Below are positions 1 to 33,696 of a stretch of DNA of 33,696 nt, piece after piece. Under the pieces are notes generated by a model. It saw nothing but the letters and a program-made list of their open reading frames with translations, did not search any database and was not told the origin of the DNA. Source of the stretch: a virus. The translations under genes and the position numbers were made by a program. Numbering within the stretch: position 1 is the first letter of the stretch; every line of letters starts with the position of its first letter. The stretch lies in IMG/VR virus record IMGVR_UViG_3300030107_004267, positions 1-33,696 of that record; one strand, given 5' to 3'.

Positions 1-2
1 TA

Positions 3-998
3 TTAGGGTTACCAGTATTTAGGTTTTATGATTTGGATAATGCAGAAGCCACTACCACCACGGGTCAATCGTTAATTAAGTTTAGTAAAAAGATTACAAA
101 TCATTTTTATAACAATGAGTTAGAAGACACAGAAGACTATGTTATCTACATCGATACTGACTCTATTTTCGCATCTGCGGTTCCATTAGTTAAAAAAAGA
201 TTCCCTAATCAAGAACTAACTGAAACAATGATGACACAAAGGATTTCAGAAATATGTGGAGAGGTTCAAGACTATTTAAATAAATCTTATGATTACTTTG
301 GTAAAAAGTTTTGTAATGTAACAGACCACGTGTTTGATATTAAACAAGAGGTAATCGCTAAATCCGGTTTGTTCATTACGAAGAAACGATATGGATTACG
401 AATCATAAATGATGCGGGTAGAAAATGTGATAAGATTCACGTTAAAGGATTAGATACCGTAAGAAGTAATTTTGCAGTTGCTATGAAAGATTTATTAGGT
501 AGTGTATTAGAAGATATATTAGCAGATGTTCCTAAAGAAAAGGTTGACGAAAGAATATCAGTATTCAAAAGAAATATGACTTCATTACACTTTGATGTTA
601 TGGCAAATCCAATCGGTGTAAAAGGTATCGGAAAGTATCAGATTAAAGACGATGATAATCCATTCGCTACCTACAAAAAAGGAACGCCAGTTCACGTCAA
701 GTCTGCTATTAATTATAATTCGTTGTTAGAACATTGGTATGAGGGTAGAAAATATGGTAAGATATCTAATGGAGAAAAAATTAAATGGGTGTATCTAAAA
801 GAAAATGAATTTGGATTTGAAACTATTGCATACAAAGGTTATGAAGACCCACCACAAATTTTAGATTTGATTAAAAATTATATCGACCACAATAAAATGT
901 TTGAACAAGCTATGAATAAAAAGATTGGTATGTTTTATAAAGCACTAAACTGGGGCGGTGTAGAAGACACCACAACATCGATGAGTAGATTCTTCTAA
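3..998 (+). CDS. 43: DNA polymerase, family B, T4 gp43-like (C-terminal part; 5' end outside window)
   Basis: Replicative DNA polymerase that copies the phage genome together with the clamp and loader encoded just downstream. The frame is open from base 3, so the gene starts before the window and only about 331 C-terminal residues are visible. The first residues, RFYDLDNAEATTTTGQ, match the region of T4 gp43 that reads RYYDLRNATAITIFGQ. The family B motif C follows as IDTDS (DTDS at bases 153-164), which carries a metal-binding catalytic aspartate. The palm and thumb follow. The protein ends in MSRFF, a short hydrophobic tail of the kind family B phage polymerases use to bind the sliding clamp. 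No intein or frameshift is visible in this part. Confidence 0.93.
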   Translation, partial: LGLPVFRFYDLDNAEATTTTGQSLIKFSKKITNHFYNNELEDTEDYVIYIDTDSIFASAVPLVKKRFPNQELTETMMTQRISEICGEVQDYLNKSYDYFGKKFCNVTDHVFDIKQEVIAKSGLFITKKRYGLRIINDAGRKCDKIHVKGLDTVRSNFAVAMKDLLGSVLEDILADVPKEKVDERISVFKRNMTSLHFDVMANPIGVKGIGKYQIKDDDNPFATYKKGTPVHVKSAINYNSLLEHWYEGRKYGKISNGEKIKWVYLKENEFGFETIAYKGYEDPPQILDLIKNYIDHNKMFEQAMNKKIGMFYKALNWGGVEDTTTSMSRFF

Positions 999-1029
999 AA
1001 ATAATTTAAGTTTTAAGATTAACAAATGA

Positions 1030-1037
1030 TATTTATA
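1030..1037. promoter_or_regulatory. TATTTATA element before gp45
   Basis: TATTTATA lies in the 64-base gap before gp45, 26 bases upstream of its ATG, with an AAGGAG ribosome site between. It is one of seven such elements in non-overlapping gene gaps. As read here it is the reverse complement of the T4 late promoter core TATAAATA. Promoter function is inferred. Confidence 0.35.
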
Positions 1038-1062
1038 ATTGAAAAATAAGGAGTAAAAGGTT

Positions 1063-1794
1063 ATGAATAAAAATCAACTAACAAACTTCATCACAAAATA
1101 TACATTGGGTGGAGAAATTAAATCAACAAAGTGGACTTCAAATGGCAGTTCATTATCAACAAGATTTATCTCAGGTGATAAGTCAGTTGTTGGTAGTGTG
1201 ACATTAAGTAAGTTCAATCATCTGGCACCTTGTGAATTAGGTGTATATAATACGGGACAACTATCAAGTTTGCTATCAGTATTAGGTGACGATGTTGAAC
1301 TTAATTTATCTCAATCTGGTGATAAGTTTATTTCAATGGAGTTTGAAGATACAAAAAGAAAAACAAAGTCAAAGTATATGTTGAGTGATTTGTCAGTTAT
1401 ACCAACACCACCAGAACTTAAGAATCTACCAGATTCATTTGAGTTAGGTATCAAGGTAGACCCATATTTCATCAACACATTTACAAGTGGTAAAAGCGCT
1501 TTATCAGAAGCTGAAACATTTACTATTTTGACTGAGAATGGTGAAACTAAAATCGTCATTGGATATGCAAGTATCGCATCTAATCGTGTAACGATACCAG
1601 TAGAAACTACAAAACAAGCAGACATTGAACCAATTAGTTTCAATGCAAATATGTTCGCATCAATCTTAAATGCAAATAAAGATTGTGAAAGTGCAACACT
1701 TGAAGTTAGTTCAGCAGGGTTATCAAGAATTAAATTCTCAATCGACAACTATGATTCAGAATATTTCTTGGTGTCAACACAAGCGGTTAATTAA
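1063..1794 (+). CDS. 45: Sliding clamp, T4 gp45-like
   Basis: DNA polymerase processivity factor. In T4 three gp45 subunits form a ring around DNA that tethers gp43 and also activates late transcription. The protein has 243 residues, close to T4 gp45 (228). It lacks short catalytic motifs, as expected for a clamp, and the call rests on overall character (for example the N-terminal stretch LTNFITKYTLGG) and on its place between polymerase and clamp loader. A strong AAGGAG sits ahead of the ATG. Its stop overlaps the gp44 start by one base (TAATG), so the two are probably translated as a coupled pair. Confidence 0.85.
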   Translation: MNKNQLTNFITKYTLGGEIKSTKWTSNGSSLSTRFISGDKSVVGSVTLSKFNHLAPCELGVYNTGQLSSLLSVLGDDVELNLSQSGDKFISMEFEDTKRKTKSKYMLSDLSVIPTPPELKNLPDSFELGIKVDPYFINTFTSGKSALSEAETFTILTENGETKIVIGYASIASNRVTIPVETTKQADIEPISFNANMFASILNANKDCESATLEVSSAGLSRIKFSIDNYDSEYFLVSTQAVN

Positions 1795-2717
1795 TGGACA
1801 ATATAAAACACACATTGTGGGTTGAAAAATATAGACCGACATCACTAGATAATTACATTGGTAATGACCATTTAAAATCAAAGGTGTCGGTATATCTTGA
1901 GAGTGGTGATGTTCCGCATTTATTATTATTTGGTAAAGCAGGAACTGGTAAAACTACTCTGGCAAAACTCATTGTTAATAACATTGATTGTGACTATTTA
2001 TACATAAACGCATCTGATGAGAATAGTGTGGATGTGGTTCGTGAGAAAGTCAAGAACTTCGCATCAACATTAGGTTTCAAAGATATGAAAGTGATTATCT
2101 TGGATGAGTGTGATTACATCACACCAAACGCTCAAGCAGCACTTCGTAATCTTATGGAAACATTCTCAAAGAATTGTCGTTTTATATTGACTTGTAATTA
2201 TGTGGAAAGAATTATTGACCCGATACAAAGTCGTTGTCAATCATTCCAGATAATTCCACCAGATAGAAAACAAGTTGCACAACATTTAGCTAATATTTTG
2301 GATGATGAAAATGTTAGTTATGATGTTAAGAATATAGCGACTATTGTGAATGGTGGTTATCCGGATATTAGACGAGTAATTAATGGTGCTCAAAGACAAG
2401 TGGTAAATAGTGAGTTAGTGATTGATGAAAACACAATGGTTCAAAATGATTACAAGTTACAAGTATTAGACATACTTAAAACACAGGACAAGAAGAATTC
2501 ATTTCAAAACATCAGACAATTACTAGCAGACTCAAAAGTATCAGACTTTTCAGATTTGTTTAGATTGTTGTTTGACACGGTAGATGATTGGGGAACTGGT
2601 CATATCGCAGAGTGTATTTTAATCTTGTCTAAATATCAACAATCAGACGCAGTCGTAGTGGATAAAGAAATCAACATTATGGCTATGTTTGTAGAAATAA
2701 TAGGGAGTATTAAATGA
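1794..2717 (+). CDS. 44: Clamp-loader ATPase subunit, T4 gp44-like
   Basis: AAA+ ATPase subunit of the clamp loader, which opens the gp45 ring and places it at primer-template junctions. The 307 residues (T4 gp44 has 319) carry the standard motifs in order: EKYRP near residue 11, Walker A GKAGTGKT at 47-54, Walker B IILDECD at 101-107 with the DEC box typical of clamp loaders, and the SRC motif (QSRC, 145-148) that supplies the arginine finger. The start overlaps the gp45 stop, and the end overlaps the next gene by ATGA. In T4 the partner gene 62 is next to 44. Here it is not adjacent, and a candidate lies at 9294. Confidence 0.94.
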   Translation: MDNIKHTLWVEKYRPTSLDNYIGNDHLKSKVSVYLESGDVPHLLLFGKAGTGKTTLAKLIVNNIDCDYLYINASDENSVDVVREKVKNFASTLGFKDMKVIILDECDYITPNAQAALRNLMETFSKNCRFILTCNYVERIIDPIQSRCQSFQIIPPDRKQVAQHLANILDDENVSYDVKNIATIVNGGYPDIRRVINGAQRQVVNSELVIDENTMVQNDYKLQVLDILKTQDKKNSFQNIRQLLADSKVSDFSDLFRLLFDTVDDWGTGHIAECILILSKYQQSDAVVVDKEINIMAMFVEIIGSIK

Positions 2718-2974
2718 GTAATCCAAATGGGCCAGTGCCACCAAAAGCACAAGTTCAATTAGATATGTCAGAAGCTGACACAATTACTTGTGAAAAATGC
2801 GGAAACGCGTCTTTCATACAAGCTTTCTTTTTAAAAAAGATATCAGCTTTAGTATCACCAACTGGTAAAGAAGCCATAGTTCCAATGCAAGTATTTAGTT
2901 GTGGTAATTGTGGTTCTATTCCACAAAATATGTTGGAGCAAAGCGGAATTGGACAAGAAAGTAAAATACAATAA
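2714..2974 (+). CDS. Small zinc-ribbon protein, unknown function
   Basis: An 86-residue protein with two Cys pairs, CEKC (C26, C29) and CGNC (C63, C66), separated by 33 residues. This is the layout of a zinc ribbon. It begins inside the gp44 stop codon (ATGA overlap) and so is probably coupled to the replisome operon. Zinc ribbons in such small phage proteins usually bind nucleic acid or protein partners, but nothing here identifies the target. I do not recognise it as a named T4 gene. Confidence 0.7.
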   Translation: MSNPNGPVPPKAQVQLDMSEADTITCEKCGNASFIQAFFLKKISALVSPTGKEAIVPMQVFSCGNCGSIPQNMLEQSGIGQESKIQ

Positions 2975-3488
2975 GTTTAAAATTGGTAAATTAACATTCA
3001 CTCTTCCAAATAATAAACCAACAGATAAATTGTTTCAACAATGGAAACAAGAATTTCTTAGTGTGCCAGAAACAGACAATTACAAAGTTTGGCTGACGGG
3101 TGGATTCTTAGAGGATTGGGAAACTACCGACATAGACTTAATCTTAACAGGTGAACCAGATTACAAAGAGGTAAGAAATTTATTACATCAAGCCAGAATT
3201 ATTGGTGCAAAGTATGGATTACTAATTGATATATCACATTGGGACACAGAACCTTTATATATTTATGAAAACTATCCAAGTGCTTGGGGTGTAGGGACTG
3301 GTATTGAAAAATTTGTTGTAGAAAAACTAAACATTGATTTCAAACTAATTGTCAATGACGAATTAATAAAACAAGTAAAAGAATATGAAAAAGTTATAGA
3401 GGGATTATATAGATATAAGTTTACATATCCTACAAAAAAGCAACTAACAAGAAATTATAAATCTAAACCAATATTACTAAATGAATAA
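2949..3488 (+). CDS. Nucleotidyltransferase-fold protein (Pol beta superfamily, minimal type)
   Basis: Probable small nucleotidyltransferase. The signature is LTGGFLEDWETTDIDLIL: the GG of the nucleotide-binding turn (residues 51-52) followed by D61-x-D63, with a third acid at D94 in LLIDIS, as expected for two-metal Pol beta-type active sites. The longest frame opens at an ATG at 2901, but that would overlap the zinc-ribbon gene by 74 bases. I prefer the TTG at 2949, which has GGAG 11 bases upstream and gives a 179-residue protein. Substrate unknown; it could modify a protein, RNA or sugar. It is the first accessory gene after the replisome core. Confidence 0.6.
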   Translation: MDKKVKYNKFKIGKLTFTLPNNKPTDKLFQQWKQEFLSVPETDNYKVWLTGGFLEDWETTDIDLILTGEPDYKEVRNLLHQARIIGAKYGLLIDISHWDTEPLYIYENYPSAWGVGTGIEKFVVEKLNIDFKLIVNDELIKQVKEYEKVIEGLYRYKFTYPTKKQLTRNYKSKPILLNE

Positions 3489-4155
3489 AAAAATTATACA
3501 TAATGTAGAAAAGTTTTACTATGATAATCACAGAGTAAATAAAGATGGAACCGAACGGGCATTAAATATTTATGAGAATAATTTTGGTAGATTAGATGGT
3601 GGAAGACAACACGACCCAATCTACAATGATGAAAATGCAAAATATCAAGTCTATACATTTGGTTGTAGTTGGACTTATGGTTGGGGCTTAGAACAAAAAG
3701 AAGCATTTCCACATTTATTGGGTGATAAAAACACGGCAGTTCATAACTATGGAGCAGGTGGAACAGGTTTAGATTTCGCAGTCAAGACTTTATCGGAAGT
3801 TTATATACCTGAATCAAGACGACAGATATTTATTATTACGATTCCACACTTTTTTAGAAGAACTTGGTTTGATGACAATGGTGCAGTCTTAAGGTCGTGG
3901 CAGATACAAGAACAAACCAATATAAACGAATACAATCACTACTTTAATTTTCTACATAACTATGAATTACTAAACAGAATTATAGGTCGTGATAAAATCA
4001 TATGGGGAACTTGGGAAGGGGACTTACCACGAAAACACTTTGATGTTCACTTTGATGTATTTGATATGGCAGCTGATATGTTACATCCAGGGAAAGAATC
4101 ACATAAAAGATATGCCGAAAAATTAAAGAAAATTATAGAGGAAAAATGCAAATAA
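3481..4155 (+). CDS. SGNH/GDSL hydrolase-like protein 1
   Basis: Likely esterase or deacylase of the SGNH fold. Block I is GCSWTYG with the nucleophile candidate S63. The oxyanion-hole glycine lies in NYGAGGTG (90-96). The C-terminal block is DMLHPG with D199 and H202 in the usual DxxH spacing, so the catalytic triad looks complete. Such enzymes often remove or transfer acetyl groups on glycans, which fits the sugar enzymes in this genome. The start overlaps the preceding gene by 8 bases and has no clear Shine-Dalgarno. A related protein follows directly and a third is at 21006. Confidence 0.72.
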   Translation: MNKKIIHNVEKFYYDNHRVNKDGTERALNIYENNFGRLDGGRQHDPIYNDENAKYQVYTFGCSWTYGWGLEQKEAFPHLLGDKNTAVHNYGAGGTGLDFAVKTLSEVYIPESRRQIFIITIPHFFRRTWFDDNGAVLRSWQIQEQTNINEYNHYFNFLHNYELLNRIIGRDKIIWGTWEGDLPRKHFDVHFDVFDMAADMLHPGKESHKRYAEKLKKIIEEKCK

Positions 4156-4826
4156 CTTCATTTGGTTGTAGTTTCACATTTGGTGAAGAGTTAGATGATT
4201 TACCAGATTGGTTTAATGATTTGTCAGACAAACGAAACTATATGCCACTCAAATTAAAATATGAAAAAGCATCTAAAAAAAGTTATCCTTATGTGTTGGG
4301 TTCTTTTTTAGATTTTGAGGTTGAGAATAATGGTTGGAGAGGTGGTAGTAATGATAGAATCTTTAGAACATTCTTTGACCATTTGATAAATAATAAAAAG
4401 AAGACTATTTACACTATACAATGGACTTTTCCACATAGAACAGAATATTGGAGTGAGAAAAAAAATATGTTTAGAGGAATTGTACCAGACTTCAATACCG
4501 ATTTTAAGAAACAGAATTCAAAGAAAGAAAGTATAGTCTATTCGTCAGAGTATTATGCAAAATTTCAAAATGATGATGTTGATAATAAAAAGTTATTAAG
4601 GTATATTTGGAGTGTAGATTCTTTATGTAAACAATTCGGACACGAACTAATTCAGTTTATGCCAATAGAAAATGAACTTGATATGTTACCAGACTCATTT
4701 CTAAACTCAATGGAGATTATGACATTGGTAGAGAATAAAATTCATCCAACGGAAGAACAACATAAAAGATTGGCTAAATACTTATTAATAGGATTAACAA
4801 ATGTATTACAAGATAGATTTAAGTAA
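4146..4826 (+). CDS. SGNH/GDSL hydrolase-like protein 2
   Basis: Second SGNH-like protein, 226 residues, paralogous to its upstream neighbour. Block I is FGCSFTFG with S9 at the very N terminus. WRGGSNDRIFR supplies the glycine/asparagine region of the oxyanion hole. The C-terminal His is H200 in NKIHPTEEQHKRL, but the Asp three residues before it is Asn (N197). The triad is therefore either altered or completed elsewhere. Start supported by GAGG upstream; 10-base overlap with the previous gene. Substrate unknown; glycan deacetylation is a guess from context. Confidence 0.65.
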   Translation: MQITSFGCSFTFGEELDDLPDWFNDLSDKRNYMPLKLKYEKASKKSYPYVLGSFLDFEVENNGWRGGSNDRIFRTFFDHLINNKKKTIYTIQWTFPHRTEYWSEKKNMFRGIVPDFNTDFKKQNSKKESIVYSSEYYAKFQNDDVDNKKLLRYIWSVDSLCKQFGHELIQFMPIENELDMLPDSFLNSMEIMTLVENKIHPTEEQHKRLAKYLLIGLTNVLQDRFK

Positions 4827-5244
4827 TTACGAAACACGAGAAGTTCCAAAATTTCAAGAGTTCAACGATTGGGAACAAATGAAATGGAACGAGGTTCAAA
4901 TAGATATCTTAAAAGAGTTAAATCAATTCAAGGACTCGTTTGGTAAAGATTGGTTTAAAGAATGGACTTTGCCTGATTTAAAATACAGATTAAAAAATAA
5001 TTGGTCGTTTTATTTAGTTGAAGGTGGTTGGTGTTTTATAGATTGGAATAGAAAATATCCTTATTTATGTAATCGTTATGTGATGCCAGAACATAGAAAC
5101 AAAGGATTAGGTAGCGATTTAGTGTGGTTAAGGTGTAATGAAATTAAACAACAAGGATACGATACCGCTATGATTAAGTTAGAGGATTGGAACACGCCAG
5201 CACTATCGGTTATGAAAGAGAATATCTTTACTAAAATGGACTAA
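4801..5244 (+). CDS. GNAT-family N-acetyltransferase
   Basis: Probable acetyltransferase using acetyl-CoA. The C-terminal half has GNAT motif A, VMPEHRNKGLGSDL, with the acyl-CoA pyrophosphate loop R99-N-K-G102-L-G104, and motif B around WNTPALSVMKE (130-140). At 147 residues it is the usual size for a stand-alone GNAT domain. It overlaps the SGNH gene by 26 bases and ends just before the gap that precedes the Hint protein. An acetyltransferase beside two possible deacylases suggests acetyl groups being added to and removed from one class of substrate, but that is inference. Confidence 0.7.
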   Translation: MYYKIDLSNYETREVPKFQEFNDWEQMKWNEVQIDILKELNQFKDSFGKDWFKEWTLPDLKYRLKNNWSFYLVEGGWCFIDWNRKYPYLCNRYVMPEHRNKGLGSDLVWLRCNEIKQQGYDTAMIKLEDWNTPALSVMKENIFTKMD

Positions 5245-5249
5245 ATAGA

Positions 5250-5257
5250 TATTTATT
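5250..5257. promoter_or_regulatory. TATTTATT element before the Hint-protein gene
   Basis: TATTTATT ends 15 bases before the ATG at 5272, followed by a good AGGAG ribosome site. The gap is only 27 bases, so it may place a transcription start for the long Hint-protein gene. Same motif family as at 1030. Confidence 0.35.
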
Positions 5258-5271
5258 CTTAGGAGAAAATT

Positions 5272-7524
5272 ATGTCAGCTGAAACAAAAATAACAAATTT
5301 ATTAAATTATATTACAGGAAGTGCAGGTGGTTGGCCATCAAATACTAATGTTAGTATCCTTATGGGTGTTGATTACTTCATAGAGACAGGTTCTAACAAC
5401 ATTTATTTTAGTGAAATGAACACTGCTTGTGGAGTTAGTGGTGAGTTATCAAGACAAGAGGATACTTTTGATAAAATTTCAAATTATGCAGCATCTCAAA
5501 GTTGCACAACAGCGTATGTATATGGTCAAGATGATAATGTAAAACATAATCCTTCTTCTTTTCAAGAACCATTGATTAGTGCGAGTTTTGCAAGACACGG
5601 AATATCAGTAAATTTTGAGAATAATGATAACACTTCAATAACTTATTTTTCACAAAGAGGTCAATCACAATATTCAGGTAGTTTTCATTTATTTATGCAA
5701 ACACCTTGGTTTAGTGATGATACCTTGTTTAACATCGCAAGTGGTTCGTTTAACAAAAGTTCTTTTAGAAATATTCTATCATCATCACCAGAGAGTAATT
5801 GTTTAATACCATTATTTGATAAGGATAATTATACACCTAATGTTAATTTTCCTGACTATGTCATAAAAAAACCATCAGCTCACTCATCATTAGGAAGTGG
5901 TAATATAGGATTTAGAAAATATCAATCAGGCACTACTACTTATCAAGACGCGGTAGACAATGGAAACATAACTGAAAAGTTTATAGTATCAAGTGGTAGT
6001 TATAGTGGTGGAAGAGGGCACTTACTCACTAATAAAAAATATTATTGGGTAACACCAACGGAGATTATAAATGCCGGACAAGATGTTGACCAAAGTGTAA
6101 CTTACTCAAGTCAGTTTATTATGTCAGGAAGTGAAGCATATCACCCACAACCAAGATTTCTAAGAATAGTTGCAAGTGGAAGTTTAATCAATATGTATGA
6201 TGGTTCAACAAAACAAATCCAAGATGTAGAAGTCGGTGATGTTGTTAAATCATATCAACCGATTGGTATGCCAGATGAATCAGAAGGTATAAGTTGGGAA
6301 AGTTATACAACAACAGATTTAAGTGGTTCATTTTCTTCTGGTTCTATTGTTGTTGAAACAATAAATAAACAAAGTTATGGATATTATTTAATTAACGGAA
6401 GTATAAAAGTTCCTGCAGTTCCACATACTATGCACGGAGGTGGAAAGTTCTTTTGTAAAACAGGAGACGCTTGGAGTTGGAAGCAGTCAGTTGATATATC
6501 AGTCGGAGACTACTTTTTAAATAATGATGGTAGTGAGTTAGAAATCACATCAAAAACTAATGTTTTATCAGATGAAACATTTTATGGACTAAATGTTGAG
6601 GATATTGATACATACTTTCAATCAAATATATTGGTTCATAATATCCCACCACTTTGTTTTGTAGCAGGGACACAAATCACAATGGGAGACGGAGCTACAA
6701 AAGCAATAGAACTTATTGAAGTAGGTGATGAAATTAAAAATTATGACTTTGAAACAAAAGAAATCAAAGTAGGTAAAGTATTATCCATTGAAACACCAAC
6801 ACACGCAGATATCGTAGAGATTAGTTTCGGTGATAAGAAAAGTAGAAATACATTTGACCACCCATATTGGGTAGTCGGAAAAGGTTGGTCATCTTACAAA
6901 CCACATTGGACAGAAAAAAGATATGACATCAAATCTGGACAATTAGAGGTTGGAGATAAATGTTTAGAACTTCAAGATAATATAATCATAGAAACTGAAA
7001 TAACTGATATCCAAGAGGACATCAATCCAGTTCAAACATATTCATTGGGGGTAGAAACACACAAAAATTATTTTGCTAACGATATGTTAGTTCATAACAA
7101 AGGAAGTTTTTGTTTTACTTATGACACTATGATTACATTATCAGACGGAACATATCAACAGATATGTAAAATCAGACCAAACGATATGATAAAAACATAT
7201 GATGTAGAAACTGGTAAATTACAAAATTCAAAAGTGTTAGAAACCGTAAAAGTTCTACACGACAATATGGTTACATACAAATTTAATGACAATACAAAAA
7301 TTGAGGCAACTGACGACCACCCATTTTACATAGTTGGGAGTGGATACAAAGCACCATTAACCATTGGTGATATAGTGTTAAATGATGAATTACAAGAAAG
7401 AGAAGTTGTCAATATAGAGGTAAATAATGTGGAAAAAATTACATACAATATCAACAGAACTGATAATGGTAAAAATTATTTCGCAAATAGGGTTTTAGTT
7501 TCTGATGAGTTTGATACAGAATAA
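5272..7524 (+). CDS. Large protein with three tandem C-terminal Hint (intein-like) modules
   Basis: A 750-residue protein. Residues 1-295 match no family I can name; they are rich in Ser, Gly and Asn, which would suit a virion or fibre protein. The rest is three Hint modules. Module 1 (about 299-457) has no Cys at its start but ends in ILVHN. Module 2 (462-609) starts with CFVAGT, has an internal DHP (529-531) and ends in MLVHN. Module 3 (614-744) starts with CFTYDT, has DHP (682-684) and ends in VLVSD with no terminal His-Asn. Only four residues separate modules (IPPL and KGSF). There is no homing endonuclease insert and no Cys, Ser or Thr at the +1 position, so these resemble bacterial intein-like domains that cleave rather than splice. 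Good AGGAG before the start. Confidence 0.75.
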   Translation: MSAETKITNLLNYITGSAGGWPSNTNVSILMGVDYFIETGSNNIYFSEMNTACGVSGELSRQEDTFDKISNYAASQSCTTAYVYGQDDNVKHNPSSFQEPLISASFARHGISVNFENNDNTSITYFSQRGQSQYSGSFHLFMQTPWFSDDTLFNIASGSFNKSSFRNILSSSPESNCLIPLFDKDNYTPNVNFPDYVIKKPSAHSSLGSGNIGFRKYQSGTTTYQDAVDNGNITEKFIVSSGSYSGGRGHLLTNKKYYWVTPTEIINAGQDVDQSVTYSSQFIMSGSEAYHPQPRFLRIVASGSLINMYDGSTKQIQDVEVGDVVKSYQPIGMPDESEGISWESYTTTDLSGSFSSGSIVVETINKQSYGYYLINGSIKVPAVPHTMHGGGKFFCKTGDAWSWKQSVDISVGDYFLNNDGSELEITSKTNVLSDETFYGLNVEDIDTYFQSNILVHNIPPLCFVAGTQITMGDGATKAIELIEVGDEIKNYDFETKEIKVGKVLSIETPTHADIVEISFGDKKSRNTFDHPYWVVGKGWSSYKPHWTEKRYDIKSGQLEVGDKCLELQDNIIIETEITDIQEDINPVQTYSLGVETHKNYFANDMLVHNKGSFCFTYDTMITLSDGTYQQICKIRPNDMIKTYDVETGKLQNSKVLETVKVLHDNMVTYKFNDNTKIEATDDHPFYIVGSGYKAPLTIGDIVLNDELQEREVVNIEVNNVEKITYNINRTDNGKNYFANRVLVSDEFDTE

Positions 7525-8131
7525 AGATTTCAAATATTCAATTCAAATACCTACATTTTTATCACACGAAAAATGCGACGAGTTAATAAAACAAATAACT
7601 AACACAGAACAAAAAGTTGTAGGTGGAGTCGGTGGTGAAAAAGGGGAACCAGCTATAATACCAGAAATAAGAGTTACTGATGAGTGGTATTTATTTGACC
7701 AACCACTAAATCCATACAGACCAGATAAATGTAATGGTGATTGGAAATGGTTACAAGATAAAATATATCAAGTTGTAAAAATGGTTAATCAAGGAGTCTT
7801 TAAGTTTGACATTGAAGGTGCTGATGATGAATTGAAACTTATAAAGTATCACGAGGGTGGGTTTTATGGTTGGCATACAGACTTCAATGCAGGTAGTTGC
7901 TCAGTTAGAAAACTTGTAGCAATAATCCAACTAACAGACCCAAGTGAATATGAGGGAGGAGAAGTTCAATTTGGTATTCAAGATAAACATACAAAAGAGT
8001 GGTATACAATGAATCAACTAAAGGGCTCTTTGACTATATTTCCCACATTTTTATCTCACAATGTAACACCAGTCACTAAGGGGACAAGATATGTTATACA
8101 AGAGCTATTCATAGGAAATCACTTTAAATGA
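7505..8131 (+). CDS. 2OG-Fe(II) oxygenase (prolyl 4-hydroxylase-like) 1
   Basis: Predicted 2-oxoglutarate and iron dependent dioxygenase, 208 residues. The iron triad is visible as H124-T-D126 in GWHTDFN and the distal H185 in FLSHNVTPV; R195 in KGTRY would bind 2-oxoglutarate. EGGEVQF is typical of the P4H-like group. In characterised members the reaction hydroxylates a protein side chain or a small molecule; the target here is unknown. The gene starts inside the last 20 bases of the Hint gene and is followed by two more oxygenases, so the four may act on one another's products. Confidence 0.85.
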   Translation: MSLIQNKDFKYSIQIPTFLSHEKCDELIKQITNTEQKVVGGVGGEKGEPAIIPEIRVTDEWYLFDQPLNPYRPDKCNGDWKWLQDKIYQVVKMVNQGVFKFDIEGADDELKLIKYHEGGFYGWHTDFNAGSCSVRKLVAIIQLTDPSEYEGGEVQFGIQDKHTKEWYTMNQLKGSLTIFPTFLSHNVTPVTKGTRYVIQELFIGNHFK

Positions 8132-8634
8132 GTAAAGACTTTCAATGGTATCTTGTAAGAGATAATTTTTTATCTCAAAAAGAATGTGAAGAGGTTATAG
8201 AAATAATTGATAATAATCGTGATAATTCAGAATCTACACAAGACATAGAACTCAAAGAGGATAAATATTTAAATAAAGTTTGGAAGATTATGGAACTTTC
8301 AAATAATATACATTATAATTTTGATATTGATTGTATTCAATTACAAGAGGGAAAGTATTATAAAAAGGGAGTTTTCAAAGAAGAAGAAACACTACACTCA
8401 GATTTCGCTGCAGGGCCAGGAAGATTAGTCGATATTAATACAAAACTTACATCAGTTATTTTTTTAAATGATGACTATTGGGGTGGTGGATTACAGATAT
8501 GGAACGAAAAAATAGAATCAAAGCAGGGTAGGATAGTAATATTTCCAGCTTTTGCAGCACATAAAGTATTACAATTTTATGATAAAGATAGATATACAAT
8601 GTTAACTTGGATAAAAGGGAAAACTTTCAGATGA
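8128..8634 (+). CDS. 2OG-Fe(II) oxygenase (prolyl 4-hydroxylase-like) 2
   Basis: Second of three consecutive dioxygenases, shorter (168 residues). Metal ligands are H90-S-D92 in TLHSDF and the distal H145 in FAAHKV, with R155 in KDRYTML as the 2-oxoglutarate anchor. WGGGLQIW replaces the EGGE segment seen in its neighbours, so it is the most divergent of the three. ATGA overlap on both sides points to translational coupling. Substrate unknown. Confidence 0.82.
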   Translation: MSKDFQWYLVRDNFLSQKECEEVIEIIDNNRDNSESTQDIELKEDKYLNKVWKIMELSNNIHYNFDIDCIQLQEGKYYKKGVFKEEETLHSDFAAGPGRLVDINTKLTSVIFLNDDYWGGGLQIWNEKIESKQGRIVIFPAFAAHKVLQFYDKDRYTMLTWIKGKTFR

Positions 8635-9239
8635 TAAAGAAAAAAAACTTTCAGTTTGTATTACACAGAGAAAACTTTTTAACACCAAAACAATGTGATG
8701 AATTGATAGAAAAATTTGGTCAGTCTAACTCACAGAAATCTACCGTTGCAGGAACTTATAAAGGAGATGATTCGGATGTAATAAATGAAGATGTTAGAAA
8801 AGTTCAAGAGATAAGATTAAAAAATGATGTGGTTTTGTCAGACGGATTCAAGTTAACAAAAAATATAATAATGGCTTGTGAAATGTCTAATCTACTTAAT
8901 TTTCAATTTGACTTGAAAAAACCATATGAATTAGAGGATATTGTTGTTCTACGATATCAAGATACTGATAAATACGATTGGCACTTAGACATAGGTGATT
9001 GTTCTACTTCACTAAGAAAAATAACAGCGATAATTCAACTAAGTGATGAAAATGATTATGAGGGTGGAGAGTTTGAATTTAGTATGTCAAATGATAAAGG
9101 AGATGATAATTGTTATGGTTCAAGAAAAAAAGGTTCACTAATATTATTTCCAGCATACTTAGGACATAGAGTTAGACCAGTAACAAGTGGTGTTAGATAT
9201 TCGATAGTCACTTGGATTCTTGGAAACTCTTTTAAATAA
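8631..9239 (+). CDS. 2OG-Fe(II) oxygenase (prolyl 4-hydroxylase-like) 3
   Basis: Third dioxygenase, 202 residues from the ATG at 8631. An earlier in-frame ATG at 8607 exists, but 8631 gives the ATGA overlap seen throughout this operon and aligns its N terminus (NFQFVLHRENFLTP) with paralogue 2 (DFQWYLVRDNFLSQ). Iron ligands are H118-L-D120 and H179, with R189 for 2-oxoglutarate. It has EGGEFEF and resembles copy 1 more than copy 2. It ends the accessory block; a 54-base gap follows. Confidence 0.84.
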   Translation: MIKKKNFQFVLHRENFLTPKQCDELIEKFGQSNSQKSTVAGTYKGDDSDVINEDVRKVQEIRLKNDVVLSDGFKLTKNIIMACEMSNLLNFQFDLKKPYELEDIVVLRYQDTDKYDWHLDIGDCSTSLRKITAIIQLSDENDYEGGEFEFSMSNDKGDDNCYGSRKKGSLILFPAYLGHRVRPVTSGVRYSIVTWILGNSFK

Positions 9240-9268
9240 TTTACATTTTCAGATTCATACAAGATACT

Positions 9269-9276
9269 TATTTATA
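9269..9276. promoter_or_regulatory. TATTTATA element before the gp62-like gene
   Basis: TATTTATA in the 54-base gap after the oxygenases, ending 18 bases before the ATG at 9294, with AAGG between. Same motif family as at 1030; orientation relative to the T4 late core is again inverted. Confidence 0.35.
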
Positions 9277-9293
9277 TCTAAAGGTTATTCACT

Positions 9294-9728
9294 ATGAAAA
9301 CAAAAACACTATTTGACCACATAAAACAGATTACAAATGTTCAGAACCAATTGTATTGGGACAACTTAACTGATGCCGATAAAAAGACTTGGTCTAATTA
9401 TATGGTTCATAGATTCTTATCTATGAAAGCAGAGTGGATTGAAGTAGTCAACGAGATTCAAAAGTATTGGGAACTAAAACCTAAAACAATTTATCAATTC
9501 TACACCAACATACTACCAAGAGGAAATACATACTTACGATATACTAAACCTAAGAAGAAATCCAAGATAGAAAAGTGGGCTATGGATATATTATGTGATT
9601 ATTTTCAAGAAAGTTCACAAAATATTGAAAAAACACTTGACATTATGGGAAAAGATGTTGTATATTCTATTGTATCAAAGTATGGTGTAGATGAAAAACA
9701 ACTAAAAAAAATATGGAGTAAAAAATGA
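9294..9728 (+). CDS. 62: Clamp-loader small subunit, T4 gp62-like
   Basis: Read as the partner of gp44 that bridges the loader ring. From memory of the family, the segment WSNYMVHRFLSMKAEWIE followed by FYTNILPRGNTYLRYTK parallels the FMV...LS stretch and the PRGKRY..WAK segment of T4 gp62 and its shorter marine relatives. The length (144 residues) is below T4 gp62 (187) but suits the compact marine versions. It lies 6.6 kb from gp44, separated by the accessory block, whereas 62 and 44 adjoin in T4. A helical protein with no catalytic motif, so the call rests on this alignment and on the lack of another candidate next to gp44. Confidence 0.68.
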   Translation: MKTKTLFDHIKQITNVQNQLYWDNLTDADKKTWSNYMVHRFLSMKAEWIEVVNEIQKYWELKPKTIYQFYTNILPRGNTYLRYTKPKKKSKIEKWAMDILCDYFQESSQNIEKTLDIMGKDVVYSIVSKYGVDEKQLKKIWSKK

Positions 9729-10117
9729 TTAAAGATTCGCCTAAGGGTACACCAGTAGACCCACCTGAATCAGAGTATTCTGATGTGATTCAGTATATGG
9801 AAAAAACATATCCTGAAATGACAAGTGAGTTTAAAAATATACAACGAGAGCAATATGAATTATTTTGTAAGAAACAATATGACTATGGCCCGCAAAATAT
9901 TGCAGTGGGGACGATTCTAAAAACCAAAGAAGATATTAAGTTATCGTTGTTGGGTATTTGGTTCAGAATGAACGACAAGATAGAAAGATTAAAAACATTA
10001 TTAATGAGAGACGATAATCACGCAGTTGAGAATGAGAGCGTGATAGATAGTTTTTCAGATATATCAAATTATGGAGTGATGGCAAAAGTCGTAGCAAAAG
10101 GTAAATGGGCAAAATAA
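9725..10117 (+). CDS. DUF1599 / nucleotide-modification-associated (Nmad1-like) protein
   Basis: A 130-residue helical protein with the DUF1599 pattern: FCKKQYDYGPQNIAVG (48-62) followed by GIWFRMNDKIERLKTLL (77-93). DUF1599 proteins are found near phage nucleotide-modification and DNA-precursor genes and have been named Nmad1 on that basis; a pyrophosphohydrolase-like role is suspected but unproven. GGAG stands before the start, and it overlaps gp62 by 4 bases and the nuclease gene by 13. It may act on DNA precursors or on modified bases. Confidence 0.7.
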   Translation: MIKDSPKGTPVDPPESEYSDVIQYMEKTYPEMTSEFKNIQREQYELFCKKQYDYGPQNIAVGTILKTKEDIKLSLLGIWFRMNDKIERLKTLLMRDDNHAVENESVIDSFSDISNYGVMAKVVAKGKWAK

Positions 10118-10938
10118 GTTATAGTCAATTCGCAATGTGGGACAAATGTCCTTATGCTTGGAAGTTAAATTATGTAGATAAAGCAGAAACTTTCAAAGGT
10201 AATATTTATACCTTATTCGGTAGTGCCATTCACGAAACTATCCAAGCATATTTAGTATGTTATTACGAACGAACAATCAAAGAAGCAGACGCCTTACCAC
10301 TACACGATATTCTGATTTATCGTATGAAAGAATTGTATAAAGAATCCAAGGAAAGATATGGTGATGAGTTTGAAGTAGACCAAAAAGAAATGATAGAGTT
10401 TACTAATGACGGATTCGCTATCATTGATGAGTTCTTAAAAAGAAAAGGTAGTCATTTCAAAAAGAAAGATACTGAGCTAGTTGGTATCGAAATGAATCTT
10501 AACTACGACTTACCAAAAGATATGAAGTTCGTTGGTTATATGGATGTTGTTCTACACGACAAAAAAACTGGTCGTATGAGAATTATTGATATCAAATCAT
10601 CTACTATGGGTTGGAACAAATATATGAAAGCCGACAAGAACAAAACTAATCAGTTGTTGTTGTATAAACACTTTATGGCAAAACAATTAGAAATATCAGA
10701 GGATAAAATAGATGTTGAATATTTAATATTAAAGAGAAGATTATATGAAAATATAATTTATCCACAAAAAAGAATTCAGTCGTTCTCACCGGCTAGTGGA
10801 AAACCAAGTGTTAATAAGGTTATGAAAAGGTTACAAGAGTTTATGGATGAGTGTTATGATGACAAAGGTAAAATCATCGCACACGACTATGAAAAATGTG
10901 AAAAGCATTTAAAATGCAGAAGTTGTAAGGATTTATAA
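10105..10938 (+). CDS. PD-(D/E)XK nuclease with likely 4Fe-4S cluster (Cas4/RecB-like)
   Basis: Predicted DNA exonuclease, 277 residues. Catalytic motifs: H43 in FGSAIHETI, D147 in FVGYMDVVL, and D162-I-K164 in IIDIKSS, followed by QLLLYKHF, the QxxxY-type motif. C15 in DKCPYAWK near the N terminus plus C265, C271 and C274 at the C terminus (Cx5Cx2C) reproduce the split four-cysteine layout that holds a 4Fe-4S cluster in Cas4 and AddB nucleases. Phage enzymes of this type process ends for recombination or degrade host DNA. The neighbourhood (clamp loader, DUF1599) favours a role in phage DNA metabolism. There is no CRISPR array in the window. Confidence 0.82.
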   Translation: MGKISYSQFAMWDKCPYAWKLNYVDKAETFKGNIYTLFGSAIHETIQAYLVCYYERTIKEADALPLHDILIYRMKELYKESKERYGDEFEVDQKEMIEFTNDGFAIIDEFLKRKGSHFKKKDTELVGIEMNLNYDLPKDMKFVGYMDVVLHDKKTGRMRIIDIKSSTMGWNKYMKADKNKTNQLLLYKHFMAKQLEISEDKIDVEYLILKRRLYENIIYPQKRIQSFSPASGKPSVNKVMKRLQEFMDECYDDKGKIIAHDYEKCEKHLKCRSCKDL

Positions 10939-11396
10939 TGACAGAACCAAGTTTAAGAATTAAAGTAACGGACTTTTTAGCAACGGATTTTGAACAAGAA
11001 GTATTTCAAGAGTTGATGAAGTTGAAACAATTAGACTATATGAGTGGAGTGTCATTTCCTTTATATTTTTGGTATGACAGAGAAAATGAAATTGTTGACC
11101 TAAATACATTGGAACCATTTATCAAATATTGGAAAACAAGTGGTGAATATAGAACCAAACTCATATTGATACCAGAGCTAACTGATAATCAAAATCAGTT
11201 CATAATGTTTGATATCAAACCTAAAGGTATAAAACCAGCGAATTCAGATTATATGCAACATTATAGATTTGCATACGAATATGAAAATCCAAAAGATATT
11301 TTGAAAGGTCTACAACAATTCAAAGAAACATATGAGTTCATTAATAAAGATGAATTAAATCCAGAGCCAGTCAGAAAACAAAAGAGAAACGATTAA
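10938..11396 (+). CDS. Hypothetical protein
   Basis: A 152-residue protein with no motif I recognise. It is mixed in composition, without signal peptide, membrane segment or Cys cluster, and ends in a basic tail (RKQKRND). AAGGA precedes the ATG, and it overlaps its neighbours by one base on each side (TAATG), which supports it as a real cistron between the nuclease and the SLOG protein. Function unknown. Confidence 0.7.
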   Translation: MTEPSLRIKVTDFLATDFEQEVFQELMKLKQLDYMSGVSFPLYFWYDRENEIVDLNTLEPFIKYWKTSGEYRTKLILIPELTDNQNQFIMFDIKPKGIKPANSDYMQHYRFAYEYENPKDILKGLQQFKETYEFINKDELNPEPVRKQKRND

Positions 11397-11794
11397 TGAA
11401 GATAGCTATTGTCGGAAGCAGAACTTACACCAATAAAACAAAACTAAAGAACTTTATGTTTAGATTAAAAATGGAACACCAAGGTGTTGAAGTAATTAGT
11501 GGTGGTGCTAAAGATGGGGCAGACAAATATGCTAAAAGGTATGCACTTGAATTCGGGTTACCTTATAGTGAGTTTCCACCACAACACGACCCACATAATA
11601 TTCATTGCGTTATGGAAGCGTATAATTATGGTAAACCATATGGGGTGGGATACTTTCATAAAAGAAATAAAGATATGGTAAAGTATTCAGATAGGGTTGT
11701 GGCATTTTGTAAAGACGGAGAGGTCACAAACGGAACAAAATCTACATTAGAATATTGTAAAAAATTTAACAAAAAGTTTATTATTTTAGATTAA
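11396..11794 (+). CDS. SLOG-fold protein (DUF2493 / YspA-like)
   Basis: A 132-residue Rossmann-like protein of the SLOG superfamily. The N terminus MKIAIVGSRTY is the first beta strand and glycine turn, and VISGGAKDGADKYAKRYA (GGAKDGAD at about 36-43) is the nucleotide-ligand loop seen in DUF2493 proteins and DprA-like folds. Such proteins bind nucleotides or their derivatives and occur in phage and defence settings; no reaction can be assigned. It is the last gene before a short AT-rich gap. Confidence 0.75.
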   Translation: MKIAIVGSRTYTNKTKLKNFMFRLKMEHQGVEVISGGAKDGADKYAKRYALEFGLPYSEFPPQHDPHNIHCVMEAYNYGKPYGVGYFHKRNKDMVKYSDRVVAFCKDGEVTNGTKSTLEYCKKFNKKFIILD

Positions 11795-11799
11795 GGAGA

Positions 11800-11807
11800 T
11801 ATTTATA
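11800..11807. promoter_or_regulatory. TATTTATA element in an AT-alternating gap
   Basis: TATTTATA followed by alternating TA sequence, ending 20 bases before the ATG at 11827. Unusually, the GGAG (11795-11798) is upstream of the element, leaving no Shine-Dalgarno close to the start. Confidence 0.35.
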
Positions 11808-11826
11808 TATACATATATATAGAATT

Positions 11827-12021
11827 ATGAAAGAAGAAAAATTAACATCAGTAAAAATCATTGACGAATTGTATCGTAAGTTCAAAGCAGAGTCTATCAG
11901 AGATGACTTCTCTTTACAGAAATTAGTTAATAGGAGTTTAGATATGTTTGTATATGATGAGGAGTTTAAAAAGAAAGTCCTTGAGTATCAAAACTTAGAG
12001 GAAAGCGGTTCAAAATACTAA
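11827..12021 (+). CDS. Small ribbon-helix-helix-like DNA-binding protein
   Basis: A 64-residue protein whose N-terminal 45 residues fit a ribbon-helix-helix fold: a short strand (LTSVKII), helix one (DELYRKFKAESIRD), the turn, then helix two (SLQKLVNRSLDMFV). RHH proteins bind DNA as dimers and act as repressors or as antitoxin-type regulators. No toxin-like partner is adjacent; the next gene is a glycosyltransferase. It has its own TATTTATA element but no good ribosome site. Its target could be a promoter in this genome. Confidence 0.6.
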   Translation: MKEEKLTSVKIIDELYRKFKAESIRDDFSLQKLVNRSLDMFVYDEEFKKKVLEYQNLEESGSKY

Positions 12022-12037
12022 ACAAAATAAAGGTTAT

Positions 12038-13474
12038 ATGAGTAAGACAAAACTACCAAAATTAAAAGTTACAGAAGAAGTAAAATCCAATAAGAAAAAA
12101 ATATTACTATTGTCAGATGACTTGAGAATGTCAAGTGGGGTTGGGACAATGTCAAGAGAGATTGTTTTAGGAACTTTAGATAAGTATGATTGGGTTCAAG
12201 TTGGTGGTGCTATCAAACATCCAGACAAGGGCAAAGTTATTGATATGAACGAATCGGTTAGACAGGATACTGGTGTAGAAGACGCAAGTCTAAAAATTTA
12301 TCCAGTTGATGGTTATGGTGACCCAGATTTACTTAGACAACTATTACAAACTGAGAAACCAGACGCTCTTTTAATTTATACTGACCCGAGATTTTGGATT
12401 TGGTTATTTCAAATGGAGCACGAGATTAGACAATTAGTCCCTATATTTTATTATAATATTTGGGACGATTTACCTTATCCAATGTGGAACGAACCTTATT
12501 ACGAAAGTTGTGATTTGATTATGAATATTTCAAAACAAACACACAACATAGTTCAAAATGTTTGCCAAGATAAACCAAGAACAGATTGGGATTCAACTTA
12601 TGTTCCGCACGGAATCAATGAAAAACATTTCTATCCGGTAAAGAATGAAAAAGAAAGATTAGAAATGAACAAAATGAAATCTGAGTTATTCAGAGGTAAA
12701 GACATAGAGTATTGTATCTTCTACAACAATAGAAATATTAGAAGAAAAATGACATCAGATACCATTTTAGCATTTAGAGAATTCGCTTATCAATTACCAA
12801 AAGAAGAAAGAGATAAGGTCGCTTTCGTTTTACACACACAACCGGTTGATACGAACGGGACAGATTTACCAGCGGTTGTTGAAAAAATGTGTCCAGATTT
12901 GAACATAATATTTTCAACTGAAAAACTATCTAATCAACATTTAAATTATTTATATAATATTTGTGATGTTACGATTAACCTAGCTTCTAATGAAGGGTTC
13001 GGATTAGGGACTTGTGAATCACTAATGACAGCCACACCTATTATTGTAAATGTTACAGGTGGTATGCAAGACCAATGTGGATTTAGATTAAAAGATAAAT
13101 ATTTGACTTACAAGGATTATGGTGAGATTGAATCACTACATAATTATAGAGACTGGGAAAATAATAAAGATTTAACTCACGGAGAGTGGGTAAAACCAGT
13201 ATGGCCTAAAGTTCGTTCATTACAAGGTTCACCACCAACACCTTACATTTTTGACGATAGATGTGATTGGATGGACGCAGCCGAGTCAATTAAACACTTT
13301 TATGATATGGGTAAGGATGAAAGAAATAAATGTGGTGAGTTAGGATATGAATTTGTTTGTGGAGATGAGTCTATGATGAGCGCGAGATGGATGTGCAAAA
13401 ACTTCGTCGACCATATGGAAACTGCATTTGAAAAGTGGACACCAAGAAAAAGATATGAGGTATTTAAAGTATGA
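12038..13474 (+). CDS. GT-B glycosyltransferase, GT4-like (1)
   Basis: First of a series of glycosyltransferases, 478 residues. The C-terminal domain has the GT4 signature SNEGFGLGTCESLMTATP, with the two glutamates at about 319 and 326 that hold the nucleotide-sugar donor. The N-terminal domain starts LLLSDDLRMSSGVGTMSREI, the usual acceptor-side glycine loop. AAGG stands before the ATG. It overlaps the next GT4 gene by ATGA, and the two may add successive sugars. Donor and acceptor unknown. Confidence 0.85.
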   Translation: MSKTKLPKLKVTEEVKSNKKKILLLSDDLRMSSGVGTMSREIVLGTLDKYDWVQVGGAIKHPDKGKVIDMNESVRQDTGVEDASLKIYPVDGYGDPDLLRQLLQTEKPDALLIYTDPRFWIWLFQMEHEIRQLVPIFYYNIWDDLPYPMWNEPYYESCDLIMNISKQTHNIVQNVCQDKPRTDWDSTYVPHGINEKHFYPVKNEKERLEMNKMKSELFRGKDIEYCIFYNNRNIRRKMTSDTILAFREFAYQLPKEERDKVAFVLHTQPVDTNGTDLPAVVEKMCPDLNIIFSTEKLSNQHLNYLYNICDVTINLASNEGFGLGTCESLMTATPIIVNVTGGMQDQCGFRLKDKYLTYKDYGEIESLHNYRDWENNKDLTHGEWVKPVWPKVRSLQGSPPTPYIFDDRCDWMDAAESIKHFYDMGKDERNKCGELGYEFVCGDESMMSARWMCKNFVDHMETAFEKWTPRKRYEVFKV

Positions 13475-14787
13475 GTAAACCATTAGTATTAGTAACGGCA
13501 CCAATAGCAACGAGAAGTGGTTATGGAAATCACTCACGAGACATTTGTCAGGCACTTATTGAAAGTGATAAGTATGATATAAAAATAAATCCAGTTCGTT
13601 GGGGAAACACACCAATGAATGCATTAGAAACAGAGAACAAAGCTCATTTTGAAATTTATAAAAGACTATTAACTGAACCTACTATGGATAGACAACCGGA
13701 TTTACATATGCATATAGTAATACCAAATGAGTTCACACCATTAGGTAAAAAAAATATAGGAGTAACGGCAGGTATTGAACACACAAATCCGCCAGCAGAA
13801 TGGATAGAGGGTTGTAATCGTATGGATAATGTTATTTTTACTTCAGATTTTACAGAGCATACATTTAAATCAATTGCATATGATAAAATGGACGCTAATA
13901 AAAATCAAAAAGTAGGTGTTGTAAAATTTGAAAAAGACAGCGAAGTTTTATTTGAAGGAGTAGACCCAGAATTATTTAAAGAAACTAAATACATTTCTGA
14001 AGATTTAAATAATGAATTTTCAAATATTAAGGAAGATTTTTGTTTTCTATTCGTAGGACATTGGCTACAAGGCAATCTCGGAGAGGATAGAAAAGATGTT
14101 GGTATGATGATAAAAGTTTTCTTAGAGGCGTTTAAAAACCAAAAAGACGCTCCGGCATTGATTCTGAAAACATCAACAGCTAGTTTTTCAGTTTCAGATA
14201 GACGAGACTTGTTAGAAAAAATAAAAATGTTAAAAAATGATGTAAAAGCAGATGTGTATCCTAATATTTATTTACTACACGGCGATTTAAAGGATGAAGA
14301 AATGAACCAAATGTATAATCACCCAAAAGTGAAAGCACATTTAACCTTTACTCACGGAGAAGGATTCGGAAGGCCATTGTTAGAAGCATCATTTAGTGGT
14401 AAACCTATCATAGCGCCCATCGCTACTGGGCAAGCTGACTTTTTAGATTCAGAGTATACGATTGAATTACCACACGCGTTTACAAAAGTTCCACTAGGAG
14501 CTTTCCCAAATGGATATGTTGATGAGGAAGCTAAATGGGCTACCGTAAATTATGGAGTGTCATTGAACATAATGAAAGATGTCCACAAGAACTATGACAA
14601 ATATAAGATTCGTGGCAAAAAACAAATGATAATAAATCGTGAACACTTCACACACGATAAAATGAAAGAAAAACTAATTCAAATGGTTGATAAATCTTTA
14701 GAGGGTGTTGCACAACAGGTCGAACTAAAACTTCCTAAGTTAGTTAAGAAAAGTGATATTAAAATACCTAAATTAAAAAAGGGATAA
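13471..14787 (+). CDS. GT-B glycosyltransferase, GT4-like (2)
   Basis: A 438-residue GT4-type enzyme. The donor site motif is THGEGFGRPLLEASFSGKP, with the glutamates at about 297 and 304. The N terminus VTAPIATRSGYGNHSRDI has the glycine-rich acceptor loop. A basic, lysine-rich tail (LPKLVKKSDIKIPKLKKG) resembles the N-terminal segment of the preceding protein (TKLPKLKVTEEV), a hint that both contact the same partner. It probably works with the upstream GT4. Confidence 0.85.
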   Translation: MSKPLVLVTAPIATRSGYGNHSRDICQALIESDKYDIKINPVRWGNTPMNALETENKAHFEIYKRLLTEPTMDRQPDLHMHIVIPNEFTPLGKKNIGVTAGIEHTNPPAEWIEGCNRMDNVIFTSDFTEHTFKSIAYDKMDANKNQKVGVVKFEKDSEVLFEGVDPELFKETKYISEDLNNEFSNIKEDFCFLFVGHWLQGNLGEDRKDVGMMIKVFLEAFKNQKDAPALILKTSTASFSVSDRRDLLEKIKMLKNDVKADVYPNIYLLHGDLKDEEMNQMYNHPKVKAHLTFTHGEGFGRPLLEASFSGKPIIAPIATGQADFLDSEYTIELPHAFTKVPLGAFPNGYVDEEAKWATVNYGVSLNIMKDVHKNYDKYKIRGKKQMIINREHFTHDKMKEKLIQMVDKSLEGVAQQVELKLPKLVKKSDIKIPKLKKG

Positions 14788-14788
14788 A

Positions 14789-15244
14789 ATGGCTGAGAAA
14801 AAAATAACTTGTCCACATTGTTTAAGTAACAAAAAGTGTTTTGAAGAAGATGTAAATCAAGTTGAGGATTTTACATCTTATATGTGCTTTAATTGTGGAT
14901 TCACTAGTAATACATCATACACAAAAGACTCAAAAACATTAGACGAACTTTTAAACAAGTCAACACAATTAGTTCGTGATATTCAATTTTTTGATTATGA
15001 TAGAAAAATAACTTGGATTCCAACAACACTTAATATGGGTAAACTTGGAATCATATATCCAGACGGAACAAAAAATAATTGGGTTTGGAAATTAGCAGAG
15101 GTTCGTAAGTTAACTAAAGAAGAACAAGAAGACCCACAATATGGTGGTCACGAATACACACTAGATTTAGAAAACGCAAAAGAGTATGGTCAATATGAAT
15201 TTGTTGACGCTTGTAAAGAAATGGGTATTGTTAAAGACTTATGA
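14789..15244 (+). CDS. Zinc-finger protein, unknown function
   Basis: A 151-residue protein with an N-terminal zinc finger: CPHC (C8, C11) and CFNC (C33, C36). The remaining 110 residues are unassigned and rich in Trp, Tyr and acidic residues. AAGGG sits before the ATG. It is wedged between glycosyltransferase genes but shows no carbohydrate motif; it could equally be a structural or regulatory phage protein. Overlaps the next gene by ATGA. Confidence 0.65.
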   Translation: MAEKKITCPHCLSNKKCFEEDVNQVEDFTSYMCFNCGFTSNTSYTKDSKTLDELLNKSTQLVRDIQFFDYDRKITWIPTTLNMGKLGIIYPDGTKNNWVWKLAEVRKLTKEEQEDPQYGGHEYTLDLENAKEYGQYEFVDACKEMGIVKDL

Positions 15245-15741
15245 AAAATACCACTTGGAAACAAATAGAACCTGGACAAATAATTAGATTTATGTATAAG
15301 GGCGTTCAAGATAACAGAGCAGTTCAGAGAGTTGTTTTAGTTATAGACCCATTATATCGATACAGAAAAAAATCAACGGGTAGAGTGGTGCAATTTTTAG
15401 TTGGTATTCAATTAGATACATTAATAAGTCAACCAATAAACAAGCAAAAGTTTTCTAAACTAATTAGACAATTTGGTGGACTCGAGGAGGAAGATGGTGC
15501 GGTTGAAGTAGGTGATTTACCAGACAAACCCACCAGACAAGTTACAAGACAAACTTACAAAACACTAGATAGATTTTTGCAAAGAAATGATGTATTTAGA
15601 ACTTTCTTTTTAAGAGAGTGTAGGAAAAAAAGAGTGTTTTTATTAGATAGTTACAAAAGATTTCCAAAAAAAGATATGGATAAACTCATTATTGAGAGAA
15701 AAATAAGTAATACTATAAAAAAGTTTGAGGAAATGTTATGA
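15241..15741 (+). CDS. Hypothetical basic protein
   Basis: A 166-residue, strongly basic protein. The N terminus (EPGQIIRFMYKG then VVLVIDPLYRY) has the look of a small beta-barrel, and the C-terminal half is helical and Arg/Lys rich (FFLRECRKKRVFLLDSYKRF). Nucleic-acid binding is possible from charge alone. I do not recognise the family. Coupled to both neighbours by 4-base overlaps. Confidence 0.6.
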   Translation: MKNTTWKQIEPGQIIRFMYKGVQDNRAVQRVVLVIDPLYRYRKKSTGRVVQFLVGIQLDTLISQPINKQKFSKLIRQFGGLEEEDGAVEVGDLPDKPTRQVTRQTYKTLDRFLQRNDVFRTFFLRECRKKRVFLLDSYKRFPKKDMDKLIIERKISNTIKKFEEML

Positions 15742-16397
15742 AAATTAGTTACGGAATAACGGTTTATAATGAATATAAAGAGTTAGATAATTTATTGTTT
15801 CACCTATCTAAGCATATCAGAGATGTAGATGAAGTGGTGGTCACACAAGACACATCAAAAGTTGGGGAAAAGAATATAGTACAAGATGAGTTTCAAGCGC
15901 TAGAAAAAATATTAGAAAAATATGAGTATGGAAATTATTTCAGAAATTTAAAAGTAACATCATTTAAATTCAATAAAGATTTTGCAGAACTAAAAAACTT
16001 TACAAAAGAACATTGTTCAGGTGATTATATATTTCACATTGACGCAGATGAAATACCAAATGAAATATTACTAAAGCAACTTCCAGAGATACTAAATATA
16101 AATGATACAGACTTAGTTTGGGTTCCAAGAATTAATATTGTTGAAGGAATAACTGAATGGCATCTAAATCATTGGAGGTGGAGACAAACTGAGCAGGGGT
16201 GGATTAATTTTCCTGATTATCAAGCGAGGATATTTAGAAATGTGGAACATATTAAATGGATTAAACCAGTTCACGAAATAATAGACGGGGCTTCAACTTA
16301 TTCACATTTACCACCACACGAAGAATTAACTTTAATGCATAAAAAAAATATTAAACGACAAGAAATACAAAATAATTTGTATGATACAATAGTATAG
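15738..16397 (+). CDS. GT-A glycosyltransferase, family 2-like (1)
   Basis: A 219-residue GT2-type enzyme. The fold is shown by the N-terminal strand YGITVYNEYKELDNLL and the metal-binding motif FHIDADEIP, with D102-A-D104. The later segment WHLNHWRWRQTEQGWINFPDYQARIF is typical of GT2 proteins that read as TPR-less waaE-like transferases. GAGG precedes the ATG. The epimerase gene follows after an 8-base gap, so it may use the sugar that enzyme makes. Confidence 0.78.
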   Translation: MKISYGITVYNEYKELDNLLFHLSKHIRDVDEVVVTQDTSKVGEKNIVQDEFQALEKILEKYEYGNYFRNLKVTSFKFNKDFAELKNFTKEHCSGDYIFHIDADEIPNEILLKQLPEILNINDTDLVWVPRINIVEGITEWHLNHWRWRQTEQGWINFPDYQARIFRNVEHIKWIKPVHEIIDGASTYSHLPPHEELTLMHKKNIKRQEIQNNLYDTIV

Positions 16398-16405
16398 GAG
16401 TGAAA

Positions 16406-17257
16406 ATGGACATATTAGTTACAGGTGGAGCAGGTTTTATTGGAACAAACCTAATCAAAAGATTATTAAAAGACGGGCACAATGTTGTAAGTTTGGATAA
16501 CTATTCAACAGGTAAAAAAGAAAATGAACAAGAGGGTTGTGTATATCACGATGTAGATATTAGAGACGCTGTTGACTTTGATTTCTTTATGGAAAAACCA
16601 GATGTGATTTATCATCTGGCAGCACTTCCAAGAATACAACCATCATTTGAGTTTCCGGCATTGACTATGGAAATCGGTATGTTGGGAACTATGAATATCT
16701 TGGAGTGGGCGAGAAATAAAGATTATAAACCTATGGTAATCTACGCTGGTTCATCATCAGTTCATAGTGGACACTACGAAAACCCTTACACTTTTTCAAA
16801 AGTAATGGGTGATGAACTTTGTATGGCATACAAAGAAATGTTTGGAGTTAACGCTAAGATTTGTAGATTTTACAATGTATACGGGCCGCATCAATTGACC
16901 GAGGGAGAGTATTGCACGGTAATCGGTGTATTTGAAACACAATATCAAGAGGGTGTTGAGTTAACAATTACAGGCGACGGAGAACAAAGAAGAGATTTTA
17001 CACACGTTGATGATATCATTGATGGATTAATATTGACTTCTGAATCAGAGAATTTCGAATTAGACTATGTTGAACTTGGTAGAGGACATAATCACTCAAT
17101 CAATGAGTTAGCAGAAATGTTTGGTTGTGGTTACACATACATACCTAAAAGACCAGGTGAAGCAGAGGTAACACTTTGTGACATATCACTCGCTAAAAAA
17201 GATATAGGATATGAACCAAAAGTAAATCTAGAGGACTACATTAAGAGTGTGGTATGA
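16406..17257 (+). CDS. NAD-dependent sugar epimerase/dehydratase (extended SDR)
   Basis: Nucleotide-sugar epimerase or dehydratase, 283 residues. It has the Rossmann NAD loop GGAGFIG (7-13), the catalytic SSS region at about 116-118 and Y128-x3-K132 in NPYTFSK. The match is to the UDP-glucose 4-epimerase/WbpP-like group; exact substrate cannot be read. I place the start at ATG 16406, with GGAG at 16397-16400 spaced correctly, rather than at the in-frame GTG at 16400, which would lie inside that ribosome site. Supplies activated sugar to the surrounding transferases. Confidence 0.85.
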   Translation: MDILVTGGAGFIGTNLIKRLLKDGHNVVSLDNYSTGKKENEQEGCVYHDVDIRDAVDFDFFMEKPDVIYHLAALPRIQPSFEFPALTMEIGMLGTMNILEWARNKDYKPMVIYAGSSSVHSGHYENPYTFSKVMGDELCMAYKEMFGVNAKICRFYNVYGPHQLTEGEYCTVIGVFETQYQEGVELTITGDGEQRRDFTHVDDIIDGLILTSESENFELDYVELGRGHNHSINELAEMFGCGYTYIPKRPGEAEVTLCDISLAKKDIGYEPKVNLEDYIKSVV

Positions 17258-18000
17258 AACAATATAGTATCTTTACCGTAACAGACGAAAGTTATAAATA
17301 TTACACAGAAGTTTTCTTCAAATCACTTAATAAAATTAATATGGACTTGATAAAAAAGGTCTATGTATGCGACCAAGGAATGAGTGAGGGTCAAAGAGAC
17401 TTTGTAAAATCTTTTGATAAAGTTCAAATAATAAATCCAGTAAATAAAATCAATGAAAAAACAGAAATAGTTTGGGATGAAACTTGGTTAAAAAAGGTTG
17501 GTTCAAAAACTGAGAATTTATTAAAACTGGTGGAGGATAATGAAGAACCAATAGTTATGATTGATGTTGACTCAATGTTCATCAAAGACTTTTATGATTT
17601 ACTAGACTTTGATAAAGATGTACAAGTGGCTCATAGACCACCAAACTTTCCAGATTATATCGCATCGTTTGTATGTATTAATAAAAAAACTGGTATAGAT
17701 TTTATTAATAGATGGATTAAGAATATTAATAATCTACCACAAGCGCCGAAAGAAACCAGAGCATTATGTAATACGATAAGTGAATTCAAAAATAACATAG
17801 ATGAGTTTAAAATTGGAGATTTACCAGTAGAGCAAATACATTTTTACGGACAAGAATCTGAGTGTGAAAAAAATGATACAAGAGTGGCTCATTTCAAAGG
17901 TTATTCAAAAACAAAATATCTAGGGAACAAAGAGGACTTTAATAATAGAACTAGTCTAAGAGGTTATGACGAAAGACTAAAAGAGTATATCAATGTGTAG
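17254..18000 (+). CDS. GT-A-like glycosyltransferase (GT8-like)
   Basis: A 248-residue protein with a GT-A layout: N-terminal FTVTDESYKYYTEVFFKSL, then VMIDVDSMF with D104-V-D106 as the metal and nucleotide-sugar site, and a late HFKGYSK resembling the HFxGxxKPW end motif of GT8 enzymes. It overlaps the epimerase by ATGA and the asparagine synthase by 8 bases. Sugar specificity unknown. Confidence 0.62.
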   Translation: MKQYSIFTVTDESYKYYTEVFFKSLNKINMDLIKKVYVCDQGMSEGQRDFVKSFDKVQIINPVNKINEKTEIVWDETWLKKVGSKTENLLKLVEDNEEPIVMIDVDSMFIKDFYDLLDFDKDVQVAHRPPNFPDYIASFVCINKKTGIDFINRWIKNINNLPQAPKETRALCNTISEFKNNIDEFKIGDLPVEQIHFYGQESECEKNDTRVAHFKGYSKTKYLGNKEDFNNRTSLRGYDERLKEYINV

Positions 18001-19294
18001 CTTCACAATAACAAATAAAAATATTAATTTACTTGATACTAATTTTTTTTCACAAAAAAGAGGCCCGGACTTAACAAATACTTTTGAAGAGAATGGAGTC
18101 TCTTTCCTACACAATTTACTACATTTAACTGGAGATAAAACTAAGCAACCATTCTATGATGATGATATTGTATGTGTATTCAATGGTGAGATTTATAATT
18201 ACAAATCTCTTGGTGATTACAAGACTGATGGAGAGTGTTTAATTCCAATGTATAAAGAATTTGGATTTCAGTTCGCTAAAAAACTAGATGGTGAGTTTTC
18301 TATTTGTATTGTTGACTTCAAAAAATCAAGACTGATGTTGTTCAATGATACCTTTGCAACTAAACCATTGTGGTTTGCAGGACAAGAAAATGATTGGGGG
18401 GTGGCATCATATGAGAGTTCATTAAAGTCTGCCGGATTTGAACTTCCACAAAAAGTTGTGGGAAATTACGCTTGGATGTTTGATTTAAAAAACTTGGACG
18501 AGATTGGTGGATACAAAATAAAAGAGTTTGATTTAAACCAACACAAAGATACATATGACGATTGGATAAAAGCTTTTGAAAAATCTATCAGTAAACGAGT
18601 CAATACATCAAAAGGTATATTTTTAGGTCTTAGTGCGGGATATGATAGTGGAGCTATAACTTGTGAACTATCAAAACAAAATATCGACTTTAGTGCGTAT
18701 ACTATATTATCTTCGGAAAATGAGAGTGTTATAAATCAAAGACACTCAAGATTGAAGTCTGGTGAGATAATAAGACTTACAAAAAAAGAGTATTCTGATA
18801 TATCTGATTATTTGGAACATAATTGCGAAGATTTCTTATACCAAAATTATAATATTAAATCTGATAAAGCTTCAAAAGGATTAGGAAAAATTTGCCAGAG
18901 AGCTAATCAAAATAATGAGAGAGTTTATCTATCAGGACAAGGAGCAGACGAGATTATATCTGATTATGGTCACAATGGAGCTAAAATCTATGGACATAGT
19001 CAGTTTGGAGGACTATTTCCAAACAATCTAGAGGGATTCTTTCCTTGGAATAGTTTTTATGATGGAACGCAAGTACAATATTTAAATAAAGAAGAGTATG
19101 TCGCTGGTACATATGGTATTGAAACGAGATATCCATTTCTTGATACTGAATTAGTTCAAGAATTTTTATGGTTATCAAGTGATTTTAAAAATAAACAATA
19201 TAAAGCACCACTTACAGAGTATTTAGAGAGAAATAACTATCCATTTGAAAAAGGTGTAAAAACAGGATTTAGAGCTAACACAAATTTAATTTAG
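17993..19294 (+). CDS. Asparagine synthase-type glutamine amidotransferase
   Basis: Two-domain enzyme, 433 residues. The N-terminal class II glutaminase begins with the required Cys2 and has RGPD (23-26) and NGEIYNY (64-70), which position glutamine. The synthetase domain carries the ATP pyrophosphatase loop LSAGYDSG (S214 to G220) and later SGQGADE. It is shorter than AsnB (about 550 residues), like versions in surface-polysaccharide loci that amidate sugar acids. Either asparagine supply or amidation of a sugar is possible; the neighbouring sugar genes favour the second. No strong ribosome site; overlaps the upstream gene. Confidence 0.85.
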   Translation: MCSFTITNKNINLLDTNFFSQKRGPDLTNTFEENGVSFLHNLLHLTGDKTKQPFYDDDIVCVFNGEIYNYKSLGDYKTDGECLIPMYKEFGFQFAKKLDGEFSICIVDFKKSRLMLFNDTFATKPLWFAGQENDWGVASYESSLKSAGFELPQKVVGNYAWMFDLKNLDEIGGYKIKEFDLNQHKDTYDDWIKAFEKSISKRVNTSKGIFLGLSAGYDSGAITCELSKQNIDFSAYTILSSENESVINQRHSRLKSGEIIRLTKKEYSDISDYLEHNCEDFLYQNYNIKSDKASKGLGKICQRANQNNERVYLSGQGADEIISDYGHNGAKIYGHSQFGGLFPNNLEGFFPWNSFYDGTQVQYLNKEEYVAGTYGIETRYPFLDTELVQEFLWLSSDFKNKQYKAPLTEYLERNNYPFEKGVKTGFRANTNLI

Positions 19295-19297
19295 GTT

Positions 19298-19912
19298 ATG
19301 AAAATAGATAAAAATATATTACATAAATATTGGTTAGAGCACGAGGATAAATTTAAATCTATTGTTGATTCAATGACTTATAGACCTTGTGGTGTATGGT
19401 ATACTGATGCTTTCTTATTCTTATCAATGTGTGATTTATTAGGTGTCGATTTAATTATAGAGTCAGGTAGAGCTTGGGGTGTGTCTACTGAAATTTTTGC
19501 AAAGTATTTTAAAGATGTTGAAATACATAGTTTTGAAAGAGTTCCTGAAAGAGCGGAGATAGAAGCTCGAAAACACTTAAGTAAACTAGATAATGTTTAT
19601 TGTTACAATATGAATGTGTTTGATAATAGTAGATTAGTTGTTCAAGATAACTTTGACAAAAATATCGGAGTTTTTATAGATGGGCCAAAAGACCACGAAG
19701 CTCAACAAAGTTTAACAAAACATTTAGATTACACAAATGTCAAAACATTTGGTTATCACGATGTCAAAGATTATGGTAAGGAAGACTTTCACACTTACGA
19801 CTTAGATTTTATCCAAGACTTTATGTATTTAAATGATAAGATTTTTATAGAAGACCCATCACAAATGAATAATGGTAAACTAGGGTGTGGGTGCTTGGTA
19901 AAAATAAATTAA
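19298..19912 (+). CDS. Class I methyltransferase-fold protein
   Basis: A 204-residue Rossmann-like protein. LIIESGRAWGVSTEIFAKYF (52-71) occupies the place of the SAM-binding strand and glycine loop, though the loop is degenerate (ESGRAWG). HSFERVPERAEIE follows as the second strand with an acidic residue, and GVFIDGPKDHEA (D128) as strand four. This resembles the methyltransferase-like proteins often found with glycosyltransferases. Activity is uncertain because the glycine motif is weak. AGG before the ATG. Confidence 0.6.
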   Translation: MKIDKNILHKYWLEHEDKFKSIVDSMTYRPCGVWYTDAFLFLSMCDLLGVDLIIESGRAWGVSTEIFAKYFKDVEIHSFERVPERAEIEARKHLSKLDNVYCYNMNVFDNSRLVVQDNFDKNIGVFIDGPKDHEAQQSLTKHLDYTNVKTFGYHDVKDYGKEDFHTYDLDFIQDFMYLNDKIFIEDPSQMNNGKLGCGCLVKIN

Positions 19913-19932
19913 AGTTTAGAGTTTTTATTCAC

Positions 19933-19940
19933 TATTTATT
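19933..19940. promoter_or_regulatory. TATTTATT element before the neuB-like gene
   Basis: TATTTATT in the 39-base gap, 12 bases before the ATG at 19952, followed by GAGG. It is the only such gap inside the glycan module, so it may start a separate transcript for the nonulosonic acid genes. Confidence 0.35.
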
Positions 19941-19951
19941 ACTGAGGTTAT

Positions 19952-21022
19952 ATGTTTAGAAAAAATCCAGACGAAGTTTATATCATAGCAGAAATAGGAC
20001 AAAATCATAATGGTGATATTAATATTTGTAAAAAATTAATAGACCAGTTGATTGTTTATTCATATGATGAAATCACAGGCGATAGATTAAATACTATCAA
20101 CGCCATCAAATTAACTAAAAGAGATATGACAGAAGAGTTAACGACTGAGCAAATGAATCGTCCATATGATTCGAAACACTCTTTCGGTAAAACTTATGGA
20201 GAGCATAGAGAGTTTGTTGAATTATCTTATGAAGACCATTGTGAAATATCAGACTATGTTCGTAGTAAAGGAATAGATTTTATTGATACTTTATGTTCAC
20301 CAAAGTGCGTTGACTTAGTTGATATGACCACTATTGATAAAATTAAAATAGCTTCTAGGGATTTGACAAATATTCCATTACTAAAAAGAGTGGCAGAGAC
20401 TGGATTAGATGTAATCGTATCAACAGGTATGAGTGATATGTATGACTTAGTTGAGGCATTAAATATACTAGATACTGGTAGAAATGAGGTATCAATTTTA
20501 CATTGTTTGTCACAATATCCAGCTCAGTATGATAGACTAAATTTACTATCAATAGAGGATTTGAAAAATAGATTTGGTAAAGCACATAAAATAGGTTATT
20601 CAGACCATTCACTAGGTAATCACATACCATTAGCCGCTGTAGCTATGGGAGCGGAAATAATCGAAAAACACGTCACACTAGATAGAAGTATGAAAGGAAC
20701 AGACCAAGCCGGTTCATCGGAACCACAAGAAATGAAAGAGTTAGTTCATAATATTAGAACATTTGAGATGTCAAAGGGCACATTAGGAATATTCAAAGAT
20801 GAGTCAACCATCGAGGCATCAAAAAAACTAGAGAGGTCATTAGCCGCTAATCAAGAATTATATAATGGTAATATAATTACAGAGGATGAAATACATATGT
20901 TGAGTCCAGGCGATGGTCTAAAGTGGAGTGATTTAGATAAAGTAGTCGGTAAAACAATTAGGAATGACATCCCTAAAAATGCACTAATACGATTGGAGGA
21001 TTTAGTTGACACTATTGACTAA
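19952..21022 (+). CDS. neuB: N-acetylneuraminate/nonulosonic acid synthase, NeuB-like
   Basis: Predicted to condense phosphoenolpyruvate with an N-acetylated hexose to make a nine-carbon sialic-acid-type sugar. Evidence: AEIGQNHNGD (13-22), the TIM-barrel strands IKIASRDLTNIPLL and VIVSTGMSD, then LHCLSQYPAQY, IGYSDHSLG and EKHVTLDRSMKGTDQAGS, all characteristic of NeuB/PseI/LegI. Residues from about 290 form the C-terminal SAF (antifreeze-like) domain, with RSLAANQ at its start. The 356-residue length is standard. Which sugar (Neu, Pse or Leg) cannot be read. GAGG before the ATG. Confidence 0.92.
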   Translation: MFRKNPDEVYIIAEIGQNHNGDINICKKLIDQLIVYSYDEITGDRLNTINAIKLTKRDMTEELTTEQMNRPYDSKHSFGKTYGEHREFVELSYEDHCEISDYVRSKGIDFIDTLCSPKCVDLVDMTTIDKIKIASRDLTNIPLLKRVAETGLDVIVSTGMSDMYDLVEALNILDTGRNEVSILHCLSQYPAQYDRLNLLSIEDLKNRFGKAHKIGYSDHSLGNHIPLAAVAMGAEIIEKHVTLDRSMKGTDQAGSSEPQEMKELVHNIRTFEMSKGTLGIFKDESTIEASKKLERSLAANQELYNGNIITEDEIHMLSPGDGLKWSDLDKVVGKTIRNDIPKNALIRLEDLVDTID

Positions 21023-21677
21023 TGGTTGTAGTTTTACCTGGGGAGCAGAGCTTGATGATAGGGAGTTAAGGTTTGGCAGATTACTATCTAATAAAATAGA
21101 TTGTGATTTGATTGACATATCTAAGAATGGTTCATCAAATGAAAGAATACTAAGAACTACTCTTGATTATTTAAATGAACCAAATACTAATTTAAATGAT
21201 TTAATGGTCGTGATAGGTTGGAGTGGAATAGCCAGAACAGAGTTTTTCTGGGGTGGTGGTTGGGCTAATATAACACCAACGATGATTGGAACCGATGAAA
21301 TAGCCACTTATTATTATACACATATACAATCGGTAAGACAAGATAACTTAAGTTTTTATAATCAAGTATTATTACTACAATTATTATTAGAGAAACATAG
21401 TATAAAATATTTTATGTTCAGACACGATGATGGTAATACACCACAAATGATTAAAGATGGCACAAAACAAGAGGTCAAAGATGGATATGATAATAGCTAT
21501 ATTGGTGAATCACGATTAAATGATATAAACTTGAAAACTTTTCCAAGTTATATCAATAACGATTTAACTTTTAGAGAATATTCATTAAAAAATGGTGGCG
21601 GATTAAAACCAGGCAGACATCCTGACGAAAAATCACACAAAATATTTATGGAGCACATTTATGAAAATTTATGTTGA
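21006..21677 (+). CDS. SGNH/GDSL hydrolase-like protein 3
   Basis: Third SGNH-like protein, 223 residues from a TTG start at 21006. That start has GGAGGA five bases upstream, and no ATG lies before the catalytic block. Block I is LTNGCSFTWGAELDD (S9), closely like copy 2 (GCSFTFGEELDD). SKNGSSNERILR matches the copy 2 Gly/Asn block. The late His is H205 in GRHPDEKSHK; the residue three before it is Pro, not Asp. It sits between the NeuB- and HAD-like genes, so O-deacetylation or O-acetylation of a nonulosonic acid is a reasonable guess. Confidence 0.66.
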   Translation: MTLLTNGCSFTWGAELDDRELRFGRLLSNKIDCDLIDISKNGSSNERILRTTLDYLNEPNTNLNDLMVVIGWSGIARTEFFWGGGWANITPTMIGTDEIATYYYTHIQSVRQDNLSFYNQVLLLQLLLEKHSIKYFMFRHDDGNTPQMIKDGTKQEVKDGYDNSYIGESRLNDINLKTFPSYINNDLTFREYSLKNGGGLKPGRHPDEKSHKIFMEHIYENLC

Positions 21678-21975
21678 TATAGATAATACTATATGTACAC
21701 AAGAACTAGAGGACTATGGTCAAGCAAAACCTTGGTTGGAAAATATATTAAAAGTTAACAAGTTATATGACAAAGGACACGAGATAACTTATTACACAGC
21801 TCGTGGTAGTGTTACTGGGATTGATTGGTATGACACCACAAAAAAACAATTAGATGAATGGGGTTGTAAATATCACGAATTAAGTGTTGGAGAGAAACCA
21901 CATTATGATTTAATAATAGATGATAAGTCAATGAGAATAGAGGAGATAATGGTAGAAGATGAAATCTTTGAATGA
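21661..21975 (+). CDS. HAD-superfamily phosphatase
   Basis: A compact 104-residue HAD phosphatase. Motif I is VDIDNT (D6, D8, T10), motif II TARG (T46), motif III K79 in GEKPHY, and motif IV IIDDKS (D87, D88). It lacks a sizeable cap, like KdsC-type and capsule-locus phosphatases that act on sugar phosphates. Lying between NeuB- and NeuA-like genes, it could remove the phosphate from a nonulosonic acid 9-phosphate before activation. GGAG before the ATG; overlaps both neighbours by 17 bases. Confidence 0.82.
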   Translation: MKIYVDIDNTICTQELEDYGQAKPWLENILKVNKLYDKGHEITYYTARGSVTGIDWYDTTKKQLDEWGCKYHELSVGEKPHYDLIIDDKSMRIEEIMVEDEIFE

Positions 21976-22657
21976 AATAGCGGTTGTCGTTCAGGCGAGA
22001 TATAACTCAGAAAGAGTTCCTTTCAAAATGTCGCAGGGTATAAATGATTATCCATTCGCATCAACAAGTTTGTTGGATATTGTGTTAGAAAAATTAACTA
22101 AAAGTGAAGTGATTCAAAATAAGCATATTTATTTATCAGTTCACGAAGAGGGTCTGATTCAAATAGGTGAAAAGTATCCAATCAATATCCACAAAAGAAG
22201 TTGGGAAAGTGCAAATGTTGATAGTGGTATTGATGTATTGTTTGATTGGTGGGATAAATTACCATATAAATATGTAGTTATGGTTAGTGGTTGTAATCCA
22301 TTCTTAAAAATAGAAACTATTGAATCATTTTTCAACAAGTATATGTTCTCGCCACACGATGGAATGTTTAGTGTGGTGGAAAGAAAAAATTATTTCTGGA
22401 ATACGGAAGGTGAAATGTTAAACAAATGGCCAGAGGGTCAAGACTTACTAAATACTAAAGCGGTCGAAACCACATATGAAGCAGGACATTGTTTATATGG
22501 TAGTAAAATGTCAGATATTGGAAAAGGTAAATGGGTAGGAAGTTGGACTAAAAAAAATGACCCAGTATTGTTTCCGGTTAGTGAGTTTGAAGCATTTGAC
22601 ATTGATGAACAATGGCAGTTTGATTTAGTGAAAAGTTATTATGAGAAACAGAACTAA
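21959..22657 (+). CDS. neuA: Cytidylyltransferase, NeuA-like (CMP-nonulosonic acid synthetase)
   Basis: Predicted to activate a nonulosonic acid with CTP. The N terminus VVVQARYNSERVPFKM is the nucleotide loop of CMP-NeuAc synthetases (canonical form xxARxxSxRxPxK). VVMVSGCNPFLKIETIESFF corresponds to the substrate-binding QxTSPLR segment, here altered to SGCNPF. The 232 residues are the standard length. It overlaps the HAD and DUF115-like genes, placing synthesis, dephosphorylation, activation and possible transfer in one operon. Confidence 0.83.
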   Translation: MKSLNEIAVVVQARYNSERVPFKMSQGINDYPFASTSLLDIVLEKLTKSEVIQNKHIYLSVHEEGLIQIGEKYPINIHKRSWESANVDSGIDVLFDWWDKLPYKYVVMVSGCNPFLKIETIESFFNKYMFSPHDGMFSVVERKNYFWNTEGEMLNKWPEGQDLLNTKAVETTYEAGHCLYGSKMSDIGKGKWVGSWTKKNDPVLFPVSEFEAFDIDEQWQFDLVKSYYEKQN

Positions 22658-23414
22658 AGAATTAAGTAATAAAATACAAGAGTTAGAATTTGTTGAGGAT
22701 AGACTAGAACTACTTCACGATACATATTCAGATTGTAAAGCAGTAATTTTAGCACCTGGCCCAAGTCTAAATGATTATGAAAACTTAAGGAAAGAATTAG
22801 AGTCAAGAGCGGACTTAGTTGTCTTGTCCATAAAACAAGCGTATGACAAAGTTGGTAGTGCCACAGACTTTCACATCGTAAACACATATAACTTCGATAA
22901 ATATAATGGATATGATTATGAAAGTCTGGACTCTATAATATTTTATGGTTTGTCTGAATCTTACGCTCAAGCACAACTAGAAAAAATACAAATCAAACCA
23001 AGTCCTTGTGACATATATGTTTTAGTAAAAAACCCACCTTACCTTGAATATGATGAATGTATACATAAATCTCAAAATTTTGATTTACTAAAATTATTAA
23101 AAAAAGAGAGTAGGTCACATTGGGGAACATCAATACTATACGAACAAGCAATACCAATGGCATTGTTATTAGGTTGTAAAGATATAACGACCATTGGTTG
23201 GGATTTGTCTACTGGTAAACACTCTTATAAGGATGATGAAGTTGGCTTTAAACCAAATGAAGCTGAGACTAAGAGGACTAATGACTCGATTGAATCAACA
23301 AAAGCGTTACACGAATGGTTCATAAAAGAGAATATAGATTTTAAAATAATATCAGAGACTAATCCAGCTTATGATAAAATAAAGAGGATAAAAAGTATAA
23401 ATGAAATTAGATAA
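22641..23414 (+). CDS. DUF115/Maf-like protein, possible nonulosonic acid transferase
   Basis: A 257-residue protein with AVILAPGPSLNDY (34-46), the glycine-rich turn shared by DUF115 (MptE-like) proteins and sialyltransferase-like folds, and GTSILYEQAIPMALLLGCKDITTIGWDLS (about 161-190; key residues GTS, ALLLG, GWDLS), the second conserved block. DUF115 domains occur in the Maf proteins that attach pseudaminic or legionaminic acid to flagellin. Its place directly after NeuA makes it the best candidate transferase for the CMP-activated sugar. An MptE-type pterin kinase is the alternative and has less contextual support. Confidence 0.66.
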   Translation: MRNRTKELSNKIQELEFVEDRLELLHDTYSDCKAVILAPGPSLNDYENLRKELESRADLVVLSIKQAYDKVGSATDFHIVNTYNFDKYNGYDYESLDSIIFYGLSESYAQAQLEKIQIKPSPCDIYVLVKNPPYLEYDECIHKSQNFDLLKLLKKESRSHWGTSILYEQAIPMALLLGCKDITTIGWDLSTGKHSYKDDEVGFKPNEAETKRTNDSIESTKALHEWFIKENIDFKIISETNPAYDKIKRIKSINEIR

Positions 23415-24399
23415 TAAATATATTATTGGGTGTCATTGTATGTTCTATGAGATTGATATGGTAGAGGAGTATCTCAACTCATTAAAACTCGCATTAGAAG
23501 ATATAGAAAATCCAGAGAATGTATTAATTGAGATGATGTGGAATATGTCTGAGTATTTTGAAAAGTGTGAGACTAAACAATCTATATATTCTAAAATTGA
23601 AAAACTAGAAAAAAAGTATGATGTAAAAAGTTTATTTTATGAAGACAATGATAATCCATATACAATGGCAGATTATCGTAGAGAGTTAAATAATAAATGT
23701 AATGGTTATGATTATGTTATATGGGGTGAATCAGACTGCTTAATGCCAAGACAGATGTTTGGTGTATTGGAGCAACTAAAAACATACGCTAATCAACAAG
23801 GTATTCATAGATACATTACTACTTTTGGTATTAGAAAAATGTGGGATGAGAGTTGGAAAGTTTTAGAACATCCTAAATTTACTGATAAACCATACTATGA
23901 AATGGACACCGAAGAGGAAATCAGACTAGCCACCACGTCACCTTGGTCTATAAGATACACAATGAGTCAAAAAGAAATGGACGATGTCAATAATTTAACA
24001 GATGAAATAGACTTAAGATTGATTGACTATCCAAAGTTTGATGGAAGTGGATTAGTTATATCATCTGACTTATTGAGAAGTGGTGCAAACATACCACCTG
24101 CAGTGTATATGAACGGGGATGACACATCATTTTTAGAAAGTTGTAGACTACATATGGGTAATAATTACAAACAATTTGTCGTAAAAAACATACTAAAAGT
24201 TCATAATAGAACTCATCCTAAAAAAAGAAGATATGTTTTGAATGAAGATGAATCAGTTACTTCACATAAAAAAAGAGGACAAAAAGCTTGGTATAAAATA
24301 TTCAATCAAATATCTAAGGGTAATTTAAGTAAATTATTTTATTCTCAAGATAGATTTTCTACATACGATGATTTTAAAAAGGCAGTTGGAAAAAAATGA
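23401..24399 (+). CDS. GT-A-like glycosyltransferase (divergent)
   Basis: A 332-residue protein. The N terminus YIIGCHCMFYEIDMVEEYLNSL and YDYVIWGESDCLMPRQMF (E110-S-D112 in the metal-site position) suggest a GT-A fold related to family 2. The latter half contains FDGSGLVISSDLLRSG, typical of the acceptor-side loop. It overlaps both neighbours. Donor unknown; the divergent DxD (ESD) makes activity less certain. Confidence 0.55.
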   Translation: MKLDNKYIIGCHCMFYEIDMVEEYLNSLKLALEDIENPENVLIEMMWNMSEYFEKCETKQSIYSKIEKLEKKYDVKSLFYEDNDNPYTMADYRRELNNKCNGYDYVIWGESDCLMPRQMFGVLEQLKTYANQQGIHRYITTFGIRKMWDESWKVLEHPKFTDKPYYEMDTEEEIRLATTSPWSIRYTMSQKEMDDVNNLTDEIDLRLIDYPKFDGSGLVISSDLLRSGANIPPAVYMNGDDTSFLESCRLHMGNNYKQFVVKNILKVHNRTHPKKRRYVLNEDESVTSHKKRGQKAWYKIFNQISKGNLSKLFYSQDRFSTYDDFKKAVGKK

Positions 24400-25001
24400 G
24401 ACTGATTGACATACTTGAACAAAAACAATACAAAACAGATAAGTGGACTGACCACCACTATGTTCAAGAAATATATGAACCACTATTCGCACAATACCAA
24501 GAGAAAGAGATAAACTTTTGTGAGATTGGTGTTTGGAATGGTGAGAGTATGAAACTTTGGTCAGATTACTTTGTGAACGCAGATAACATAGTCGGTGTGG
24601 ATATTTTCACCAGAGCTAGCCAAAAAGAGGTTGAAAAGAACCTAGAGGGATTTGATGTAAAACTTCACAAATTTAACTCTTATAAAGACATTGACAAATT
24701 TAATAAGTTTTCTAAAAAATATACAAAAGGATTTGACATCGTGATTGATGATGGTAGTCATTGGTTTGATAATCAAATTAGCACATACAAAAACTTTAGT
24801 AAAATGATGAATCAGGGCGGAGTTTATATAATTGAGGATATATCATTTGTACCAGAGTCATTTTTAGAAATGATAAAACTTGATGGTAAAAATGTAACAA
24901 CTTTTAAAGTATCAAAACTTCAACACGAGATACCAAATATTGAATTTTATTTGACAGGCGGTGAGACATATACTAATCCAGTAGGAGTGATAAGGTTCTG
25001 A
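24396..25001 (+). CDS. SAM-dependent methyltransferase (class I)
   Basis: A 201-residue methyltransferase. TDKWTDHHYVQEIYEPLF leads into FCEIGVWNGESMKLW (E43-x-G-x3-G), the SAM loop, then IVGVDIF as the ribose-binding strand, FDIVIDDGSHWFDNQ as motif IV with its DDGSH, and GGVYIIEDIS. This is the layout of the macrocin O-methyltransferase and CmcI-like group that methylate sugars. It probably methylates a sugar made by this cluster. ATGA overlap upstream; one-base overlap downstream. Confidence 0.82.
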   Translation: MRLIDILEQKQYKTDKWTDHHYVQEIYEPLFAQYQEKEINFCEIGVWNGESMKLWSDYFVNADNIVGVDIFTRASQKEVEKNLEGFDVKLHKFNSYKDIDKFNKFSKKYTKGFDIVIDDGSHWFDNQISTYKNFSKMMNQGGVYIIEDISFVPESFLEMIKLDGKNVTTFKVSKLQHEIPNIEFYLTGGETYTNPVGVIRF

Positions 25002-26434
25002 TGAAAAATGTAGTATTTATACCGAATGTTGATTTAGGTGATGGTAGAAATGAACCATACAAATATTCAATAAAAAGTTGGAAACATTTTTGTGATAAGT
25101 ATGATTGTGAACTACTAGTGTTAGAGGATTTATTAGTCCCAGTTGAGTCAATGAAAGTTACTTGGCAAAGATTTTACTTATTCGATATCTTAGAGCAAAA
25201 CGAAATAGACTATGACCAAATATTATTAGTGGACGCTGATACTATCGTTCATCCAGATTGTCCTAATTTTTTTGAGTTGACTAATCACGAATATAGTGCA
25301 GTCGTAAATAATGGTAGTTTTGAATGGGTTAAAAGGTCAGTAGAGGCGTATTCTGAACTTATGTTTGATAATGAAATACCATTTGATTTATGGAACTATA
25401 TTAATTGTGGGTTTCAAATTGTAAATAAAAAACATAAACCATTTTTTGAATTCGTCACACAATATTATCACGATAACCAAAAACTAATTCAAGACTCTAT
25501 AAGTAAAGTTCAAGCAGGAACAGACCAAACCATTATTAACTTTTTACTAAGACAGCAAAATGTAAAAATAAACTATCTTCCAGTATGCTATAATTTACAA
25601 GACTTGAATTCGAAACAATTATTATTTTTAGATGAGAGAATGTGGTTTGAAGACGACATAATTTTTAAAGATTGTGGTTGGGTATATCACTTTAACGCTA
25701 TACCACCTAATCCAATGGACAGAGACGCAAAATATTGGATTAAAAGAACATATACTGATTTATATGTTGATAAAGAATTACCATTAGATTTACTATTAGA
25801 TGTACAAAAAGATAAATTAATATATCACAATACCACATCTAATAAATTTAAAAAAGATTTAGTAAGTTTTTTTGGTGACGATTATAAAGATAAGAATGTT
25901 TACGAAGTTGGAGCAGACGCTGGTCTGACATCTAGAGTATTTAGTTTTCTATTTAAAAATGTAATTGTGAACAACAACTGGAATCCAAATAATTATGATA
26001 AAAATAATGATTGGATAGTGAAAGACAAAATTGAGACACAAAAAGATTGGTATGATTTGTATTCAGTTGATTTAAAAAATGAAATAAAACACGAGTTTGA
26101 CAATATAAAATATTTACAAATGGATTCATACAATGTCAGGGGTTGGCCAACAAATATAGTGAAAGATATATCAGTAGTGATGATAGATTGTATGCACACA
26201 TTTCAAGCGGTTAACATCGACATTGAAAATGCACTAAAATTGAATCCAGACTATATTATATTTGATGATTATGGATTAAAATCTATGGCAGATGTAAAAC
26301 AAGCGGTGGACAATCACGATAAAATAGAGATTGTAAAAAAGATAGGACTAAAACCAGGTGAATACAAAGCCAAAGACAGGCCAAAACCAATGAAGTTTGT
26401 AGATTCAGAAGGAGTTATATGCAAAGTAAAGTAA
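25001..26434 (+). CDS. Bifunctional-looking GT-A glycosyltransferase plus methyltransferase-like domain
   Basis: A 477-residue two-domain protein. Residues 1-270 form a GT8-like GT-A domain: QILLVDADTIVHPDCPNFF with D78-A-D80, the acceptor segment NYINCGFQIVNKKHKPFF, GTDQTIINFLL, and a late WVYHFNA. Residues from about 285 form a Rossmann domain: NVYEVGADAGLTSRVFSF in the SAM-loop position, then VVMIDCMHTFQAVNIDIENAL and YIIFDDYG. No stop or frameshift separates them, so it appears to be a true fusion. The methyltransferase half could instead be a non-catalytic relative. Confidence 0.66.
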   Translation: MKNVVFIPNVDLGDGRNEPYKYSIKSWKHFCDKYDCELLVLEDLLVPVESMKVTWQRFYLFDILEQNEIDYDQILLVDADTIVHPDCPNFFELTNHEYSAVVNNGSFEWVKRSVEAYSELMFDNEIPFDLWNYINCGFQIVNKKHKPFFEFVTQYYHDNQKLIQDSISKVQAGTDQTIINFLLRQQNVKINYLPVCYNLQDLNSKQLLFLDERMWFEDDIIFKDCGWVYHFNAIPPNPMDRDAKYWIKRTYTDLYVDKELPLDLLLDVQKDKLIYHNTTSNKFKKDLVSFFGDDYKDKNVYEVGADAGLTSRVFSFLFKNVIVNNNWNPNNYDKNNDWIVKDKIETQKDWYDLYSVDLKNEIKHEFDNIKYLQMDSYNVRGWPTNIVKDISVVMIDCMHTFQAVNIDIENALKLNPDYIIFDDYGLKSMADVKQAVDNHDKIEIVKKIGLKPGEYKAKDRPKPMKFVDSEGVICKVK

Positions 26435-27351
26435 TATTTTTTAGTGAAAGTAATATAAAGGGTAAAGTTCCAAGAGATTTTGAGAATGCTAGGACTGAGT
26501 TCGGGTGGTCTATTATGTTGGACGCTGAATGGTGTCCACTAAATGATATTCCAAAAGTGTTAGATTATGATTTAGGAATAGTCATAATACCAAAAAATAA
26601 CCCACAAGTGGATATAGACTTTTTCAAAGAGTTTTGTAAAAATGTAGCGGTAATGCAAGAGGGGCCACATTGGTATTATCAAGATTACCCAGTTGACAAA
26701 CAAATACACTATATAAATTGTTTGAGAGAAGCGGATTGGGTATATTGTCACAATAATTCAGATGTAAAATATTACAAAGGATTAGGTTGTGAAGATGTTA
26801 GAGTAATGAGAAGTATGATGATTCCGGAGGGATTGGATAGTCAGATTACTACATCGCAAAAAAATGGAACATTATTAGGTGGTAATTTTGTTTCTTGGTA
26901 TGGTGGTATGGATAGTTATCTAGTAGCATCAGAAGTTAATGAACAAAAGTATGGTGTTTCAATGGGTAGAAAGCAAGAGCAAGAAGAAATGATTGAAGAT
27001 ATAAAATATCTACCTTATATGAGCTGGAGAGAGTGGATAAATCACATAGGACAATACAAAGTTGGAGTTCATTTAATGAGAACCCATGCGGCTGGGACAT
27101 TTAGTATGAACTTATCTTGGCACGGAACGCCAGTGATAGGATATAGTGGACTAGACACACAAGAACTTTTACACCCACAAACCACCGTGGAAGTAGGAGA
27201 CTTGGTAAAAGCGAGACAAATAATTAAAAAGTTATATGATGATGAGTTTTTCTATCAAGAGTGTTCAGAACAAACAAAAAAACTATTCAATAAACACTAT
27301 TCAGAGGAAGCGTGGTTAAAGCATTGGAGGAGACAAAATGAAACCATTTAG
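26419..27351 (+). CDS. GT-B glycosyltransferase-like protein
   Basis: A 310-residue protein that fits a single-chain GT-B enzyme of reduced length. YCHNNSDVKYYKGLGCEDVRVM corresponds to the end of the N-terminal domain. YKVGVHLMRTHAAGTFSMNLSWHGTPVIGY matches the donor-side segment (key residues HAAGTFSMN, GTPVIG), though the usual second glutamate is missing. A strong AAGGAG stands before the ATG. Position between two other transferases supports a glycan role; donor unknown. Confidence 0.62.
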   Translation: MQSKVIFFSESNIKGKVPRDFENARTEFGWSIMLDAEWCPLNDIPKVLDYDLGIVIIPKNNPQVDIDFFKEFCKNVAVMQEGPHWYYQDYPVDKQIHYINCLREADWVYCHNNSDVKYYKGLGCEDVRVMRSMMIPEGLDSQITTSQKNGTLLGGNFVSWYGGMDSYLVASEVNEQKYGVSMGRKQEQEEMIEDIKYLPYMSWREWINHIGQYKVGVHLMRTHAAGTFSMNLSWHGTPVIGYSGLDTQELLHPQTTVEVGDLVKARQIIKKLYDDEFFYQECSEQTKKLFNKHYSEEAWLKHWRRQNETI

Positions 27352-28528
27352 TTTTATAATACCAAGTAGAAACAATTTGACATATCTAAAAATGTGTTAT
27401 GATTCAATTAGAAAAAACGCTGGATACACTCACGAGATATGTTTCGCTGACGATTTTTCAGAGGACGGAACCTTAGAATGGATATTAGTTCAAATGAAAA
27501 GAGACAAGAATATTAAGTTATATAATAACAAAGGGCCAGAAAGAATGGGACTAACTATATTGTATGACAAGTTAGTTAGAGAGTATGCAACTAATGATAG
27601 GTTGATATTTTTTCATTCTGATATGTATTTGTTTCCAGAAGCATTAGAGGAAATAGACAAGCACTTAAAAGAAAAAGTCGTTGTATCATTGACAAGAGTT
27701 GAACCACCACTACATCCAGCTGGGCCAGAAAAGATAATAAAAGACTTTGGTATGGAACCAGAGGAATTTAAAGAGCAAGAATTATTAGATTGGTATAATA
27801 GATACGACTCAAACCCAACAGGTTATTTTGAAGAAACAACTGAGGGAGTATTCGCACCTTGGGCTATTATGAGAGATGACTTTGAATCGGTTGGTGGACA
27901 CGATAAATTATTTAGACCACAATCTAAAGAGGATAGTGATATTTTCAACAGATTATATTTAAATGGAGTACAATTTATTCAAACTTGGAAAGGATTAGTA
28001 TATCATATGACTTGTCGTGGCAGTAGATTTAATCCATACGCTGGTGGAGCACCCGGTAAAGATAGTCCAGAGTGGATTCAAACCACGACTAAGAATATGA
28101 GAAATTTTATTAGAAAATGGGGAACTATGGTAGAACACGATAGTTTTATGAAACCGATTGTCAGTCCGAAGTATAATGTAGGATTTAACTTAACAGATGA
28201 TTGTCCAATGGACATATTGATAGCGATTGAACCTTATTGTGATATGTTATTTGCGCCAAATCAAGAGGTGATAGATATGTATATTAAGGAAGAGCAAGAA
28301 TTAACAGACTATAATTTAAGTGAAAAACTAAATCCCGAGTCATTCAATCCTGGGGTCGAAGTCAGATTCAATCCAAAAAGTATGAGTCAATATAGTTGGA
28401 GTCTATTACAACAACTACCAAAAATCATACGAGATAGTGGTGAAGTGGGTACATTTGAATTAGATATATTTGAAATAAAAATAAAATCAATGAAAACATA
28501 TGAAAAGGAGCTAATAAGTGCAATATAA
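27338..28528 (+). CDS. GT-A glycosyltransferase, family 2-like (2)
   Basis: A 396-residue GT2 protein. The N terminus FSFIIPSRNNLTYLKMCYDSI, CFADDFSEDGTLEW and the metal site FFHSDMYLFPEAL are canonical. APWAIMRDDFESVGGHDKLF, then QSKEDSDIFNRL, matches the ED-type acceptor/base region. The last 110 residues go beyond the catalytic domain and are unassigned. GGAGG before the ATG. It is the last clear sugar gene of the module. Confidence 0.82.
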   Translation: MKPFSFIIPSRNNLTYLKMCYDSIRKNAGYTHEICFADDFSEDGTLEWILVQMKRDKNIKLYNNKGPERMGLTILYDKLVREYATNDRLIFFHSDMYLFPEALEEIDKHLKEKVVVSLTRVEPPLHPAGPEKIIKDFGMEPEEFKEQELLDWYNRYDSNPTGYFEETTEGVFAPWAIMRDDFESVGGHDKLFRPQSKEDSDIFNRLYLNGVQFIQTWKGLVYHMTCRGSRFNPYAGGAPGKDSPEWIQTTTKNMRNFIRKWGTMVEHDSFMKPIVSPKYNVGFNLTDDCPMDILIAIEPYCDMLFAPNQEVIDMYIKEEQELTDYNLSEKLNPESFNPGVEVRFNPKSMSQYSWSLLQQLPKIIRDSGEVGTFELDIFEIKIKSMKTYEKELISAI

Positions 28529-28703
28529 GCTAGTAAATAAAACAAGTAAAGAAGTAGTAGACACCACAGAGCAAACCGAGAAGAATCTCGCTTGGACATA
28601 TTTTTATTTAAGAAAACAAATACCAGATAGAGATGATTTCAACAGATTGTTTGAAGTGGTAGAGGGTAGTACAAATGACGGAGATAGACCTACACGGTTT
28701 TAA
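28518..28703 (+). CDS. Small hypothetical protein (GTG start)
   Basis: A 61-residue acidic protein starting at GTG 28518, with AAGGAG seven bases upstream and an 11-base overlap with the GT2 gene. No motif recognised. Aromatic-rich middle (LAWTYFYLRKQIP). It overlaps the Smr-like gene by 29 bases, so these small genes are packed as one transcript. Confidence 0.6.
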   Translation: MQYKLVNKTSKEVVDTTEQTEKNLAWTYFYLRKQIPDRDDFNRLFEVVEGSTNDGDRPTRF

Positions 28704-28896
28704 ACACGACGAGGTAGAGGGTAAGTTAGCAAACTTATTGATTCTACATTACAATATGGGAAATTTCCCAGTCAGATTAATAACTGGCAAAAGTGAAAAG
28801 ATGAAACAAATAGTTCGTGATATAGTGAAAGAACACGGATTTACGGAAGATGATTTCTGGAACGATAATCCAGGAACAATAATATTGAGGAGTTAA
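28675..28896 (+). CDS. Small Smr-like domain protein
   Basis: A 73-residue protein matching the minimal Smr domain: IDLHGFKHDEVEGKLANLL at the N terminus (D5, L6, H7, G8) and PVRLITGKSEKMKQIVRDIV (ITGKS, the counterpart of the usual TGxG), ending in IILRS. Stand-alone Smr domains have DNA- or RNA-nicking activity in MutS2 and related proteins. The TGxG is changed to TGKS here. GAGGG lies before the ATG. A role in RNA or DNA processing during infection is possible. Confidence 0.72.
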   Translation: MTEIDLHGFKHDEVEGKLANLLILHYNMGNFPVRLITGKSEKMKQIVRDIVKEHGFTEDDFWNDNPGTIILRS

Positions 28897-28898
28897 AG

Positions 28899-29135
28899 AT
28901 GACAACATTACAAATTTTAGGTTGGATTTACTTAGGAATAATGCTAGGTAGTATGGGTGGAGTATTTGGACTATCATTATTTCAAGCAAGTAGAGTGGCA
29001 GATATGAAAGCTACTATCAACGATTTAGAATTCAAAAATAGAATTTTAAGAGGCGAAAACGATAGATTATCCAAAAGAGGTAAACCAGCCCCAAGAAAAA
29101 GAAGAAATTGGAAGAAAAAACCAGTCAAAAAATAG
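28899..29135 (+). CDS. Membrane-anchored coiled-coil protein with basic tail
   Basis: A 78-residue protein. Residues 5-30 are hydrophobic (one membrane segment with Gly-rich small residues), 31-60 can form a short coiled coil (DMKATINDLEFKNRILRGEN), and 61-78 are almost all Lys, Arg and Pro. Expected topology is N-terminal anchor with a basic cytoplasmic tail. GAGGAG before the ATG. A spanin or holin-associated role cannot be shown. Confidence 0.6.
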   Translation: MTTLQILGWIYLGIMLGSMGGVFGLSLFQASRVADMKATINDLEFKNRILRGENDRLSKRGKPAPRKRRNWKKKPVKK

Positions 29136-29155
29136 ATTGATTTTCTAGTAAGTTA

Positions 29156-29163
29156 TATTTATT
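29156..29163. promoter_or_regulatory. TATTTATT element before the 94-residue membrane protein
   Basis: TATTTATT ends only 7 bases before the ATG at 29170, and no Shine-Dalgarno is present. If it is a promoter core, the transcript would be nearly leaderless. Confidence 0.3.
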
Positions 29164-29169
29164 ATTGAT

Positions 29170-29454
29170 ATGAATAAAGCTGATAAAGAAGACTTAAAAC
29201 TAATAGAGTATCGTTTAGACGAACAAGATGAACGAGTGAAACTATTACATCAAGAATTTGATACTAAACTTGGTGATATTCATACAGACATCAAATTTAT
29301 CAAAGAAAATCTATTCAATCCCGAAACAGGCCTATGGGCTGAAACCAAATTAAATACCCAACATAGAAAAAGCACAATTAAATGGAGAACCATAGTTGGT
29401 GGTGGTGTCATCGCTCTGATGATAGATATGTTTTGGGGTATGTTCACAAAATAA
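29170..29454 (+). CDS. Coiled-coil protein with C-terminal membrane segment (XhlA-like layout)
   Basis: A 94-residue protein. Residues 1-50 are a charged heptad-like helix (LKLIEYRLDEQDERVKLLHQ). Residues about 72-90 are one membrane segment (TIVGGGVIALMIDMFWGMF). This N-terminal coiled coil and C-terminal anchor is the arrangement of XhlA-type phage proteins linked to lysis, but sequence identity to them is not evident to me. It is the last gene before the large non-coding region. Confidence 0.58.
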   Translation: MNKADKEDLKLIEYRLDEQDERVKLLHQEFDTKLGDIHTDIKFIKENLFNPETGLWAETKLNTQHRKSTIKWRTIVGGGVIALMIDMFWGMFTK

Positions 29455-29466
29455 ATAAAAAAAAGC

Positions 29467-29495
29467 TTGACATTGTCAAAATTTATTACTATATT
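29467..29495 (+). promoter_or_regulatory. Sigma70-like early promoter P1
   Basis: TTGACA (29467-29472), 17-base spacer, TATATT (29490-29495), preceded by AAAAGC. The consensus -35 and exact spacing suggest recognition by unmodified host RNA polymerase, as for T4 early promoters. TTGACATTGTCAA around the -35 is itself a palindrome. Confidence 0.75.
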
Positions 29496-29547
29496 ATAGT
29501 GTAAGTTATTTGATAATTGGTGATAAAAAAAAAAGTTAAGAAAAAGC

Positions 29548-29576
29548 TTGACTTTCTCATTTTTTATTATTAGATT
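29548..29576 (+). promoter_or_regulatory. Sigma70-like early promoter P2
   Basis: TTGACT (29548-29553), 17-base spacer, TAGATT (29571-29576), with AAAAAGC just before it as in P1 and P3. It lies 81 bases after P1 in the same direction and shares TTATTA and ATTATA blocks at the same offsets, so the two look like a duplication. It stands about 30-60 bases ahead of the structured RNA and is the likeliest promoter for it. Confidence 0.65.
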
Positions 29577-29605
29577 ATAATGTTATTTGACAATTAGGTA
29601 GTAGA

Positions 29606-29834
29606 TTCATCACGAAAACCTTATCGTGTCCAGGAAGGGCGATAGTCGAGGGCGATGTTAACGGCGATAAGGCAGGTGGTTAGGTAAACAAAACAAACAA
29701 ATCACTTTGGAAACTTAGTGTGGTTTGTTTCCGATATGCCGGGAGCACAAACATCAGATTAGATACTGGTCTTGGAAACTTGACTTGGAGTCTGGTGGCG
29801 AAAAACAATAGTCTGGGTGTCAAGGGGTGATGAA
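29606..29834 (+). ncRNA. Structured non-coding RNA of unknown family
   Basis: No open frame of useful length, more G+C than its surroundings, and several perfect helices nested in order. Closing helix: TTCATCAC (29606-29613) with GTGATGAA (29827-29834). Helix 2: CCTTATCG (29619-29626) with CGATAAGG (29665-29672). Helix 3: AAACAAAC (29691-29698) with GTTTGTTT (29723-29730), then CACT/AGTG inside. Helix 4: CATCAGA (29752-29758) with TCTGGTG (29791-29797, one G-U pair). Helices 3 and 4 are both capped by the same ten bases TTGGAAACTT (29707-29716, 29772-29781), a GAAA tetraloop on a G-C pair with flanking U-U mismatches. GGCGAT occurs three times at 29638, 29651 and 29663. I see no match to tRNA, tmRNA or RNase P RNA. 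The transcript may extend to 29903. Confidence 0.7.
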
Positions 29835-29853
29835 AGAACTACCGAATATTTAG

Positions 29854-29903
29854 GGTGTGGGTGTGTTTGGTTATGTCTTTTGTGTCTTTTTTCTTCCCAC
29901 ACC
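29854..29903 (+). terminator. Long-loop hairpin after the structured RNA, possible terminator
   Basis: GGTGTGGG (29854-29861) pairs perfectly with CCCACACC (29896-29903) across a U-rich 34-base loop, followed by AAGATTTTTTAG. The downstream T run fits termination, but the large loop is unusual. It could instead be the 3' domain of the RNA. Confidence 0.45.
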
Positions 29904-29922
29904 AAGATTTTTTAGAAAAAGC

Positions 29923-29951
29923 TTGACAAGTTCAAGTATTATTTGTATATT
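29923..29951 (+). promoter_or_regulatory. Sigma70-like early promoter P3
   Basis: TTGACA (29923-29928), 17-base spacer, TATATT (29946-29951), preceded by AAAAAGC. Nearly identical in its key elements to P1. It lies just ahead of the small-gene array; GGAG follows at 29953 and the first ATG at 29961, so the leader would be very short. Confidence 0.78.
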
Positions 29952-29960
29952 AGGAGAGTT

Positions 29961-30089
29961 ATGAATAGTTTATTAAAAGTTAGAATTATAGATATGTTGT
30001 TTAACCTATTACTGAGTGATAGGTTGGGTAATGATGAAGTAGACCAAATAAATGACATCATTGTAAAAGTGAGAGGATTAAAAGTATAA
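29961..30089 (+). CDS. Small hypothetical protein, first gene of the early array
   Basis: A 42-residue protein (starts MNSLLKVRIIDMLFNLLL, ends VRGLKV) with GGAG eight bases before the ATG and directly behind promoter P3. It looks like an amphipathic helical protein. No family recognised. Separated by one base from the next start. Confidence 0.6.
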   Translation: MNSLLKVRIIDMLFNLLLSDRLGNDEVDQINDIIVKVRGLKV

Positions 30090-30090
30090 T

Positions 30091-30393
30091 ATGGCTATTA
30101 TTTATGAAAAGAATTTTACTGACCCAAATGAAAAGGTTGTAAGACAATTTACCAATTGTTGTGGTGCTTCTGACAAAGGCACTGAGTGGGGTGTCGTATG
30201 TAGAGGTTGCTATTCACCTATTGAGGGTTATATGGCTGACGGAGATGACGCTCCAGAGGAATTTGAAAACTTAATTAATAGTAAATCAGTATTAAAAGAA
30301 TTTAGAGAGTTTGTCAGTCAAGAGTGGAATACTTATATGGAGTGGCATGACGCTCTAATAGAAAAAATTATGAAAGAGAGAGAAAATGGCTAA
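30091..30393 (+). CDS. Hypothetical protein with possible zinc ribbon
   Basis: A 100-residue acidic protein with CC (in TNCCGASDKG) and CRGC (in VVCRGCYSP) spaced like a small zinc ribbon, followed by a helical acidic C-terminal half (NLINSKSVLKEFREFVSQEW). Early-region position suggests a host-takeover or regulatory role, but nothing proves it. Confidence 0.65.
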   Translation: MAIIYEKNFTDPNEKVVRQFTNCCGASDKGTEWGVVCRGCYSPIEGYMADGDDAPEEFENLINSKSVLKEFREFVSQEWNTYMEWHDALIEKIMKERENG

Positions 30394-30610
30394 AGACGCT
30401 AACAGATTTTTTGTAGAAGTGAGTTTAGAAATATATGTACCAGACCAAGGTTGTGGTGAAAAAGCTACCAAGAATGAAAATCTTGACGCTGAGTGGTTCG
30501 CTAATGAGATATGTTCACAGATACCAAAAGCAATCAATAAGAATTTTGAGTATTCTGAAAGACCATATTCGGTGAATTGGGCTCACAAAGGAAAGGTAGA
30601 AAGAGGATAG
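30386..30610 (+). CDS. Hypothetical protein
   Basis: A 74-residue protein (starts MAKDANRFFVEVSLEIYV) with GAGAG before the ATG and an 8-base overlap with the upstream gene. An N-terminal beta strand pair and a central helix (DAEWFANEICSQI) can be seen. No family recognised. Confidence 0.6.
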   Translation: MAKDANRFFVEVSLEIYVPDQGCGEKATKNENLDAEWFANEICSQIPKAINKNFEYSERPYSVNWAHKGKVERG

Positions 30611-30611
30611 T

Positions 30612-30725
30612 ATGGATTTGACAAATATTATATTTAATATGTCTGAATTGATTCAGATACTAGAGGAAAAATTAACTGATGACGAAATAGAAGTATTTTT
30701 GTCGTCTGAATGGGGGGTAGCATAA
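30612..30725 (+). CDS. Small acidic hypothetical protein
   Basis: A 37-residue acidic protein (NMSELIQILEEKLTDDEIEV inside) with GAGG before the ATG. Its stop overlaps the next start by one base (TAATG). Helical, soluble. Confidence 0.5.
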   Translation: MDLTNIIFNMSELIQILEEKLTDDEIEVFLSSEWGVA

Positions 30726-30799
30726 TGATTATGAATCCGGAGTTTCATTTTATTGTTGCACTATTTTTAGGTGCTTACATTTTATTCAATTGGAGGTAG
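30725..30799 (+). CDS. Micro membrane protein (24 residues)
   Basis: MIMNPEFHFIVALFLGAYIL then FNWR: one membrane segment at about 8-22. A run of six G before the start serves as ribosome site. Coupled to its upstream neighbour. Confidence 0.45.
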   Translation: MIMNPEFHFIVALFLGAYILFNWR

Positions 30800-30800
30800 T

Positions 30801-30947
30801 ATGGACGCGTTATTACATTTTTTCAAACACTTAATTGGGTTGTGCGGAGAAGCACATCCAAGTTTAATAATGGGTGGTGGAGTATTTCTTTATACCGCGG
30901 GTATTTATTATAGACAAATATTAGAATACTTAAGGAGTTTATTATAA
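30801..30947 (+). CDS. Small membrane protein (48 residues)
   Basis: A 48-residue protein with GGAGG before the ATG. The N-terminal 15 residues are amphipathic (DALLHFFKHLIGL) and 20-36 are a Gly-rich membrane segment (SLIMGGGVFLYTAGIYY). The layout would suit a small pore or membrane-active peptide, which is only a guess. TAATG overlap with the next gene. Confidence 0.52.
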   Translation: MDALLHFFKHLIGLCGEAHPSLIMGGGVFLYTAGIYYRQILEYLRSLL

Positions 30948-31006
30948 TGGAGATGTTTATAAATGTATTGGTTATAATGGCTATGGCTTGGGTAATATCA
31001 AGATGA
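30947..31006 (+). CDS. Micro membrane protein (19 residues)
   Basis: MEMFINVLVIMAMAWVISR, almost entirely one membrane helix. AAGGAG lies upstream within the previous gene; the start shares a base with the previous stop and the end overlaps the next start by ATGA. Support comes from this coupling only. Confidence 0.4.
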   Translation: MEMFINVLVIMAMAWVISR

Positions 31007-31089
31007 TAGAAAATATAGTATCAGTAGGATTAACTACAATATGTGGTGTAATGGCTATGTTTTGGTTTATAAGGAGTATGAGTAATTAA
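31003..31089 (+). CDS. Micro membrane protein (28 residues)
   Basis: A 28-residue protein with one membrane segment (VSVGLTTICGVMAMFWFI). Starts inside the previous stop and ends on the start of the following 137-residue gene (TAATG). Confidence 0.45.
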   Translation: MIENIVSVGLTTICGVMAMFWFIRSMSN

Positions 31090-31502
31090 TGCCAACTGCT
31101 AAACAACAATGGTTAAACAGATATGACACTTATCACGCCGCAACCGAGTATAATAAAAAACAATACGGAAAAAGAATTAAACAATTAAAACATATGTTAG
31201 AGGACGAAAAGTTCTTGGAGTTCTTATCAAGTAAAGATTGTAAAGAAGACGCATTATTATTCTTGGCAAAATCAAGGGAGTTCGATATGTATATAGCATT
31301 TACTGAACAAGGTGAACCATATATCCACGACCACGATTTTGGACTAATCAACCATATGAAAAAAATGTTGGGAGTATTACAATCAGAGCGTTATGTAGCA
31401 ACCAGCTCAGTAAGACCACAAGCCAAAAGATATGTAGAAATGTATTTGTGGTATGATAAAGAACCAGTAGATTCAGAACCACTACCGGACTTGCCATTCT
31501 AA
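31089..31502 (+). CDS. Hypothetical protein
   Basis: A 137-residue Lys-rich soluble protein (starts MPTAKQQWLNRYDTYHAATE). Mostly helical, with a central strand-rich part (FDMYIAFTEQGEPYIHDHDF). AAGGAG is 13 bases upstream. It is the largest gene of the early array and is coupled to the SWIM protein after it (TAATG). Function unknown. Confidence 0.68.
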   Translation: MPTAKQQWLNRYDTYHAATEYNKKQYGKRIKQLKHMLEDEKFLEFLSSKDCKEDALLFLAKSREFDMYIAFTEQGEPYIHDHDFGLINHMKKMLGVLQSERYVATSSVRPQAKRYVEMYLWYDKEPVDSEPLPDLPF

Positions 31503-31708
31503 TGGATATGATTACACAAGTTATGAATATTTTCAACGGAGTCTATGTTGACGATAGAGGTTGGAGACATTACAGAGTTCAAGGCAAAACTTATGATATC
31601 AGATTTCACCCTATGACACTCGAGTGGGAGTGTAGTTGTCCAGCTTACAAGTTCGGAAGAGGTAAACCTTGTAAGCACATCAAAGAAATTCAAAATAATA
31701 AAAAATAA
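31502..31708 (+). CDS. SWIM zinc-finger protein
   Basis: A 68-residue protein whose C-terminal half is a SWIM finger, CxCx(n)CxH: WECSCPAYKFGRGKPCKHI. SWIM domains bind DNA or proteins. The N-terminal half is a beta strand pair (YVDDRGWRHYRVQGKTYDI). Stand-alone SWIM fingers of this size are likely adaptor or nucleic-acid-binding proteins. Confidence 0.75.
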   Translation: MDMITQVMNIFNGVYVDDRGWRHYRVQGKTYDIRFHPMTLEWECSCPAYKFGRGKPCKHIKEIQNNKK

Positions 31709-31721
31709 TTCTCACCTTTTC

Positions 31722-31750
31722 ATATACTTATATATACTTATATATGTATG
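31722..31750 (+). repeat. Tandem 10-base AT-rich repeat
   Basis: ATATACTTAT occurs twice in a row (31722-31731, 31732-31741) followed by a partial ATATGTATG that reaches the start codon at 31748. It fills the only real gap inside the early array and may be a binding site or a promoter remnant. Confidence 0.5.
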
Positions 31751-32056
31751 AGTAGCACCCCCAACACATCAAACAAAGCAAAGCTAACCAGCAAAGTCGT
31801 CGCTCTCTTAGGATACTTTGTGACTTGGTTCGTTATGTTTCCAATATTTGTAGTAGGTGGTATATTGACTATCTTAGTGGATAGAGTTTTCCCAAGTAAA
31901 GACGACGCAAATACGCGGCTCACTATTTCGGATGAATCAAAGATTCCCCCGAAAAAGACGAGCAAAGAAAGCGTTCCGGTCTTTAAATCGGAATCAAGAA
32001 ATGAGTATGGAGTGCCGATTGAATTAGTTGAACAAAATAGGAAAGCAAAGGTATGA
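31748..32056 (+). CDS. Membrane protein with long soluble tail
   Basis: A 102-residue protein: a short Ser/Thr-rich N terminus, a strong membrane segment at about 17-45 (VALLGYFVTWFVMFPIFVVG), then a hydrophilic Lys/Ser-rich tail. No Shine-Dalgarno is visible because the tandem repeat occupies the upstream bases. Codon use is a little richer in G+C near 31890-31990 than around it. Ends in an ATGA overlap. Confidence 0.6.
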   Translation: MSSTPNTSNKAKLTSKVVALLGYFVTWFVMFPIFVVGGILTILVDRVFPSKDDANTRLTISDESKIPPKKTSKESVPVFKSESRNEYGVPIELVEQNRKAKV

Positions 32057-32133
32057 ATACAATATTATTGATAGTTGTTTTTGGTATTACGGGTTGGGTT
32101 GTGTGGAAAAATATACATAATCCAAATTTATAA
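32053..32133 (+). CDS. Micro membrane protein (26 residues)
   Basis: MNTILLIVVFGITGWVVW then KNIHNPNL: one membrane segment with a short polar end. Starts in the previous stop (ATGA). Confidence 0.47.
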   Translation: MNTILLIVVFGITGWVVWKNIHNPNL

Positions 32134-32134
32134 T

Positions 32135-32428
32135 ATGGAGAAAGCGGTGAAAGATAAAATGTCAAAGAGTTGGAATGGCGGGAAAACAAATCAATATAAT
32201 GAGATGTTGAGAGATAGTGAGGATTATTACGATACAATAGATAGTGAAAAAGAAACAAGAGAAGATTTAGTCAAAAGAGAACGATTAATGAGAGAAGAAG
32301 CGAAAAACCAAAAAATACAATCCAAGTATTCATTGAGTAAAAAACCAATGCACGAACTTTACAACGATATAGATTACGAGAAAAAAACACCAATTAGCGG
32401 TATGGGTGGAGTCAAGAGAACGAAATGA
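32135..32428 (+). CDS. Hydrophilic charged hypothetical protein
   Basis: A 97-residue highly charged protein (starts MEKAVKDKMSKSWNGG) with a likely coiled coil in the middle (SEKETREDLVKRERLMREEA) and a basic end (GMGGVKRTK). I start it at ATG 32135, one base after the previous stop, rather than at the upstream in-frame TTG at 32075, which would lie inside the 26-residue gene. Unknown function. Confidence 0.65.
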   Translation: MEKAVKDKMSKSWNGGKTNQYNEMLRDSEDYYDTIDSEKETREDLVKRERLMREEAKNQKIQSKYSLSKKPMHELYNDIDYEKKTPISGMGGVKRTK

Positions 32429-32595
32429 TGTGTAATTTAGCGGTATTTTTGATAATCATAATGTATATAGGAATATGTGCGATGGTGGTGAGTATGTGGT
32501 TATTACGCACCATAGATGACCAACAATCCGAAGTTGAAAACTCAATAGATGAAATGAGTGATGATGATTATTTTGAATCCGGAGACTTATTGTAA
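32425..32595 (+). CDS. Small membrane protein with acidic tail (56 residues)
   Basis: A 56-residue protein: membrane segment at about 5-27 (LAVFLIIIMYIGICAMVVSM) and an acidic C-terminal tail (DEMSDDDYFESGDLL). ATGA overlap upstream and TAATG overlap downstream. Confidence 0.55.
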   Translation: MMCNLAVFLIIIMYIGICAMVVSMWLLRTIDDQQSEVENSIDEMSDDDYFESGDLL

Positions 32596-32678
32596 TGGAT
32601 GTTCAACACATTGTGATGTTCTTTGGTTCGGTATCGGTCGTAGTATGGGTATTGCACGATATGAATAAGTGGTCGTGA
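32595..32678 (+). CDS. Micro membrane protein (27 residues)
   Basis: One membrane segment (HIVMFFGSVSVVVWVL) in 27 residues. GGAG lies 12 bases upstream. It shares a base with both neighbouring genes (TAATG, TGATG). Confidence 0.48.
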   Translation: MDVQHIVMFFGSVSVVVWVLHDMNKWS

Positions 32679-32779
32679 TGAAGACGCTATTAGGATTAAT
32701 CATATTGATACCATTGACTATGGGAGCGGTGTTTTTATTAGGATTAGCAGTAGAAGATGAGGAGAATATAAAATGGTAA
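32678..32779 (+). CDS. Micro membrane protein (33 residues)
   Basis: A 33-residue protein, one membrane segment (LLGLIILIPLTMGAVFLLGL) and a short acidic end. One-base overlap with the previous gene and 7-base overlap with the next. Confidence 0.5.
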   Translation: MKTLLGLIILIPLTMGAVFLLGLAVEDEENIKW

Positions 32780-32904
32780 TACAAAAGTATTGTAGTAAAA
32801 GAATGACTGGTAATGTTATTAGTGCTAGGTCAGTCATTAGAGAGAAAAAACTTAAAAGGTTAGCTATTAAGTCTAAAAGCAATACTCTGAATAAATCAAA
32901 ATAA
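32773..32904 (+). CDS. Small basic protein (43 residues)
   Basis: A 43-residue very basic protein (MVIQKYCSKRMTGNVISARS then a Lys/Arg-rich end). GAGGAG stands before the ATG. The charge suggests nucleic-acid or acidic-surface binding. TAATG overlap with the next start. Confidence 0.5.
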   Translation: MVIQKYCSKRMTGNVISARSVIREKKLKRLAIKSKSNTLNKSK

Positions 32905-32966
32905 TGGACTTTCTGATATTATTGATATGGTGTATTGGAGTATGGATGATAGTGGATAAGTTGTGA
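32904..32966 (+). CDS. Micro membrane protein (20 residues)
   Basis: MDFLILLIWCIGVWMIVDKL, a single membrane helix, sharing one base with the previous stop. Last gene before the terminator. Confidence 0.42.
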   Translation: MDFLILLIWCIGVWMIVDKL

Positions 32967-33000
32967 TATTCGTCGTGGAGAGGCGCCGGATTGGCTTACG

Positions 33001-33022
33001 CCCACCTTTGGTGGGTTTTTTT
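33001..33022 (+). terminator. Intrinsic terminator closing the early array
   Basis: CCCACC-TTT-GGTGGG (33001-33015), a perfect six-pair G+C-rich stem with a three-base loop, followed by seven T. Upstream GGCG and CGCC in 32978-33001 could form a second small stem. Confidence 0.9.
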
Positions 33023-33033
33023 GTGCCCTTTTA

Positions 33034-33041
33034 TATTTATA
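33034..33041. promoter_or_regulatory. TATTTATA element after the terminator
   Basis: TATTTATA 8 bases before the GTG at 33049 and directly behind the terminator, where a new transcript would be expected to start. Confidence 0.35.
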
Positions 33042-33048
33042 TTACAAG

Positions 33049-33186
33049 GTGGAATATACAATCATAACATTAATACTAGTGGTTTTCATAGCGATTTACC
33101 GACTAATGAATCCTAAAAAAACTACTAAAATCAGACCAAAATCTAAAAAACCTACCATTTGGTTCAAAGATGGTAAGGAAATCTAA
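33049..33186 (+). CDS. Small membrane protein with basic tail (GTG start)
   Basis: A 45-residue protein with an N-terminal membrane segment (YTIITLILVVFIAIYRLM) and a Lys-rich tail (KKTTKIRPKSKKPTIW). The only early start codon is GTG at 33049. AAGG lies too close upstream to be a normal ribosome site, so the start is uncertain; an internal ATG at 33106 would remove the membrane part. Confidence 0.5.
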   Translation: MEYTIITLILVVFIAIYRLMNPKKTTKIRPKSKKPTIWFKDGKEI

Positions 33187-33247
33187 AATAGGGATATTAA
33201 GGGATATCAACCCACTTTATACCACTTTTTCTATTAATTGATAGTTA

Positions 33248-33276
33248 TTGATACAGATAGATATAGTATCTATATA
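33248..33276 (+). promoter_or_regulatory. Sigma70-like promoter with embedded palindrome
   Basis: TTGATA (33248-33253), 17-base spacer, TATATA (33271-33276). The palindrome ATAGATA-TAG-TATCTAT (33257-33273) fills the spacer and touches the -10, the position of a repressor site. It would drive the helix-turn-helix gene at 33350. It lacks the AAAAAGC prefix of P1-P3. Confidence 0.42.
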
Positions 33277-33311
33277 AATCAAAACAAGGAATATACTATA
33301 CATACATTCAT

Positions 33312-33330
33312 ATGCGAAGCGTTTTCGCAT
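33312..33330 (+). repeat. Hairpin in the leader of the helix-turn-helix gene
   Basis: ATGCGAA (33312-33318) and TTCGCAT (33324-33330) form a perfect seven-pair stem with a five-base loop, 20 bases before the ATG at 33350. It could be an RNA leader structure or a DNA operator. Confidence 0.5.
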
Positions 33331-33349
33331 TATGACATATTGACACACT

Positions 33350-33696
33350 ATGGGTATCAAAAACAAAGGCGGAAGACCAACGAAAGCTCGTCAATGCACT
33401 AAGCAAAACATTGAAATGGCTATTAAATCCACTCAATCTATGTCGCAAGCGGCGATATATATGGGCGTATCATTAAATACTTTTAAAAAATATGCCAAAC
33501 AATATGATTTATGGGCACCGCTCCCGAGTTCTAAAGGTGTGAGGCGTTCAGTTAATTCAACTTTCACGAGGGATATTGGACTGATATTACAGGGAAAATC
33601 GCCCAACCCATATCGTGAGGCCACTCTATTGTCAAAAGCTATCAGAGAAGGATATATGAAACCTTGTTGTAGTAATTGCGGTGCGGACTTCACAGA
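33350..33696 (+). CDS. Helix-turn-helix protein, possible HNH nuclease (3' end outside window)
   Basis: Open from ATG 33350 to the window edge (115 residues). The N terminus is basic (NKGGRPTKARQCTKQN), followed by a helix-turn-helix (SMSQAAIYMGVSLNTFKKYA), then REATLLSKAIREGYMKPCCSNCGADF. In many phage HNH endonucleases such a helix followed by a Cys pair (CxxC) leads into the HH...N...H active site, which would lie beyond the window. Codons here are richer in G+C (for example GCG GCG, CTC CCG) than in the glycan module. No close Shine-Dalgarno. It may be a mobile nuclease gene or a DNA-binding regulator. Confidence 0.62.
   Translation, partial: MGIKNKGGRPTKARQCTKQNIEMAIKSTQSMSQAAIYMGVSLNTFKKYAKQYDLWAPLPSSKGVRRSVNSTFTRDIGLILQGKSPNPYREATLLSKAIREGYMKPCCSNCGADFT

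Follow-up and report, generated by a model that had tools for sequence, protein, structure and literature searches.

Marine phages commonly encode 2OG-Fe(II) oxygenases: S-SM1, HTVC023P and S-SCSM1 each carry several such genes, some of them adjacent. S-SCSM1 has 24, and according to the excerpts consulted of a 2022 paper, what these enzymes do in viruses had not been the subject of specific study (PMC9602691). The closest described systems include the biosynthesis of E-64, in which an Fe(II)/2OG oxygenase works with the ATP-grasp ligase Cp1B, which joins a carboxylate to an amine; the same source, in the parts consulted, cites YgiC and YjfC as peptide-spermidine ligases, places the E-64 system in fungi and cyanobacteria, has its oxygenase act on a small acid, and describes neither Hint modules nor a phage context (PMC12568646).

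Here we analyze a window of 33,696 nucleotides (the whole stretch of DNA examined, IMG/VR virus record IMGVR_UViG_3300030107_004267), in which a Hint ORF of 750 aa (5272-7524) is followed directly 3' by three 2OG-Fe(II) oxygenase ORFs, all on the plus strand. We hypothesize, with a probability of about 0.45, that these genes form one conserved operon and that its ligase and oxygenases work together to make or modify a single peptide-like product. Like the E-64 system, the operon would combine an Fe/2OG oxygenase with a ligase of the same fold class. It looks like an undescribed viral pathway that makes or decorates a small peptide-like product, and a published counterpart was not found in the literature searched. 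Its carriers are an uncultured group of T4-like phages, viruses of bacteria and probably marine. The operon ties specific oxygenase subfamilies to a ligase-Hint protein, giving them a concrete partner and a short candidate substrate; if the hypothesis is true, infection by these phages includes the synthesis or tailoring of a small peptide-like product, and the operon offers a natural series of enzyme variants on one scaffold, hydroxylases and possibly halogenases.

Three oxygenases from old subfamilies

A sequence-only reading had described three adjacent 2OG-Fe(II) oxygenases behind the Hint gene, with overlaps of 4-20 bases, and both the ORFs and the profile scores bear it out. Copy 1 (7505-8131, 208 aa), the short and divergent copy 2 (8128-8634, 168 aa) and copy 3 (8631-9239) score 51.4, 42.9 and 56.0 bits against PF13640 (2OG-FeII_Oxy_3), above the Pfam cut-off of 27 bits, and so belong to that superfamily. 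Copy 3 is listed from a TTG at 8607 (8607-9239, 210 aa), and the ATG at 8631 is the more likely start. The ATG of copy 1 at 7505 precedes the Hint stop codon (7522-7524), giving an overlap of 20 nt; copies 1 and 2 share 4 nt (8128-8131), as do copies 2 and 3 from the ATG at 8631 (28 nt if the listed TTG is used). The overlaps (20, 4 and 4 nt) suggest translational coupling of the Hint gene and the three oxygenase genes.

As the same reading held, each copy keeps the HxD motif, the distal His and the 2OG-binding Arg: H124/D126/H185/R195 in copy 1, H90/D92/H145/R155 in copy 2 (counted by hand on the translation) and H126/D128/H187/R197 in copy 3 (TTG numbering). EGGE is common to copies 1 and 3, with WGGG at copy 2. 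Pairwise blastp (32%, E 1e-34 for copies 1 and 3; 28%, E 1e-16 for 2 and 3; 23%, E 9e-11 for 1 and 2) identifies the three as true homologues, with copy 2 the most divergent, again as had been noted. Nine comparisons with three relatives give dN/dS values of 0.02-0.12, which indicates purifying selection on each copy.

Phylogenetic trees divide the cassette oxygenases into five old subfamilies, A to E, of which the window carries A, C and B, in that order. No subfamily occurs twice in 110 of 114 cassettes, a repeat being confined to the other 4; subfamily A is present in all 114 and B in 113, and C, D and E come and go. The HxD/H/R residues are intact in 406 of 416 distinct cassette oxygenases (nine of the remaining ten have HxG and belong to subfamily E, and one has its last columns missing), and subfamily-specific residues are conserved. 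The supposed triplication is therefore not recent, and repeated hydroxylation of one target, the earlier interpretation, fits poorly with old, separate subfamilies, a copy number of 2-5 and the variable presence of C, D and E; it is likelier that the enzymes act at different sites or steps. The oxygenases might instead act mainly as 2-oxoglutarate sinks, or as regulators that shift host nitrogen or carbon status, as is proposed for numerous cyanophage 2OG-FeII genes in the excerpts consulted of Sullivan et al. 2010 (PMC3037559). We consider this very improbable here: it leaves unexplained the old non-redundant subfamilies, their strict coupling to one ligase-Hint gene and the subfamily-specific conserved residues.

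The nearest solved sequences are PKHD-type hydroxylases (PiuC, YbiX) and prolyl 4-hydroxylases, which share PF13640 and the HxD...H...R arrangement. By profile, subfamily B matches the PKHD type at E 9e-9 and prolyl 4-hydroxylase at E 8.5e-5 (the best such match, and a distant one), and subfamily A at E 2e-6 and E 1e-3, respectively. The cassette oxygenases differ in operon context and lie far under the NCBIfam equivalog cut-offs, the best reaching 56.9 bits against the 143 set for YbiX/PiuC. The S-SM1 and HTVC023P oxygenases placed in the tree fall outside the cassette subfamilies, and the genomes of these two phages have no match to the ligase-Hint protein.

Conservation of the operon and its genomic slot

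All 115 distinct ligase-Hint genes for which 2 kb or more of downstream sequence is available are followed by two to five oxygenases (two in 8, three in 69, four in 36 and five in 2), and a Hint gene lies upstream of 126 of 126 subfamily A genes and 137 of 137 subfamily B genes with room for it. A lack of co-occurrence in related phages, which had been named among the grounds for rejecting the coupling, was not seen among the relatives examined; of the five scans that ranked relatives, four were restricted to the 80 best of 147-325, which leaves room for distant exceptions. The overlap between the Hint gene and the first oxygenase is the same in many relatives, and others have a gap of 7-21 nt. 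The number of oxygenases in a cassette does not follow the number of Hint modules (Spearman 0.18, p 0.06). At other phage Hint loci, a cassette-type oxygenase or ligase domain was found in 0 of 30, up to 3 kb on each side.

The slot is bordered by a gp44-like clamp loader gene (1794-2717; phrog_168, E 3.5e-86) and a gene for a gp62-like clamp loader small subunit (9294-9728; phrog_225, E 2.7e-14). In a first set of 89 relatives, every locus with enough flanking sequence has the same borders, gp44 upstream (27 of 27) and gp62 downstream (23 of 23). The usual upstream member of the cassette is a GNAT acetyltransferase gene (4801-5244; Acetyltransf_1, 31.9 bits against a cut-off of 20.7), which adjoins it in 60 of 68 loci with room and was not found adjacent in the other 8. 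A DUF6071-like gene, present in some relatives, lies at 4146-4826 (PF19547, 21.5 bits, under the cut-off of 27; SGNH-like by eye only), and the gene at 3481-4155 is distantly similar to it (blastp 20.8%, E 6e-5). Many relatives add a radical SAM gene, and the one that was checked has a RiPP-maturation C-methyltransferase as its best NCBIfam match (94.8 bits, under the cut-off of 281.85); in the window, no such gene lies between gp62 and the oxygenases. The corresponding slot of Pelagibacter phage HTVC008M holds an unrelated 2OG oxygenase without a Hint gene, so part of the oxygenase-Hint association could reflect residence in the slot.

This genomic setting bears on the alternative that the hydroxylated target is a protein of the virion or the host, or some other macromolecule, with the ligase-Hint gene as a neighbor for co-expression only. 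Such targets are suggested by 2OG genes near tail, baseplate or structural genes in HTVC023P and P-SSM7 (two in a row in each) and in PhiXhv-12 (one), and by one in DLP_6 a few genes behind a tail fibre gene. The cassette oxygenases, however, belong to the replication region here, and every cassette counted has them immediately after the ligase-Hint gene; no virion gene was recognized among the slot neighbors, several of which are unannotated; we judge this alternative unlikely.

The ligase-like domain of the Hint protein

The first 298 residues of the Hint protein (5272-6165) are predicted to form a circularly permuted ATP-grasp ligase domain. An AlphaFold model of aa 1-301 (pLDDT 84.9, pTM 0.84) has 1m0w as its best Foldseek match (E 1.3e-7), and all 22 matches at E <= 0.001 belong to the glutathione synthetase (GSS)/GspS/YgiC group; VIA aligns the model with 8fbz (Z 11.5, rmsd 4.9, 258 aligned) and with 9cjn, of the Cp1B fold class (Z 8.2, rmsd 5.5, 232 aligned, 10% identity). 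The predicted fold is thus that of the GSS/GspS/YgiC group, in permuted order. D34, E48 and N50 are candidate Mg ligands that do not vary in either set of aligned sequences (36 of 36 and 48 of 48), and these D and E-x-N residues may be the counterparts of the metal ligands of circularly permuted ATP-grasp enzymes; a stricter typed pattern for them matched 96 of 117 relatives. Pfam ATP-grasp families gave no match to the domain at E up to 1, and a profile search of PDB sequences gave 7 weak matches (best E 0.085), none of GSS type. Glutathione and glutathionylspermidine synthetases and YgiC/YjfC share the predicted fold, the permuted order and the candidate ligands, but the phage domain, of about 300 aa, is smaller than the listed chains (368-603 aa), lacks Pfam and profile matches, is fused to 1-4 Hint modules and has a putative activity. 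On these fold predictions, the Hint protein is probably an enzyme, and its N-terminal domain a probable peptide-joining ligase. The suggestion that this domain is itself an oxygenase target loses ground, since by its fold matches it looks like an ATP-grasp enzyme and not a passive or virion substrate.

Hint modules and the segment behind module 1

Motifs and profiles reveal three Hint modules in the protein, not one, and 1-4 in relatives. Module 1 (aa 299-457, 6166-6642) is degenerate, with Ile in the place of Cys1 and no TxxH, and ends in H456-N457; its predicted model aligns with the BIL2 domain 6y75 (VIA Z 16.4, rmsd 2.0, 135 aligned) and matches 6tmm in Foldseek (E 6e-9). Module 2 (aa 462-609, 6655-7098) has Cys462, T527-F-D-H and H608-N609, followed by Lys, which is no splicing nucleophile, and scores 41.8 bits against Pfam Intein_splicing (cut-off 35.8; best stretch 478-609). 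Module 3 (aa 614-750, 7111-7524) has Cys614 and T680-D-D-H, with SD in place of the terminal HN, and exceeds the cut-offs of TIGR01445 intein_Nterm (37.8 against 24.5 bits) and PT-HINT (48.8 against 27.7). The Hint/BIL fold is accordingly assigned to module 1 by its predicted model and to modules 2 and 3 by Pfam and NCBIfam scores. Motif comparison places two linkers, IPPL (aa 458-461, 6643-6654) between Asn457 and Cys462, and KGSF (aa 610-613, 7099-7110) between Asn609 and Cys614.

A splicing intein, which unites Cys/Ser1, TxxH, a terminal HN and a +1 Cys/Ser/Thr in one module, was rejected: Cys1 and TxxH are missing from module 1, the residue after module 2 is Lys, and module 3 has no HN. 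BIL and Hedgehog-type Hints (BUBL1 BIL2, Clostridium BIL) are closer, module 1 resembling BIL2 and module 2 sharing Cys1, TxxH, HN and the absence of a splicing nucleophile; Hedgehog-like Hints lack HN, as module 3 does. They differ in that module 1 of the window has lost Cys1 and TxxH, and in the tandem arrangement of modules behind an enzyme-like domain. Hint parts in themselves are not foreign to virion proteins: one of those here weakly matches a PHROGs family annotated as "virion structural protein" (E 0.005), and in phage NCTB, Hint proteins are encoded among the tail genes.

Module 1 ends in HN-[I/L]P in 117 of 117 relatives, although the last module of multi-module proteins ends in SD in 71 of 87 (HN is kept in 15, and 1 ends otherwise). 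One-module proteins stop 4-5 residues past HN (LPPK, IPKR, IPQK, IPPK, LPPRK, IPKM, IPGKE and others), a state that requires at least 6 changes on the tree. Together with the prolyl hydroxylases among the nearest solved kin of the oxygenases, these patterns speak for hydroxylation of the Hint protein itself, whether in the N-terminal domain or in a cleavage product, with IPPL as one example. A short tail is not special, however, as other phage C-terminal Hints end in HN-APVDQKH, HN-KVD, HN-AVMVAKK or HN-IK, and a link between subfamily D and PP (PP in all 60 cassettes that have D and in 39 of the 54 others) comes down to 2-3 informative independent pairs, none contrary, and is not significant. 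We regard the Hint protein as a doubtful target; what survives of the earlier suggestion is that its cleavage products, and the Hint-flanked Pro-containing segment in particular, are possible substrates.

A proposed peptide-like product

The hypothesis of a joint peptide-like product would account for three different, long-separated oxygenases in one operon lodged between gp44 and gp62. The leading enzyme, a predicted circularly permuted ATP-grasp ligase that carries the Hint modules, would most likely join a carboxylate (of a peptide or an amino acid) to an amine, and the P4H/PKHD-like oxygenases would then decorate the product or its building block, as may the GNAT enzyme in most relatives and a B12-type radical SAM enzyme in many. 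The Hint modules may release the ligase from its tail by cutting the protein at Cys462 and Cys614 and behind Asn457 and Asn609.

A ribosomal-peptide pathway in which the enzyme is its own precursor seems improbable: module 1 and, where present, Cys1 of module 2 would release an [I/L]-P peptide, the oxygenases would hydroxylate it and the ligase would cap it with an amine. The released peptide would mostly have 4-5 residues (IPPL in the window, elsewhere often ending in Lys or Arg), and the HxG variants of subfamily E would perhaps halogenate it.

Oxygenase genes and genomic setting

Three 2OG-Fe(II) oxygenase genes stand behind the gene of the Hint protein (5272-7524): oxygenase A (7505-8131), oxygenase B, which is the last of the three (8631, or a TTG at 8607, to 9239), and oxygenase C (8128-8634) between them. 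The sequence-only reading had placed three consecutive paralogous genes here, and they are real: all score over the PF13640 cut-off and keep the HxD/H/R residues. Measured against three relatives, the oxygenases have a dN/dS of 0.02-0.12, and four parts of the Hint protein one of 0.07-0.28. Judged by sequence, the three are working genes and not chance ORFs.

The window, a 33.7-kb IMG/VR record, carries T4-like replication genes, namely the end of a DNA polymerase (33-998), a gp45-like clamp (1063-1794), and the clamp-loader genes gp44 (1794-2717) and gp62 (9294-9728), the last two flanking the slot that holds the cassette (the Hint gene and its oxygenases). Its gp44 is less than 60% identical to all 2,675 phage records matched; the best among the 15 matches listed reaches 47%, and that of Pelagibacter phage HTVC008M, a marine T4-like phage, stands at 38.9% among the matches listed. 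We infer that the phage group is marine from marine T4-like relatives such as HTVC008M and not from sample data. The slot is constant in a first set of 89 relatives: gp44 lies upstream in 27 of 27 loci with room, gp62 lies downstream of the cassette in 23 of 23, and a GNAT gene adjoins the cassette in 60 of 68 loci. HTVC008M, an isolate, has in this slot a lone, unrelated 2OG oxygenase without a Hint gene (locus L067, 5390-5950). Between 5000 and 9500, promoter-like sites number 30 against 25.6 in shuffles (sd 4.4), not clearly in excess, and the three terminator-like sites (1.0 in shuffles) are all on the minus strand.

A conserved, probable ligase-Hint-oxygenase operon

Co-occurrence was examined in six IMG/VR scans, with a seventh as control; one scan kept all 60 relatives and five kept the best 80 of 147, 238, 325, 154 and 234, so that the counts describe the nearer relatives. 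Ligase-Hint genes (Hint genes with a predicted N-terminal ATP-grasp ligase domain) that were cut at the end, had less than 2 kb downstream (six), or were identical in the last 300 nt were excluded. Where 2 kb or more lies downstream, every one of the 115 distinct ligase-Hint genes is followed by oxygenases (best 80 of 147-325 in five scans), two in number in 8 cases, three in 69, four in 36 and five in 2. Conversely, a ligase-Hint gene lies at most 4 kb upstream of every gene of subfamilies A (126/126) and B (137/137) with room, again among the best 80 of 147-325 in five scans; 7 further A and 10 further B genes were without room. In loci retrieved through A, B or the ligase, the same holds for 58 of 60 C genes, 71 of 71 D genes and 26 of 26 E genes. 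The two C misses are L360 and L359; the cassette tree includes L360, with the order BADC, so that its ligase-Hint gene lies farther upstream. At the 30 control loci with other phage Hints, neither such oxygenases nor ligase domains were found up to 3 kb on each side.

The coupling of oxygenases to the Hint gene is borne out among the relatives examined, and it is highly probable (about 0.9) that the conserved ligase-Hint-oxygenase operon is one functional unit. The earlier interpretation is supported in part, as to the link with the Hint gene; its picture of a triplication beside a self-processing protein is better replaced by such an operon.

Phylogeny of the oxygenases

A recent triplication is ruled out by the oxygenase trees, which put the cassette oxygenases in five separate subfamilies (A to E). 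In the first tree 52 of 53 cassette representatives fall inside these subfamilies, the exception being the third gene of locus L057. All 114 cassettes have a subfamily A gene and 113 have a B gene; the presence of C, D and E varies, with orders including ADB, CAB, ACB, ACEB, CAEB, CADB and AECDB. A subfamily is repeated within one cassette in only 4 of 114, and this mostly non-repeated composition suggests that the enzymes share out the work among different sites or steps. The idea of one oxygenase per Hint module was ruled out (Spearman 0.18, p 0.06, n=114).

A second tree added 43 bacterial rows (49 loci, 48 with a match, 43 past the length filter) and 10 phage rows, and excluded the HTVC008M slot oxygenase for its long branch. 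The cassette oxygenases still cluster, with a weak backbone and a single origin in 48% of bootstrap trees; C and D (99/93) and A and E (98/97) are sister pairs. An oxygenase of phage NCTB (L063, 3187-3813) falls, on a long branch, among the cassette subfamilies in the first tree; about 20 kb from it, Hint proteins in the NCTB tail region (L063, 22420-26334) end in HN and a short tail.

The predicted ligase domain

For residues 1-298 of the Hint protein, Pfam returned nothing at E up to 1. An AlphaFold model of this N-domain built from 36 sequences (pLDDT 84.9) groups with circularly permuted ATP-grasp enzymes. It matches yeast glutathione synthase at E 1.3e-7, human glutathione synthetase with 258 residues aligned (Z 11.5, rmsd 4.9) and E. 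coli YgiC with 227 aligned (Z 10.1, rmsd 4.5). D34, E48 and N50, candidate Mg ligands of the ATP-grasp fold, are invariant in both alignments (36 of 36 and 48 of 48 sequences), and 96 of 117 proteins match a stricter form of the motif. For a bacterial origin of the domain, a GTDB contig scan yielded no example at the sensitivity used. In INPHARED, at the sensitivity used there, the full-length Hint protein matches three records, only across Hint residues 300-628, and among BFVD viral models none resembles the N-domain at E <= 0.001.

The Hint modules

Three Hint modules follow. A second model (48 sequences) reached a best pLDDT of 86.5, but three of its five models scored 61-65. Module 1 (residues 299-457) is a degenerate Hint domain, with Z 16.4 against a BIL domain in that model: the Cys1 place is Ile299 in the window and, across 117 relatives, Thr (55), Ser (47), Ile (9), Met (3) or Leu (3). 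A search for TxxH missed it in 105 of the 117, yet in all 117 an HN is present and is followed by Ile or Leu and then Pro. Module 2 (462-609) has Cys1, TxxH and HN with Lys as the next residue, a motif by which it should cleave and not splice. Module 3 (614-750) has Cys1 and TxxH and ends in SD, as Hedgehog-type Hints do. Pfam AXH (PF08517) matches the product of 5272-7524 at residues 463-568 (1e-24, over cut-off); the model probably also covers Hint-like sequences, and the match would not mark an ataxin domain.

Module number varies among the 114 relatives parsed (one in 27, two in 40, three in 33, four in 14), and three further relatives, with a late HN, stop after one module. Of the 87 multi-module proteins, 71 have SD at the end of their last module, 15 keep an HN there and 1 has another ending. 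Ten of the 114 cassettes, with fewer than 400 aa up to HN, were excluded from a tree; across the remaining 104, the one-module state requires at least 6 changes, gains and losses pooled.

Candidate substrates and products

The earlier reading had the oxygenases repeatedly hydroxylating one target, perhaps the N-terminal domain or the cleavage products of the Hint protein. Among solved proteins, profile searches place two groups nearest to both A and B: PKHD-type hydroxylases (E 9e-9 for B, 2e-6 for A) and prolyl 4-hydroxylases (E 8.5e-5 for B, 1e-3 for A). Every relative has proline in the segment after module 1. This segment is IPPL in the window; ahead of a second module it reads IPPK, IPPGK, LPPKC, IPPRK and others, and at the C-terminus of one-module proteins LPPK, IPKR, IPQK, IPPK, LPPRK, IPKM, LPKR or IPGKE/D. 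Despite the 6 or more changes of state on the tree, every one-module protein ends 4-5 residues past HN, which hints that this tail has a function. Other phage Hints likewise have HN and a short tail, though those read lack [I/L]P, and for this reason it is unlikely that the Hint-flanked segment is the peptide product of the operon. That the ligase and the oxygenases share one peptide-like product is a possibility we place slightly below even odds. The segment has PP in 60 of 60 cassettes with D and 39 of 54 without; the proposal that subfamily D reads the second proline was suggestive, not significant with relatedness counted.

The nearest parallel with a working pathway is the biosynthesis of E-64, which combines an Fe/2OG oxygenase with a same-fold ATP-grasp ligase, Cp1B (PMC12568646); YgiC and YjfC are cited there as peptide-spermidine ligases. 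2OG genes are well known from cyanophages, where a role in shifting 2OG levels was proposed (PMC3037559); another paper counts 24 such genes in one isolate and states that their viral functions had not been specifically investigated (PMC9602691). In the largely non-subscription literature searched, no paper joins ATP-grasp with a Hint domain or a phage 2OG-Fe oxygenase with Hint and intein, and none reports a phage-encoded RiPP gene cluster with 2-oxoglutarate or a marine phage Hint with prolyl hydroxylase; the papers listed there on bacteriophage Hint autoprocessing are not evidently about such an operon.

Accessory genes and variants

Behind the oxygenases of many one- or two-module relatives lies a gene of about 650-750 aa. 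One that was tested matches PF04055 at 41.6 bits, above the cut-off of 29.5, and shows a B12-binding match that is weak and below cut-off; the NCBIfam family it matches best is a radical SAM C-methyltransferase of RiPP maturation, at 94.8 bits well short of the cut-off of 281.85. Such B12-type radical SAM genes occur at L026 (4631-6706), L039, L040, L044, L057 and others. Where a locus left 3.5 kb or more of room, a search by Cys motif found them in 33 of 35 cassettes with two modules, 14 of 24 with one, 2 of 20 with three and 0 of 6 with four.

Nine of the 27 distinct subfamily E enzymes have HxG for HxD and keep the distal His and Arg (L083 5353-5961, L106 4833-5435, L329 9975-10577 and six more). 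HxG is the Fe/2OG halogenase pattern. Published papers mention HxG and halogenase together, and describe human AspH as a hydroxylase likewise without the acidic ligand; the HxG enzymes could be Fe/2OG halogenases, AspH-like hydroxylases or dead copies.

Some relatives have a weakly Stf0 sulfotransferase-like gene between the oxygenases and gp62 (L020 5254-5892, 16.9 bits, below the cut-off of 22; L017 6206-6844). The L057 cassette includes two further genes (3088-3675 and 6018-6683): a QueC-like PP-loop ATPase (25.3 bits, cut-off 22) and one that matches Asp/Asn hydroxylase marginally (13.2 bits, below 22.6). Elsewhere in the window, a large sugar cluster (12038-28528) includes glycosyltransferases, a nucleotide-sugar epimerase-like gene (16400-17257), an AsnB-like amidotransferase (17993-19294), NeuB (19952-21022), DUF6071 (21006-21677) and a cytidylyltransferase (21959-22657), and is likely a nonulosonic-acid pathway.

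Follow-up and report, generated by a model that had tools for sequence, protein, structure and literature searches.

A structured RNA of about 250 bases with a boxA-like leader in uncultured T4-like viruses

The viral DNA analysed here (the window: 33,696 nucleotides, IMG/VR record IMGVR_UViG_3300030107_004267) contains a stretch of about 300 bases that an earlier note, made from the letters alone, had read as a structured non-coding RNA of unrecognised family. Does this locus encode a structured RNA, and if so, is that RNA a gene of its own or a control element of its neighbour? The homologues bear out the core of the claim, since the helices covary among them. Judged from the aligned sequences, positions 29597-29843 are a real structured RNA of ∼250 bases, not previously catalogued (RNA A), which is probably transcribed independently.

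A pattern scan of IMG/VR yielded 7 loci, and scans with flanking proteins together with further pattern scans brought the number to 33 (window included, partial copies counted); the near-complete copies represent 24 distinct sequences. The carriers are uncultured T4-like viruses: the window encodes a DNA polymerase, sliding clamp and clamp loader, and the closest named relative is Microcystis phage Mel-JY01, at 47-55% identity to the gp32-like and UvsX proteins of one related locus (L004). A marine origin, a suggestion of the earlier note, fits the relatives found. No significant match to RNA A was obtained in cultured phage records by blastn, or in the whole genomes of Mel-JY01 and Flavobacterium phage immuto; none of 84,980 bacterial and archaeal genomes yielded a copy when scanned with a pattern that demands close sequence. 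Rfam 15 upheld the view that the family is not a recognised one: the window had no match at the gathering threshold, and at E ≤ 10 RNA A and a divergent homologue gave chance-like sub-threshold matches and nothing meaningful. RNA A did not match manA (RF01745, at least 55.2 bits), whose matches fall downstream, in a second RNA (RNA B, below), nor did it match GOLLD, which is linked to phages, or ROOL, both of them Rfam families. ARAGORN detected no tRNA or tmRNA gene in the window and 12 related loci. Indels of 1, 2, 9, 11, 13 and 14 bases among the relatives argue that RNA A has no coding frame, as the earlier note had seen. A covariance model (R1) built from 23 RNA A sequences scores 222-259 bits on every complete copy. 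It found nothing beyond the close RNA A family in 834 kb of related viral loci, and nine of 25 records searched whole had a match, with one copy apiece. For phages known only from metagenomes, RNA A adds an RNA family whose secondary structure has been tested and for which a covariance model can be used.

A MAFFT alignment, RNAalifold and hand inspection concur on helices P1b, P2, P3, P4, P8, P9, P5 and P6 (Table 1); RNAalifold, run independently, gave a nearly identical fold. P2/P3, the hairpin P4 and an irregular arm P8-P9-P5-P6 are all closed by P1/P1b. The closing pair proposed earlier is P1b, which the outer P1 helix extends; P2 and P4 of the earlier list are real, and every feature it named is present in the window. 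P8/P9/P5, the best covarying part, was absent from that list and is missed by single-sequence folding. ACTACC is kept in relatives despite a variable hairpin insert (up to ∼90 bases) in the 3' side of P1 in some of them, and three loci (L101, L104 and L111) have a different short closing helix instead of GGTAGT/ACTACC.

Positions 29595-29860 fold with a minimum free energy of -73.3 kcal/mol; compared with 200 dinucleotide shuffles, of which 4 were as low, z is -2.47. Folding energy alone is modest evidence; covariation is decisive. Among 23 sequences, 97.4% of 1265 cells are paired, and 11 pairs, with 50 cells, have changed on both sides; none of 500 shuffles reached the observed value on each measure, and when the partners were slid by 1-3 columns, pairing was 36-48% with 0-1 doubly changed pairs. 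Because kinship among the sequences inflates counts of pair changes, each alignment column was also re-evolved on a FastTree tree to give 1000 null alignments. Their means were 92.8% paired, 4.7 pairs and 11.5 cells (maxima 95.3%, 9 and 30), against 97.2%, 11 and 52 observed for 24 sequences, values that none of the 1000 reached on any of the three measures. A per-pair G-test with the tree null was significant for one pair only, in which C-G changes to U-U. Block exchange of the 3' half between sub-families makes such per-pair statistics weak; many double changes in that half come jointly as block replacements, so that independent events are fewer than changed cells. Across the alignment, these comparisons show the pairing of RNA A to be preserved by compensatory change.

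Table 1. Features of RNA A, its leaders and the accompanying RNAs (window positions unless a locus is named).
Feature	Position	Strand	Remarks
P1 promoter, TTGACA-17-TATATT (11/12)	29467..29495	+	upstream promoter and leader also in most relatives
First boxA-like element GTTATTTGATAATT	29505..29518	+	tandem upstream leader
P2 promoter	29548..29581	+	TTGACT at 29548; TAGATT/TATAAT around 29571-29581
boxA-like element GTTATTTGACAATT	29582..29595	+	transcript 5' end; compare E. coli rrnB GCTCTTTAACAATT and 8 rRNA leaders GTTCTTTGACAATT
Helix P1 (outer), 5' strand GGTAGT	29597..29602	+	pairs with 29838-29843
Helix P1b, 5' strand TTCATCAC	29606..29613	+	pairs with 29827-29834; 98.9% of cells paired
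Helix P2, CCTTATCG.../...CGATAAGG	29619..29627 with 29664-29672	+	C-G to U-A on both sides, 3 tree changes
Helix P3	29628..29631 with 29650-29653	+	C-G to U-A in L005
13-base tandem duplication, source of repeated GGCGAT	29637..29649	+	from the alignment; only window and L003
Self-complementary loop UGUUAACG	29656..29663	+	candidate dimerisation loop
Helix P4, GAAA-capped, 11 bp in window	29695..29705 with 29720-29730	+	core 7 bp: 98.8% of cells paired
Helix P8	29733..29742 with 29813-29821	+	9 pairs, 100% of cells paired, 3 changed on both sides
Helix P9	29745..29746 with 29798-29799	+	C-G to G-C swap
Helix P5	29755..29760 with 29789-29794	+	three pairs changed on both sides
P6 hairpin, GAAA tetraloop 29775-29778	29768..29785	+	closing pair G-C 13 / A-U 10
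Helix P1b, 3' strand GTGATGAA	29827..29834	+	
Helix P1 (outer), 3' strand ACTACC	29838..29843	+	3' end of closed RNA domain
Long-loop hairpin GGTGTGGG...CCCACACC, then GATTTTTT	29854..29913	+	possible terminator, window-specific
RNA B	L009:3951-4490, L004:4126-, L043, L038, ∼40 further loci		boxA-like leader, own terminator
RNA C	L007 ∼7160-7230 (-), L098, L112, L114:14555-, L117		∼65-base hairpin behind first boxA-like leader

Two details stressed in the earlier note fared less well. The twin TTGGAAACTT hairpins are both in the window, but their shared ten-base apex is not conserved in the family: the second hairpin reads UUAGAAAUAU in 10 of 23 sequences and the first UUUGGAAACAUU in most, while the second keeps GAAA and a closing pair (G-C in 13, A-U in 10). 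An identical apex as a conserved docking motif is not supported, and no canonical 11-nt GAAA receptor was seen by eye. The triple GGCGAT is real in the window, but two copies come from the duplication listed in Table 1, and the repeat as a functional element found no support. The loop UGUUAACG is UGAUAUCG in 6 of 23 sequences, with four paired swaps on the tree and no single-sided one. Since its self-complementarity is always kept, dimerisation is proposed; the invariantly self-complementary loop (UGUUAACG or UGAUAUCG) suggests that RNA A dimerises. If 62-65 paired directly, the loop would have only two bases, which would make an intermolecular contact the easier reading, although the palindrome swap could instead reflect contacts within the small loop.

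Every copy of RNA A is preceded by TTGAC, a spacer, a TATATTAT-like -10 and then GTTNTTTGANAATT; synthesis from sigma-70-type promoters, conserved before every copy, is plausible. The leader element GTTNTTTGANAATT resembles the rRNA boxA antitermination site. In 872,620 bases a 14-mer leader pattern has 107 copies, with ∼1.2 expected under a second-order Markov model, an expectation that is post hoc because the pattern was first read off these same leaders. RNA A is immediately preceded by 33 of the copies, and 25 more belong to the tandem leader upstream of it; 47 stand before RNA B, 2 at contig ends and none elsewhere. Whole viral records gave the same result, and a reversed-pattern control gave 0 in eight viral records. 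The independent parts of the leader evidence are this exclusivity and the match to rRNA. In E. coli rrnB, GCTCTTTAACAATT occupies a comparable position, and GCTCTTTAACAATTT is located 143 nt upstream of 16S. Several RNA B leaders have the form GTTCTTTGACAATT; exactly this form precedes a genuine 16S start (match lengths 122-164 bases) in 8 bacterial genomes from varied phyla.

The likeness is closest outside position 4, which is A or T in every RNA A leader and C in rRNA boxA; RNA B leaders have A, T or C there. Compared with the boxA consensus GYTCTTT(A/G)ANA, RNA A leaders match except at C4, and several RNA B leaders agree at every position. The 16S-leader-like matches recovered from a one-phylum sample had C at position 4, with one doubtful exception carrying G (GTTGTTTGAGAATT in G076), which is probably not an rRNA leader. 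The consensus in gamma-proteobacteria is GYTCTTTAANA, and in E. coli a suhB boxA with the double mutation C4T/T6C lost SuhB association (PMC5725501); the boxA of rRNA leaders is bound by NusB/S10 (PMC6614801; PMC10250234). We regard boxA function as a strong, unproven lead for the RNA B leader and as a reasonable, likewise unproven lead for that of RNA A; the likeness may be convergent, or the host may differ. The absence of C at position 4 before RNA A, unlike in rRNA leaders, and the confinement of the element to phage RNA leaders would also suit a structured trans-acting RNA whose GTTNTTTGANAATT leader is a phage-specific element rather than boxA, e.g., a site for a phage antitermination or processing protein. 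We consider this unlikely, if worth keeping in mind: the remaining positions match rRNA boxA closely, and RNA B leaders, with A, T or C at position 4, include the exact rRNA form.

The genomic context bears on whether RNA A is a gene of its own. It usually lies close to gp32/UvsX genes, and what follows it differs: a terminator in some loci, an ORF or another promoter in others. In 24 loci RNA B follows at a distance of 374-752 nt, and in 2 others at 2.2-2.3 kb; none was seen after the copies in the window, L104 or L111. Between A and B, about half of the loci have an ORF (MILKVVGQVKGH...) with a good ribosome-binding site and a start ∼60 nt after P1. This ORF, together with the filing of the neighbouring manA motif as cis-regulatory by Rfam, speaks for a rival explanation, a riboswitch or attenuator acting in cis from the 5' UTR of the downstream gene. 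That explanation is rather improbable, however: there is no constant type of downstream gene (terminator then RNA B, ORF or fresh promoter), the fold closes on itself, and after some copies a terminator precedes any gene. Because its downstream neighbour varies, a trans-acting RNA gene of its own is favoured. As for a DNA-level structure or protein operator, to which the palindromic GTTAAC/GATATC and the AT-rich promoter surroundings might point, the helices are so rich in G-U pairs (U-G in 18 of 23 sequences at one pair each of P2 and P8) that RNA fits, and promoters and leader indicate transcription of the folding strand, which makes this reading highly improbable.

RNA B is a conserved non-coding RNA of ∼480-540 nt just before the single-strand binding protein (gp32-like) gene and UvsX; a late-promoter-like motif, TATAAATA, stands before it in many loci. 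In some loci RNA B scores above the Rfam manA cut-off, which suggests that in these phages manA forms the core of a free-standing RNA and calls its cis-regulatory label there into question. The stem of its intrinsic terminator (L009 ∼4380-4450 and equivalents) varies compensatorily (AAAGCCCC/GGGGCTTT, AGAGAGCC/GGCTCTCT, ATGGTCA/TGACCAT); the terminator loop CGATTTTTAGTTTCCAC is almost invariant, an unusual conservation for a terminator. Most loci have a second promoter and leader upstream of the RNA A leader, and in L007, L008, L095, L098, L112 and L114-L117 this upstream leader starts a small hairpin, RNA C, whose tetraloop hairpins are interchangeable (GACTCTTCGGAGTC, GGCGTAAGCC, GGCGAAAGCC) and whose stem sequence differs between loci.

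With some reservation, we favour the explanation that the phage carries RNA A as a free-standing gene, whose product is a stable structured RNA that acts in trans and whose synthesis is Nus-assisted. The RNA A leader would act like rRNA boxA and bind host NusB-S10, so that the RNA polymerase would be shielded from Rho along the untranslated transcript and the 5' strand would be kept near the exit channel until its partner, ∼230 bases later, is transcribed. P1 would then seal the ends so that the RNA accumulates, the self-complementary UGWUAWCG loop would let two copies pair, and RNA A would act in trans on host or phage machinery. The earlier proposal of a regulator of host machinery is a guess. 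A wider scenario, in which a clade of marine T4-like phages borrows the host rRNA transcription mode for a boxA-led RNA cassette with a homodimeric, trans-acting RNA A, is put forward tentatively. It would be as speculative to say that the cassette holds up to three RNAs (C, A and manA-containing B) beside the gp32/UvsX replication genes, and it is a possibility of the same modest order that manA, at least here, is a free-standing RNA core and not a 5' UTR riboswitch. If the boxA reading is true, rRNA antitermination is a route that phages also take to make non-coding RNAs of their own, and a search for boxA-like leaders would be a way to more of them.

Known systems offer partial parallels. 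As in rRNA operon leaders, a GTT.TTTGA.AATT element leads an untranslated structured RNA, in which a 5' strand needs a 3' partner that is made later; unlike them, RNA A is phage-encoded, ∼250 nt long and has A or T at position 4, with no boxB or boxC recognised and no rRNA family match. T4 species 1 and 2 are small stable untranslated RNAs of the T4 tRNA cluster whose function is not known. Compared by description, RNA A is likewise a small untranslated RNA of a T4-like phage, but it has its own promoter and usually lies near gp32/UvsX genes, not in a tRNA cluster. The manA motif (RF01745) is also marine and found in T4-like phages (Weinberg et al., 2010; PMC2864571), and the neighbouring RNA B of several loci exceeds its gathering cut-off, whereas RNA A matches neither manA nor any Rfam family, and the motif as described is classed as a cis-regulatory 5' UTR element. 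GOLLD and ROOL are ornate RNAs that form homo-oligomers (PMC12286853), as RNA A could through its self-complementary loop; RNA A is much smaller, and its oligomerisation is only inferred.

Several other candidates were rejected. Mimicry of 16S rRNA, proposed from GATTAGATAC (29757-29766), which is similar to the 16S 790 loop, was discarded, as the majority of family members carry AATCAGATAC and the sequence straddles helix P5. Kissing between RNA A and RNA B, through the RNA A apex UGGAAACU complementary to AGUUUCCA in the RNA B terminator loop, is unsupported because viral contigs in which RNA A was not found keep this loop just as invariant. A CsrA/GGA sponge was dropped: GGA motifs are no more frequent than composition predicts (rough hand count).

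A short-loop terminator scan did not pick up the hairpin at 29854-29913. Directly after RNA A, at 29913-29951, a third promoter (AAAAAGCTTGACA-TATATT) lies upstream of small ORFs. Elsewhere in the window, a 750-aa ORF at 5272-7524 has repeated Hint/intein-like segments by eye, and at 15738-28528 a long run of ORFs whose translations, read by eye, resemble glycosyltransferases, epimerases, asparagine synthases and sialic acid synthases looks like a surface-sugar cluster.

Follow-up and report, generated by a model that had tools for sequence, protein, structure and literature searches.

Gene content and layout of the row

The window, that is, the whole analysed stretch of DNA, comprises the 33,696 bases of an IMG/VR virus record, and its + strand is tiled from 30612 to 32966 by abutting genes, nine of which have only 19-56 codons. 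A longer row begins at 29961 and also contains genes of 100, 74, 37, 137, 68, 102, 97 and 43 codons; it is interrupted by a 39-nt gap at 31709-31747. Scans of IMG/VR provided five related contigs, four of them informative for the row: 3300029319_005306 (L001), 3300030061_001526 (L002), 3300025102_004859 (L007/L008, hereafter L008) and 3300025102_000178 (L009). The fifth, L003, extends only from the 137-aa gene onwards. The features are listed below, with amino acid identities, w and p values for comparisons with these contigs, and genes are named hereafter by their start position.

29923-29951, + strand: promoter-like site TTGACA-17-TATATT (11/12), the strong site closest to the array on its upstream side, with two sister sites (29467 and 29548)
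29961-30089, + strand: 42-aa ORF, start of the transcription unit; homologue in L009, 88% identical
30612-30725, + strand: 37-aa acidic soluble micro-gene; homologues in L001, L002, L008 and L009; neutral simulation p <= 0.0025 against the window
30725-30799, + strand: 24-aa probable single-span peptide; 79% identity in L002 (w 0.30, p 0.05); absent in L001, L008 and L009
30801-30947, + strand: 48-aa helical peptide, amphipathic and hydrophobic; 77% identity in L002 (w 0.22, p 0.0005)
30947-31006, + strand: predicted 19-aa single-span peptide with invariant MAWVIS; homologues in four relatives (w 0.15-0.36 against the window)
31003-31089, + strand: predicted 28-aa single-span peptide with conserved VSVGLTTxCGV; homologues in four relatives; weak selection signal in some pairs
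31089-31502, + strand: 137-aa soluble protein, synteny anchor; 72-82% identity in relatives (w 0.16-0.38 over tested pairs)
31502-31708, + strand: 68-aa SWIM zinc-finger protein (Pfam PF04434, 23.4 bits, cut-off 19.6); 81% identity in L008
31748-32056, + strand: 102-aa protein with one hydrophobic segment (hydropathy 2.46); 48% identity in L008 (w 0.35)
32053-32133, + strand: predicted 26-aa single-span peptide; 46% identity in L008 (w 0.49, p 0.01)
32135-32428, + strand: 97-aa soluble charged protein, start may be 32159; 74% identity in L008 (w 0.18)
32425-32595, + strand: 56-aa protein, hydrophobic segment (hydropathy 2.98) and acidic tail; only 23% identity in L008
32595-32678, + strand: predicted 27-aa single-span peptide (hydropathy 1.98); weak match to PHROG 11929 'membrane protein' (E 0.003)
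32678-32779, + strand: predicted 33-aa single-span peptide (hydropathy 2.65); no homologue found in relatives
32773-32904, + strand: 43-aa basic soluble protein; 67% identity in L008 (w 0.26, p 0.001)
32904-32966, + strand: predicted 20-aa single-span peptide; 47% identity in L008 (w 0.19, p 0.003)
33000-33016, + strand: intrinsic-terminator-like hairpin followed by a T run; in L008 the first arm, GCCCACC, stands in the equivalent position and the contig then ends

The nine small ORFs, of 24, 48, 19, 28, 26, 56, 27, 33 and 20 codons, lie at the starts given in the preliminary description, and the start-stop overlaps that it claimed can be read directly at most junctions: TAATG or TGATG at seven (30725, 30947, 31089, 31502, 32595, 32678 and 32904) and ATGA at three (31003, 32053 and 32425). 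A 1-nt gap precedes 30801 and 32135, and 32773 overlaps its neighbour by 7 nt. The window, L001, L002, L008 and L009 share an identical TAATG junction at the start of the 137-aa gene. The row therefore has one characteristic of the tiny-gene clusters of T4-type phages, a series of adjoining genes shorter than about 60 codons. Shine-Dalgarno-like sequences (at least four matching bases) precede 57% of 14 array starts, compared to 71% of large genes and 22% of all ATGs, so that their frequency here comes close to that of the window's large genes.

A chain scan, in which ORFs of at least 18 codons had to start between -8 and +6 bases from the previous end, found a longest chain of eight genes on the + strand and of two on the other strand. 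Across 1000 dinucleotide-preserving shuffles the mean chain was 1.7 and the maximum five, and a chain of eight was found in none. The region was initially described as an array of micro membrane proteins; it is indeed rich in such proteins, but soluble genes (37, 137, 68, 97 and 43 aa) are interleaved with them, and it is an operon rather than a pure array. Predicted single-span proteins are also found upstream, at 28899 and 29170.

Gene order and selection in related phages

By sequence, the genome is classed as T4 type: the best matches of its gp44-like clamp loader are in T4-like phages and uncultured phages (38-47% identity), and gp32-like and RecA-like genes were read from the sequence downstream of the region in L003. 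No DNA similarity of the region to named phages was found, nor any protein match in named phages for the 137-, 73-, 48- and 28-aa proteins, nor any match for the 137-aa family in bacterial and archaeal genomes. Family scans with 31003, 30612 and 30801 gave no contigs beyond those already known, and that with 31748 found no contig. Searches of Pfam, PHROGs, NCBIfam and PADLOC with the array genes gave no convincing family except SWIM, and no functional homologue was found for any micro-protein.

L002 keeps the order 30612-30725-30801-30947-31003-31089, while L001 and L008 keep 30612-30947-31003-31089 with 30725 and 30801 cleanly missing, and L009 shows an unrelated 68-codon ORF in the 30725/30801 slot. 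Micro-genes are thus gained and lost whole, these two being found in one relative, absent in two and replaced in a third. Further on, L008 has homologues of 31502, 31748, 32053, 32135, 32425, 32773 and 32904, and an unrelated longer ORF replaces 32595 and 32678. At the junction of 30947 and 31003, the window lacks 23 bases that four relatives have, a loss by which the PTNNMR C-terminal tail of 30947 disappeared and the ATGA overlap was created. The 31003 peptide shows 16 of 28 residues invariant across five phages.

Selection was analyzed per family with Nei-Gojobori counts and a simulation that places the observed substitution types at random positions; the pairs share ancestry, and the p values are therefore not independent, nor are they corrected for number. 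Nonsynonymous changes are depleted, with w mostly 0.15-0.5, and no stops appear where neutral change often would give one. For 30947 the neutral simulation gave p values of 0.006-0.05 against the window, and in the larger genes the nonsynonymous counts without a stop are also unlikely under neutral change. The signal of 31003 is weak (p 0.03-0.55 by pair; w 1.1 against L001).

According to the preliminary description, frames interrupted at random in relatives would count against these genes. In the four informative contigs, order and open frames are kept and amino acid changes are depleted for most members, which supports, from sequence comparison, the view that most are real, selected genes below the usual length cut-offs. 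That view does not extend equally to all: 32425 keeps its place, length and hydrophobic-plus-acidic layout despite the 23% identity, and 32595 and 32678 have no homologue in relatives, the only indications of their coding being layout and hydropathy.

Other elements were noted in the relatives and in the rest of the window. Two tandem manA-RNA-like elements (RF01745) were found in L001 (5031-5415), L002 (6514-6899) and L003 (488-873), between the 137-aa gene and the gp32-like gene; the second copy scores 48.8-54.6 bits (curated cut-off 55.2) and the first 21.8-26 bits, with a mean column identity of about 96% over 557 columns. No match to this element was found in the searched part of the window. 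By eye, positions 5272-7524 of the window show a 750-aa ORF with several Hint/intein-like repeats (CFVAGTQI..., CFTYDTMI...), and a long run of sugar and surface-modification genes extends from 3481 to 28528, including glycosyltransferases, an epimerase and genes resembling N-acetylneuraminate synthase and asparagine synthase.

Putative transcription signals and predicted membrane segments

The sigma-70-like family AAGCTTGACATTGTCA...TATATT has three sites in the window (29467, 29548 and 29923), and each of L001, L002, L008 and L009 has between two and four. Every site is on the gene strand and precedes the array, and no strong sigma-70-like site was found inside it. The T4-type late promoter motif is matched about as often as expected by chance, with no + strand match close to the array. 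The sigma-70-like sites upstream and the chance level of late motifs make early transcription of the operon likely; the early timing proposed before is in this way supported, although indirectly. The single terminator that had been placed at 33001 corresponds to the stem at 33000-33016.

Between the promoter-like sites, a stretch without a good ORF is conserved in the window (29585-29912), L001 (2870-3130) and L002 (4170-4460). Its 65 predicted pairs in three sequences, six of them with two-sided changes, would fit a structured non-coding RNA roughly 300 nt long; no Rfam family matched above chance.

Membrane predictions were based on hydropathy, as the best mean over 18 residues with a threshold of 1.6. 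Seven of the nine micro-genes reach this value (30947, 31003, 32053, 32425, 32595, 32678 and 32904), so the statement that most encode one membrane helix holds for these, but 30725 is borderline (1.48) and 30801 is weak (1.11). A structure model of 30801 from a two-sequence alignment shows one long helix from residue 2 to 47 (mean pLDDT 84.7), and that of the 137-aa protein is of low confidence (mean pLDDT 46). A hydrophobic segment is present in 7/11 small ORFs. The corresponding share is 3% for ORFs from shuffled sequence and 24% for antisense ORFs in the window, and the excess over the latter is modest (p 0.006). Hydropathy thus supports membrane association of most micro-proteins, and the predicted membrane-spanning segment is a further characteristic of the tiny-gene clusters of T4-type phages.

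Most micro-proteins show an acidic residue before the hydrophobic stretch and a basic residue after it, and the C-terminal side is net basic in 30725, 30801, 30947, 31003 and 32053. By the positive-inside rule, this pattern suggests an inner-membrane topology that is mostly N-out, C-in. The interior of the 31003 helix contains conserved small or polar residues (S7, G9, T11, T12, C14 and G15), as would be expected for packing against a partner. Several single-span peptides end in a W-V/I motif, but hhalign gave a probability of only 18-37% for paralogy among them, and no such relation is proposed. The idea that the 19- and 20-aa peptides are type I toxins was set aside, because they lie in an operon with coupled starts and show no convincing antisense promoter.

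Proposed role and comparison with known systems

We propose, with a probability of about 0.5, that the row is a modular early operon whose tiny single-helix proteins redirect host physiology through membrane complexes, each with its own target. It would be transcribed early from the host-sigma-70-like promoters at 29467-29951, end at 33016, and encode eight or more tiny proteins, each with a single hydrophobic helix, with small soluble proteins between them. The start-stop overlaps would couple translation, and may also be the junctions at which whole genes are lost or swapped with their neighbours undisturbed. The peptides would sit in the inner membrane of the host, in most cases with the short acidic N-terminus facing outwards and the basic C-terminus inwards. 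Through their helices they would bind host membrane protein complexes and thereby redirect the physiology of the host early in infection. The path from a membrane helix to a host target is modelled on the T4 ndd/ac/stp region, here with a separate target per peptide. The host takeover suggested by the preliminary description is plausible by this analogy, but the proteins show no sequence relation to those of T4.

Tentatively, the row could also be an exchangeable cassette, in which the core pair (the 30947 and 31003 families) is kept and the others are swapped at start-stop junctions. The products would be combinatorial modulators of membrane complexes without known relatives, some of them possibly mimicking subunits of host membrane complexes.

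Superinfection exclusion, the other role suggested by the preliminary description, in which some of the peptides alter the inner membrane and keep out the DNA of a second phage as T4 Imm does, is unlikely. Small membrane proteins in a putative early region of a T4-type phage, and gene turnover among relatives, fit such competition between phages. However, the most widely kept members (30947 and 31003) are conserved and not variable, unlike what exclusion specificity would lead one to expect, and T4 Imm, Imm.1 and Sp have no detectable relation to the present proteins. Imm, an 83-aa superinfection immunity membrane protein, is also small and from a T4-type phage; it is longer than the present peptides, has hydrophobic stretches in both halves and shows no similarity to them.

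Translational coupling or a leader-peptide function towards the larger genes (137, 68 and 97 aa) as the main role of the micro-ORFs, with irrelevant products, is quite unlikely. The tight overlaps and the invariant TAATG into the 137-aa gene are as this would predict, but coupling requires neither the amino acid constraint on most ORFs nor the conserved MAWVIS and VSVGLTTxCGV, and 30725 and 30801 are absent in relatives that retain the downstream genes. A role in lysis control is distinctly improbable: the size and single hydrophobic segment resemble pinholins, and a holin PHROG is weakly matched (E 0.025) by the 94-aa product of 29170 upstream, so that pinholins, antiholins or lysis-timing factors come to mind, but no endolysin is seen among the neighbours of the array, no + strand motif of T4 late type lies near it, and the upstream promoter-like sites are of sigma-70 type. 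Chance ORFs in A+T-rich DNA, an explanation scarcely credible beyond 32595 and 32678 at most, which lack homologues, are refuted for most members by the chain scan, synteny and selection.

Proteins as short as 19-28 residues are thus held by selection, and gained or lost whole, in an uncultured phage group. Because the usual length cut-offs exclude such genes, the probable early genes of these phages are under-counted, and the families (core pair and variable slots) are concrete candidates for testing tiny phage membrane proteins. Very short phage genes are described as very numerous, with small families predicted from metagenomes, by Fremin et al. (2022) as cited in PMC11323111.

Phage T4 provides a known example of a row of tiny membrane-protein genes. 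Its cluster 52.1-ac-stp-ndd-ndd.1..ndd.6 consists mostly of abutting or overlapping genes of 26-51 codons, like the present row, and most have one strong hydrophobic segment; the record annotation describes them as predicted proteins of the membrane or periplasm. Under the identical chain scan it shows two 4-gene chains, while the present row, with 5 and 6 micro-genes in chain, is longer and is interleaved with the SWIM zinc finger and other soluble genes. Searches with phmmer and blastp found no significant match between the T4 52.1, ac, stp and ndd.x proteins and the present ones; by sequence, the T4 cluster appears to be of similar kind and not of the same family. In the marine T4-like phage HTVC008M there is no such chain among its genes, its only two 4-ORF chains opposing annotated genes, and rows this long are therefore not found in every phage of T4 type. 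Phage phiNM1 makes Gp11, a small membrane protein of early infection whose binding partners are the host wall and division proteins MurG and DivIC (PMC11237401); Gp11 is likewise a small phage membrane protein directed at a host membrane process and, coming from another phage and host, offers an analogue for the action proposed here.
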